From Gammaproteobacteria bacterium (GTDB taxonomy: Bacteria; Pseudomonadota; Gammaproteobacteria; Ga0077536): DNA of 42,611 nucleotides. The position numbers were made by a program, and so were the translations under genes. Shown piece by piece: positions 1-42,611 of this stretch. Position 1 is the first letter of the stretch; every line of letters starts with the position of its first letter. The notes under the pieces are model-generated. The model did not search any database and was not told the origin of the DNA. It saw nothing but the letters and a program-made list of their open reading frames with translations. The stretch spans positions 1-42,611 of the forward strand of contig JACPPA010000001.1 of the NCBI GenBank assembly GCA_016191285.1, written 5' to 3'.

Positions 1-132
1 ACACCGCCGAAAACCACTGCCGCACAGCACAATCATCTCCACAGGAGGCGAACTCATGACCCCTTAAACCACGACCGCTAGCCCCGTCCAACCGGCCAAG
101 ATGATTGTCGTTGGACCGGCCATCCTGATTGA

Positions 133-438
133 CGCCGTCCACGCGCCAAAGTCGCGGCCGGTTTTGTCTGGGACTTATATCGACAACTTTGTCTATCGGG
201 GTCGTATTCGCACGTCAGTGCGCGCTTCGACGGTAACGATTTCGACAATCGGAGTTACCACAAACTCGCCGCTTATCAGGTGGTGGACGCCCGACTGCAA
301 TGGCATCCGGGACGCTTTGCAATGGCCATAAGTATCAACAACGCACTCGACGAGAGTTATGCCACCGCGGGCTACAGCGACACCGTCTATCCGATGCCGT
401 CGCGCAGCGTGATGTTGGAATTTTCCCTCGACCTCTAA
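133..438 (+). pseudogene. C-terminal fragment of a BtuB-like TonB-dependent receptor
   Basis: The frame ending in TAA at 436-438 reads as the last strands of an outer-membrane TonB-dependent receptor. It has a RRPRAKVAAGF segment (the 'RRPRHK' strand of BtuB-like receptors), then VVDARLQWHPGRF, INNALDESYATAGYSD and a terminal MLEFSLDL ending in an aromatic/hydrophobic strand. The family moves cobalamin or other large ligands across the outer membrane using TonB energy. Upstream, the same frame is stopped by TGA at 130-132 and TAG at 79-81, and I see no obvious receptor sequence in other frames of the first 130 bases, so the gene is truncated or rearranged rather than merely cut by the window edge. 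It sits 26 bases before a surface-protein gene on the same strand. The C-terminal identity is fairly sure; the ligand is not. Confidence 0.65.
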
Positions 439-464
439 GCACAATCCCCAAGGAGCCTCCATTC

Positions 465-1268
465 ATGACCCACCAGACACTCACCGCCGTCGCCTTATGC
501 GCGGTGTGCGCAGGCGCGCAGGCGGGGCCCTTCGCACCTGCCGCCGGCCAGAGCGGTTCGACAGCTATTGCGAAGACCAGCAGCTTGATCGCCGCCTGGG
601 CCAGCGGTTACGAGAACTATCAACCAGGAAGCAATGTGGATGCGGCTTTTCGTACGCCTGACAAAGCGCTCGGACCGGCCGTTGGTAACGCTTTCGACGT
701 TGTCGCTCTAGGCGATGCCGGGCGCATCACGCTGACCTTCAGTGGCTCAATCTATAACGGACCCGGATGGGACTTCGCGGTCTTCGAAAACAGCTTCAGC
801 GACACCTTTCTCAAATTTGCCTTCGTCGAAGTATCATCGAACGGCAGGAGCTACTTCCGCTTTCCGAGTTTCTCGTTCACGCCTAGTCCCGTCAGTGCTT
901 TCGGCAGCATAGATCCGACCAATGTTGACGGCTTGGCAGGCAAATACCGTCAGGGTTTCGGGACGCCCTTCGATCTTGACCTGTTCAAGAACGTCCCTGG
1001 CATCGACATCAACCACATCACAGAAGTGCGGCTGGCAGATGTGGTGGGCAACGGGACGGAGAAAGACAACTGGCCAACCAGCTTGGGTGGCCCGCACTTC
1101 ATATACGACCCTTTCCATACGACCGGCAGTGGCGGCTTCGATCTGGAAGCACTTGGTGTGCGTTATTTGAACGCCGTCGCAGCGGCGCCTGTGCCGCTAC
1201 CGACGCCCGCCATGCTGCTGCTGGCGCCACTGGTCGCACTCACCGTGCGCACACGAGCGCGCGTATGA
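465..1268 (+). CDS. Exported PEP-CTERM/VPLPA-type surface protein
   Basis: A 267-residue protein. The ATG at 465 is chosen because AAGGAG lies 9 bases upstream and the protein then begins with a clean signal peptide ending AGAQA. The body has a DFAVFENSF segment and an FVEVSSNGRSYFRF segment, a pattern I know from surface proteins encoded beside BtuB-type receptors. The tail is a sorting signal: VPLPTPAMLLLAPLVAL, a hydrophobic helix, then TRARV. This is the VPLPA variant of PEP-CTERM, recognised by exosortase-type machinery (not seen in this window). It probably works at the cell surface together with the receptor fragment before it and the DUF4465-like gene 47 bases after it. The substrate, perhaps a corrinoid, is inferred from context only. 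Confidence 0.75.
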   Translation: MTHQTLTAVALCAVCAGAQAGPFAPAAGQSGSTAIAKTSSLIAAWASGYENYQPGSNVDAAFRTPDKALGPAVGNAFDVVALGDAGRITLTFSGSIYNGPGWDFAVFENSFSDTFLKFAFVEVSSNGRSYFRFPSFSFTPSPVSAFGSIDPTNVDGLAGKYRQGFGTPFDLDLFKNVPGIDINHITEVRLADVVGNGTEKDNWPTSLGGPHFIYDPFHTTGSGGFDLEALGVRYLNAVAAAPVPLPTPAMLLLAPLVALTVRTRARV

Positions 1269-1315
1269 CCACCCGCCCAACAACTTCCACTCCTTTTCAC
1301 TTCGAGGACATTTGA

Positions 1316-2212
1316 ATGAACACACCCATCCCGCGCGCCACCGTGTTGGCGCTAATTACCCTGGCATCCAGTGTCGGTCACGCCGCAACCATCGACTTCG
1401 AAGGCGTCACCATGCCCAACGAGCAGAGCTATGCGGGTACCGGCGGCGGCACCTATTGGTCTGGCCTGGTGCCACCTACAGACGGCAGCGTCCAAAGTCA
1501 GTTCGGCTCGCACGGCGCCCATTTCACCAACATTAACAACGAATGCTGCGGTGGCGCGACCTTCTGGAATGGATTCGCGTACTCACGCACCGGCGATACC
1601 ACCACCGCCGGCTTCAGTAATGAATTCAGCGCCTATGCTGGCAGCGGCGCGGGAGACAGCGCTACCTACGGGCTGGCCTATGTAGGCGGAGAGGCGGCGC
1701 CGCGCGTCGCCTTTGACACCCCGACGGTGCTGGCCAGTGCAATGTTCACCAACACCACCTACGCCGCCCTGTCGATGCGTGACGGCGATTCGTTCGCCAA
1801 ACGGTTTGGTGGCGCCGACGGCACTGATCCGGACTTCCTGCGCTTGACCATCGTCGGACGCGACAGCGCCAACGCCGTCACCGGCGCGGTGGATTTCTAT
1901 TTGGCTGATTTTCGAGCGGCCGATAACACGCAGGATTACATTGTCCAGCAGTGGACGCAGGTACCACTGGCAAGTCTTGGCGCGGTGTCTGCACTAGAGT
2001 TCAGCCTGACGTCGTCCGACGTCGGGCCGTTCGGCGCCAATACGCCACTCTACTTCGCAGTGGATAATCTAGCGGCCGTTCCCATCCCGGCGCCGGTCTT
2101 TCTATTGGCACCGGCTTTGTGCGTGATGCTGTCGCGTCGCCGGAGAGGCGTTCAAGCCCCGTATCGACTACGGCATAAGAGCAGTAGCGCTCATCACATA
2201 CCTCGCCAATAG
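1316..2212 (+). CDS. DUF4465-like exported surface protein with VPLPA/PEP-CTERM-type tail
   Basis: A 298-residue protein starting at an ATG with GAGGA 8 bases upstream. A signal peptide ends near VGHAA. Features I recognise as DUF4465 are IDFEG near the mature N-terminus, FTNTTYAALSMRDGDSFAKR, DFYLADFRAADNTQDYI, and SSDVGPFG followed by TPLYFAVDNL. In Bacteroidetes, DUF4465 proteins sit in cobalamin-uptake loci beside BtuB (from memory), which fits the BtuB-like fragment upstream. The tail VPIPAPVFLLAPALCVML then SRRRRG is a sorting signal. Oddly, about 20 residues continue past the arginine cluster, where such tails normally end, so the stop codon may have been lost. It probably forms an operon with the preceding gene. 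Family fairly sure, role inferred. Confidence 0.75.
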   Translation: MNTPIPRATVLALITLASSVGHAATIDFEGVTMPNEQSYAGTGGGTYWSGLVPPTDGSVQSQFGSHGAHFTNINNECCGGATFWNGFAYSRTGDTTTAGFSNEFSAYAGSGAGDSATYGLAYVGGEAAPRVAFDTPTVLASAMFTNTTYAALSMRDGDSFAKRFGGADGTDPDFLRLTIVGRDSANAVTGAVDFYLADFRAADNTQDYIVQQWTQVPLASLGAVSALEFSLTSSDVGPFGANTPLYFAVDNLAAVPIPAPVFLLAPALCVMLSRRRRGVQAPYRLRHKSSSAHHIPRQ

Positions 2213-2235
2213 CGTCCCTCCAGCGAGGCTGTCGG

Positions 2236-2258
2236 CGGCACGTGCGTTGTGCGTGCCG
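2236..2258. terminator. Perfect 7-bp hairpin downstream of the surface-protein pair
   Basis: CGGCACG and CGTGCCG flank a 9-base loop 24 bases after the DUF4465-like gene. No T-run follows, so intrinsic termination is doubtful; it may be a weak terminator or a chance dyad. Confidence 0.25.
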
Positions 2259-2422
2259 AAAGCGGAAGTTCACAGGCGCCCTATACTGACGCAACAATCA
2301 CACACAAAGAATATGCTAGTAATAGCATTCGTGAGCCAATACTTTCGCGCCGCACCCCGCGCAGACGCCCCGCCCATCTCTGGGGATCTAGATAATCCAC
2401 TTGCCGCGCTAGGAAGCCACAC

Positions 2423-2680
2423 ATGAACGAATTTGACCTTCGCAACGAAATTCCAGACGAAGCCGACATCATTGAAATCTACGCCATGGTGAAACCTGTA
2501 GGCAGCTCGATTGAAGTTCGGTACAGCCCAGACGACGACAGGCCACTTACCATGTCAGCCGGGTCAAGAACCGTCATAGGCGTTCCCGAGGGCCGCAAAC
2601 TGTATATCTCCAGCTCGCCGGCAACTGACGGATTCAAGATATTCGTCGCCGGCTGGTTCCGGGATCGAGTCGAGCAGTAA
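2423..2680 (+). CDS. Small hypothetical protein (85 aa)
   Basis: I do not recognise this family. The ATG has AGGA 8 bases upstream. The protein is acidic and soluble with no signal peptide or membrane segment. It has a beta-rich look, including PVGSSIEVRYSPDDD, SRTVIGVPEGRKLYISS and FKIFVAGWFRDR. The next small gene starts 4 bases after its stop, so the two are probably cotranscribed. Base composition is more AT-rich than the housekeeping block, as elsewhere in this accessory stretch. It could be an immunity or antitoxin-type protein, but nothing in the sequence proves that. Confidence 0.5.
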   Translation: MNEFDLRNEIPDEADIIEIYAMVKPVGSSIEVRYSPDDDRPLTMSAGSRTVIGVPEGRKLYISSSPATDGFKIFVAGWFRDRVEQ

Positions 2681-2684
2681 AAGC

Positions 2685-2885
2685 ATGACTAACAATAGAG
2701 AAGACTCTGTTCAATGTGTTGCGGTCACCTACGTGGGTCCTTACAACATCTATGGTGGGAACGCCTTTCTAGAGATCACACTCGAACTTATTGACGGCAG
2801 CGAAATAAGCTATCTAGTGTCGCGTCCGGCAGCTAAGTCGCTGCTCGAAGGACTCACGCTGGCAGAGAACCTCGCGCGGTCCTAA
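2685..2885 (+). CDS. Small hypothetical protein (66 aa)
   Basis: Not recognised. It begins 4 bases after the preceding small gene, without a good Shine-Dalgarno, which suggests translational coupling. The protein has a short beta-like core (VAVTYVGPYNIYGGNAFLEI, then DGSEISYLVSRPA) and a C-terminal helix (AKSLLEGLTLAENLAR). There is no signal peptide and no membrane segment. The two-gene arrangement of small soluble proteins in an island is the only clue to function. Confidence 0.45.
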   Translation: MTNNREDSVQCVAVTYVGPYNIYGGNAFLEITLELIDGSEISYLVSRPAAKSLLEGLTLAENLARS

Positions 2886-2984
2886 GTAGAAGCGGTCTCA
2901 AAATTCGGTTGATCTAAGTTACTGAATTAAGGTCTATCTTTCTAGGGGATCGACGGCGATCGCGGTTCATGATCAAACGTCGGA

Positions 2985-3152
2985 ATGAAACTGACTGAAA
3001 AGCAATGGCAAGTGGTCGCGCCCTTGTTCGCCGAGGATGACCGAACTGATAAGGCCGGTCGCCCGCCGGTGCGTTGCCGACACCGCCAGTGTCTATGGGC
3101 TACTCGATGCGATCACACTCATCCAGCCCCACGCCAGACGGGTCGATGCTGA
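2985..3152 (+). pseudogene. IS5/IS4-type transposase N-terminal remnant
   Basis: Translation from the ATG at 2985 begins MKLTEKQWQVVAPLF and continues to GRPP, the typical start of IS5-family transposases (MKLT.xQW...LEPLxP...GRPP). After that point the similarity is lost and a TGA follows at 3150. The DDE catalytic region is absent. I see no terminal inverted repeats, so this is a relic that marks past transposition into the island. Confidence 0.5.
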
Positions 3153-3369
3153 AGAGTTTCAGGCCCTGAAACGGCCGGTCGCGGAAGACCAAACTGCAAC
3201 GCTGACCGGTGACGACGGTAGCGGTCGTGTCGTCTAAATAAAGTCGATTTCTTGCGCGGAATTTTCGCGAGAAGTGAGTACGCTTCGGTTAGTCAACACT
3301 TCTATCTTATCGCAAGCGAATACTAACTAAGCGCCCTTTGGCGGCGATGCCATACGCGAAATACTGAAC

Positions 3370-3585
3370 TCAGCCGCAGCACCCGCGTTGCTGCTGGATC
3401 GGGGGGCACATGACCGAACCAAATGAACAAAAGACGCAGCAATCTCCGGGGTTGGGGCGCAGCACTTTCTTACAGCCGCTGCACTCATAATAGAACTGGC
3501 AAGCCTCCGTGGGCATGGTTTCTTGCTTTGCAAAGCCGCATTGCGGGCACGTCAGTACGGATTCAAACGTGATAGCGGCATTCAT
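3370..3585 (-). CDS. GDCCVxC-domain small zinc-ribbon-like protein, copy 1
   Basis: A 71-residue cysteine-rich protein. It carries LTCPQCG near residue 12, ACQFYYECSGC, then the signature GDCCVFC, and ends in GCCG. The family is known as 'GDCCVxC domain-containing (seleno)protein': some members have selenocysteine in the signature, whereas this one encodes cysteine throughout. It is often seen near mercury or other metal genes, and its biochemical role is not established to my knowledge. It is cytoplasmic (no signal peptide) and likely metal- or thiol-active. A second copy lies at 16742-16957, also on the minus strand and also 71 residues, about 70% identical by eye. No good Shine-Dalgarno is visible. 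Confidence 0.8.
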   Translation of the reverse strand: MNAAITFESVLTCPQCGFAKQETMPTEACQFYYECSGCKKVLRPNPGDCCVFCSFGSVMCPPIQQQRGCCG

Positions 3586-3789
3586 AGGGTCGGCACCATT
3601 ACATTGTGAAATGAGCTTCGCTCAAAGGATAAACGCTATAGCGCAATCGCGCCATCTTCGCCAGCCTACGTTTCTACGCCCTGTACCAGGACAAGCCGTG
3701 CCTGTTAGCGCCGAAGCTGAATTGAGCCACTGCCAAGGTGCTTGCCGAAACTACACTGAGCCAGTCCGATCAGCCCAACCGCGGCGGCA

Positions 3790-4296
3790 ATGTTGGTGAT
3801 TAGACGTTTAAGGCCGGCTCAATCTAGCATCGGCACGATGGCTCAATCCGAGGCCGGCGCCGACAATCTCAGACCGTACTGGTCCCGGGGTGCGGATGTT
3901 GTGCCGTGTTTCAGCTACCGATATTACTTGTCAGAAACGGCATCTTGGCAAGGTACAAAGATATTCAAGACCGATGGTAGCAACATCGTTAACTACGCTG
4001 CTCAGCAATTGGAAAATGGTCGAGCGAAAAACGCACGAACTAGCCATGCTTACAAGAAATCGGCGAGGATTCTCAAGCGCCTTGAGAACGCTATGGCCCA
4101 GGAAGATGTCTTCCGTGATCTGCCGTCGTATTTTTTAGAGTGTCTCGCCTATAACTGTCCGGACAGCACTTACGCTGTCACCACGTGGACAGAAGTGGTG
4201 AACGGAATGCTGATTCATATATGGAATGGCCTTCAAGGCGACGAGCCAACTTATGAGCCCTCACGTTGGCTAGAGGTAAGAGCGTTTACTTGGTGA
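3790..4296 (+). pseudogene. C-terminal part of a CD-NTase (CBASS nucleotidyltransferase)
   Basis: The reading frame carries the C-terminal half of an OAS-like CD-NTase: GADVVPCFSYRYY, then IVNYAAQQLENGRAKN, a helix with YKKSARILKRLENAM, then SYFLECLAYNCPD and SRWLEV. In intact enzymes an N-terminal nucleotidyltransferase core with a GS...DxD metal-binding motif precedes this and makes the cyclic oligonucleotide alarm of CBASS antiphage defence. That core is missing here: homology starts around residue 27 and about 26 unrelated residues come before it. After WLEV, where a family-typical NELKYLF-like end is expected, the frame runs into the next pseudogene (RAFTW, stop). So both ends are lost and the gene cannot be catalytic. 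Confidence 0.65.
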
Positions 4297-4622
4297 TTAG
4301 GCAATCGGCCTCGATGGTGTCAATCGTACTACTCACGGATGAATCTCGGTCTAAGTCATCTCTGGCCTCGGTGCTGACTGATAGCGTAGCGTCCTCGCTC
4401 GATTACATGTATCTGAACACGCCGGCTAGCCGTTTCGAACATAAAAGCCGCATCCATCACGGTTCGACAAGTCTAGAAATCACCGGGCGTCCTGCAACTC
4501 GACTGCAAGGTCGTTATTGGACGAACAGAGACAGCCGAGGCGAGCTGAATCTAGCAGCGCGCATTCGCCGAACGGTCGATGATTATGAGGAAGCCGAAAA
4601 AGCATTCGCTCAAAGGCGATAG
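4266..4622 (+). pseudogene. C-terminal beta-barrel part of a Cap15-like CBASS effector
   Basis: The frame reads VIRQSASMVSIVLLTDESRS, then LDYMYLNTPASRFEHKSRIH, LEITGRPATRLQGRYWTNRD and SRGELNL. I recognise this as the beta-rich cyclic-nucleotide-sensing barrel of Cap15 (SMODS-associating two-TM, beta-strand-rich effector). Intact Cap15 has two N-terminal transmembrane helices that disrupt the inner membrane on activation; these are absent here. The frame overlaps the end of the CD-NTase fragment, so one deletion seems to have removed the end of the synthase and the membrane half of the effector and fused the remains. The barrel itself looks undamaged. Family assignment is from motif memory, not a search. 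Confidence 0.6.
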
Positions 4623-4652
4623 ACCGCAGAATATTGAAGAAGCCTGAGACCA

Positions 4653-5276
4653 ATGATGACCGTCACCCTGGAGGAGAATGTTAATTCCACGCTCGCGCGC
4701 GCCAAGTTGTGCGACGCTGAACTGTGGGAGTTGCTCGACGGACTGGAGACAGGTGCGGACCACCGAACGGCAGTAGGGCTCGCGCTGCTCCATTTGTCTA
4801 GAGAACACCATAGTTCTGTTATTATTCTCATTAACTCTGGATTAGCGGGTTCGGCTTTTGCGCTTTTGCGACCTCAGATGGAATCTTTTCTTCGTGGCCT
4901 TTGGCACTACCATTGCGCAACCGACAGGCAAATAGCGAACTTTCTCAGTGGTAAGGAGCCGCCCAAGAAAAGCGTGATGATCAAGGCGTTAAAGAATGTA
5001 TGGATTTACAAGTCCCTGCTTGAAATTATCGAAAATCTTGTATGGAAAGAGTTCTGCGATTACACGCATGGTGGGATGATTCAAACAAAGGCACGGGTTG
5101 TTGGCGGCGAAGTGCTACAGAATTTCCTACCGCAACATGTGACGGCGGTGATATCAGCTTCCGCCACACTTTCTATGTTTAGTTCTTACGCAATGACAAT
5201 GATCGTCGATAAGCGTGATATCGGACGAAAGGGTGAAGAAATATATTTGGCTCACTTCGGGACAGCGGAAAGCTAG
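4653..5276 (+). CDS. DUF6988-like protein (first of a tandem pair)
   Basis: A 207-residue protein starting at an ATG 30 bases after the Cap15-like remnant. It is helical, with the segments LALLHLSREHHSSVIILI, GLAGSAFALLRPQMESFLRG, LWHYHCATDRQIANF and FCDYTHGGMIQTKARVV. This HxxS...RPxxE...CAT...DYTHGG pattern matches a family I recall as DUF6988; the number is from memory. No function is established to my knowledge. There is no signal peptide; the hydrophobic stretches look like packed helices rather than membrane spans. A divergent relative follows 3 bases after its stop. Location next to a dead CBASS operon makes a defence or accessory role possible but unproven. Confidence 0.6.
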   Translation: MMTVTLEENVNSTLARAKLCDAELWELLDGLETGADHRTAVGLALLHLSREHHSSVIILINSGLAGSAFALLRPQMESFLRGLWHYHCATDRQIANFLSGKEPPKKSVMIKALKNVWIYKSLLEIIENLVWKEFCDYTHGGMIQTKARVVGGEVLQNFLPQHVTAVISASATLSMFSSYAMTMIVDKRDIGRKGEEIYLAHFGTAES

Positions 5277-5279
5277 CAG

Positions 5280-5951
5280 ATGACTGACGAAGCCGAAAGG
5301 ATAACGCCAGCCGATGTGCAGAAAGCATTAGAAAAGTCCGCGCGCTTCATTAAAGCCATCGGCGACATGTCCTCAGAACTTACCTATTAGGCAACAAAAC
5401 GCCTCAATGTATCTTCTGCGCTGTTCCAAATTTCTTTGGAACATATCGCGGCAATCCATAAACTCATCGATAGTTCTATTATAGGTTCTGCCTCAGCACT
5501 TTTCCGCCCTCAATATGAGGCTTACATAGGTGCAACGTGGATGGCAAGGTGCGCGACTGACGATCAATTCGATTCGTTTTGCGGGGGCCGACAACCACCA
5601 CGCATAGATAAGTTAATAGAGCAAATAGAAGAAGCGGGGATTTATGAAAGGGGGGTTTTGCAAAGTTACCACGATGAAAGATGGGATCACTTTTGTGACC
5701 TTACACATGGAGGGGCTATGCAAGCTGCATCGCGTATCGGCGACAGTGGTATTCGACCAATTGCCGATATTGAAATAGCCTTCCAAATCCTACAAAGCTC
5801 CGCAGTAATTGCAGGTATTGCTTGCATTGATATGCCGGAGTCGGTAGGTGCATTTGAGGTTGCGAATACGATGTATCTGGTCTACGAGCGCATATATGGT
5901 CCGAATCCGTCTACGCCGCCGCCCTTACTCAATTCCACCAACAGTGCGTAA
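5280..5951 (+). pseudogene. Second DUF6988-like gene with in-frame amber stop
   Basis: Reading from the ATG at 5280, a single frame continues to 5951 but is broken by TAG at 5388-5390 (codon 37). After the stop the same family features return: ISLEHIAAIHKLIDSS, GSASALFRPQYEAYIGA, ARCATDDQFDSF and HFCDLTHGGAMQAASRI, aligning with the preceding gene at clearly lower than 50% identity by eye. The gene starts 3 bases after its neighbour's stop, so the pair arose by old tandem duplication or was acquired together. It could be a pseudogene with one nonsense mutation, or translation may restart internally (an ATG lies at 5436). The rest of the frame looks intact, which suggests recent inactivation or a sequencing error. 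Confidence 0.6.
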
Positions 5952-6392
5952 GCCGCGCACGCCTGTGCTGGCGCCAGCAGTTTGTGGTAGAACCGCACCT
6001 GCGTTTACGTCATGGAGCGTGGCCTCGCCTGTGAGCAGGCTTGCCCACGAAACTAGAACGTTCATTTGCAGGTCTCGCGAAAGAAGTTTGGTGCGATCTG
6101 GGCGTTCGGGCAGGTGCCCCTTGAACAGGGTATCCCCAATTGGTAAACCGATACTTCACGCATGCGCGAACTCTAGAAGGGCTGGAACGTGAGGGCAGAT
6201 TTTGCTCGAAATCTACAAAAGCCCTAAGCATCGACGTCGCCGACTGGCGCTCGTCAATCCATCTATCCGGCGGTCACCCTCATTGGCACTCCCCGGCCTA
6301 AGCTGCGAATCCGAAATGTGGTAGTTTTTGTGGTATGAAAACTGAATTAATCTATTATTGTTGTTATTAATCAATGGATTAATAGAATACAT
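5952..6392. other. Noncoding stretch between the island and tRNA-Ser
   Basis: No convincing gene. The last 50 bases are very AT-rich and contain a perfect inverted repeat at 6365-6384 (TATTAATC, loop AATG, GATTAATA) directly beyond the 3' end of the tRNA. A short dyad (GCCTG/CAGGC) lies at 6027-6040. I looked for a second copy of the tRNA 3' end that would mark an integration site and did not find one. Confidence 0.4.
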
Positions 6393-6483
6393 TGGCGGAG
6401 AGAGAGGGATTCGAACCCTCGATGGGCTTTTGGCCCATACTCCCTTAGCAGGGGAGTGCCTTCAGCCGCTCGGCCATCTCTCC
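6393..6483 (-). tRNA. tRNA-Ser(GCU)
   Basis: A 91-nt class II tRNA on the minus strand with encoded CCA. The 7-bp acceptor stem GGAGAGA/TCTCTCC, D arm with GGCCGAGCGG, anticodon loop CTGCTAA (anticodon GCU, reading AGC/AGU), long variable arm, and T arm GGTTCGAATCC are all visible. It lies downstream of csrA, its usual neighbour in Pseudomonas-like genomes. Its 3' end faces the accessory island, the orientation typical of integration at a tRNA. Confidence 0.95.
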
Positions 6484-6535
6484 AGACGGGGGACAGAATA
6501 CCGAGCGATTAGGGGTCCGTAAAGGCGCAGCGCAT

Positions 6536-6733
6536 TTATTCAGCGCCGCTGGCTACTTTGCTATGGCCATTCTCCTGCTGAATTCGTTGATAGATCTCTT
6601 CCCGATGAACCGCCACCTCTTTTGGCGCGTTCACACCGATTCGAACTTGATTACCCTTGATACCTAGCACGGTGACATTGACCTCATCACCAATCATCAA
6701 CGATTCACCAACCCTGCGAGTTAAAATCAGCAT
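6536..6733 (-). CDS. csrA: Carbon storage regulator CsrA
   Basis: A 65-residue RNA-binding regulator that binds GGA motifs in mRNA leaders and controls translation and stability of carbon-metabolism, motility and biofilm transcripts. The sequence begins [18 protein letters not shown] and has [19 protein letters not shown] and [12 protein letters not shown], the full homodimer beta-strand set with the RNA-contacting VHREE(I) segment. I start at the ATG at 6733 because GGAG lies about 7 bases upstream; a second in-frame ATG two codons upstream (6739) is too close to it, and the longer frame to 6805 is not CsrA-like. It sits between lysC and tRNA-Ser as in other gammaproteobacteria. The 178-base gap to lysC probably holds its own promoter. 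Confidence 0.95.
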
Positions 6734-6911
6734 TTCCATTCTCCAACTGCGTCGTGCATTGCGATTAAGAGCCACCCTCTCTCTCTGCGCTGTCCCTGCG
6801 CCCATTGCTATTATTGTTGGCGTGTCTTCCTGATACCGGCAGTCTAAACTTGGTGCAGGAAAAAATCTTGATAAAAACAGTTAAATCGGCGCACACCCCT
6901 GCTCTTTCTTG

Positions 6912-8129
6912 CTACTCCTCGGCCAGACCAAACTCCGAGTGGAGGGTCCGCACGGCAAGTTCAGCGTATTTTTCGTCGACCACGATCGAAATCTTGATTT
7001 CCGAGGTCGAGATCATTTGAATATTGATGGTTTCGGCGGCCAGCGCCCGGAACATGCGGCTTGCGATGCCGGCGTGGGAGCGCATGCCAACCCCGACTAT
7101 CGAGACCTTGACGATTTTCTTATCGCCCGCCACGACACGCGCTTGCATTTGGGCGCTGGTGGCCTGGCAAATGGCGAGCGCCTTGTCGTATTCGTTGCGC
7201 TGCACGGTAAACGTGAAATCGGCCGAGCCATCGGCGCCTGAGTTCTGCACGATCATGTCGACTTCGATATTGGCGTCCGCGATCGGGCCTAGGATGGTAC
7301 TCGCCACCCCGGGACGGTCCGGCACGCCCAGCACGGTGATCTTGGCTTCGTCACGATTAAGGGTCACGCCGGAGATTAACGCGGCTTCCATGATGTTGTC
7401 CTCGGTGGTAATCAACGTGCCTGGTCCATCGCTAAACGACGATAGCACGCGTAATGAAACGTGATACTTACTTGCGAATTCGACTGAGCGGATCTGCAAT
7501 ACCTTGGCGCCCAAACTCGCCATTTCGAGCATTTCTTCGTAAGTCACGCGATCGAGCCGCCGCGCCTCGGGCACGATGCGCGGGTCGGTGGTGTAGACAC
7601 CATCGACATCGGTATAGATTTGGCATTCATCGGCTTTCAACGCGGCCGCCATCGCCACCGCCGTGGTATCTGACCCCCCGCGCCCAAGCGTAGTGATGTT
7701 GCCCTTGGCGTCAACGCCTTGGAAACCCGCGATGACGACAACCTTGCCGGCGGCTAGATCGGCACTCACATTCGCTGAATCGATACTGACGATGCGCGCC
7801 TTGTTGTACGCCTCGTCGGTTAAAATTTTGACCTGCGCCCCGGTATACGACACCGCCGGGATCCCGCGCGCTTGTAAGGCGATCGCGAGTAGCGCGATCG
7901 TGACCTGCTCGCCGGTGGAGAGGAGCACGTCGAGCTCACGCGCCGGCGGTGGGTTGTGCAGCGCGCGTGCGAGGCCGAGCAGTCGATCTGTTTCGCCGGA
8001 CATGGCGGACACCACCACCACCAACTGATCACCAGCGCCCCGGGCGCGCTCGATGCGCAGGGCGACGGCTTGAATCCGCTCCACGGTGCCAACCGAGGTG
8101 CCGCCGTATTTTTGAACAATAAGACTCAT
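6912..8129 (-). CDS. lysC: Aspartate kinase
   Basis: A 405-residue monofunctional aspartokinase that phosphorylates aspartate in the first step of lysine, threonine, methionine and diaminopimelate synthesis. The N-terminus MSLIVQKYGGTSVG holds the kinase phosphate-binding motif. GRGGSDTTAVAMAAAL and YTDVDGVYTTDPRIV are the conserved substrate/ATP regions near residues 150-185. Two ACT regulatory domains follow (around 265-330 and 345-405), including VGVGMRSHAGIASRMF and INIQMISTSEIKISI. Length and architecture match the feedback-regulated Pseudomonas-type enzyme. An internal start for a beta subunit (Met near residue 247) is possible. It lies between alaS and csrA; a REP-like hairpin separates it from alaS. 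Confidence 0.95.
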   Translation of the reverse strand: MSLIVQKYGGTSVGTVERIQAVALRIERARGAGDQLVVVVSAMSGETDRLLGLARALHNPPPARELDVLLSTGEQVTIALLAIALQARGIPAVSYTGAQVKILTDEAYNKARIVSIDSANVSADLAAGKVVVIAGFQGVDAKGNITTLGRGGSDTTAVAMAAALKADECQIYTDVDGVYTTDPRIVPEARRLDRVTYEEMLEMASLGAKVLQIRSVEFASKYHVSLRVLSSFSDGPGTLITTEDNIMEAALISGVTLNRDEAKITVLGVPDRPGVASTILGPIADANIEVDMIVQNSGADGSADFTFTVQRNEYDKALAICQATSAQMQARVVAGDKKIVKVSIVGVGMRSHAGIASRMFRALAAETINIQMISTSEIKISIVVDEKYAELAVRTLHSEFGLAEE

Positions 8130-8200
8130 GAACCCGTTACCTGTTATCTAATGCTGTCCCACGTCAAACCGGCATAATTTGCACGCTGCTGACGTCACTT

Positions 8201-8265
8201 TGTGGGAGCCGCTTTGAGCTTTGAATCTTTATTGAGGCCCCTTCGCGGCTAAAGCGGCTCCCACA
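8201..8265. repeat. REP-like palindrome between alaS and lysC
   Basis: Perfect 15-bp arms TGTGGGAGCCGCTTT and AAAGCGGCTCCCACA enclose a 35-base centre. The same arm sequence occurs at 16237-16309, so this is a dispersed repeat of the GTGGGAGC REP type common in gammaproteobacteria. It may stabilise upstream mRNA or attenuate transcription between the two genes. Confidence 0.8.
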
Positions 8266-8310
8266 AATTCAAAGTACCCTTTTACGAAAATGCTGTGCTG
8301 GACAGTGCAG

Positions 8311-10926
8311 TCATTGCAGTTTCGCGCCGACCCACTCGGCCACGCTAGCCAACGCCGCGCCGAGCGCAGCCGGCTCGGTGCCGCCGGCTTGCGCCAAATC
8401 GGGTCGACCGCCGCCCCGGCCACCCACCTGCTTGGCAACGAAATTCGCGAGCTCGCCGGCATTGATTTGATCGGTCAAATTTTTCGTCACGCCGACCACC
8501 AGCCGCACCTTGTCGTCTTCGATCGCGCCAAGCACGATCACCGCGCGTTGCAGGCTACTTTTGAGGCGATCCATGGTGTCGCGCAAGGCGTTGGCGTCCG
8601 CGCCTTCAATTGCCTCACTCAGCACCGCGACGCCGGCAATGGTGGTTGCGCTGTCCGCCAGATCTTGTCCCGATTGGCCGGCAAGTTTCGACTTTAGCTG
8701 CTGCAGTTCTTTGTCCTGCGCGCGCCCGCGTTCGACCAGCTGGCCGACGCGGGTTACCACCTCATCGACCCCGCCTTTCACAAGAGCCGCGATTCTTCGT
8801 AAATTGCCGCTATCGTGCAAGCCCTGGTCCACGGCGGCAGCGCCGGTCAGTGCTTCGATGCGTCGTACACCAGCCGCCACGCCGCTCTCGGCCACGATAT
8901 GAAACATCCCGATGTCACCGGTTCGCGTGGCGTGCGTGCCACCGCATAATTCAACCGAGAATTCGCCCATCGCGAGCACCCGAACCTCGTCTCCATATTT
9001 CTCACCAAACAACGCCACCGCACCGCTGTCGAGGGCTTGTTGATAATTCATCACGCGCGTTTCTATGCTTAAGTTCGCTCGGATCTGGGCATTCACTAGG
9101 TGCTCCACGGCCTCTAACTCCGTCGCGCTCATGGCCGCGTCATGCGCGAAATCGAAACGGAGGCGCTCAGGATCCACCAGCGAACCCTTTTGTTCGACAT
9201 GTGAACCGAGCACCTGGCGCAGAGCGGCGTGAAGTAAATGGGTCGCCGAATGATTGAGCCGGGTTGGCGTACGCCGCGTGTCATCCACCTCGGCGCGAAC
9301 TTCGGCGCCGGTGACAAGCGTCCCGAGCGCAACGCGACCATAGTGCAAATGCAGCCCGCCTTGTTTGCGCGTATCGCGCACTTCAAACACCGTGTCGCCG
9401 CTCAGCAAGCGACCGCGATCTCCGATCTGGCCGCCGCTTTCGGCGTAAAACGGCGTCGCCGCCAAGATCACAATGCCGGCGTCCCCCGCGTTTAAGCTCG
9501 ATACGGTTTGGCCTTCGCGAAAAAGACCGACCACCTTGCTCGTGCCAGTCAGTGTGGCGTAGCCGCTAAAATCCTGCGTCGTTCCACAGAACGCGAGTTG
9601 TTCGCCGCTCAAGGCTTGCGTGATGTCCACATTCGCGAAATGACTGGCGGCGCGCGCGCGATCGCGCTGGGCTTCCAGGGCAATCTCGTAGCCCGGCAGA
9701 TCGATTTCAAGTCCCCGTTCGCGCGCGATATCGGCGGTCAGATCAACGGGGAACCCGTAGGTGTCATTCAACTTAAACGCGACGTCGCCGGGAATGACTT
9801 TGCCGGTGAGATTCGCGACCGTCGTTTCAAAAATCTTAAGCCCCTGACCCAGCGTCTCGGCGAAGCGCTCTTCTTCTTGCAGTAGCACTTGTTCGATGCG
9901 CGGAATGCGCGCCACAAGCTCCGGCACCGCTTGACCCATTTCGCGCGCCAGCGGTTGTACTAGTTTATGAAAGAACGGATCGGTGAATCCGAGCTTGTTC
10001 CCATGGCGGAGCGCGCGGCGCATGATTCGTCGCAACACATAACCGCGCCCTTCATTCGACGGCAGCACGCCATCCATCACCAGAAAGGCGCAGGCGCGAA
10101 TATGATCGGCGATGACGCGGAGCGACGTCGCTTCCAACCCGTCGCGTGGCGCCAGCGCGCGAATGGCCGCGATCAAATTCTGAAATAGATCGATGTCGTA
10201 ATTATCGTGCACACCCTGTAGCACCGCCGAGATCCGTTCGAGTCCCATGCCGGTGTCGACCGACGGCTTGGGGATCGGTTTAAGCTTACCGGCGGCATCG
10301 CGCTCGAATTGCATGAACACGAGGTTCCAGATTTCGATATAGCGATCGCCGGCATCCGCGCTGCCGGGCGGCCCACCGGCGATCCCAGGGCCGTGATCGT
10401 AGAAGATCTCGGTACACGGTCCGCAGGGCCCGGTGTCGCCCATCATCCAAAAATTATCTTGTTCGCCACAGCGGGTCAGTCGATTCGACGGCACTCCAAC
10501 TTCGTTTAGCCAAATCGCCGCCGCTTCGTCATCGGTCTCAAAGACGGTGACCCACAGTCGATCGGCCGGCAACCCGAAGCGTTGCGTGAGTAATTCCCAG
10601 GCAAAACCAATAGCCTCGCGCTTGAAGTAGTCGCCGAAGCTGAAATTGCCGAGCATTTCAAAGAATGTATGATGCCGCGCGGTGTAGCCGACATTATCCA
10701 AGTCATTGTGTTTACCACCGGCGCGCACACAGCGCTGGCTGCTCGCGGCGCGTTTGAAGTCGCGCCCTTCCAACCCGAGAAACACGTCCTTGAACTGCAC
10801 CATGCCGGCATTGGTGAAGAGCAGCGACGGATCATTCGCCGGCACCAATGGACTACTCGCAACTACGCGATGCTCCTTGCTCGCGAAGTAATCCAAGAAC
10901 TGTTGGCGGATCTCATTACTCTTCAT
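8311..10926 (-). CDS. alaS: Alanyl-tRNA synthetase
   Basis: An 871-residue class II synthetase that charges tRNA-Ala. The N-terminal catalytic domain shows [53 protein letters not shown] and GMGLERI. The middle domain has [19 protein letters not shown]. The editing domain carries [12 protein letters not shown] with the zinc-binding HxxxH and a later [13 protein letters not shown]. The C-terminal C-Ala domain ends with [15 protein letters not shown]. Length is normal for the family. The ATG at 10926 gives the canonical start [14 protein letters not shown]. It follows recX by 8 bases and is probably cotranscribed with recA-recX. Confidence 0.97.
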
Positions 10927-10934
10927 GGCAACCC

Positions 10935-11393
10935 TTAGTCGAAGTCGTCCGACGCATTCAGCACTGCTTTGATTTGATCCGCGGCAAATCCACGATATTC
11001 CAAGTAACGGCGACGCTTGGCCATCACGTCAAAGCCACCGCCCGGATCGACGCCAAATTTTTTGCGATCCGCGCGCCGCGCGAGTGCTGACCAATCGCAG
11101 TCCGCTGCGTCCAGCGCGCATCGAATTTGCTCCGCCGCGGTACCCCGCACTTTGAGCTCCGCGGCAATTCGCCGTGGTCCATAGCCGCGATCCGCGCGCG
11201 AGCGAATATAGGATTCGGCATGACGTGCATCGCTTTGCAGACGTTCGCCCGCGAGCGAATCGAGCACGCGCGCGATTTCCGCTGGCGGGAAACCGCGCGC
11301 GGCCAGTTTGCGCTGGAGTTCGAGCCGTGAATGCTCGCGGCGCGCGAGGGCCGCGAGCGCCTGATCACGGATCCGCGCGACGTCGTCGCTCAG
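10935..11393 (-). CDS. recX: Regulatory protein RecX, probable non-ATG start
   Basis: RecX caps RecA filaments and limits recombinase activity. The three tandem three-helix repeats are visible: [39 protein letters not shown] and [19 protein letters not shown]. The nearest ATG (11267) would delete the first repeat, so the gene must start further up. The frame stays open to the recA stop, but no ATG, GTG or TTG occurs there; CTG at 11393, overlapping the recA TGA (CTGA), is the best candidate and gives [13 protein letters not shown] as the N-terminus, about 152 residues, a normal RecX length. The overlap would couple its translation to recA. Confidence 0.8.
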
Positions 11394-12424
11394 ACCTCGG
11401 CCCCCACCTCGCTGTCGGCATCGGCGACCGCCGTTTGCGGCAGGGCGCTGGCGCGGATCTTGGCCTCCAAATCCTTGGCAATTTCGGGATGATCCTTTAA
11501 GTAGGTGCGGACATTGTCCTTGCCCTGACCTAAACGGTCGCCCTGGTAGCTATACCACGCACCGGTCTTTTCCATCAGCCCTTGGGCCACGCCAAGTTCG
11601 ATGATTTCGCTCTCGCGCGAAATGCCGACGTCGTAGATGATGTCGAAGGTGGCTTGCTTGAACGGTGGCGCTACTTTGTTCTTCACCACCTTGACGCGCG
11701 TTTCGTTACCGATGATCTCATCGCCGCGTTTCAGCGCACCAATGCGCCGGATATCGAGGCGCACCGACGCATAGAACTTCAAGGCATTGCCACCGGTGGT
11801 CGTTTCTGGATTGCCGAACATCACGCCGATCTTCATGCGGATTTGATTGATGAAGATCACAAGCGTGTTCGCGCGTTTGATAATCCCGGTTAATTTGCGC
11901 AGCGCCTGCGACATCAGGCGTGCTTGCAGACCCATATGGCTGTCGCCCATTTCGCCTTCGATTTCGGCTTTCGGCGTGAGCGCGGCGACCGAGTCGACGA
12001 CGATCACATCGACCGCGCCGGAACGCACCAGCATGTCCGTGATTTCGAGCGCTTGCTCGCCAGTATCCGGCTGCGAGACCAGCAGATCGCTAATCTGCAC
12101 GCCGAGCTTCTCGGCATACAGAGGATCGAGTGCGTGTTCGGCGTCGACAAACGCCGCGGTACCGCCGAGCTTTTGAATTTCGGCCACGACATGTAAGGCC
12201 AGGGTCGTTTTACCCGAGGATTCCGGGCCGAAGATCTCGATTACGCGGCCGCGCGGCAGACCGCCGACGCCGAGCGCGAGATCGAGACTCAATGAGCCGG
12301 TCGAGACCACTTGAATATCGTGCGTGGTGCCCGCATCGCCCATGCGCATAATCGAGCCCGCGCCGAATTGTTTTTCGATTTGGGCCAGCGCCGCACCCAG
12401 CGCCTTCTTACGATTTTCGTCCAT
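11390..12424 (-). CDS. recA: Recombinase RecA
   Basis: A 344-residue ATP-dependent strand-exchange protein, central to recombination repair and SOS induction. It starts at ATG 12424 ([20 protein letters not shown]) with GAGGG about 8 bases upstream; the longer frame to 12544 crosses leader hairpins and is not RecA. Walker A is GPESSGKTT, followed by [10 protein letters not shown]. Walker B is [10 protein letters not shown], the L2 region is [20 protein letters not shown], and the C-terminal RecA features [17 protein letters not shown] and [17 protein letters not shown] are present. There is no intein. It heads the recA-recX-alaS block. Its leader is about 220 bases long and structured. Confidence 0.97.
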
Positions 12425-12471
12425 TGCAATTTCCCTCTCGTGGATAGTCGATTGTTTCGATAGTAGGTTTC

Positions 12472-12522
12472 GCGCAGTGCACCGTGGGTGCACTGCGCTG
12501 AGGCGGCGCCTCCATGCGCCGC
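12472..12522 (-). promoter_or_regulatory. Two stem-loops in the recA leader
   Basis: A perfect 11-bp inverted repeat (GCGCAGTGCAC at 12472-12482, GTGCACTGCGC at 12488-12498, 5-base loop) is followed by a second dyad (GCGGCGC 12503-12509, GCGCCGC 12516-12522). Both lie in the untranslated region 48-98 bases before the recA ATG. They could affect leader stability or recA expression; no T-run follows, so termination is not expected. Confidence 0.5.
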
Positions 12523-12645
12523 TGACCGCGCCTTTGAATGGCACGCGGCCAGGATCTAGGCGCTGGGATTATGGCATAGGAGGAGGACCGGTTTCATCGC
12601 GGATTTAGAGCCGCGACAGCGGGATGAGGGGTTCGAGCCAACTCG

Positions 12646-12674
12646 ATAAAAGTCCCCGTCGGCGTAGTTGTCGA
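12646..12674 (-). promoter_or_regulatory. Candidate recA promoter
   Basis: On the minus strand TCGACA (12674-12669) and TTTTAT (12651-12646) are separated by 17 bases and resemble sigma-70 boxes. I found no clear LexA operator (CTGT-N8-ACAG) here; CTGTTTAC at about 12701-12694 has only a left half-site. Confidence 0.3.
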
Positions 12675-12779
12675 CCGTCAAATCCGGCTATGGTAAACAG
12701 TTGCCATGCGGATCATCGCTCACCTTCAAGGCCTTACCACCGATGCTAACGCGGCGACCCACCGCTCCGGCCACCTCGC

Positions 12780-15470
12780 GTGAACGCTGAACAGCAGCGC
12801 CTCGATGACTCGCGCCTGCGGCGTGCGCATTGGAAGCGTTGGGGACCTTATATAAGCGAACGCGCCTGGGGCACGGTGCGTGAAGATTACAGCGCCGATG
12901 GCGCGGCGTGGGACTATCTGCCGCACGACCATGCGCGATCGCGGGCTTATCGCTGGAACGAGGACGGTCTCGCCGGCGTCTGCGACGATCATCAACTCAT
13001 TTGCTTGGCGCTCACGTGTTGGAACGGGTGCGACCCCATCCTGAAGGAACGTCTCTTCGGTTTGAGCGGTAGCGAAGGCAATCACGGCGAAGACGTGAAG
13101 GAGTGCTATTACTACCTCGATAACACGCCGACGCACTCCTACATGAAAACCCTGTATCGCTATCCGCAGGCGGCGTTCCCCTACACCGATCTCATCGACG
13201 AAAACCGGCGCCGCGGCCGCTTCGAACCCGAATACGAACTGGCCGACACCGGCGTCTTTGACGCGGGCCGCTACTTCGACATCGTCGTTGAATATGCCAA
13301 GGCGGGACCTGACGACATTTTGATGTTGGTGTCCGCCACCAACCGTGGGCCAGACACCGCGACCTTACATCTTTTACCGACGGTGTGGTTTCGTAACACG
13401 TGGTCCTGGGATGCGCGTTTGCGACGGCCGCTAATGGCCGCCGTGCCGGCTGCACGCTACGCACATGCCGCGGTGGAACTGCGTCATGACGAAGCAGGCC
13501 GCCATTGGTTTTATGCCGAGGGCGAACCGGAGCTCTTGTTCACCGAGAACGAATCGAACTTGGAACGCCTGTATGGCATCGCGAATCAGGCGGCGTACAC
13601 CAAGGATGCGTTCCACGATTGCGTCGTCAACGGCCGCGAAAGCGCAGTTAATCCGGCGCACGAAGGAACTAAAGCGGCTGCTCACTACACCTTGCGCATC
13701 GCGCCAGGCGGAGCCGCCACCGTGCGGGCCCGGCTCTGCGCTGAGCAGGTGGACGATTTATCTGAAAAATTCGGCACGGCGTTCGCCGCGATCCTGCGTA
13801 CGCGACGCTTTGAAGCAGAGGAGTTCTATACCGCGGTGACGCCGCCAGCACTCGGCCGCGAGGCGACCGCCGTCATGCGTCAGGCGTTCGCCGGCTTGCT
13901 GTGGTCGAAACAGTTTTATCACTACGATGTGCGCCATTGGCTGGATGGCGATCCGGCGTATCCGGCGCCGCCCGCCGCCCGCCACCGTGGGCGTAATCGA
14001 TGCTGGCGCCATCTCAACAATGCCGACGTGATCTCGATGCCCGATAAATGGGAGTACCCCTGGTATGCGTCGTGGGATTTGGCCTTTCACTGTCTCCCGC
14101 TGGCGCTGATTGATCCGGATTTCGCCAAACACCAACTCGAACTGGTGCTGCGCGTTTGGTATATGCATCCGAATGGCCAGATCCCGGCCTACGAATGGGC
14201 GTTCGACGACGCTAATCCGCCAGTGCACGCGTGGGCCACTTGGCGGGTGTATCAAATTGAACGGCGCTTGCGCGGCACTGGCGATCGCGCCTTCCTCGAA
14301 CGCGTTTTTCATAAACTGCTGTTGAACTTCACGTGGTGGGTAAATCGCAAGGACGCGGGCGATAACAACCTCTTTGAAGGCGGCTTTCTCGGCCTCGACA
14401 ATATTGGCCTGTTCGATCGCAATCACCCGCTGCCCGACGGCAGTTACGCCGAACAATCCGACGGCACCAGCTGGATGGCGATGTATTGCCTGGATATGCT
14501 TAGCATCGCCCTGGAGCTCGCCCGCGACAATCCGAGCTACGAAGAAGTGGCGACCAAATTCCTCGAGCACTTCGTCTACATCGCTAACGCCATGAATACT
14601 TTGGGCGAGGACAACGTGGCATTGTGGGACGAAGAAGACGGGTTCTACTACGACGTGCTTCGCCGCGAGGCAGCCCCGGCGCTGCGCATGAAAGTGCGCT
14701 CCATGGTGGGGCTAATTCCGTTATTTGCGGTAACCACGCTCGATTTAGGGGTCGTCGACACCCTGCCGGGCTTTAGGGCGCGCTTGCGCTGGATCATGGC
14801 CCATCGGCCGGATCTCACGACGAACTTCGCACAGGAACAAACGCCGGACGCGGCCGACCGACTGTTGATTTCAATCGTCAGTCCCACGCGGCTTAAACGG
14901 ATCCTGCGTCACATGCTCGACTCCGCGGAATTTTTATCGCCGTTCGGCTTGCGATCCTTATCGCGTTTCCATCGCGAGCATCCCTACGGCCTTCAACTTG
15001 GCGATCACGAGTATGCGATCGATTACGAACCCGCCGAATCGACCACCGCGCTTTTTGGCGGCAATTCGAACTGGCGTGGCCCGGTGTGGATGCCGCTAAA
15101 TTATCTCGTGATCGAAGCTTTGCAGCGTTTCGACTATTTCCTCGGTGCGGACTTCCAGGTCGAGATGCCGACGGGCTCCGGGCATTTGATGAATCTGCGC
15201 GAAGTCGCGGATGATCTGGCTTCGCGCCTGATTGCGATTTTTCTGCGTGACGCTGACGGACGTCGGCCTTTCGCGGGGCGCGCAGAGGAGCACGCTGCCG
15301 AGTTCATGCTGTTCCATGAGTATTTCCATGGTGACACTGGCGCAGGTCTGGGCGCCAGTCACCAGACCGGGTGGACCGGGCTCGTCGCGAAATTGCTTGA
15401 CCAGCAAGGTCGTCAGATCGACACGGCCCGCCCAGGTCTTGGTAATGCTAATCCGGCTGTCGCCCCCTAA
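12780..15470 (+). CDS. GH63/MGH1-like glycoside hydrolase
   Basis: An 896-residue cytoplasmic-looking protein (no signal peptide) starting at GTG 12780; a stop lies in frame 33 bases upstream and no ATG fits. The N-terminal region has [40 protein letters not shown] and [20 protein letters not shown]. The C-terminal (alpha/alpha)6 barrel has [20 protein letters not shown], then [37 protein letters not shown] and [20 protein letters not shown]. This is the 'MGH1-like glycosidase / glucosidase' group related to GH63. Likely acid and base residues are the Asp in SWDLAF and the Glu in AYEWAF, by analogy only. The substrate, probably an alpha-linked glucoside, is unknown. Its stop TAA overlaps the ATG of gluconokinase, so the two form one operon. 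Confidence 0.8.
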
Positions 15471-15988
15471 TGGTCGCAACGGTCATCGTGCTGATGGGTG
15501 TCTCCGGATCGGGCAAGACCACCGTCGGCCGCGAATTGGCTAGCGCGCTTGGCTGGGATTTCATCGATGCCGACGATTTGCATCCGGCCGCGAATATCCA
15601 AAAGATGAAATCAGGACTGGCCCTCGACGATGACGATCGCTGGCCGTGGTTAGATCGGATCCGCGATGTAATCGACCAGCATCTACGCGCGGATGCCTCG
15701 CTCGTGGTCGCATGTTCCGCACTCAAGCAGAGTTATCGGGATAAACTCGGCGTGACAAACACAGGCTCAATCCGCTTGGTTTATCTCAAAGGATCGCAAG
15801 CGCTTCTTACCGCGCGCCTGCGCAATCGTTCCGGGCATTTCATGCCGCCGTCGCTGCTCCAGAGTCAACTGGATTTGCTTGAGGAACCGAGTAGCGGCGC
15901 CTTAGGCGTTGATATCGATCAATCTACGGCCGCGATTGTTGCAGCGGTCCGGGCGTACATAACCCCCGACCCTGGTGAGCGTGGGTAG
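15470..15988 (+). CDS. gntK: Gluconokinase
   Basis: A 172-residue kinase that phosphorylates gluconate to 6-phosphogluconate for the Entner-Doudoroff or pentose phosphate route. The P-loop GVSGSGKTTVG is at residues 10-20. DADDLHPAANIQKMKSG and the LDDDDRWPWLDRI segment are gluconokinase hallmarks, followed by VACSALKQSYRDKLG, VYLKG and RSGHFMPPSLLQSQLDLLEE. Length is normal. Its ATG overlaps the glycosidase stop (TAATG), pointing to translational coupling and to a joint role in handling a sugar released as glucose or gluconate. Confidence 0.92.
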   Translation: MVATVIVLMGVSGSGKTTVGRELASALGWDFIDADDLHPAANIQKMKSGLALDDDDRWPWLDRIRDVIDQHLRADASLVVACSALKQSYRDKLGVTNTGSIRLVYLKGSQALLTARLRNRSGHFMPPSLLQSQLDLLEEPSSGALGVDIDQSTAAIVAAVRAYITPDPGERG

Positions 15989-16060
15989 TTTTGTCCCGCA
16001 ATGAGCGCCTAATTCGCCTGCCACCGAGGTTTCAATTTCACATCCTGTGCAAGCCGCATT

Positions 16061-16237
16061 GTGGAATGCTGCTTGTGGAATGCTGCTTGTGGAATGCTGC
16101 TTGTGGAATGCTGCTTGTGGAATGCTGCTTGTGGAATGCTGCTTGTGGAATGCTGCTTGTGGAATGCTGCTTGTGGAATGCTGCTTGTGGAGCTTGTGGA
16201 GTGCTGCTTGTGGAGTGCTGCTTGTGGAGTGCTGCTT
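16061..16237. repeat. 14-nt tandem repeat array
   Basis: Nine perfect copies of GTGGAATGCTGCTT (16061-16186), one shortened 9-nt copy (GTGGAGCTT, 16187-16195), then three copies of GTGGAGTGCTGCTT (16196-16237). The array runs straight into a REP-like palindrome whose head reads GTGGGAGCCGCTT, so the unit looks like a decayed, slipped copy of that head. The period is not a multiple of three, and the open frames through it are repeat artefacts. Confidence 0.95.
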
Positions 16238-16309
16238 GTGGGAGCCGCTTTAGCGGCGAATCTTAAAATCATTCGCCGCTAAAGCGGCTCCCACAAAAGC
16301 GGCTCCCAC
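16237..16309. repeat. REP-like palindrome with an extra half copy
   Basis: Perfect 25-bp arms (16237-16261 and 16271-16295; TGTGGGAGCCGCTTTAGCGG is the start of the left one) enclose a 9-base loop. A second partial right arm, AAAGCGGCTCCCAC, follows at 16296-16309. The core arm is shared with 8201-8265. It may act as a strong RNA hairpin ending gntK transcription. Confidence 0.9.
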
Positions 16310-16741
16310 TGTAGCGCGGCGTCGATTTATCGAAATTCTATCGAGTCGCAATCGACGGTCGCGGCTCGCATGAACCAGTGGCTGAAAATGCCAGTCCGGC
16401 AGGCCGCGCAAAAAACCGTCGCGTCGAGATCTTGGTCGCCGAAGCGGCGTCTAGCGCGCCACCGACAGCGCCACCGACGCAACGCTATTAAGCTCCCTTA
16501 ACGGTCTAAATGGCCCGCACTGTAACTGAGACAAACGCATCCTTCGAGGCGTCGTGTCGACACCAGATGCCGCCAATTCCGTCATCCCGGAAAGTGCGCA
16601 GCACTTATCCGGGATCCCGCTGGTATTTCAGGCGCCAATGGATCCCGGGTCTTGCGCGGCTGACGCCGCTGCGCCCGGGATGACGGAACCAACAATTTAG
16701 GTGTCGCGGATCCAAAGGAACGTATTCGGGACTCAGAAGAC
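16310..16741. repeat. Gene-free stretch with a second palindromic repeat (16577-16688)
   Basis: No gene seen. At 16577-16688 arms TTCCGTCATCCCGG and CCGGGATGACGGAA enclose about 84 bases containing further GGATCCCG/CGGGATCC-type sub-repeats. This is the familiar CGTCATCCCGG type of dispersed palindrome or miniature element in proteobacteria. It lies downstream of the convergent GDCCVxC gene and could form a bidirectional terminator. Confidence 0.7.
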
Positions 16742-16957
16742 TTACCCACAGCATGACCCTCGTACCTGAATCGAAGGACACTTCACCGAGCCGAACGAGC
16801 AGAACACGCAGCAGTCGCCAGGATTAGGGCGCAACACTGTCTCGCAATTGCTACACGCGTAATAGAACTGACAGGCGTCGGTAGGCATGATTTCCAGCTT
16901 GGTGAAACCGCACTGCGGGCAGGTCAGCAAGGATTCGGGGACGATGGTACTTATCAC
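16742..16957 (-). CDS. GDCCVxC-domain small zinc-ribbon-like protein, copy 2
   Basis: Paralogue of the gene at 3370-3585. A GTG at 16957 gives 71 residues, the same length as copy 1; the longer ATG frame (17035) adds a non-homologous N-terminus. Cysteines are at LTCPQCG, ACQFYYACSNC, GDCCVFC, VKCPS and the final SCCG. The family includes selenoproteins; here the signature is all cysteine. It lies about 90 bases downstream of the ArsR-rhodanese gene on the same strand, so the two may be cotranscribed, which links it to thiol or sulfane-sulfur chemistry. Function unknown. Confidence 0.8.
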   Translation of the reverse strand: MISTIVPESLLTCPQCGFTKLEIMPTDACQFYYACSNCETVLRPNPGDCCVFCSFGSVKCPSIQVRGSCCG

Positions 16958-17050
16958 GACGTCATTTCCGTGCGGTGAATGGATAGTCCGCAATCTTTTT
17001 TTCCAGAGCCAAACTCTTCGCGTCGTCCGGCCCATGAGTTTTCTCGCGCG

Positions 17051-17713
17051 TCATGAGGTGGCGACCGGTAACTCAGCGTTTTTCCATTCTGGAAAGCCGC
17101 CCTCGAGCCGCCGCGCCTTAAAGCCCTTGGCGCGGAGTTGGGCGACCGCTTCAAAAGCGAGAATACAGAATGGACCGCGGCAATAGGCGACAACCTCGCG
17201 ATTGCGTTTGAATTCGTGCAGATGTTTTGCGAGGTCTTTCAATTCAACATTGATCGCACCGGCGACATGACCGGCCGCATACTCCGCGGCGGGCCGCACG
17301 TCCAATACGGTGACGAGACCGTCACGGGCTCGCGCCAGTAACTCGCGACGCGAAACCGGCTCCAATTCATCTTTGCTCGATAGGTAGATACGTACCAGCT
17401 TATCGACGTCACTCAGGTGTGATTCCGCTATCGTTTGGACCGCAATCAACAATGCGCTGACGGCAGGGCTGGCGAGACTATAGTGGACGTATAACCCTTC
17501 CTTGCGCGTATTCACCAAGGCGGCGCGGCGTAGTTGCTGCAAATGCTGCGAGACATTCGCCAGCGGCAATTTCGTAAGTCGCGCCAAGTCCTCCACGGGG
17601 CGCTCACCCTGCGCCAGCAATTCAAGTAATTCCAAACGATGCGCGCTGCCGAGCACTTTCCCGACGCGCGCGAACTGCGCGAAGAGTTGTTTCTTGAATT
17701 CACCGCTTGACAT
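17051..17713 (-). CDS. ArsR-family regulator fused to a rhodanese domain
   Basis: A 220-residue two-domain protein. Residues about 15-100 are an ArsR winged helix with LGSAHRLELLELLAQGE and the recognition helix region LPLANVSQHLQQLRRAALV, ending KEGLYVHYSL. Residues about 120-215 are a rhodanese domain with VTVLDVRPAAEYAAGHVAGA, the active-site loop AYCRGPFC and RLEGGFPEWKNAELPV. The ArsR half has no cysteine, so any redox or sulfur sensing must come through the rhodanese Cys in CRGPFC (or its second Cys). It would bind operator DNA as a dimer in the cytoplasm. It is divergent from the desaturase/TVP38 genes across 94 bases and probably represses both directions. Confidence 0.9.
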   Translation of the reverse strand: MSSGEFKKQLFAQFARVGKVLGSAHRLELLELLAQGERPVEDLARLTKLPLANVSQHLQQLRRAALVNTRKEGLYVHYSLASPAVSALLIAVQTIAESHLSDVDKLVRIYLSSKDELEPVSRRELLARARDGLVTVLDVRPAAEYAAGHVAGAINVELKDLAKHLHEFKRNREVVAYCRGPFCILAFEAVAQLRAKGFKARRLEGGFPEWKNAELPVATS

Positions 17714-17730
17714 AGGAAATCGACTAACCG

Positions 17731-17757
17731 ATACTAATCAATAGATTTGTTGAATAT
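17731..17757. promoter_or_regulatory. AT-rich imperfect dyad, possible ArsR-type operator
   Basis: In the 94-base divergent gap, ATACTAATCAAT at 17731-17742 and TTGTTGAATAT at 17747-17757 form an imperfect AT-rich dyad (TAATCAA against TTGAATA-like halves). It is placed to block transcription of the regulator and of the desaturase gene. This is an inference from position and composition only. Confidence 0.3.
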
Positions 17758-17807
17758 AGACCTGACCGCGCAAAACCGCAGCGAACGTCTGCGATGAGGG
17801 TACCGCG

Positions 17808-18671
17808 TTGAATGAGCCTCTGCTAGCCCACGAACCCGTCATTAGATTGAGCGCCTTCTTTGGCGTCTTTGCCGTTATGGCGTTGTGGGAGGTACTGGCG
17901 CCGCGACGAGCACCAAGCGTCGCTAAAAGGTTTCGGTGGACCAGTAACCTGGCGCTGGTTTTTCTTAATACCCTCCTACTGCGCGTCCTTTTTCCAACCG
18001 CGGCAGTCGGCCTCGCGTTACAGGTTGCACAGCATGATTGGGGGCTGTTGAATCGTTTCAATCTGCCTGAAATCTTGCGCGTCCTTGTTGGCGTCGTCAC
18101 CCTCGACCTCGCGATATATTTGCAGCACGTCATGTTTCATGCGGTGCCCGCGTTGTGGCGGTTGCACCGGATGCACCATGCAGATCTCGATTTCGACGTG
18201 ACGACCGGCGCACGCTTCCATCCCATCGAGTTAATCCTCTCGATGCTTATCAAGTTTTCGGCGATCGCGGCACTGGGACCACCCGCAATCGCGGTGCTGA
18301 TCTTCGAAGTGCTACTGAATGCAACAGCGATGTTCAATCACTCCAACGTACGCATGCCGCTGGCTCTCGACCGCGTACTGCGCTGGTTCATCGTGACCCC
18401 GGATATGCATCGCGTCCATCACTCCATCGAACCCAACGAAACGAACAGTAACTTCGGCTTCAACCTCTCGCTGTGGGACCGATTACTCGGCACCTATAAA
18501 AGTCAGCCGGCCGCGGGCCACGCGGCGATGACGATTGGGATCGCTGGATATCGCGATCCGCACCAAGTCAACCGGCTCGACGGGATGTTGTTACTGCCGT
18601 TCGTCGGCGCCGTGACGGATTACGTTATTAACCGCCGGCACGGGCGCTCAGCGACGAAGGGTTCCGCATGA
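17808..18671 (+). CDS. Sterol desaturase / fatty acid hydroxylase-family membrane protein
   Basis: A 287-residue integral membrane di-iron protein. It starts at TTG 17808, which has GAGGG 8 bases upstream; the ATG at 17812 is out of frame. Histidine clusters typical of the family are LQHVMFHAVPALWRLHRMHH, GARFHPIE, MFNHSN and HRVHHS, which together bind the diiron centre. Hydrophobic spans lie before and between them. Family members hydroxylate or desaturate lipids; the substrate here is unknown. It overlaps the TVP38-rhodanese gene by ATGA and is divergent from the ArsR-rhodanese regulator, which suggests a lipid-modifying step controlled by sulfur or redox state. Confidence 0.88.
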   Translation: MNEPLLAHEPVIRLSAFFGVFAVMALWEVLAPRRAPSVAKRFRWTSNLALVFLNTLLLRVLFPTAAVGLALQVAQHDWGLLNRFNLPEILRVLVGVVTLDLAIYLQHVMFHAVPALWRLHRMHHADLDFDVTTGARFHPIELILSMLIKFSAIAALGPPAIAVLIFEVLLNATAMFNHSNVRMPLALDRVLRWFIVTPDMHRVHHSIEPNETNSNFGFNLSLWDRLLGTYKSQPAAGHAAMTIGIAGYRDPHQVNRLDGMLLLPFVGAVTDYVINRRHGRSATKGSA

Positions 18672-19681
18672 ATAGGGGCACCGCGAGTCGGGTTGGTTTG
18701 CTGTTGCTGTTGGTCTTGGGCGTTGGGTGGGCCTTGTTACATCGTGACGACTTCAGCGCTGAGGCGCTTGGGCGCTGGGTGCAGAGTTTCGGCCTCGCCG
18801 GCCCCCTCGTTTTCATGGCAGCTTACGCGCTCGCCACGGTGCTTTTTCTGCCCGGCGCGGTATTGACCCTCGCCGGCGGCGCACTTTTCGGAACGATCTG
18901 GGGCACAGTTTATAGTCTCACCGGTGCAACCGTCGGCGCCGTGTTGGCCTTTCTCATAGCGCGCTACATTGTCTCCGACTGGCTGGCACAACGCTTGGAC
19001 GCAACGTTGCCGAATTTGATGCGGGGTATCCAGGCAGAGGGCTGGAAGTTTGTCGCGTTCGTGCGCTTGGTTCCGATTTTTCCCTTCAACGTGCTGAATT
19101 ACGCACTCGGGCTTACGCAGATTAAGTTTTCTCACTATGTCTTGGCCAGTTACGTTTTCATGCTGCCTGGCGCCGCTGCGTACAGCTATCTTGGCTATAT
19201 CGGACGCGAGGCCGCAGCCGGGCGGACGGGCGTCGTGCATACTGGTTTAATCACCGTAGGAGTAGTCGCCCTCATGAGCTTCCTGCCGATCTTCATCAAA
19301 AAACTCCGCTCCGGGAAATATCAACCGTATACGATTACTGCCATCGACGCAGCGACCCTCAAGCAACGATTGGATACCGATAAGGATTTCGTCGTACTTG
19401 ATGTGCGGAACGCTGACGAATACGCCGGGCCGCTCGGCCACCTTGTCGGAGCGATTAACATCCCGCTGGCAGACCTGCCCAGCCGACTCAATGAGATAGA
19501 GCCTTACCACAACCGGCCGATTGCGGTTGTATGCCTCTCTGACAAGCGATCGACCCAGGCGATTCATTTTTTGCGCGGCGCCGGATTCCCGCACCTCGTG
19601 CTTTTGCGCGGCGGAATGAAGGAATGGAACTCGGCGCGGCTGCCAGTCGAGTTCGTTTCTAAGCGTCCCATGACCGCTTAG
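18668..19681 (+). CDS. TVP38/TMEM64 (VTT) membrane protein fused to a rhodanese domain
   Basis: A 337-residue fusion. Residues 1-215 form a VTT/DedA-like membrane domain: FLPGAVLTLAGGALFGTIWG, GATVGAVLAFLIARY, FVAFVRLVPIFPFNVLNYAL and LPGAAAYSYLGYIGREAA are the conserved segments, and a last span ends near FIKKLRSGK. Residues about 225-330 are a cytoplasmic rhodanese domain with FVVLDVRNADEYAGPLGHL, the active-site loop VVCLSDKRS and LLRGGMKEWNSARLPVE. VTT proteins relate to lipid scramblase or transport functions. It overlaps the desaturase gene by four bases (ATGA). A degraded copy of its rhodanese half lies at 20546-20830. Confidence 0.9.
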   Translation: MNRGTASRVGLLLLLVLGVGWALLHRDDFSAEALGRWVQSFGLAGPLVFMAAYALATVLFLPGAVLTLAGGALFGTIWGTVYSLTGATVGAVLAFLIARYIVSDWLAQRLDATLPNLMRGIQAEGWKFVAFVRLVPIFPFNVLNYALGLTQIKFSHYVLASYVFMLPGAAAYSYLGYIGREAAAGRTGVVHTGLITVGVVALMSFLPIFIKKLRSGKYQPYTITAIDAATLKQRLDTDKDFVVLDVRNADEYAGPLGHLVGAINIPLADLPSRLNEIEPYHNRPIAVVCLSDKRSTQAIHFLRGAGFPHLVLLRGGMKEWNSARLPVEFVSKRPMTA

Positions 19682-19690
19682 GTCACTCGC

Positions 19691-19777
19691 CATTTTTTAA
19701 AAAATGAAATGTTTAAGAGATGAGATTTCGGCGGTGGGGCCTTTGGGTGTCGCACCTACCTTTCGGTGTCGCACCTA
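19691..19777. repeat. Palindrome and short direct repeats after the TVP38-rhodanese gene
   Basis: CATTTTTTAAAAAATG (19691-19706) is a perfect 16-nt palindrome 10 bases after the stop and may aid termination. Further on, the 13-mer GGTGTCGCACCTA occurs twice (19746-19758 and 19765-19777), each with a small internal GGTG/CACC dyad. The meaning of the direct repeats is unknown. Confidence 0.5.
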
Positions 19778-19845
19778 GAATATAAAAAGCTCACTCTTTG
19801 AGATGGGTCATAACCGCGACGTTCAAAAGACTCATCTGCTCCGTA

Positions 19846-19888
19846 TTGATCTTAATCAAATCGTTTTCACGCTAATCTAAAGTATAAG
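19846..19888 (+). promoter_or_regulatory. FNR/ANR-type box and -10 element
   Basis: TTGATCTTAATCAA (19846-19859) matches the FNR consensus TTGAT-N4-ATCAA exactly. TATAAG at 19883-19888 fits a -10 box; with a start near 19895 the FNR box is centred at about -42, the class II activator position. No good -35 box is needed. The next gene starts at 19944 with AGGAGA upstream. Anaerobic or microaerobic induction of the Met-rich/SHOCT pair is predicted. Confidence 0.75.
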
Positions 19889-19943
19889 AATAGGCGAATA
19901 CATTCGTGTCTGAGTGAGACAACCCTAACGCCAGGAGACTGTC

Positions 19944-20258
19944 ATGAAAAAACTTATCATAACGACCGCCTTAACATTGCTGTTTGTATCCGCTGCCTAT
20001 GCTGCCGATGACAAAGCCACAGACCAACAGAGCGGCATGGTGGGAGGCGGAGACCTGAAGCAGGGCGATATGATGAAAAAATGCCAAAGCCATATGAAGG
20101 ACGGCAAAATGATGGCCAACATGCCGAAGGCCACGATGGCGAAATGCCAAACGATGATGAAGGACGGCATGATGCACGAAGGGATGATGCGCGGCGATAA
20201 AAGCGATATGCCGTCTGGTAAAGCGCCGATGATGCCAAGCACCACCCGCAATAAGTAG
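19944..20258 (+). CDS. Met-rich exported protein, putative periplasmic metal binder
   Basis: A 104-residue protein with a clear signal peptide (LLFVSAAYAADDK) and AGGAGA upstream of its ATG. The mature part is rich in methionine and lysine, with repeated DGxMM-type units: GDMMKKCQSHMKDGKMMANM, MAKCQTMMKDGMM and HEGMMRGDKSDM. Two cysteines sit in matching KCQ contexts, which suggests an internal duplication. Methionine-rich periplasmic proteins commonly bind Cu(I) or Ag(I). It precedes a SHOCT-domain membrane protein by 9 bases and lies behind an FNR-type box, so it probably helps handle Cu(I), which is favoured under low oxygen. Confidence 0.75.
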   Translation: MKKLIITTALTLLFVSAAYAADDKATDQQSGMVGGGDLKQGDMMKKCQSHMKDGKMMANMPKATMAKCQTMMKDGMMHEGMMRGDKSDMPSGKAPMMPSTTRNK

Positions 20259-20267
20259 GATGGCGCC

Positions 20268-20501
20268 ATGCTAGATCACATGGGGAATTTCGGTTGGAGC
20301 ATGGGGTTCGGCTGGTTCTTCATGCTGCTTTTCTGGGGCTTTATCATTCTCGGCATCGCGGCGTTAGTGAAGTGGTTGTGGCGATTAAACGGCAACGGTG
20401 CAAAACCAACAACTGCGCTGGACCTACTCCAGAAACGCTATGCCCGCGGTGAGATCGACTGCGAAGAATATGAACGCATCAAGCGCGACTTCCAAAGTTA
20501 A
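20268..20501 (+). CDS. Small SHOCT-domain membrane protein
   Basis: A 77-residue protein with AGGA upstream. One membrane helix (WFFMLLFWGFIILGIAALVK) is followed by a short linker and a C-terminal SHOCT motif (ALDLLQKRYARGEIDCEEYE, then RIKRDF). SHOCT modules are short C-terminal helical oligomerisation or peptide-binding units. Proteins of this TM-plus-SHOCT form are common next to copper-resistance genes. It is cotranscribed with the Met-rich exported protein upstream (9-base gap) and shares its FNR-type promoter. Role unknown. Confidence 0.8.
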   Translation: MLDHMGNFGWSMGFGWFFMLLFWGFIILGIAALVKWLWRLNGNGAKPTTALDLLQKRYARGEIDCEEYERIKRDFQS

Positions 20502-20545
20502 CCAACGGGGGCGGGGGCTTACTATTTCGCCAAGGCTGCGCGCGG

Positions 20546-20830
20546 TGCGGACCGCTCGGACACATCGCAGGCACGATTAACATCGCACTGGTAGACCTAT
20601 CTGCTCGATTCAATCGATTAGCGCCTTATCGCCGTCGATCGATCGCGGTTGTGTGTCTCTCCGATAAGCGCTCGACTCAGGCAATTCAACTGTTGCGCGA
20701 CGCCGGATTCTCGGATCTCTTACTCCTGCGTGGTGGAATGAAAGCGTGGCATTCGACAGGATTGCCGGTGGAGACCGTTCCGATTCATACTCCGACCGAA
20801 GGGATGAGTTTGCGCAAACACGATGCTTAG
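20546..20830 (+). pseudogene. Rhodanese-domain remnant, copy of the TVP38-rhodanese C-terminus
   Basis: The frame ending in TAG at 20828-20830 reads GPLGHIAGTINIALVDLSAR, then IAVVCLSDKRSTQAIQLLRD and LLLLRGGMKAWHSTGLPVET. It aligns without gaps with the rhodanese half of the gene at 18668-19681, including the active-site loop VVCLSDKRS. There is no start codon and the first part of the domain is lost after the SHOCT gene, so this is a truncated duplicate. The catalytic loop is unchanged, so it may derive from a recent duplication or a deleted second TVP38-rhodanese gene. It ends 4 bases into the convergent czcD-like gene. Confidence 0.75.
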
Positions 20831-21747
20831 GCGTGTCCATGCGGTGGCGCCATCAGTGCACAGGCGTGGTCCAATTCGGTAGTGCCGACTTGCAAGGTTG
20901 AGTGCTGAATTCCGAAGTCTCGTTTGAGTGTCGCGCAGAGCTCGTCCAACCACCGGTCGTCGGGTCCCCCGAGTGGCACCACAAGGTGCGCGGTGAGGGC
21001 GACTTCGGTCGTGCTCAAGGCCCAGATATGAAGATCGTGCACGCTCGTGACCGCAGGTTGTGCGCGAAGAAAGTCGGCAATGGCCAGGCTGTCGATATGC
21101 GCCGGCACCGCATGCAGGGACAGCAACGCACTGTCGCTAAGCAGGCCCCAGGTGCCATAGAGGATCACCGCCAGAATCGCGAGCGTCAGCAGCGGATCCA
21201 ACCAGTACCAGGCCGTCTTCTGCATCACGATGCCGATAATGACGACGGCTAGCGAAACCGCGGCGTCGGCCGCCATATGAATGAAGGCGCCGCGGATATT
21301 CAAATCGCTTGCTCGGTCGCGCAAGAAAAAGCTTGCAGTGGTGGCATTGATAACAACCCCCACGAGCGCCACCCAGATCACCGTCGACGCGGCGACCACC
21401 GGCACCGTCGAGATCCGCTGCAACGCCTCCCACGCAATGCCGCCGCAGGCGATGAGCAACAGCATCGCGTTCGCTAGCGCCGCGAGAATGGTTGAACTAC
21501 GCAAGCCATACGTAAAGCGCGCGTCTGACTGTCGGCGAGCGAGCAACGCGGCGCCCCAGGCGAGACCAAGGCCGGCGACGTCGGTCAAGTTGTGTGCGGC
21601 ATCGGCGAGCAACGCAGTGGAGTGAGCGACGAGCCCGTAGCTGAACTCAAGGATTACGAAGCCGATATTGAGCGCGATGCCGATCGCAAACGCGCGGTTG
21701 TAACGACCCGCGTTGGCGCCGTGCCGGTGCTGATGCGTGTCAGTCAT
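20827..21747 (-). CDS. czcD: Cation diffusion facilitator, CzcD-like
   Basis: A 306-residue inner-membrane metal/proton antiporter that exports Zn, Cd or Co from the cytoplasm. It has a His-rich N-terminus (MTDTHQHRHG), six spans, and the metal site residues in LLADAAHNLTDVAGLGLAW (HxxxD, span 2) and IHMAADAAVSLAVVIIGI (HxxxD, span 5). The C-terminal cytoplasmic domain has SVHDLHIWALSTTEVALTAH and ends in DHACALMAPPHGHA. It is the last gene of the czc operon, 23 bases after czcC. The call as CzcD-type is sure; which cation is preferred is not. Confidence 0.92.
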   Translation of the reverse strand: MTDTHQHRHGANAGRYNRAFAIGIALNIGFVILEFSYGLVAHSTALLADAAHNLTDVAGLGLAWGAALLARRQSDARFTYGLRSSTILAALANAMLLLIACGGIAWEALQRISTVPVVAASTVIWVALVGVVINATTASFFLRDRASDLNIRGAFIHMAADAAVSLAVVIIGIVMQKTAWYWLDPLLTLAILAVILYGTWGLLSDSALLSLHAVPAHIDSLAIADFLRAQPAVTSVHDLHIWALSTTEVALTAHLVVPLGGPDDRWLDELCATLKRDFGIQHSTLQVGTTELDHACALMAPPHGHA

Positions 21748-21770
21748 TTAGGGTGTCCTCCGAGTTCCTT

Positions 21771-23030
21771 CTATCTCGCTGTGCTCGCGTCCGCTCCTTG
21801 CCAGAGGAGCTTCGCGTCCAGCAGTAATTCGTAGTGCGCGCGCAACGCAGCCGCGCGCGCCTGCTGCTCCGCCTCGGCACTACTCAGTGCCTGGCGGCGG
21901 GCGAGCAATAGCGTTTGCAGATCCTGTTCGCCCAACACGTAAGCCTTCTGCGCGATCGCAGCGTTCTCGCGCATGGCCACCGCGGCGGCGCTCGCCAGTT
22001 GCCAACGGCGGTGTTGCCCCTCGAGCGCAGCGTAGGCTGCGCGCGCCACACCCTCTACTTCGCGCTCGGTCGCCGCTAGCCGATCGCGGGTCGCGTTGAC
22101 TTCGGCCAGGCGTCGTCTGATCTCTAACGTTCGCCGCTCGCCCGGGAAGGGGATGCTGAGGGTGCCGCCGACGATATTCTCATCGCCTCGTATCTCGCTC
22201 GCCGCATAAACGCCTAACGTCGGGTCGGGCACGCGCTCGGCATCGGCACGGGCGGCATTCGCTTCCGCCCGCGCCTGTTCTGCCCGGGCCGCTGCAAGCT
22301 GATCGCTCACCGCGCGCACCCGTTCCTGCCACCAGGGGACATCGTGTGATGGCGGAATCGGTTCCGGTAACGGCGCGGGCAGCGGCGCGCCCGCCGCCAT
22401 GAAACGGCTCGTGAGTTTGGCGTACGCGATCGCCTCATCGGTCGCCGCCGCGCCCGCGCCGCGCTCGATATCGCTGACCTCGGCGGCAGCTAGGCGTTGG
22501 TCCAACCTTGCCGCGTCCCCGCTCTTAACGCGCTTGATAACGGCATTCAAATTGTCTTCCGCTAACCGCTGTTGCTGCATCAGCAGTGTTTTCACGGCGT
22601 GGGCGGTCAACCAGTCAAGCCAGCCGCCAAGCAAGTCCCCCGCCGCCTGGCGTCGCGCGCGACCAAGCCGCGCCTTGGCCACCGCCACGGTGGCGGTGGC
22701 GATCGCGACATCGGCCCGCTGTTTGGCCGGCAGGCGAACCTGACGTTCCAGTCCGACATTCCACTCGTGCGAGTTAGTCCCCTGGCGAAACGCGCGCTCC
22801 TGGTAGGTCAACTTGGAAGTCCATTCATAAGGCGAGACCTCGAACTGAGCGGCTTCGATCCGCGCGGCGTCCAAATCGCTGTGCGCCGCGAGGATGGTCG
22901 GATCGTGCGCCAGCCACTCAGTGGCGAGGGCTTCCGGGATCAGCGTCACGGTGGGATCCGATGCCGAGTCGGCGTGGCTGGCGGCGAGATAGAAGACGCC
23001 GAGGATCATCCCACTCCAGTGTCGCATCAA
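21771..23030 (-). CDS. czcC: Outer-membrane efflux protein, CzcC-like
   Basis: A 419-residue TolC-family channel that completes the tripartite Czc-type pump across the outer membrane. A signal peptide (GVFYLAASHADS) starts the protein. Two long helical repeats follow, with alanine- and arginine-rich coiled-coil segments such as DLDAARIEAAQFEVSPYEW, LAAARAEQARAEANAARAD and YVLGEQDLQTLLLARRQALS. A small beta segment GTLSIPFPGERRTLEI lies between. Its ATG overlaps the DUF3240 stop (ATGA). It probably works with the CzcB and CzcA proteins encoded just upstream. Confidence 0.9.
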   Translation of the reverse strand: MMRHWSGMILGVFYLAASHADSASDPTVTLIPEALATEWLAHDPTILAAHSDLDAARIEAAQFEVSPYEWTSKLTYQERAFRQGTNSHEWNVGLERQVRLPAKQRADVAIATATVAVAKARLGRARRQAAGDLLGGWLDWLTAHAVKTLLMQQQRLAEDNLNAVIKRVKSGDAARLDQRLAAAEVSDIERGAGAAATDEAIAYAKLTSRFMAAGAPLPAPLPEPIPPSHDVPWWQERVRAVSDQLAAARAEQARAEANAARADAERVPDPTLGVYAASEIRGDENIVGGTLSIPFPGERRTLEIRRRLAEVNATRDRLAATEREVEGVARAAYAALEGQHRRWQLASAAAVAMRENAAIAQKAYVLGEQDLQTLLLARRQALSSAEAEQQARAAALRAHYELLLDAKLLWQGADASTAR

Positions 23031-23326
23031 AGTTCTCCTTGGCCCAGTACCGGGACCATCCAGAATTGCACGCCGGACGCGCGAAATCGCGGACTTAAGT
23101 CCGCGAGTAACTGCTCTGCATCGCGGGTATTTAACAACGCCTGGATCAATACCGCGTCGCTGCGGCCAAGGACCTGCTCACGTGGATCGAGACCCGTGAG
23201 ATGTCCACCGTGGCGCGCAGCGCGCTGGCTCGTGAACACTTTGATCGTGGCGTTCATCAGCAATTCATCCAATAGCGATTCTTCGACCTCGGGGGGACAA
23301 AGCAAAGTGAGACAAACCTCATTCAT
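23027..23326 (-). CDS. DUF3240 family protein in czc operon
   Basis: A 99-residue soluble protein. I start at ATG 23326 because AAGGAT lies 7 bases upstream; two extra codons are possible. It has VCLTLLCPPEVEESLLDELL near the start, then FTSQRAARHGG, REQVLGRSDAVLIQAL and a C-terminal VQFWMVPVLGQGEL. This is the DUF3240 pattern, a ferredoxin-like fold similar to PII-type proteins and regularly found in heavy-metal RND operons. Its role is not settled; a cytoplasmic regulator of the pump is plausible. It overlaps both czcA (8 bases) and czcC (4 bases). Confidence 0.85.
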   Translation of the reverse strand: MNEVCLTLLCPPEVEESLLDELLMNATIKVFTSQRAARHGGHLTGLDPREQVLGRSDAVLIQALLNTRDAEQLLADLSPRFRASGVQFWMVPVLGQGEL

Positions 23327-26300
23327 GGGCAATCCTTGGGAAGGCGAAACGTGCGTAAAGCATCGGCAGCAGGATCAAGGTCAGGCTGGTCGCCGTGATG
23401 AGACCGCCGATCACGACGATGGCCAGCGGGCGTTGGATCTCCGAACCGGGTCCGGTCGCAAACAGCAAGGGCACCAGGCCGAAGGCGGTGATCGTGGCGG
23501 TCATCAGCACGGGCCGTAGGCGCCGTTTCGCGCCCACCCTGACGCATTCCGCCAGCGGCATGCCCTCGGCATGCAGTTGATTGAAATAACTGACCATCAC
23601 CACCCCATTCAGGACCGCGATCCCAAGCAGCGCGATGAAGCCCACCGATGCCGGCACCGAGAGATATTCGCCGGTCAGCCACAGCGCCAGCAGACCACCG
23701 ACCAGCGCAAACGGGATATTACTGAGCACCAGCAGCGATTGCCGCACCGAGCCGAAGGTCGAGAAGAGCAGGACGAAAATAAGAGCAAGGGCGAGCGGCG
23801 TCACTACACTCAAACGGGCTGCCGCGCGCTGCTGATTCTCGAACTGGCCGCCCCAACTGAGTCGATAGCCGTCGGGCAGTTTGACCTCGGCTGCGATCCG
23901 CCGCTTGGCCTCCTCGACGAAGCCGACCAGATCGCGGCCGGTGACATTGGCGATCACGACGCTGTAGCGGCTGCCGAGTTCGCGCTCGATCTTGACCGGC
24001 CCAGCGGCGCGTTCGAGCTTCGCCACGGCGGTGAGCGGAACGGACTCGCCGGTAGATGTCATGATCCGCAGGTTGGCGAAATCGCCCGGTGAAGTGCGGA
24101 AATTCTCGGGTCCGCGGAGCTGCACCGGCACGCGCATGTTGCCCTCGATAACTTTCCCTGCCGGTACGCCTTCGATCTGCTGGCGCAAGGCTTCTTGGAC
24201 GTCTTGGGCCGAGAGGCCGAACTTGCCAGCCGCGAGGCGATCCACCATCACGCGCATGTACTGCACACCGTCGTTGACGACGGTATAAACATCCTGGCTG
24301 CCTGGAATGGTGTTGACGATGTTGACGATGTCGCCAGCCAGTTTATTGAGCGTCGTGAGATCGGAACCGAAAATCTTAATCGCGATGTCGCCCCGCACAC
24401 CGATGACCATCTCCGAGACGCGCATGTCGATGGGTTGCGTGAAGCTGTACTTGATCCCCGGCAGCGTGTCGAGGACCTTACGCAGTTCATCCTGCAGCGC
24501 GTCCTTACTCGCCATGCGCCATTGGTCGCGCGACTTCAAGACCAGGAAGGTATCGGTTTGATTGAACCCCATGGGATCCAGTCCGATCTCATCGGCGCCG
24601 GCGCGGGCCACGATGCGGGTGACCTCGGGCACGGCCTGCATGATCGCCTGTTGGATTTTGAGATCGAGCGCGGCAGTTTGTTCAAGACTCACCGACGGTA
24701 GTTTCTCGATACCGATGATGATGTCGCCCTCGTCCATGGTCGGAATGAACGTTTTGCCAACATTGGCGTAGATCGCACCGGCGCCTACCAGCAGGCTTAC
24801 TGCGATCGCCCCGACCACCCGTGGATGCCGAAACGCCACCTCCAGGAGTGGCGCATAGAGCCGCAGTAGCTGGCGCGGCAGCCAGGGATCTTCGTGCTTG
24901 ACTTCTTTCAGCAGAAGCGAGGCCAGAACCGGGATGACAGTCAGCGATAGCAACAACGAAGCCGCCAGGGCAAACACAATCGTCTTCGCCACCGGCACGA
25001 AGAATTTGCCTTCCAGGCCTTGCAACGTCAGCAATGGCAGGAACACCGTGATGATGATCAGGATGCCGGCGGTGACCGGCGCCGCCACCTCGCGCACCGC
25101 GCGATAGATCAAATGCTGTCGCGGCAATTTGCCGGCCGTCGCATCGTGTGCCAGGTGCTGCACCACATTCTCGACCACGACCACCGCGGCGTCGACCAAC
25201 ATGCCAATGGCGATGGCGAGACCGCCCAGACTCATGAGATTGGCCGACATCTCGACCTGACGCATCAGGATAAAAGTGGCCAGCGCCGCCAGCGGCAACA
25301 CCGCCGCGACGGTCAGCGCGGCCCGCGCATTACCGAGGAAAATCCCCAGCAACACCAGCACGAGGACAATCGCCTCCTCCAGCGCCTTAGAGACCGTGGC
25401 CACCGCCTTGTCGACCAGCGCGGCGCGGTTGTAGAACACATTCAACACCGTACCCGGCGGCAGACCGGGTTTTATCTCGGCGATTTTCTTTTCGACCCCG
25501 AGCACGACCTGTTTCGCGTTAGCGCCGGCGAGCCCCAGCACCAGCCCTTCGACCGCTTCGGCCTTGCCGCTGTCCGTCACCACCCCATTGCGTGACAGTT
25601 CACCGAGTTTGACTTCCGCGACATCGCCGACGCGCACCGGGCCGCCGCTCCGGGTGCCGATGACGATCGCGCGTAGATCCTCGACACTGCGGATGTTGCT
25701 TTCGCTGCGCACCAGCAACACCTCGTCGCCTTCGCGTAAACGCCCCGCGCCGTCATTGCGATTGTTGGCGATGATGCTCGCTTGCAGTTGATCGATACTG
25801 ATGCCGGCGGCCGCCATCCGCAACGGATCGGGAATGATTTCGTAACTGCGCGTGACACCACCGAGAACATTGACGTCGGCGACGCCGGCCACGGTGCGCA
25901 GCGCCGGCCGGATCACCCATTCGAGTAAGGCCTTGCGCTCCATCAGCGACAGCGCGGGATTGTCGACGGTGAACTGGAACATTTCCCCCAGCGGCGTGGT
26001 GATCGGGGCCATGCCGCCGTCGAGACCGGCCGGCAATGCGGCCATGATCCCGGCGAGGCGCTCCGCGACCTGTTGTCGCGCCCAATAGATATCCGTGCCA
26101 TCGTCGAACGTGAGCGTGATGTCCGCGATGCCGTACTTCACCATCGAGCGCAACATGTTCTGCCGTGGGATCCCGAGCACTTCTGCCTCGATCGGGATCG
26201 CGACACGGCTTTCCATTTCCTCCGGCGTCATGCCGGGCGCCTTGAGGATGATCTTGACCTGCGTGCTCGCGACATCCGGGAAGGCATCGATCGGCAAGTG

Positions 26301-26396
26301 CCGGTAGGCGTACCAACCGGCGCCGAGCAGCAACAGCGTCAGGATAAGAACGAACGCCCGCTGGGCGAGCGCGAATTGGATGAGGCGGGTCAGCAT
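23319..26396 (-). CDS. czcA: Heavy-metal RND efflux pump, CzcA-like
   Basis: A 1025-residue inner-membrane proton-driven pump with twelve predicted spans and two large periplasmic loops. ATG 26396 is preferred (MLTRLIQFALAQRAFVLILT), three bases after the czcB stop. Conserved segments include YRHLPIDAFPDVASTQVKI, ILGIPRQNMLRS-type porter sequence, FTQPIDMRVSEMVIGVRGD and PTMDEGDIIIGIEKLPSVSL. Span 4 reads AIAIGMLVDAAVVVVEN. The classical CzcA has a charged DFG...DGAVVIVEN there, so the proton-relay residues differ and the substrate class is uncertain, although the FTQPIxMR loop is CzcA-like rather than CusA-like. It is cotranscribed with czcB, DUF3240, czcC and czcD. Confidence 0.92.
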   Translation of the reverse strand: MLTRLIQFALAQRAFVLILTLLLLGAGWYAYRHLPIDAFPDVASTQVKIILKAPGMTPEEMESRVAIPIEAEVLGIPRQNMLRSMVKYGIADITLTFDDGTDIYWARQQVAERLAGIMAALPAGLDGGMAPITTPLGEMFQFTVDNPALSLMERKALLEWVIRPALRTVAGVADVNVLGGVTRSYEIIPDPLRMAAAGISIDQLQASIIANNRNDGAGRLREGDEVLLVRSESNIRSVEDLRAIVIGTRSGGPVRVGDVAEVKLGELSRNGVVTDSGKAEAVEGLVLGLAGANAKQVVLGVEKKIAEIKPGLPPGTVLNVFYNRAALVDKAVATVSKALEEAIVLVLVLLGIFLGNARAALTVAAVLPLAALATFILMRQVEMSANLMSLGGLAIAIGMLVDAAVVVVENVVQHLAHDATAGKLPRQHLIYRAVREVAAPVTAGILIIITVFLPLLTLQGLEGKFFVPVAKTIVFALAASLLLSLTVIPVLASLLLKEVKHEDPWLPRQLLRLYAPLLEVAFRHPRVVGAIAVSLLVGAGAIYANVGKTFIPTMDEGDIIIGIEKLPSVSLEQTAALDLKIQQAIMQAVPEVTRIVARAGADEIGLDPMGFNQTDTFLVLKSRDQWRMASKDALQDELRKVLDTLPGIKYSFTQPIDMRVSEMVIGVRGDIAIKIFGSDLTTLNKLAGDIVNIVNTIPGSQDVYTVVNDGVQYMRVMVDRLAAGKFGLSAQDVQEALRQQIEGVPAGKVIEGNMRVPVQLRGPENFRTSPGDFANLRIMTSTGESVPLTAVAKLERAAGPVKIERELGSRYSVVIANVTGRDLVGFVEEAKRRIAAEVKLPDGYRLSWGGQFENQQRAAARLSVVTPLALALIFVLLFSTFGSVRQSLLVLSNIPFALVGGLLALWLTGEYLSVPASVGFIALLGIAVLNGVVMVSYFNQLHAEGMPLAECVRVGAKRRLRPVLMTATITAFGLVPLLFATGPGSEIQRPLAIVVIGGLITATSLTLILLPMLYARFAFPRIAHE

Positions 26397-26397
26397 G

Positions 26398-27522
26398 TCA
26401 CTTGTCCTCCCCTCCACCGACCTGAAGCCAGGCTGCTTTCAGACTAATGACGCCGGTGGCGGCGATCCGTTGCCCGGCCACCAACTCCCCCTTTACTGTC
26501 GCGCGCTGGCCCGTGTTGGCCAAGACCTCGACGGGGGTGGCTTTGAAACGATCGTCGACGCGGACGAATACATAAGCTTGGTTGCCGTCACGTGCGAGTG
26601 CGGAAAGCGGCACCTGCCAGGCATTCGCCGCGGCCACCGGCAGATCGACTTGAACAAATTCACCCGGTCGCAGGTTCGTCGTATTACTGACTAGCCGCGC
26701 GCGCAGCAGTACGCGCTGGGCGTTGTCGGCCAATGGACTAACGCTCAAGACCTCGGCCGCGAGGTCGCCGGTCACCGTTAATTTTGATCCAGGAGGCCAT
26801 TGGGCGGCCTCCGCACTCGGCACCTGGACATCGATCCACAGCTCATCCAGGCGTGCGATACGTAGTAGCGGCTCAATCTCGGTCACTCGCCGACCTGGCT
26901 TAACGTCGACCCCGATCACCGTCCCCGCGCTACGTGCGGTAATGGTAAGTTCGTCATGAAGGACACTCGCATCGGCGACGCGCGCGACCTCGAGTTCGCT
27001 CAAGCCGGCCAGCCGCAGCGCGGCTGTGGCCTGCGTGAACTCAGCCCGACTATCGCTGGCTGCGGTATCGGCCTCCACCACTCGACGTTCGGCGATGATG
27101 CCCTCACCGAACAGCGTGCGTTCGCGCGCGGCAGTTTTTTTCGCTAGTCGTGCGCGATTGGCGGCTTGCACGACGGCGAGCTGTAGCCGTCCTAGCTCTG
27201 GACTGCTGAGGACGAGTAGCGGTGTCCCAACCTGCACGGTCTGGTTCTCCTCGATGAGCACCTGGGTGACGAGGCCGGCCACCGGCGCGCTGACCACGCG
27301 TTGTTGCCGAGGCGGTAAGACCACTACCGCAGGGTAGCGGATCCCGGATCCCTGGCCTGCTTTCCGACCCTGCTTGTCAAGTGCTATGAGTTCGATGCCG
27401 AGTGCGCGCACCTGCTCGTCGGTGACCGAAAAATCGTTGGCGCGATCGGCGGCGGGCGCCGATGACACAGCGAGGAGTATTGCTAGCATCGGAATGCCGC
27501 GTTTCAATATCGGAATTGACAT
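26398..27522 (-). CDS. czcB: RND periplasmic adaptor, CzcB-like
   Basis: A 374-residue membrane-fusion protein linking the CzcA pump to the CzcC channel. I start at ATG 27522, which has GAGGG 5 bases upstream; the longer frame uses TTG. A signal peptide ends near SSAPAADR. The lipoyl/barrel-sandwich halves are VVSAPVAGLVTQVLIEENQT and ITARSAGTVIGVDVKPGR, separated by a helical hairpin (LQLAVVQAANRARLAKKTAA to LSELEVARV). The beta-barrel and membrane-proximal parts follow (LWIDVQVPSAEAAQW, NLRPGEFVQVDLPV). No His-rich metal-binding N-terminal extension of the classic CzcB type is present. Its stop is one base from the czcA start. Confidence 0.9.
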   Translation of the reverse strand: MSIPILKRGIPMLAILLAVSSAPAADRANDFSVTDEQVRALGIELIALDKQGRKAGQGSGIRYPAVVVLPPRQQRVVSAPVAGLVTQVLIEENQTVQVGTPLLVLSSPELGRLQLAVVQAANRARLAKKTAARERTLFGEGIIAERRVVEADTAASDSRAEFTQATAALRLAGLSELEVARVADASVLHDELTITARSAGTVIGVDVKPGRRVTEIEPLLRIARLDELWIDVQVPSAEAAQWPPGSKLTVTGDLAAEVLSVSPLADNAQRVLLRARLVSNTTNLRPGEFVQVDLPVAAANAWQVPLSALARDGNQAYVFVRVDDRFKATPVEVLANTGQRATVKGELVAGQRIAATGVISLKAAWLQVGGGEDK

Positions 27523-27638
27523 GAAAGCCCTCGAGAACAACCACCACGTTCAACAAACGCCGGTGCCGGTCGGCCCTTGGGGCCTGCGCACTGGCGAAGG
27601 ATTAGGAAAGCCCGCCGGACGGGGGCAGCGAAGGATGA

Positions 27639-28079
27639 TTAAAGACGAAGTTGAGCGAGCTTAACGAAGGCGAGCGCAGAGTTGCGGGACGAACACACAG
27701 CACGCATCGAGGGATGCATCAAGATCGGATTAGGCTCTTCGATAGGCAGCGCTATCGCGAGCGACTTGCCGTCTGCAAATTTCTGACCTTTGAGGTCCTT
27801 GGCGAGAAACCCGTTGGCTTGCTTGGTGCCGTCCAGCTTGAGGATATGGTCGGCATGAGTGGGATGAGCAGCGTTATCGATGGCGTGTGGTTCGTGCGCA
27901 TCGCGGTGACCGACGTGATGCGCGATGAGCTCCGCGTCGGGCGCGGGTTCAAAAACGATGGAGTCATGACCATCCGCGTCGAGAAGGGCATTGACAAGCG
28001 CGGTATCGCCCATGCCGGTCGCCGCCCATAAATAGGCGACCAGACACCACCAGTGAGTGATTCGAAACCGAGATGCCAT
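27639..28079 (-). CDS. Small His-rich exported protein, first gene of the czc operon
   Basis: A 146-residue protein when started at ATG 28079, which gives a signal-peptide-like N-terminus (WWCLVAYLWAATGMGDTA). The mature part is rich in His and Asp: HDSIVFEPAPDAELIAHHVG, HRDAHEPHAIDNAAHPTHAD, then a more neutral C-terminus. I do not recognise a named family; position and composition resemble CzcI-type periplasmic proteins at the head of czc operons. It likely binds metal in the periplasm or helps regulation. The gap to czcB is about 115 bases. Confidence 0.6.
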   Translation of the reverse strand: MASRFRITHWWCLVAYLWAATGMGDTALVNALLDADGHDSIVFEPAPDAELIAHHVGHRDAHEPHAIDNAAHPTHADHILKLDGTKQANGFLAKDLKGQKFADGKSLAIALPIEEPNPILMHPSMRAVCSSRNSALAFVKLAQLRL

Positions 28080-28121
28080 GGAACTAAAAACAGGGATGCT
28101 CGCGGGGAATGATCGCAGGGC

Positions 28122-28268
28122 ATGGTAGCAACGGTGATTGACACCGGTCAAATCATTGAACGCGAACGATCCGCATTCTACGACTATGCGACCTCACCCG
28201 CGGGTGAGGTGCCACTGAAGTTGCTCGGCGAACATTGTCCACTGGTGCAACTCCGTGTCGACGGGTAG
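28122..28268 (+). pseudogene. Possible 48-codon ORF, SRPBCC-like fragment
   Basis: ATG at 28122 with AGGG just upstream encodes MVATVIDTGQIIERERSAFY, then DYATSPAGEVPLKLLGEHCP and VQLRVDG. The start (a beta strand, then RSAxYDYATxPA) resembles the beginning of SRPBCC/polyketide-cyclase domains, which would normally run to 140 or more residues. It could be a broken gene fragment or chance. Confidence 0.25.
28138..28151 (-). promoter_or_regulatory. FNR/ANR-like dyad upstream of the czc operon
   Basis: TTGACACCGGTCAA has arms TTGAC/GTCAA around four bases, an ANR/DNR-type site with one change per half-site from the FNR consensus. On the minus strand GATCAT (28114-28109) could be a -10 box, putting the dyad at about -42. 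Weaker than the box at 19846, but in the same geometry. Confidence 0.35.
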
Positions 28269-28417
28269 TGCTCGATGCGCCAGTACGGACAGCCCACCCG
28301 CACTGAGCCACTACACAGGTGCCTCTACCGCCACACTACCCGCGAGCGCGAGTTACTACGCACCTTTGATCGTGACTCGCGCCGATCCAGCCGCGTCATG
28401 ACCAGGATAGTTCCAGA

Positions 28418-29728
28418 TCATGGCGTGTCCGTAAATACCGGGGCGAAGCCGCCGCCCGGCGCGCGGAAGTTCGTGGTCTGCCCCTGATACAGGCGCGCCG
28501 CGACGAGCTGCACCATGCCGGCGTAGGCATAGTTGCGAATATCGGCTTTGAGGGTCGTGGCCGTCTGTGTAGTTGCAACTTGCCGCTCACTGGGCGCGAC
28601 TAAGGCCTGGGCAACGTAGGTACTCTGTGCCATGTCCTCCCACACGCGCCTGGTGAGCTTGGCACCGCGATAAGCCGCCTTGCTGCCGTAGCCGGCGGCG
28701 GGTTTAAAGAAAAGCTCGCGCCGCGTTGCCCACAAGGCGTCCCGGTTCGCGGCCGTCAGGATCTCGGTGCGTGGGATCGCGGCGAGCAAGGTGACAATCG
28801 CCTCATCGGCGATACCCGTCTCGCGCAAAAACTCCGCGTCACAGAGCAAGGTGAGGTTACGCTTGTCGGCATAAAGCGCATGCGCGCGCGGGTGCGGGCT
28901 CACCACTACTTCTCGGGCGAGATACGCGAGCTTAAGCACGGCCTGCGCGGGCTCTGTCAGCGCGAAATCGGTCAGCCGGTTGTACACGAAGTCGATACGC
29001 TGGCTGCCGTGCCACAACCGCGCATCTCTCCTCATGAGTTCGCGCGGATCGCAGATCGTCACATCAATACCGTGACGCCTGAAGAGTTGCTCATACAGTA
29101 GAAACTCAGGGTAAAGATATTGCGCCGCTGGCACCTCGTCGACGATCGCCACCGACCGCAGCGGCGCCTCCTTACCCTGTAGACGCCACTCCGTCAGGAA
29201 ATTCTCGAACAGCGTTTGCTCGCTGGCGTCGACTGCCACCGGCGCCAGGCTGAGCCCGGCCGCGTTGCTACAACAGGAGTGATGCGCGCGCCCGAGCACT
29301 GCGTTCAGCAGCGCGCCACCCGGATTCGTATTGATCTCGATCAGCTTCGGTCCAGTGGCGGCCAGGTGAAAATCGTAGCCCAAGAGACCGCCGGGCGAAC
29401 CCGGGTCGAAACGCGCGATGTCAGGCGCCCACGCCAGCGCCGCCCGACGAAAATGCGGCGTCGTGACGACAGCTTCCACCGCGCCGATCGCGCGCGCCAT
29501 GGTTTCGATGTGTTCACGCGAGACGAACAGCGGCACGGACGCGAACAGATGCGGATGCGTCGCGACCATGGCCTGGGACAGACCGCGCCTACCGAGATCG
29601 GCTTCAAGACCGTGACGTAGGGCATCCTCGTCCAAACTGAGACAGTAGCAGGCGCGGTTCAACGCCTCGATTGAGGAGGCCGCTTCACAACGGTTGTCGC
29701 AGTCCGCCGGCACGGTGACCTTCGGCAT
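28418..29728 (-). CDS. ATP-grasp-like protein of unknown function
   Basis: A 436-residue soluble protein. I start at ATG 29728 because GGGAGGT lies about 8 bases upstream; the frame is open to 29782. Segments typical of ATP-grasp ligases are LIEINTNPGGALLNAVLGRA, FVYNRLTDFAL, REVVVSPHPRAHALYADKRN, LFFKPAAGYGSKAAYRG and RVWEDMAQSTYVAQALV. It ends with QLVAARLYQGQTTNFRAPGG and GFAPVF. I know this as a widespread unnamed family distantly like glutathionylspermidine synthase. An N-terminal cysteine group (CDNRC, CYC) and a central HHSCCS are notable. It follows the GH144-like gene by about 180 bases on the same strand. An ATP-dependent amide or ester ligase is likely; the substrates are unknown. 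Confidence 0.7.
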   Translation of the reverse strand: MPKVTVPADCDNRCEAASSIEALNRACYCLSLDEDALRHGLEADLGRRGLSQAMVATHPHLFASVPLFVSREHIETMARAIGAVEAVVTTPHFRRAALAWAPDIARFDPGSPGGLLGYDFHLAATGPKLIEINTNPGGALLNAVLGRAHHSCCSNAAGLSLAPVAVDASEQTLFENFLTEWRLQGKEAPLRSVAIVDEVPAAQYLYPEFLLYEQLFRRHGIDVTICDPRELMRRDARLWHGSQRIDFVYNRLTDFALTEPAQAVLKLAYLAREVVVSPHPRAHALYADKRNLTLLCDAEFLRETGIADEAIVTLLAAIPRTEILTAANRDALWATRRELFFKPAAGYGSKAAYRGAKLTRRVWEDMAQSTYVAQALVAPSERQVATTQTATTLKADIRNYAYAGMVQLVAARLYQGQTTNFRAPGGGFAPVFTDTP

Positions 29729-29838
29729 TTCAGAAACCTCCCGCGCCAAGCGCAATTGGAAACCACCTGTGATCACCTTCATAGCGAGTTACCGCGCAAT
29801 TTCGACGCCGTAGACATAGCGCGGCGGTTGTTGTGACT

Positions 29839-29865
29839 GGACGTCCCAATTCATGTGGGACGTCC
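29839..29865 (-). terminator. Strong 10-bp hairpin between the GH144-like and ATP-grasp genes
   Basis: GGACGTCCCA (29839-29848) and TGGGACGTCC (29856-29865) form a perfect stem with a 7-base loop. It lies 40 bases after the stop of the GH144-like gene. No T-run follows on the minus strand, so it may be an attenuator, RNA stabiliser or operator rather than an intrinsic terminator. Confidence 0.4.
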
Positions 29866-29905
29866 TTATGACAGCGCGAACTAGCTACCGGTGTCGCCAA
29901 GCGTT

Positions 29906-31207
29906 TCACAACCAGCCTCCAGTGAAACCCGCCCGCCGCAAACCGTTGGAAAGGTAAGGGCAGCCGCGCATCAATTGCCATAAGAACTCCGTACGGTAAT
30001 TTTCGATCATCAAAATGATCGGGCCTTGATTGAGCCCGAAATGCCACGGTGAGACCCACCAGCCATAAGGGTTGCCGGGCTGTCCCGGGTGGGAGGGGTT
30101 GAAAGAGGCTTTGAAGCCGTAGGCGTTGAACTCGGTCAATTTGGCCTGATGCGTGCAATGGTGGAGCGTCGGCAGCACGATTTCAGGGGCAAACGGCAGC
30201 GACGCCACCACCGCCCACGGGGCAAGGGTGCCGTCGTCGGGGCCATACGGCACGCCGCGCCCCACGTAATCGAAAAATTGCCGAGCGATCCCGTTTATTT
30301 TGATGGTGTCGGGACCGGGACCTTCGCTGGCGGTAATTCCCCAGCAGTGGGGACCATAGTCTTTGAACCGGAGTGGGTTGTTGATCGCGTACTGCTGTTG
30401 TACATACGTCGCGCGCCGGCTGTTCTCGAAATAGTCGATGCCTTTGTCACGCATGAAGGCGTCCTGAATGCCGCGAAAGTCAATCCACACATGCGAGAGC
30501 TGGTGCGTGAACAACGGCCCGGCATAAAGATATTCCTGTCCGTAATAGCGTTCCCACCGATACGTCGAAGCCCACGCTGCGTAGCTGCTCTCGGGCAACG
30601 GGTGACTGGGTGAGCCCAATCCGAGCATATACAGCAGCAGCGCCTCGTCGTAACCTTCCCACCGGTAGTTGAGGAAACCGCTTTCGGGCTTCCAGCCGTG
30701 CGTGACCGTTGCACCCTGGTTTTGCGCCCATGGCCAATCGGCGCGATGGTAGAGCGCATCGGCGAGGGTGCGGATTTCACTTTCGTCGGCTGTGCTGGCG
30801 TCGAAATAAATCCCCGCTGTCAACGCACCGGCCAGCAAGAACGTGCTATCCACGGTCGACAGTTCGCATTGCCAAGCGCGACGGCCGGTCTGCATGTCGA
30901 GAAAATGATAATAAAACCCCTTGTACCCGGTGGCGTCAGGCTCGGGACCTTGCGGGCTGTTCCAGAAAAAACGCAGCGTCGCCAGCGTTCGCTCCACCGC
31001 CGCGGCCCGCGGCATGAATCCGCGTTCGACACTTACCGGGTAGCAGGCTAGCGCAAGGCCAGTGGCAGCAATACTTGCCGGCCAATCCGCGGCGGTCTTG
31101 TCAATCACCAGGCCGTTGACGGGATTCGTTTCGTGCAAAAAATAGCCGAATGTTTCGCGCTGCAGCTGTTCCAGTTCGGCGTCGGCGGTTAGCTTCATGT
31201 TGATCAT
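29906..31207 (-). CDS. GH144 / glucoamylase-like (PF10091-type) glycoside hydrolase
   Basis: A 433-residue protein without a signal peptide, built as an (alpha/alpha)6 barrel. Conserved segments are LQRETFGYFLHETNPVNGLV, SIAATGLALACYPVSVERGF, GFYYHFLDMQTGRRAWQCEL, STVDSTFLLAGALTAGIYF, WEGYDEALLLYMLGLGSPSH, LFTHQLSHVWIDFRGIQD, WGITASEGPGP and YGWWVSPWHFGLNQGPIILM. These are hallmarks of the 'glucoamylase family' PF10091, which includes GH144 endo-beta-1,2-glucanases. The lack of a signal peptide is unusual for GH144 and may mean a cytoplasmic role. Substrate, possibly beta-1,2-glucan, is inferred from the family. Confidence 0.85.
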   Translation of the reverse strand: MINMKLTADAELEQLQRETFGYFLHETNPVNGLVIDKTAADWPASIAATGLALACYPVSVERGFMPRAAAVERTLATLRFFWNSPQGPEPDATGYKGFYYHFLDMQTGRRAWQCELSTVDSTFLLAGALTAGIYFDASTADESEIRTLADALYHRADWPWAQNQGATVTHGWKPESGFLNYRWEGYDEALLLYMLGLGSPSHPLPESSYAAWASTYRWERYYGQEYLYAGPLFTHQLSHVWIDFRGIQDAFMRDKGIDYFENSRRATYVQQQYAINNPLRFKDYGPHCWGITASEGPGPDTIKINGIARQFFDYVGRGVPYGPDDGTLAPWAVVASLPFAPEIVLPTLHHCTHQAKLTEFNAYGFKASFNPSHPGQPGNPYGWWVSPWHFGLNQGPIILMIENYRTEFLWQLMRGCPYLSNGLRRAGFTGGWL

Positions 31208-31249
31208 GTTTCGATCCGACTTGCCGGCTCATCGTAAGACTCGACTGCC

Positions 31250-31395
31250 TGGTACGGGACCCGCTCTTGCCACAATTGACGGTTCTCTCGCTTCAGCCGC
31301 GTCAGCTCCTCACGCTCTGGATTCGTCAATCCACCAGCCCCGCCCCGACCTCTCGCGACGCCAGTCTGTCCCATTCCCGTAGCGACCAAATCGAG
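31250..31395 (-). pseudogene. IS3-family transposase OrfA remnant
   Basis: The minus strand reads GLTNPEREELTRLKRENRQL followed by WQER, the leucine-zipper region of IS3-type OrfA. Just upstream a different frame gives SIWSLREW, the preceding OrfA part, so a frameshift separates the two. No OrfB sequence and no terminal repeats are visible. The relic lies between the copper operon and the GH144-like gene. Confidence 0.65.
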
Positions 31396-31438
31396 ACCTC
31401 AAACTCCTTTAAGCTTGAGTCCTTCAGTGTCCCTTGTT

Positions 31439-32329
31439 TCAAAACCAGAGGCGCACGCCGACCACCACCGCAATGTCCTCGGCACGTCCGCCTTCACGCC
31501 GCGAGATGTCGGCGGTGTCGCCAAACCGGCGCAGCCAGGTGACGCCAAGGTAAGGCGCAAACTCGCGTCTGATTTCATAACGCAAGCGCAAGCCCAGCCC
31601 AAGGCTGTTAATCCCCTCGCCGACGCCGAATTTTTCAGCCGCTTGCACGGCAGCATCGAAATCCAGGCGCGGCTGGAGAATGAGGCGCTGGGTGAGCAAC
31701 ACCTCATACGTGGCCGTGAGACGCGCGGAAACATCGCCGTTCTGGCTAATGAATAAGGCGGGTTCAAACTCGAATCGGTAAGGCGCCAATCCTTGGAGGC
31801 CGATGACGGCGAAGCCGCGCGAACGGTCGAACCCTGCACCGGAAAATTGGTCATAGCGCAAGCCCACCTGGAAGTCCCAGAAAGGCGCGATCAGGCGGCC
31901 ATAGAGGGTTTGGACTTCCGCTTCACCGCCACGTTCGCCACCCGTGCGCCATTCACCTTCTGTCTTCACCCAAAGACGGTTGTAGTCACCGCCATACCAG
32001 CCCACGACGTCCCAGCGCGCGGTATCGTCGGCACCGCTTTTCATCCGGTATTCAAGTTGATCGACGAGCAGGTAGCCAAACTGCTGGCGGTCTTCGACTG
32101 GCTGGGGCCAATTCTTTCTCACGGTGCCCGGCGGCGATTGTGTATCGCCATCCGCGCCGCCATTCATGGCCGTGACCTCCGCCACGGCGGCTGTTGATCC
32201 TGAAGGCGGTTGACCGTGCGTGCCTTGATGCGCCGAAGCGGGCTGCGCCGTTGCTTGAATCGGCGCGAGAAGGCCAAGCAGGCTGGCGGCCGCGACGGAC
32301 GTTTTAGCGATCCATGAGTGGCCGTTCAC
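31439..32329 (-). CDS. copB: Copper resistance protein CopB
   Basis: A 296-residue outer-membrane beta-barrel protein. GTG 32329 is chosen since it overlaps the copA stop (GTGA), giving MNGHSWIAKTSVAAASLLGL as a signal peptide. The longer frame into copA is not needed. The mature N-terminus is His/Pro/Gly-rich (SAHQGTHGQPPSG) but has fewer Met than Pseudomonas CopB. The barrel part carries FGYLLVDQLEYR, GWYGGDYNRLWVKTEGEW, VQTLYGRLIAPFWDFQVGLR, NSLGLGLRLRYEIRREFAPY and a final VVVGVRLWF. It binds or sequesters copper at the outer membrane with CopA. Confidence 0.92.
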   Translation of the reverse strand: MNGHSWIAKTSVAAASLLGLLAPIQATAQPASAHQGTHGQPPSGSTAAVAEVTAMNGGADGDTQSPPGTVRKNWPQPVEDRQQFGYLLVDQLEYRMKSGADDTARWDVVGWYGGDYNRLWVKTEGEWRTGGERGGEAEVQTLYGRLIAPFWDFQVGLRYDQFSGAGFDRSRGFAVIGLQGLAPYRFEFEPALFISQNGDVSARLTATYEVLLTQRLILQPRLDFDAAVQAAEKFGVGEGINSLGLGLRLRYEIRREFAPYLGVTWLRRFGDTADISRREGGRAEDIAVVVGVRLWF

Positions 32330-34224
32330 GATGCGTCTCCTTCGTTGCCAATGACGGACACGACGCGGAACATTCCCATTTCCATGTGATAGAGGACGTG
32401 ACAATGAAACGCCCAGTTACCCAGCGCGTCCGCCGTAATGTCCAACGACAGCCGCTCGGCGGGTTTGACGTTAACGGTATGTTTCTTTGGTTTGAACGGC
32501 CCAGCACCGGTGTCCAGTTCCATGAACATGCCGTGGAGGTGGATGGGATGATTCATCATGGTGTCGTTCACCAAGGTGAGGCGCACTCGCTCGCCGTAGT
32601 AAAACTTGATTGGCTCGGCTTCGGAAAATTTCTTGCCGTCAAAGCCCCACATGTAGCGCTCCATATTGCCGGTGAGGTGAAGTTCGATTTCTCGGCCGGG
32701 CGGCCGGAGATCTTCGCTGGGCCGGAGACTCCGCAGGTCGCTGTAAAGCAGCACGCGTGTGCCGGTGGCCTCCAGGCCGGTGCCGGGTTCATCCAACCGG
32801 CTTTTCGTCTCCATGGGTACTGCGGAATTTCCTGGGCCGTGGGTGTCGGGTCCGTGTTTGACGGGGGCGCTCTTAGTCATGGAGTCAGCCATCGGCGCTG
32901 CGTCTATTTTCACTCCGGGCATCTTCATTCCCGGCATAGCCGACATGGCATCGGTTGCCGGCGGGGTAGGATCCATCGCCTGCATTGTCGTCGCCGGCAT
33001 CTTCATGCCTGCCATGTTCGTTGCGTCCCCGCCCTTTTTGCCTTCGCTTCCACTCATACCCTTCATGCCCGCCATGTCGCCCATGCCCATATCAGCCATG
33101 GTGGCGACCACCCGTTGTCGCCGCGGCGGGAGCGGTGCGCTCATGCCCTGTGCAGTCGCGAGCGTGCCGCGCGCAAATCCGCTGCGGTCCATGGCCTCGG
33201 CAAAAATGGTGTAGGCATGCTCCTCTTTCGGCGCGACGATCACGTCATACGTCTCGGCAATGGCGATGCGGATTTCATCCACCGTCACCGGCTGCACGTG
33301 CTGGCCATCCACCGCGACAACCGTCATTGAGAGACCCGGGATCCGCAGATCGAAATAGGTTGCCGCGCCGGCGTTGATGAAGCGCAGCCGCACGCGCTCG
33401 CCCGGCTGAAAGAGCGCCGTCCAATTCGATTCCGGCGCGAAGCCGTTCATCAAAAACGTATAGGTGAAACCCGACACGTCCGAGATGTCGCTCGGATCCA
33501 TGCGCATGCGACCCCACTCCAAGCGATCCGTGACCGTGGCCTTGAAGCCATTGCTCGCCACGTCATCGAAGAAGGTGCCGACCGTGCGGCGTTGGAAATT
33601 GTAATAGTTTTGCCGCCGCTTCAGCCGTGCCATGACGCGCATCGGATTCTCCGATGTCCAATCTGAAAGCACGACGACGTGTTCGCGGTCATAGTGGAAA
33701 GGTTCTGGCTCGGCCGCGTCGATAATCAGTGGGCCGTAATGACCCGCCTGTTCCTGGCCTGCGGAGTGGCTGTGATACCAGTAGGTGCCGTTTTGGCGCA
33801 CCGGGAAACGGTAGGTGAACGTTTCTCCCGCTTTGATCCCTGCGAAGCTCACGCCCGGCACGCCGTCCATGCCGGGCGGCAGCAGCAATCCGTGCCAATG
33901 AATGGACGTGTCTTCCTCGAGACCATTCGTGACGCGCAGGATCGCGTCGCGGCCTTCGCGCAGCCGTACAAGCGGACCCGGGACCGTGCCGTTGATGGTG
34001 ACGGCGGCACCGCGACGTTCGCCGAACTGTAACGTTTCTTCGCGGACTAGAAGGTCGATCCCGTTGGCCTCGGAATCACCGACTGAACTCGCTTTCAAAC
34101 CGCTGGGTTCAACCGCGTAAGCGGGCGCGATGCGGTGTAGGCCCGCCAGCAGACCGAGCGTAACGGAGGCGTGGACAAAGCGGCGCCTGTTTATTAGAAG
34201 TTCGAATGGTGGTTTCACAATCAT
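32326..34224 (-). CDS. copA: Multicopper oxidase CopA
   Basis: A 632-residue periplasmic multicopper oxidase that oxidises Cu(I) and sequesters copper. The N-terminus has a Tat-like signal (NRRRFVHASVTLGLLAG). Copper ligands are visible in TSIHWHGLLLPPGMDG, YWYHSHSAGQEQ, NHPIHLHGMF and WAFHCHVLYHMEMGMF (the T1 site with the axial Met). A Met/Gly-rich insert of about 80 residues (MGMGDMAGMKGMSG onward to MADSMTK) is the extra Cu(I)-binding region of CopA-type enzymes. GTG at 34218 is an alternative start with better spacing to GAGGG. It overlaps copB by four bases and follows a Met-rich gene. No copC or copD is in the window. Confidence 0.95.
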   Translation of the reverse strand: MIVKPPFELLINRRRFVHASVTLGLLAGLHRIAPAYAVEPSGLKASSVGDSEANGIDLLVREETLQFGERRGAAVTINGTVPGPLVRLREGRDAILRVTNGLEEDTSIHWHGLLLPPGMDGVPGVSFAGIKAGETFTYRFPVRQNGTYWYHSHSAGQEQAGHYGPLIIDAAEPEPFHYDREHVVVLSDWTSENPMRVMARLKRRQNYYNFQRRTVGTFFDDVASNGFKATVTDRLEWGRMRMDPSDISDVSGFTYTFLMNGFAPESNWTALFQPGERVRLRFINAGAATYFDLRIPGLSMTVVAVDGQHVQPVTVDEIRIAIAETYDVIVAPKEEHAYTIFAEAMDRSGFARGTLATAQGMSAPLPPRRQRVVATMADMGMGDMAGMKGMSGSEGKKGGDATNMAGMKMPATTMQAMDPTPPATDAMSAMPGMKMPGVKIDAAPMADSMTKSAPVKHGPDTHGPGNSAVPMETKSRLDEPGTGLEATGTRVLLYSDLRSLRPSEDLRPPGREIELHLTGNMERYMWGFDGKKFSEAEPIKFYYGERVRLTLVNDTMMNHPIHLHGMFMELDTGAGPFKPKKHTVNVKPAERLSLDITADALGNWAFHCHVLYHMEMGMFRVVSVIGNEGDAS

Positions 34225-34334
34225 TCCCTCATCGAGGGCCTCCCACGGAAATTAAAGCCGCCCGGCGAACTGGCGGAGCGAAACCTTACCGGGGTTCCGC
34301 TGGCCGCCCGAACGCCGGGCGTCGTCAGAACTGA

Positions 34335-34655
34335 CTACTTGTCCGTCCCCTCCATCTTCATTCCCTTACCCATGCCCTCCATCATCTTGCCGTCCATCGT
34401 CATCATCTGACCTTCCTGCATGCGCATCTCTTTGCCATCGTTCATTTTCATCGTGCCGTCCGGCATCACCTTGTGGCCGTCTGGCATCGTCATCTCGTGG
34501 TCCATTGGCCCGGTGGCCTTGCCGTCCTTCATCATCATCATCTTCCCATCCTTCATCATGATGCCTGCCATGTCGGCGGCTACCACAGGGAACGCGAGGA
34601 CCGACACGGATACGAGTGCAACAGCTGCGAGGGCGACAGTTCTGTACTTCTTCAT
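34335..34655 (-). CDS. Met-rich exported protein, DUF6799-like
   Basis: A 106-residue protein with a signal peptide (VLAFPVVAADMAG) and a strong AAGGAG 6 bases before its ATG. The mature part is a set of short repeats of the form MxxxDGKMMMM: IMMKDGKMMMMKDG, MTMPDGHKVMPDGTMKMNDG, EMRMQEGQMMTMDGKMM. This matches a family I recall as DUF6799. Such proteins probably bind Cu(I) through Met thioethers in the periplasm. It is the first gene of the copper operon, 110 bases before copA. A GC-rich hairpin (CGCCCG/CGGGCG, 34305-34321) in the gap may lower expression of downstream genes. Confidence 0.8.
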   Translation of the reverse strand: MKKYRTVALAAVALVSVSVLAFPVVAADMAGIMMKDGKMMMMKDGKATGPMDHEMTMPDGHKVMPDGTMKMNDGKEMRMQEGQMMTMDGKMMEGMGKGMKMEGTDK

Positions 34656-34934
34656 AAATTACTCCTTCACTTTCTATAACTAGAGCGTATGAATTGTCCC
34701 GAACAACGCGGGACTCGATCGGCGAGGCGGGTCCCGCGCCCGTCTTGGAGGGGCGTCGTATCGACCTTCGTGGTCCGGTTGCCACGAACAGCGCAGCAGT
34801 ATCTCTGGAGGCGCGTTGCGTCTGCCCGGCGAGGTCGGCCGGTCCGACGGACGAGGGTCGCGACGCCGGCGCTCGTGCCTGCCAACACTAGTCCTCAAAA
34901 AAAGTTGCTGCCGTTTGACCATTCTTCGTCCTTC

Positions 34935-35711
34935 TCAGTGGTGCTTGTAGAAGCCGACATTCACGATGTCGTTCCAACTGGTCGTGTTATGACATTCGAA
35001 GCACTCATCCACGCGCGCGTGCTCCTTGCCCGCGAACTTCTGTGAGACCATCGAGAAGTGCTCCATGAAATGACTCGGCGGCGGTTGATGGCACTGCACA
35101 CACTCCTTGGAGCGGGAGGATGGGTGTTGGTAGCCGGCAATGATCCACGACTCGAGCCCATGGCACTGCGCACAGTCACTGCCAAACCGCTTGAAATGTG
35201 GGTCCCGGCGATCGTGACATCCGGCGCAGTTGAGGGCCTCGCGCGTCGAGTTCGCGTCGAGTTGCTCGGGTCGTTGGATGCGGAGCCACGTCTCAAGCGA
35301 TTTCAGGGTGGCCGCGCTGTCGGCGTCACTGCGCGATGCGCGGGCAAGGGTCCGTGCCCCGACTTTAGCGAGCGCCACATGGTCCATCACCAGCGGTCGG
35401 AGATTCGTAGGCTGATGCTCGATATGACATGCAGCGCATTCCTCAATGCTCGCGTGAAACGCGGTCGGCTGGCGACCCAGCAGCCGCTCGGCATTTGCAT
35501 GACACGCCGTGCAATTCGCGACCGTCACGCCGACAGCCGGCTCATGGCAGGTAGTGCAGCGGTCGCTCAGGTAAGCGTGCCGCGCGGACAGCGGTCCGGG
35601 ACGCACTAACTGTTGCCACGTCGCGGATGTCGGCTTGAAATGCACCATGGCGAGTGACGCCGCGGTGGCAACCGCGATGATGAGCGCGGACCACAGCGCG
35701 AACTGCTTCAT
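34935..35711 (-). CDS. Seven-haem c-type cytochrome
   Basis: A 258-residue protein started at ATG 35711, which overlaps the previous gene's stop (ATGA); the longer frame reads back into that gene. An N-terminal membrane anchor or signal (FALWSALIIAVATAASLAM) is followed by seven CxxCH haem sites: CTTCH, CTACH, CAACH, CAGCH, CAQCH, CVQCH and CFECH. Haems 1-3 and 4-7 form two groups separated by about 80 residues. It resembles NapC/NrfH-adjacent and doubled-CxxCH cytochromes, but I cannot place it in a named family. It lies in the periplasm and is the last gene of the operon, downstream of a b-type cytochrome and a reductase, so it likely receives electrons from them. Confidence 0.85.
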   Translation of the reverse strand: MKQFALWSALIIAVATAASLAMVHFKPTSATWQQLVRPGPLSARHAYLSDRCTTCHEPAVGVTVANCTACHANAERLLGRQPTAFHASIEECAACHIEHQPTNLRPLVMDHVALAKVGARTLARASRSDADSAATLKSLETWLRIQRPEQLDANSTREALNCAGCHDRRDPHFKRFGSDCAQCHGLESWIIAGYQHPSSRSKECVQCHQPPPSHFMEHFSMVSQKFAGKEHARVDECFECHNTTSWNDIVNVGFYKHH

Positions 35712-36451
35712 TGCAGCCACCGCAGGCCGAAGTAGATTCCGGATCCGATATGGAGCGCGAGCAGCACGTAGAGCATGACGGACAGCACAATGTGCAGCGT
35801 CAGCGAACGGCGGAACCAACGTTTGAAAAATTCGTGCAGGCGGATCGCGTACTCCAGGTCCACCACGGATTCGGCAATGCGGATCACCTCAGCGGCCGGC
35901 CCGCTGGAGGCGATCTCGAACCCCAACGACGCCAGACCAGCCGCCCAGACGGGCGCCTTCGGGAGGTCTCTCATTGCGGGAGGCGAGTTCGCGAGCACTC
36001 CCCACGCACTGTCGAGATCGCCCCTGGCGGTCTGCAGCAGCGCCAACTGGTCGCTGATCTCATGCGCGACATAGGTGAGCAGGTAGCGAACCGCAAACCC
36101 GCTCACGACGACCAGTAGCATCACTGCCGTTAGCGCAATTCCCAGCACGCTGTCGAACTTGTGACCGGTGTGAATGATCGCGAGTAACGGGCCGAGAATG
36201 CCCGCGTAGGTGTGCAGAGTAAGCAACGAGCGCAGCGAAACGTGCGGAGTCATTCGCGCGTTGAGGACGGGAATACGCTTGGCGATGAGGTAGGCGAGCG
36301 GCACGAGCATGAGCACGGCGCCCGCGATCCCGAACACCGCTCCGATTCCGCTGCCAGGGAAGCGCGGTGAGCGGTGGACGAGGAAGCCGAGCCAGGCCAG
36401 CAACAACACGCAGACGACACCGCTGACGACGATGCCTTCACGCTCCTTCAT
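35708..36451 (-). CDS. Dihaem b-type membrane cytochrome
   Basis: A 247-residue integral membrane protein with about five spans. Two His pairs 14 residues apart lie within spans: H80/H94 (LHTYAGILGPLLAIIH) and H220/H234 (LHIVLSVMLYVLLALH), the pattern of a four-helix bundle binding two b haems across the membrane. A further His is at 97 (HTGHKF). A 75-residue soluble loop lies between the pairs. It is related in design to cytochrome b561 or ferric-reductase-like proteins, with no flavin domain of its own. The neighbouring gene supplies an FAD/NAD(P)H/2Fe-2S module, and the following gene a multihaem c cytochrome, so it should carry electrons across the inner membrane. Confidence 0.75.
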   Translation of the reverse strand: MKEREGIVVSGVVCVLLLAWLGFLVHRSPRFPGSGIGAVFGIAGAVLMLVPLAYLIAKRIPVLNARMTPHVSLRSLLTLHTYAGILGPLLAIIHTGHKFDSVLGIALTAVMLLVVVSGFAVRYLLTYVAHEISDQLALLQTARGDLDSAWGVLANSPPAMRDLPKAPVWAAGLASLGFEIASSGPAAEVIRIAESVVDLEYAIRLHEFFKRWFRRSLTLHIVLSVMLYVLLALHIGSGIYFGLRWLQ

Positions 36452-36457
36452 GGCGCG

Positions 36458-38539
36458 CTAGGCCTCGACCGCGATGTCGTTCTTAGGCTTCGCCTGGCAG
36501 GCCAGAATGATGCCGTTGGTTTTGTCGTCAGCATCGAGCGCGTCCTCCACCGTCATCTCGACCTCGCCAGAAGTCATCTTCACCTTGCAAATGCCGCAAG
36601 TGCCGACGCGGCAGGAGAATTCGATGCCGATGGCGAGCTCTTCCGAGAGTTCGAGAACGGTCTGATCGACATGAATTTTGGCCGACTTATGGTTCTTCGA
36701 AAACGTGACCAGCGGGCCAGTCGCAGGCACCGTGGGTTTGGCGGTGGTCCCGGCGGCGGCCGGGGCAGGCTTGGTAGCGCCAAATGCTTCGGTCTTCACC
36801 TGCTCGGCAGCAACGCCGAGATCGGTGAGGAGGGCCCTGATTGAATCCATCATCGTCGGCGGCCCGCACAGGTGGATCCTCCGCGACGCAAGATCGGGAA
36901 CTGTCTGCATGAGCAGTTCCTTACTGATCCGTCCGCGAGCACCCTTCCAGTCGGTCCCTTCTGCTTTGGAAATCGTGACCGCGACGTGCAAGTGCGGATT
37001 TCGGCGCTGAAGCGCTGCAACTTCTTCCGCAAAAATAAAATCGGCCGGCGCGCGGCAGGTGTAAATGAAAAATATATCCCCAGCCCATGACCGCTCCGTC
37101 AGATATCGGGTGATGCTCATCATCGGCGTGATACCCACGCCGCCGGCGATGAGCACGATGCTGTCCGCCTCTGTGCCGGCAAATGTAAACCTGCCGACCG
37201 GACCTCCTGCTTCGATCCGATCGCCCACCTTGAGCAGATCGTTGATGTGACGCGAGACCGCGCCGCGCGGCTCACGCCGCACGGTCAGATCGACGTGGTC
37301 GCGCTGCGTCGGGGAGGATGAGATGGAGTAGGAGCGGTTCATTCGCGCGCCGCCAATCCCGAACGCGACGTTGAGAAACTGGCCGGGCATGAAGGTGAAC
37401 GGTATGAGGCTTTCGCTGGATGACGGTAGGAGGCGAAACGTTTTGACGCCGGGCGTTTCCGTGATGACATTCCCAATGCGGAGCTGCCCGCGCCAGTTCG
37501 CGGTCAGAGGCGGCGCTGAGGTCGCCTCCGAAACGGCGGGCGGCGTAGCGGGCGTGGCCTGAGAACCGCCGGCAGCGGGAGGGGCTGGTGACGTATCCGC
37601 TGCTTTGGTGAGTTCCGCTTCGGCTCGCGACCAGTCGATTTCGGGAGAGCCCATCGGCCGTCCTCGCGCCTGCCAGAGCGCATCCGCTCGGCCTGCAATT
37701 TCTGCGGCATCTCCGCTCGGCTTGGCCGCAGCAGAAGTCGGCCCGGCAGTCGGCGGTGCAGACGGCCCGGAGCCTCCGGCAAGCGGCGGTGACGCGCCGG
37801 GCGGGGGCGCTCCCGAATCGGGCTCGATACGCCCAAAGAGCGCTGCTGTGCGGCGCATCTTGAAGAAGTACATGACGACCATCGAGAGCGCGAAAGCTAT
37901 CAGCAGCCCCATCGTGAAGAGGTGAAAGGATGTGACGCCTACGCGTGCGTGCGACTCATCGCGTGCGATGGGCGACGCAAGGTTCATCTCGCGTTTGAAC
38001 CAGTCGAGCGCAAGGTTGCGCGGTGCCTTGCCTTCCGACAGGACCCGCCGCGCCGCAATCCCCGCGCCGAGTTCGTCGAGGCCCTCACGCATCAGGCCAA
38101 CTGCTTGTTGCATCGCTGCGTGGTCTTCGGCTTGGGTCGCACGGTCGAGCGACTCGGCACCTTTCGCGAGTCGCGCCATGCCGTCAGCGGTTTGCACACC
38201 CGCGAGTGCATCGATCTCGGCGCGCTTCTCCGGGGTGAGTGCAGGAAGCGTCATCAGCGACGGATAAATCGGCGTTTTCGCTGCACCTGATCCGCAACCA
38301 CCCCCCATGCAACCGCCCGCCGCGGAAGGGGCCATCATTTTGCCCATCATCTCGCCCATTCCGCCGCCGGCCGCGCCGGGTGCTGCCGTGGCTGCACTGA
38401 TCGGCACGCCCGGTACGGCGGCGGCAGCGCCCCCGCCAGGATGATGGCTGGCGTGCTCTTCCGGCGTGAGGGCGCCGGCGCTAAGCGCAATGAGTACGAG
38501 CGCCGCCGCGATGCCGCCGATAACCGTCCGGTGGATCAC
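36458..38539 (-). CDS. Membrane-anchored FAD/NAD(P)H/2Fe-2S oxidoreductase with Met/His/Cys-rich head
   Basis: A 693-residue multidomain protein. Residues 1-24 are a signal or anchor. Residues 25-90 are a His/Met/Cys-rich region (HASHHPGGG, MGEMMGKMM, GGCMGGGCGSG). A helical part follows, then a span at about 201-226 ending FKMRR (cytoplasmic by positive-inside). A Pro/Ala-rich linker leads to an FAD domain (ARMNRSYSISSSP), an NAD(P)H domain (SIVLIAGGVGITPMMSIT, HLCGPPTMMDSI) and a C-terminal plant-type 2Fe-2S ferredoxin domain (SCRVGTCGICKVK, last Cys in ILACQ). It should pass electrons from NAD(P)H to the b cytochrome encoded 6 bases downstream. The periplasmic metal-binding head is unusual and may sense or hold copper. 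Confidence 0.85.
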   Translation of the reverse strand: MIHRTVIGGIAAALVLIALSAGALTPEEHASHHPGGGAAAAVPGVPISAATAAPGAAGGGMGEMMGKMMAPSAAGGCMGGGCGSGAAKTPIYPSLMTLPALTPEKRAEIDALAGVQTADGMARLAKGAESLDRATQAEDHAAMQQAVGLMREGLDELGAGIAARRVLSEGKAPRNLALDWFKREMNLASPIARDESHARVGVTSFHLFTMGLLIAFALSMVVMYFFKMRRTAALFGRIEPDSGAPPPGASPPLAGGSGPSAPPTAGPTSAAAKPSGDAAEIAGRADALWQARGRPMGSPEIDWSRAEAELTKAADTSPAPPAAGGSQATPATPPAVSEATSAPPLTANWRGQLRIGNVITETPGVKTFRLLPSSSESLIPFTFMPGQFLNVAFGIGGARMNRSYSISSSPTQRDHVDLTVRREPRGAVSRHINDLLKVGDRIEAGGPVGRFTFAGTEADSIVLIAGGVGITPMMSITRYLTERSWAGDIFFIYTCRAPADFIFAEEVAALQRRNPHLHVAVTISKAEGTDWKGARGRISKELLMQTVPDLASRRIHLCGPPTMMDSIRALLTDLGVAAEQVKTEAFGATKPAPAAAGTTAKPTVPATGPLVTFSKNHKSAKIHVDQTVLELSEELAIGIEFSCRVGTCGICKVKMTSGEVEMTVEDALDADDKTNGIILACQAKPKNDIAVEA

Positions 38540-39462
38540 ATGTCTCCCATTCCGGCGTTGCCTTGGTTGTCCGGGGTTTTCCCACCGCCTGCGGTGCCTG
38601 CTGGATCTCCACTCATTCCGCTCTTTGGAGCCATCGGATCCACGCCGCTTTGCGGGGTCATGGCGCCAGTCGAAGGTTGCGGAACGGCCATTGGAGCCGT
38701 CCCAGGTGCTGCAGTGCCGAACAATGCAGCGCGCTGATCATCGGTGAGCACGCGAGCCGCCGCCCCGACCGAGTGGATGAACGCGATCCGTTGATCGCCT
38801 TTCAGCTTTTCGATCTCGCGCACCGTCGTCACCACCGTCATCGAGTCGGGCCGATCGGAACCGGTGAGCGTCCATAGTTCCTGCTCGGCTTGATCGATCT
38901 TGCGCTGTCCCGCCGCCACATCCCCCATCGACTTCTCTTTGATTCCATTGAGTGCGGCCTGTTGATCCGCCGTCAGCTTGATGGCTGCGGAGTAGTCGAG
39001 GAAAAATCCGGTCGCACCGAGGTGGTAGATCGTTGAGGCGCCCGGGAAGCCCGGTAGATCGGTCGACATCGTCGTTGACCCGGCGGCGCCCATCTTCTCC
39101 ATCATTCCGGCGCAACATCCGGCCGGCGCCGGCATGCTCTTGTTGTCCAGCGGCGGCGTACTCGGCGCGCCACTCATACCCTTGTCGGCCGTCACTACGC
39201 CGACAGGCTGCATCCCGACCTGGGCGCCGCCTCGGCGGTTCTGGTCGAGTGCAGCCTCGATCTGCGCAAGCCGCGACTTCAGCTTGGCCACTTCCTGCGC
39301 TAGCGACGCTTGCTGCGCCGATTCCATGTTCGGCAGCGAGTGTTGTCTAGAGCCGGGCGGCGTTACTTGCGCGAACACCGCCGGCAACGGGGCGATCAGC
39401 ACAATGAATATCGCCGCGATCCTCGCCTTCGCGCTCTGCGATTGTCTAGCGTCGGGGGTCAT
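38536..39462 (-). CDS. Exported Spy/CpxP-like (LTxxQ) protein with Met-rich tail
   Basis: A 308-residue protein with a signal peptide (IVLIAPLPAVFAQ), AAGGGA before its ATG, an N-terminal coiled coil (LAQEVAKLKSRLAQIEAAL), a CC pair in GCCAGMMEKM, and two LTxxQ-type motifs, KLTADQQAALNGIK and VLTDDQRAALFG, as in Spy, CpxP, ZraP and CnrX. The C-terminus is a low-complexity Met/Pro/Gly tail. The family senses metals or acts as a periplasmic chaperone. It is the first gene of the four-gene operon and overlaps the reductase start by ATGA. It probably links metal stress to the redox chain. Confidence 0.75.
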   Translation of the reverse strand: MTPDARQSQSAKARIAAIFIVLIAPLPAVFAQVTPPGSRQHSLPNMESAQQASLAQEVAKLKSRLAQIEAALDQNRRGGAQVGMQPVGVVTADKGMSGAPSTPPLDNKSMPAPAGCCAGMMEKMGAAGSTTMSTDLPGFPGASTIYHLGATGFFLDYSAAIKLTADQQAALNGIKEKSMGDVAAGQRKIDQAEQELWTLTGSDRPDSMTVVTTVREIEKLKGDQRIAFIHSVGAAARVLTDDQRAALFGTAAPGTAPMAVPQPSTGAMTPQSGVDPMAPKSGMSGDPAGTAGGGKTPDNQGNAGMGDM

Positions 39463-39561
39463 GGCGCGTTTCCCTTTAACTTATCGATGGCAGCGTGATA
39501 CGCGCCCCGCATCGACTGGATCACGCAGGCGTCAGATTGCGACACCAGATTACGACAACTC

Positions 39562-39592
39562 AAAATTCTCACCTCAAACGGCGGAGAATTTT
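39562..39592. terminator. AT-rich inverted repeat between two Met-rich genes
   Basis: AAAATTCTC (39562-39570) and GAGAATTTT (39584-39592) form a 9-bp stem 10 bases after the stop of the minus-strand gene at 39602. The run of T at the 3' side makes it a possible terminator for that gene; it might instead be an operator for the redox operon, which starts about 100 bases further on. Confidence 0.4.
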
Positions 39593-39601
39593 TCTGAGGT
39601 G

Positions 39602-39931
39602 CTACATGTCGCCTCCCATCCCTCCGCCCGGAGCCATTGGAGCAGCAGGTGGGGCACCGTCAGAAGCCGGCATCTGGGGTGCCGGCTGAGGCATTGTTCC
39701 CATAGCACCCCCCATGCTCTTTTCCGCCATCGGCTGCTTATGTTTCATCATGTGCTTCATCATGCCGGACTGCTCGTGAGAAGCCGCTTCCAGCTTGAGT
39801 ACTCGCGCCTCGAGCTGCTGGATACGCGCGCTTTCATCCGCGGACCACGCTTGCTCCGATACCAGACCGACTGCTGATGCGGTTGTCAGCATGACGCCCA
39901 GCGCAACGGCTCTTTTGGGTTTGTTGTACAT
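39602..39931 (-). CDS. Small Met-rich exported coiled-coil protein
   Basis: A 109-residue protein with GAGGTG before its ATG and a signal peptide ending QAWSAD. A short coiled coil (ARIQQLEARVLKLEAASHEQ) is followed by a Met/His-rich stretch (SGMMKHMMKHKQPMAEKSMG) and a Pro/Met/Gly tail ending GGGMGGDM. It shares this plan (coiled coil, then Met-rich low-complexity tail) with the Spy-like protein downstream but lacks LTxxQ motifs. Likely a periplasmic copper or silver binder. It lies upstream of the redox operon on the same strand, separated by an AT-rich hairpin. Confidence 0.7.
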   Translation of the reverse strand: MYNKPKRAVALGVMLTTASAVGLVSEQAWSADESARIQQLEARVLKLEAASHEQSGMMKHMMKHKQPMAEKSMGGAMGTMPQPAPQMPASDGAPPAAPMAPGGGMGGDM

Positions 39932-40103
39932 ACGTTTTCACCTCAGTGTTTGGATTGACCCTGTAACATCATCGCTTGTCATCGATAGGGTTATTTCGGC
40001 TGACAAGCTCATCCCATCTAGTAACGCGGCTTGGCGCTGGGCTGTACTTATCACGCGTGCACCCGTGATTTTGGAACGGACTCCGGACAATTTGGCGCGA
40101 CCG

Positions 40104-40433
40104 TTATTTCGGCCGGAAACCGGGCTCTTCACGCCAGTTCTTCAGAAGTTCGTCATCCGTGACCTGCATCGCTTTCATGCTGGTCATCATCTCTGCCATC
40201 GTGACTTCACCATTCTTATCGGCGTCCATGTCCGTAAAATGGTTCCTGAACCACGGTCCGAAGCCGGGAAACTTACCGGCTTCGGGATTATGCTCGCACT
40301 CGGCTTTGCTGAGCCCCCCGCTCTTGTCCGTATCCGCAGCGTTGAATACGTCGCCCCATGGCTTGAAGCCTTCGGCCAGTGCGCTGCCGGTGTTAAGCAT
40401 GACTACGGCGGCGATCAGAATTCTTCTGTTCAT
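40104..40433 (-). CDS. Exported EF-hand protein
   Basis: A 109-residue protein with a signal peptide (VVMLNTGSALAEG) and GGAG 10 bases before its ATG. Two EF-hand loops are seen: DTDKSGGLSKAE near residue 34 and DMDADKNGEVTMAE near residue 68, each with the D-x-D-x-SG/NG-x-hydrophobic-x-x-E pattern. It probably binds calcium in the periplasm. Between the loops it has a Gly/Pro/aromatic segment (GKFPGFGPWF). Met is frequent in MAEMMTSMKAMQ. It shares the strand and region of the metal and cytochrome genes; whether it is in their operon is unclear (170-base gap). Confidence 0.85.
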   Translation of the reverse strand: MNRRILIAAVVMLNTGSALAEGFKPWGDVFNAADTDKSGGLSKAECEHNPEAGKFPGFGPWFRNHFTDMDADKNGEVTMAEMMTSMKAMQVTDDELLKNWREEPGFRPK

Positions 40434-41102
40434 GGCGACTATTCTCCTAATTTCTGCGAGTTAGTTTGGGCGCGCGGTGTGGGACGGTAACCACGCACAC
40501 AAAGTCGAGTGGCCGGCTTATTGGGGTCTCGGAATTACTGGTGCGGAGCCCGACCTGCGCGTGTCCAGTACTCTACAACCTGTGTGTCGCACGCAGGTCA
40601 ATAGGTGCCGCGCCTCAGGTAAAGGTGCGCTTCACCTCCGGAGCGACGGATGATTTTCCACCGAGCCTTTGTTTAATGTCCGGTTGGCTGCCGACGGACG
40701 GAGCTTCTGAAAGTCGACTTCTTGTCTCGCTTCGCCAATCAATTCGCATGCCTGAAGCCTGCAGATTGTCGGCTGGTAATTGCGTGGTGCAGGACGCAGG
40801 CACGCCTCGCCGCACTCATCCGCCGAAGAAGGTGTCGGCGAGCGCCACTCGCGCGTTGGCGTAAGCACGTCGTTACGCGCGTTATCAGGCGTCGCCAGAT
40901 ATGTGCGCTATCGAACGGAGCGTACGTAGTCTGTTACGTACGTTACGTGCGGCCTACAGAGGCGGTTGGAAGAATGGATTTTGCTCGTCGTAAAGGGGAC
41001 TTGATGTGGGTCAAGCGCGCATAAATTCCGCCCGGTAGGATTTGGTTCGGTCGTTGGTATTATGACGTGTGATTTCACCGGGTATTTCGATCGTTTCGCC
41101 TT
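40434..41102. other. Intergenic region with a perfect dyad at 40921-40942
   Basis: Divergent intergenic region of about 670 bases with no gene I can support; several short frames show no recognisable similarity. At 40921-40942 CGTACGTA and TACGTACG flank a 6-base centre (GTCTGT), a perfect 8-bp dyad that could be an operator for genes on either side. Confidence 0.45.
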
Positions 41103-41513
41103 ATGCTTACATCGGTCCGCAACCAAGTTCAGCGCCGGCGTATCTCCGCCCACCTGCTAATCCTGTGGACGTCGTTCTTGCTCTTGCAGCCACTGCTGCC
41201 GTGTTGCGAAACAATCACTGCAGCCGTTGCCGAGGATCACGCCGAACTGCACGATGGCGTGGATCATGGACACCACGAGGGACATCACCGGGTCCCAATC
41301 TCTGACCACGTCCACTGCGAGCAGATAGGCGTCGATATCGGCGCATTAGCGCCCTGTGCCGCAGAACGGCCGTCGCCGCCGCACCCCGTTATTGCAGTCA
41401 TCGGCACCGAGGATTTTCTCGGTTACCCGGTGCTCGTTACCCCTTTCCGTGCACGGCATCACAACGCGCGATCGCCGCCGATCTATCTCCTTACCCTCCG
41501 TTTGCGAATCTAG
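41103..41513 (+). CDS. Small His-rich exported protein
   Basis: A 136-residue protein of a type often seen near copper or mercury genes, but I cannot name the family. The N-terminal segment LLILWTSFLLLQPLLPCCET looks like a signal peptide or anchor with two cysteines at its end (possible lipobox-like or metal site). It is followed by a His/Asp cluster (DHAELHDGVDHGHHEGHH) and VHCEQ. The C-terminus has SPPIYLLTLRLRI. It probably binds metal in the periplasm. It precedes the MerR gene on the same strand by about 100 bases. Confidence 0.6.
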   Translation: MLTSVRNQVQRRRISAHLLILWTSFLLLQPLLPCCETITAAVAEDHAELHDGVDHGHHEGHHRVPISDHVHCEQIGVDIGALAPCAAERPSPPHPVIAVIGTEDFLGYPVLVTPFRARHHNARSPPIYLLTLRLRI

Positions 41514-41567
41514 CTCTCCTGTTGTCACGCCGCGTCTTCGGGCGCGGCACACAGCATGCCTGTCAAC

Positions 41568-41587
41568 GCTCCGAGTTTGCTCGGAGC
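41568..41587 (+). promoter_or_regulatory. Perfect hairpin just upstream of the MerR-family gene
   Basis: GCTCCGAGTTTGCTCGGAGC is an 8-bp stem with a 4-base loop, ending 23 bases before the merR-type ATG. A second dyad (GCCGCG/CGCGGC, 41529-41548) precedes it. Either may terminate the upstream gene or be a regulatory RNA or DNA structure. Confidence 0.4.
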
Positions 41588-41610
41588 CTAGAGGTGTCGA
41601 GGAGAGAGTC

Positions 41611-42120
41611 ATGATTGTTCATGAGCTTGCGATGGAATCGGGAGTATCGACGCACGCCGTGCGTTATTACGCCAAGATAGGGTTGCTTACCCCCACGCGC
41701 GATCCAAATAACGGATACCAGCATTTTACCCGTGCCGACAGCGAACGAATGCGGTTCGTGCGGCGCGCGCAACGTCTTGGCCTGACATTGGCGGAGATTA
41801 AACACTTACTCTCTCGTAGCCAACGCGGGACTGGGGAGTGCTGCGGCAGCGTCGCACATAAATTGCACGTGCGTATTAAGGACGTGCGTAAACAGATTGC
41901 GCGGCTGCAAGCAATGGAGCAGTCCATTGTCGGCGCGCTGTCAATTTGGGAATCACGGCCCGGCTGTGGTGCGCAGGCACAGACTCGGCTCTGCCCCTTC
42001 ATCGAGACGATGGACCTAGTCGGCGGGGGACACGGTGAGCGACTCGGTCCCGTGCTGGAAGGAAGCGCGAGGCCATCCGATATCTCAGCGCTTGACCTAG
42101 GTCCCCCACACAGGTTCTAG
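41611..42120 (+). CDS. MerR-family heavy-metal-responsive regulator
   Basis: A 169-residue activator/repressor. ATG 41611 has GAGGAGAGA just upstream; longer frames are not MerR-like. The winged helix is VHELAMESGVSTHAVRYYAK, GLLTPTRDPNNGYQHFTRAD. A dimerisation helix follows from VAHKLHVRIKDVRKQIARLQ. Metal-site cysteines are C77, C78 (ECCG), C119 (GCG) and C128 (LCPF). The Cys at about 78 with two more nine residues apart near 119/128 matches MerR, ZntR and PbrR (divalent Hg, Zn, Cd, Pb) rather than CueR, which has Ser at the first position. The target promoter is unknown. Confidence 0.85.
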   Translation: MIVHELAMESGVSTHAVRYYAKIGLLTPTRDPNNGYQHFTRADSERMRFVRRAQRLGLTLAEIKHLLSRSQRGTGECCGSVAHKLHVRIKDVRKQIARLQAMEQSIVGALSIWESRPGCGAQAQTRLCPFIETMDLVGGGHGERLGPVLEGSARPSDISALDLGPPHRF

Positions 42121-42270
42121 ACTTGCTTCTGTGTCAGGCGCGGGAAGGATGGAATGTGTGATGGACAGTCATGTCGCGGGAATACGTCGTGAGTGAGCGC
42201 GAAAAAAGCGCTGATTGAACTGAGCCGAAAGCGGCACAGCGCTGATTTACCTTTTTAGGAGTCGACACCA

Positions 42271-42492
42271 ATGAAAACCACGCAACGAGAGCACTCCACG
42301 GGGAGTTCAAGTTCAAAAAAAAGCATCATTACGTGTCATGCGCCAGCGGCGCAGGCCGTATTTGTTGCGGGCACGTTCAATGAATGGAAACCGACCGCGC
42401 TACCGTTGAAACGCGGAGATGCAGGCGACTGGAATACCACCCTCGACCTACGCCCGGGCCGTTATGAATATAAATTGGCTCTTCCGGTTTGA
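42271..42492 (+). pseudogene. CBM48 glycogen-binding-domain protein, truncated by an insertion
   Basis: AGGAG lies 9 bases before ATG 42271. The frame encodes a short Ser-rich leader and most of an AMPK/isoamylase-type CBM48 fold: AAQAVFVAGTFNEWKPTALP, then GDAGDWNTTLDLRPGRYEYK. It breaks off after EYK, where members continue with a VVDG-like strand, and stops at LALPV. The break coincides with a sequence resembling the end of an insertion sequence (42477 onward). The intact protein would bind alpha-glucan. Confidence 0.7.
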
Positions 42493-42611
42493 GTGTGGGT
42501 AAAAATGAGTAGATGCTCAAGTTGTAAAGCCTATTTTCATAGGGTTCGCTGCATATTTGAGGTAAGGATAAATCTGGCATGATTTGCCAATGCCTAAAAC
42601 ACCTAAGCGCC
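42477..42611 (+). mobile_element. Left end of a probable ISL3-type insertion sequence
   Basis: From 42477 the sequence starts GGCTCTTCCGG, like ISL3-family termini as I recall them, exactly where the CBM48 frame is broken. AT-rich DNA follows. A start codon at 42590 (MPKTPKR...) may begin its transposase, which runs off the window. The other end and any target duplication are outside. Confidence 0.45.

Follow-up and report, generated by a model that had tools for sequence, protein, structure and literature searches.

Gene arrangement at the locus

The window, meaning the whole stretch of 42,611 nucleotides that was analysed (contig JACPPA010000001.1 of a gammaproteobacterium), carries four tightly packed genes, for a Met-rich exported protein, a reductase, a predicted b-type membrane cytochrome and a c-type cytochrome. 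A small Met-rich gene lies on either side of them, and copper genes follow downstream. From upstream to downstream, the features are:

39602..39931, minus strand, small Met-rich exported ORF upstream of the four-gene set, recognised from its sequence (no Pfam match up to E 1)
38536..39462, minus strand, Spy-like first gene, ORF of 308 aa
36458..38539, minus strand, reductase (core gene 1), ORF of 693 aa with a GTG start
35708..36451, minus strand, b-type membrane cytochrome (core gene 2), ORF of 247 aa
34935..35711, minus strand, c-type cytochrome (core gene 3), ORF of 258 aa
34335..34655, minus strand, small Met-rich DUF6799 protein downstream of the set (DUF6799, 76.3 bits)
32326..34224, minus strand, CopA-type multicopper oxidase (TIGR01480, 824.6 bits, cut-off 478.95)
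31439..32404, minus strand, CopB (PF05275, 273 bits)
20827..27540, minus strand, CusB-, CusA- and outer-membrane-type efflux genes with a CDF transporter (HlyD_D23, TIGR00914, OEP, CDF)

The positions of the four genes agree with the initial annotation, as do the ATGA overlap at 35708-35711 and the 6-base gap at 36452-36457 (CGCGCC). The overlap at 38536-38539, however, reads GTGA and not ATGA as had been given. Chance or misread reading frames are ruled out, because homologues in other phyla retain the order of the last three genes. As to a phage origin, the b protein has no match in the phage collection.

The product of the first gene is an exported, Met-rich protein with an N-terminal hydrophobic span at residues 15-33. 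It had been labelled Spy-like, a likeness that is weak: the protein scores 27.3 bits against Metal_resist (PF13801), below the Pfam cut-off of 29.2, and 11.1 bits against LTXXQ, below the cut-off of 24.3. The metal-sensing role that the initial annotation gave it is at most putative.

The three core proteins

The reductase contains FAD_binding_6, NAD_binding_1 and Fer2 domains, all above the Pfam cut-offs. Together with a hydrophobic span at residues 207-225, these bear out its earlier description as an NAD(P)H/FAD/2Fe-2S reductase held in the membrane. The chain begins with a signal-like hydrophobic span (residues 6-24), followed by a His/Met-rich tail, a helical hairpin (placed at residues 103-169 by the structure model), the membrane span, the FAD and NAD domains and a C-terminal 2Fe-2S domain. 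The top Foldseek match is phthalate dioxygenase reductase (2pia, E 1.4e-22). Reductases of that type have the FAD, NAD and C-terminal 2Fe-2S domains in common with the window protein, which, unlike them, is predicted to have a membrane anchor preceded by an N-terminal region in the periplasm. The tail motif HxxHH was found in 70 of 72 full-length homologues and the Met cluster in 67 of the 72, both counts coming from regular expressions with no control for chance matches.

The b protein has five hydrophobic membrane spans. The third and the last of these carry two HX13H pairs, H80/H94 and H220/H234, at the residues named in the initial annotation. All four histidines are invariant in an alignment of 52 b proteins, comprising those of 51 of the 80 loci described below and that of the window; the tree of the b proteins is a quick tree. 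Two HX13H pairs are present in 12 of 12 distant b relatives; when the window protein is shuffled 20,000 times, 487 of the shuffled sequences also contain at least two. The b protein is predicted to bind haem. The structure model (pLDDT 85.0) predicts five long membrane-type helices and places the two pairs in different helices, which is consistent with the facing spans that the initial annotation called for.

The b protein matches nothing above cut-off in Pfam, and nothing in NCBIfam up to E 0.1. Naming it by other means was given up: Foldseek returned no match at E up to 0.001, the VIA-align list consisted mostly of unrelated long-helix proteins, and a profile compared with PDB sequences gave ATP synthase b as the best match (E 0.045) and a ferric reductase at E 0.54. 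The b cytochrome marks an uncurated branch of membrane cytochromes. Its distant relatives adjoin multihaem proteins of 8 to 24 CXXCH motifs in 11 of 12 cases.

The c cytochrome has an N-terminal span and seven CXXCH motifs, at residues 52, 67, 92, 162, 180, 204 and 237, in agreement with its first description as a seven-haem protein. It scores above the Pfam cut-offs for Cytochrom_c3_2 (37.8 bits, cut-off 25) and Cytochrome_C7 (32.3 bits, cut-off 24.8); the profile matches and the motifs together place it among the class III or c7-type multihaem cytochromes. By sequence, its best match in the PDB reaches an E of 0.25 only. Exactly seven CXXCH motifs occur in 79 of 80 homologous c cytochromes and a C-terminal HH in 76 of the 80, again as regular-expression counts without a chance control.

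Conservation and genomic company

The reductase, b and c genes are found together, in a fixed order, in 80 of 80 kept loci from genomes of named species, which are the best 80 of 233 relatives found through one peptide pattern. A strict distance rule leaves the core complete in 77 of the 80. It occurs in many unrelated bacteria of many phyla, and on plasmids. The distances of the three core proteins rise together (r 0.86, 0.71 and 0.77 over 37 rows, including the window and after L093 dropped out, with species kinship uncontrolled). Among 79 loci, 33 have a relative of the first gene upstream and in the same orientation; where at least 3 kb of upstream sequence is available, the figure is 30 of 66 loci. 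The conserved unit is thus made up of three genes, and the first gene is an optional member outside it; of the four-gene set proposed at the outset, the reductase, b and c genes stand. Searches of published open-access papers turned up no name for the three-gene set, and excerpts from PMC11334425, PMC10141476, PMC8478169, PMC3102683 and PMC9302797 do not name it.

Copper and metal genes had been noted near the core in the window, and they accompany it elsewhere. Of 40 chosen genomes, 35 have a Cu-oxidase_3 (multicopper oxidase) or HMBD match no farther than 30 kb from the core, against 2.40 expected under an even spread and with one core used per genome. These 40 genomes, taken from among the 80 loci, comprise some that are closely related: three are Legionella, five belong to the Alteromonas group and two are Stutzerimonas; the seed alignment for the locus search came partly from copper plasmids and may favour a copper context. 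Two of the five genomes that lack these matches within 30 kb (L126 and L138) have copper-type ATPase or Cus matches. A tally by single queries (48 of 80 loci) was set aside for whole-genome family profiles, because single queries miss relatives and the flanks were cut off at 10 kb or where a contig stopped. The neighbour scan covered 114 of 163 proteins, from 44 loci. The nearby copper genes may reflect only shared islands.

Other genes also lie within 10 kb of the core. Five of the 40 genomes have a [NiFe] hydrogenase there and three a phosphoketolase (0.054 expected); DUF1622 was present in 11 genomes and fell within this distance in 7 of them (0.041 expected, both expectations again assuming an even spread, with one core used per genome). 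In the Legionella loci that were viewed, ATP-synthase-like genes lie upstream of the core. As some relatives stand beside hydrogenase or phosphoketolase genes, a wider redox role is possible.

Comparison with known systems and proposed function

In NADPH oxidases, two pairs of histidines 14 residues apart are located in two helices. The core resembles the NADPH oxidase/ferric reductase superfamily in its two HX13H pairs and its FAD/NAD(P)H donor. With an E limit of 1, Ferric_reduct (PF01794) weakly matches 17 of 52 b homologues, the lowest E being 3e-4, and does not match the window b protein. VIA-align superimposes the b model onto the S. pneumoniae NADPH oxidase 8qta with a Z of 8.5 and an rmsd of 3.6 over 122 aligned positions, in a list where unrelated helical proteins score equally high. 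Unlike this superfamily, the core has its dehydrogenase domain on a separate gene from the membrane domain, its donor adds a 2Fe-2S domain and a periplasmic tail, and its acceptor would be a c cytochrome.

The DUF4405 (PF14358)/FezC b cytochromes likewise have four histidines for two membrane haems, according to excerpts from PMC11334425. DUF4405 gives weak matches to 28 of 52 b homologues (E up to 1, 6.4e-7 at best) and none to the window b protein within the same limit. As described in the same excerpts, DUF4405-like cytochromes have six transmembrane helices, compared with five spans in the window protein, and the partners are flavinylated proteins (PMC11334425), whereas the core pairs its b protein with a heptahaem cytochrome and an NAD(P)H reductase. 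No ApbE or FMN-binding partners were reported among the 31 window ORFs scanned.

The chances are about even, in our estimate, that the core, carried in copper islands, serves as a conduit moving NAD(P)H electrons across the inner membrane into the periplasm and probably reducing metal ions there. If haems occupy the predicted sites and the three proteins form a complex, electrons would pass outwards from cytoplasmic NAD(P)H to the FAD of the reductase and its 2Fe-2S centre, then to an inner haem of the b cytochrome (probably held by H80 with H220), to its outer haem (probably H94 with H234), and on to the periplasmic heptahaem c cytochrome. The His/Met-rich tail of the reductase would be exposed to the periplasm. 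As the core lacks a periplasmic enzyme of its own, the chain probably ends in a small or generic acceptor. The likeliest would be metal ions, for example Cu(II) or Ag(I), near the His/Met-rich tails, reduced for sequestration or export. It is conceivable, though open to considerable doubt, that the core gives copper islands a mobile, dedicated metal reductase for the periplasm, driven by cytoplasmic NAD(P)H; a split NOX-like wire would then end in a heptahaem c cytochrome, which would reduce the Cu(II) or Ag(I) offered by the reductase tail.

The initial annotation had described a single redox path across the membrane, set in a copper island. The co-occurrence of the core genes and the copper enrichment speak for this, but not with four genes as the unit. 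The role suggested there, in metal detoxification or thiol protection, is putative. Several points count against a metal-reducing conduit: reduction of Cu(II) would oppose the CopA oxidase encoded close by, part of the company of the core is not copper-related (hydrogenase, phosphoketolase and ATP-synthase-like genes), the copper genes around it may be a sign only of shared islands, and the Foldseek search with the b model came up empty at E up to 0.001.

Of the other explanations, one that appears unlikely is an MsrPQ-like system, in which outward electrons would keep periplasmic proteins reduced, for example the methionines of Met-rich copper proteins, either directly or via an enzyme encoded elsewhere. 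We know of no MsrQ-type system that needs seven c haems, which counts against it, and the scan of 31 window ORFs reported no MsrP-type molybdopterin reductase. Nevertheless, the island encodes several Met-rich exported proteins. E. coli MsrPQ, in which a membrane haem protein also carries reducing power to the periplasm, is copper-induced through CusSR and maintains CusF, and is a precedent, for the outward conduit favoured above as well, for periplasmic reducing power under copper stress (excerpts from PMC9302797). The core differs from MsrPQ in having no MsrP in the set, and a dedicated reductase and heptahaem cytochrome of its own.

It is quite unlikely that the core is a general redox valve or respiratory side branch, through which cells that are stressed or short of oxygen would unload electrons from NAD(P)H onto a variety of acceptors, with copper islands as one of several carriers. 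The phosphoketolase and DUF1622 neighbours fit such a role, and the 8-to-24-CXXCH proteins beside the distant b relatives are reminiscent of extracellular electron transfer, but copper-type genes are far commoner neighbours and the reductase has kept its His/Met tail.

In pAM1A3 of Alteromonas macleodii, a single ORF separates the core from a [NiFe] hydrogenase operon downstream on the same strand. The hydrogenase cluster of this species has been described in the order orf1/cyt/orf2/hynD/hupH/hynS/hynL/hyp (PMC3102683). By gene order alone the b and c genes of pAM1A3 fit orf1 and cyt, and were thus probably in print by 2011; excerpts from that account mention neither the reductase nor copper (PMC3102683). 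A function as a hydrogenase accessory was rejected for the window, in whose genome nothing matches NiFe hydrogenase, and was kept as a rival for Alteromonas-like loci. Inward flow, from a periplasmic donor such as H2 via [NiFe] hydrogenase to the c cytochrome and on to reduction of NAD(P)+, is very improbable. A large-subunit match lies within 10 kb in 5 of the 9 genomes with a strong match (0.051 expected under the same assumptions). Against inward flow, such a match is absent from the window genome, 31 of the 40 sampled genomes have no strong large-subunit match, and Orf1 and Cyt are dispensable for maximal hydrogenase activity in E. coli, in an assay that tests maturation and not electron flow (excerpts from PMC3102683).

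The preferred reading, an outward conduit that probably reduces metal ions, suggests that active reduction may be a recurrent part of copper islands, the conserved NAD(P)H-to-periplasm set being present beside copper genes in many phyla and also on plasmids. The three core genes are small, adjacent and found in culturable bacteria, so that the idea is directly testable. Copper resistance is usually modelled as efflux, oxidation and sequestration. If the core is indeed a mobile metal reductase, it would add to these an active reductive arm.

Layout of the gene set and its products

The four genes that the initial annotation placed at 34935-39462 are all found there, on the minus strand. The same stretch of DNA carries copper and other transport genes on that strand, and small methionine-rich ORFs flank the set on both sides.

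34335-34655: DUF6799 Met-rich small ORF, downstream flank of the set
34935-35711, minus strand: c cytochrome
35708-36451, minus strand: b cytochrome
36458-38539, minus strand: reductase
38536-39462, minus strand: first gene, called Spy-like
39602-39931: Met-rich small ORF without a Pfam match, upstream flank of the set
41356-42120, plus strand: MerR-type regulator, past the upstream end of the island
Same strand as the set: CopA; CopB; glucoamylase-like gene
Same strand as the set: CusB-, CusA- and OEP-type genes; CDF transporter

Two of the junctions read as had been described, an ATGA overlap at 35708-35711 and a 6-base gap at 36452-36457 (CGCGCC). The third, at 38536-38539, is GTGA rather than ATGA, and the reductase start codon is the GTG within it. 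The Spy-like gene has a Metal_resist match that falls below the Pfam threshold.

The reductase contains FAD_binding_6, NAD_binding_1 and Fer2 domains, all above Pfam cut-offs. Hydropathy gives it a signal-like span and a single internal span at residues 207-225. In the predicted structure (mean pLDDT 75.4) a confidently modelled hairpin (residues 103-169) and a membrane helix accompany the reductase domains. Of 72 full-length homologues, 70 keep HxxHH in the tail and 67 a Met cluster there. In the reductases of six related loci (L092, L093, L096, L098, L103 and L114) the cytoplasmic linker contains an additional Cys-containing segment, including a CC pair, that the window protein lacks.

Two Pfam profiles, Cytochrom_c3_2 and Cytochrome_C7, match the c cytochrome above cut-off; it and the first-gene protein each have a single N-terminal span. 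Its histidines 45, 86, 99, 111, 172, 196, 214 and 218 are each kept in 96% or more of the rows, and 76 of 80 proteins terminate in HH. The conserved histidines could suffice for seven bis-His haems, with some left over.

By hydropathy the b protein has five spans; no Pfam profile reaches cut-off, and NCBIfam gives nothing up to E 0.1. Its predicted structure (mean pLDDT 85.0, pTM 0.68) consists of long helices at residues 2-23, 35-59, 73-95, 102-155 and 185-245, with the two HX13H pairs situated in the third and last of these. As haem ligands, H80 probably pairs with H220 and H94 with H234. At least two HX13H pairs also occur in 487 of 20,000 shuffles of the window protein, so the weight lies in their conservation: H26, H80, H94, H97, H220, H234 and a C-terminal GLRW are invariant in 52 aligned b proteins. 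Weak profile matches to DUF4405 (28/52) and Ferric_reduct (17/52) occur in the same alignment. According to PMC11334425, members of the DUF4405 and FezC groups contain haem b; the paper links these proteins to flavinylated systems and ferrosomes. In L094:5866-7593, L095:2888-4450 and L099:6167-7801 an extra C-terminal domain is fused to the b cytochrome (DUF547 in L094).

All 12 distant b relatives (ORFs of 192 to 404 residues) have exactly two HX13H pairs, and 11 adjoin a c protein with between 8 and 24 CXXCH; in L057 and L061 a reductase-like ORF is also adjacent. In L064 a protein of 1213 residues with 34 CXXCH (3844-7485) lies near the b relative. In G414, which belongs to the same family as the window genome, a distant b relative and a 24-CXXCH protein are followed by a 2326-residue ORF with 77 CXXCH (L066:12022-19001).

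Distribution of the three-gene core

Of 398 genomes in the phylum, 37 have relatives of the b protein. One of these is the window genome; six more match end to end, G259 among them as two fragments, and the remainder match in part. At order level such relatives occur in 12 of 36 genomes, G415 holding the sole full-length match besides the window (76% identity). Matches were found in 52 plasmid records, 50 of them covering 80% or more of the query, and each of seven plasmid regions inspected has a 2Fe-2S/FAD reductase, b gene and c cytochrome gene. The Spirosoma plasmid c gene, annotated hypothetical, was identified by its seven CXXCH. The Bradyrhizobium BTAi1 plasmid (L042) carries two core copies on one stretch (10244-13517 and 19264-23728), in one of which the reductase gene is short and adjoins an IS3 transposase; in the BTAi1 genome the b protein finds three matches.

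Across 84,980 species genomes 233 relatives were detected, and the best 80 loci were retained. Reductase, b and c genes lie on one strand in all 80, and 77 pass a strict distance rule. Seven CXXCH are found in 79 of the 80 c proteins, the exception (L151) being split 3+4. Co-occurrence elsewhere holds for these three genes; the first gene is an accessory outside the core. By a profile of its homologues, 33 of 79 loci have a relative of it upstream in the same orientation. Among the 66 loci with 3 kb or more of upstream sequence the count is 30, and in 23 loci the relative is within 700 bases; none of the Legionella and Stutzerimonas loci with upstream room has one. The family motif approximates LYHIGxTGFFLDH, C-terminal to a Met-rich stretch; a relaxed form is present in 32 of 36 profile hits.

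The three core proteins diverge in step (r 0.86, 0.71 and 0.77 between their pairwise distances, species kinship uncontrolled), as expected of a unit. The tree of 52 b proteins has 15 phylum-label changes against a minimum of 9, which suggests transfer. It spans ten phyla (Pseudomonadota, Planctomycetota, Verrucomicrobiota, Nitrospirota, Acidobacteriota, Hydrogenedentota, Bacteroidota, Myxococcota, Chloroflexota and Cyanobacteriota), many rows being metagenome bins, so that phyla resting on a single bin may be mis-binned.

Genomic company of the core

Positions of the core, Cu-oxidase_3 genes and HMBD domains were compared in 40 genomes chosen from the 80 loci, near relatives included; expected counts assume even spread, with one core used per genome. 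The alignment that seeded the collection of loci was drawn in part from copper plasmids, which may tilt the sample toward a copper setting. Within 20 kb of the core, Cu-oxidase_3 occurs in 23 genomes (0.73 expected), HMBD in 21 (0.90) and one or the other in 31 (1.62). At 30 kb the combined count rises to 35 (2.40 expected), in keeping with placement in a copper island. The five genomes with neither in that range are G445, G472, G456, G458 and G464; four of their cores lie on contigs shorter than 35 kb.

Among 114 neighbouring proteins from 44 loci there were Metal_resist (7), E1-E2 ATPase (5), HMBD (4), Na_H_Exchanger (4), glucose-6-phosphate dehydrogenase (3) and acetate kinase (2). Of the 11 genomes possessing DUF1622, 7 have it within 10 kb of the core; for phosphoketolase at the same distance the count is 3 of 40 genomes. 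Phosphoketolase and acetate kinase genes are immediately upstream of the core in L091:3-3085 and L096:2879-7929. In three Legionella loci (L100:4800-7938, L108:4648-7777 and L122:4914-7313) ATP-synthase-like genes lie just upstream, and ATP-synt families appear among the scanned neighbours.

A strong [NiFe] large-subunit match (E <1e-100) is present in 9 of the 40 genomes, within 10 kb of the core in 5 (0.051 expected); hydrogenase matches are absent from the window genome. On Alteromonas macleodii pAM1A3 (L156:9001-18400) a 407-residue ORF lacking Pfam matches and a [NiFe] hydrogenase operon come after the core, in the same orientation. This order is that of the orf1/cyt/orf2/hynD/hupH/hynSL/hyp cluster of PMC3102683, which reports Orf1 and Cyt to be dispensable for maximal hydrogenase activity in E. 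coli. With hydrogenase, phosphoketolase and DUF1622 also near the core, copper genes are the commonest neighbours found, not the sole ones.

Proposed electron path and relation to known systems

Electrons would plausibly pass from NAD(P)H to FAD, the 2Fe-2S centre, the inner and then the outer b haem, and the seven c haems. No name for the gene set was found in the open-access literature searched. It is not classed as an MsrPQ system, there being no MsrP among the window ORFs scanned, nor as a NOX, the dehydrogenase not being in a single chain with the membrane domain, nor as DUF4405, whose six helices contrast with the five spans of the b protein. The set is filed as a split conduit of NOX/DUF4405-like type, in which a heptahaem cytochrome is combined with a 2Fe-2S reductase that is membrane-anchored and metal-tailed.

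Two points favour outward flow, toward the periplasm: the donor module belongs to the NAD(P)H reductases, and copper resistance is the strongest genomic context, one in which MsrPQ offers a precedent for periplasmic reduction (PMC9302797). A metal ion is favoured as the final acceptor, since the core has Met/His-rich tails and no periplasmic enzyme.
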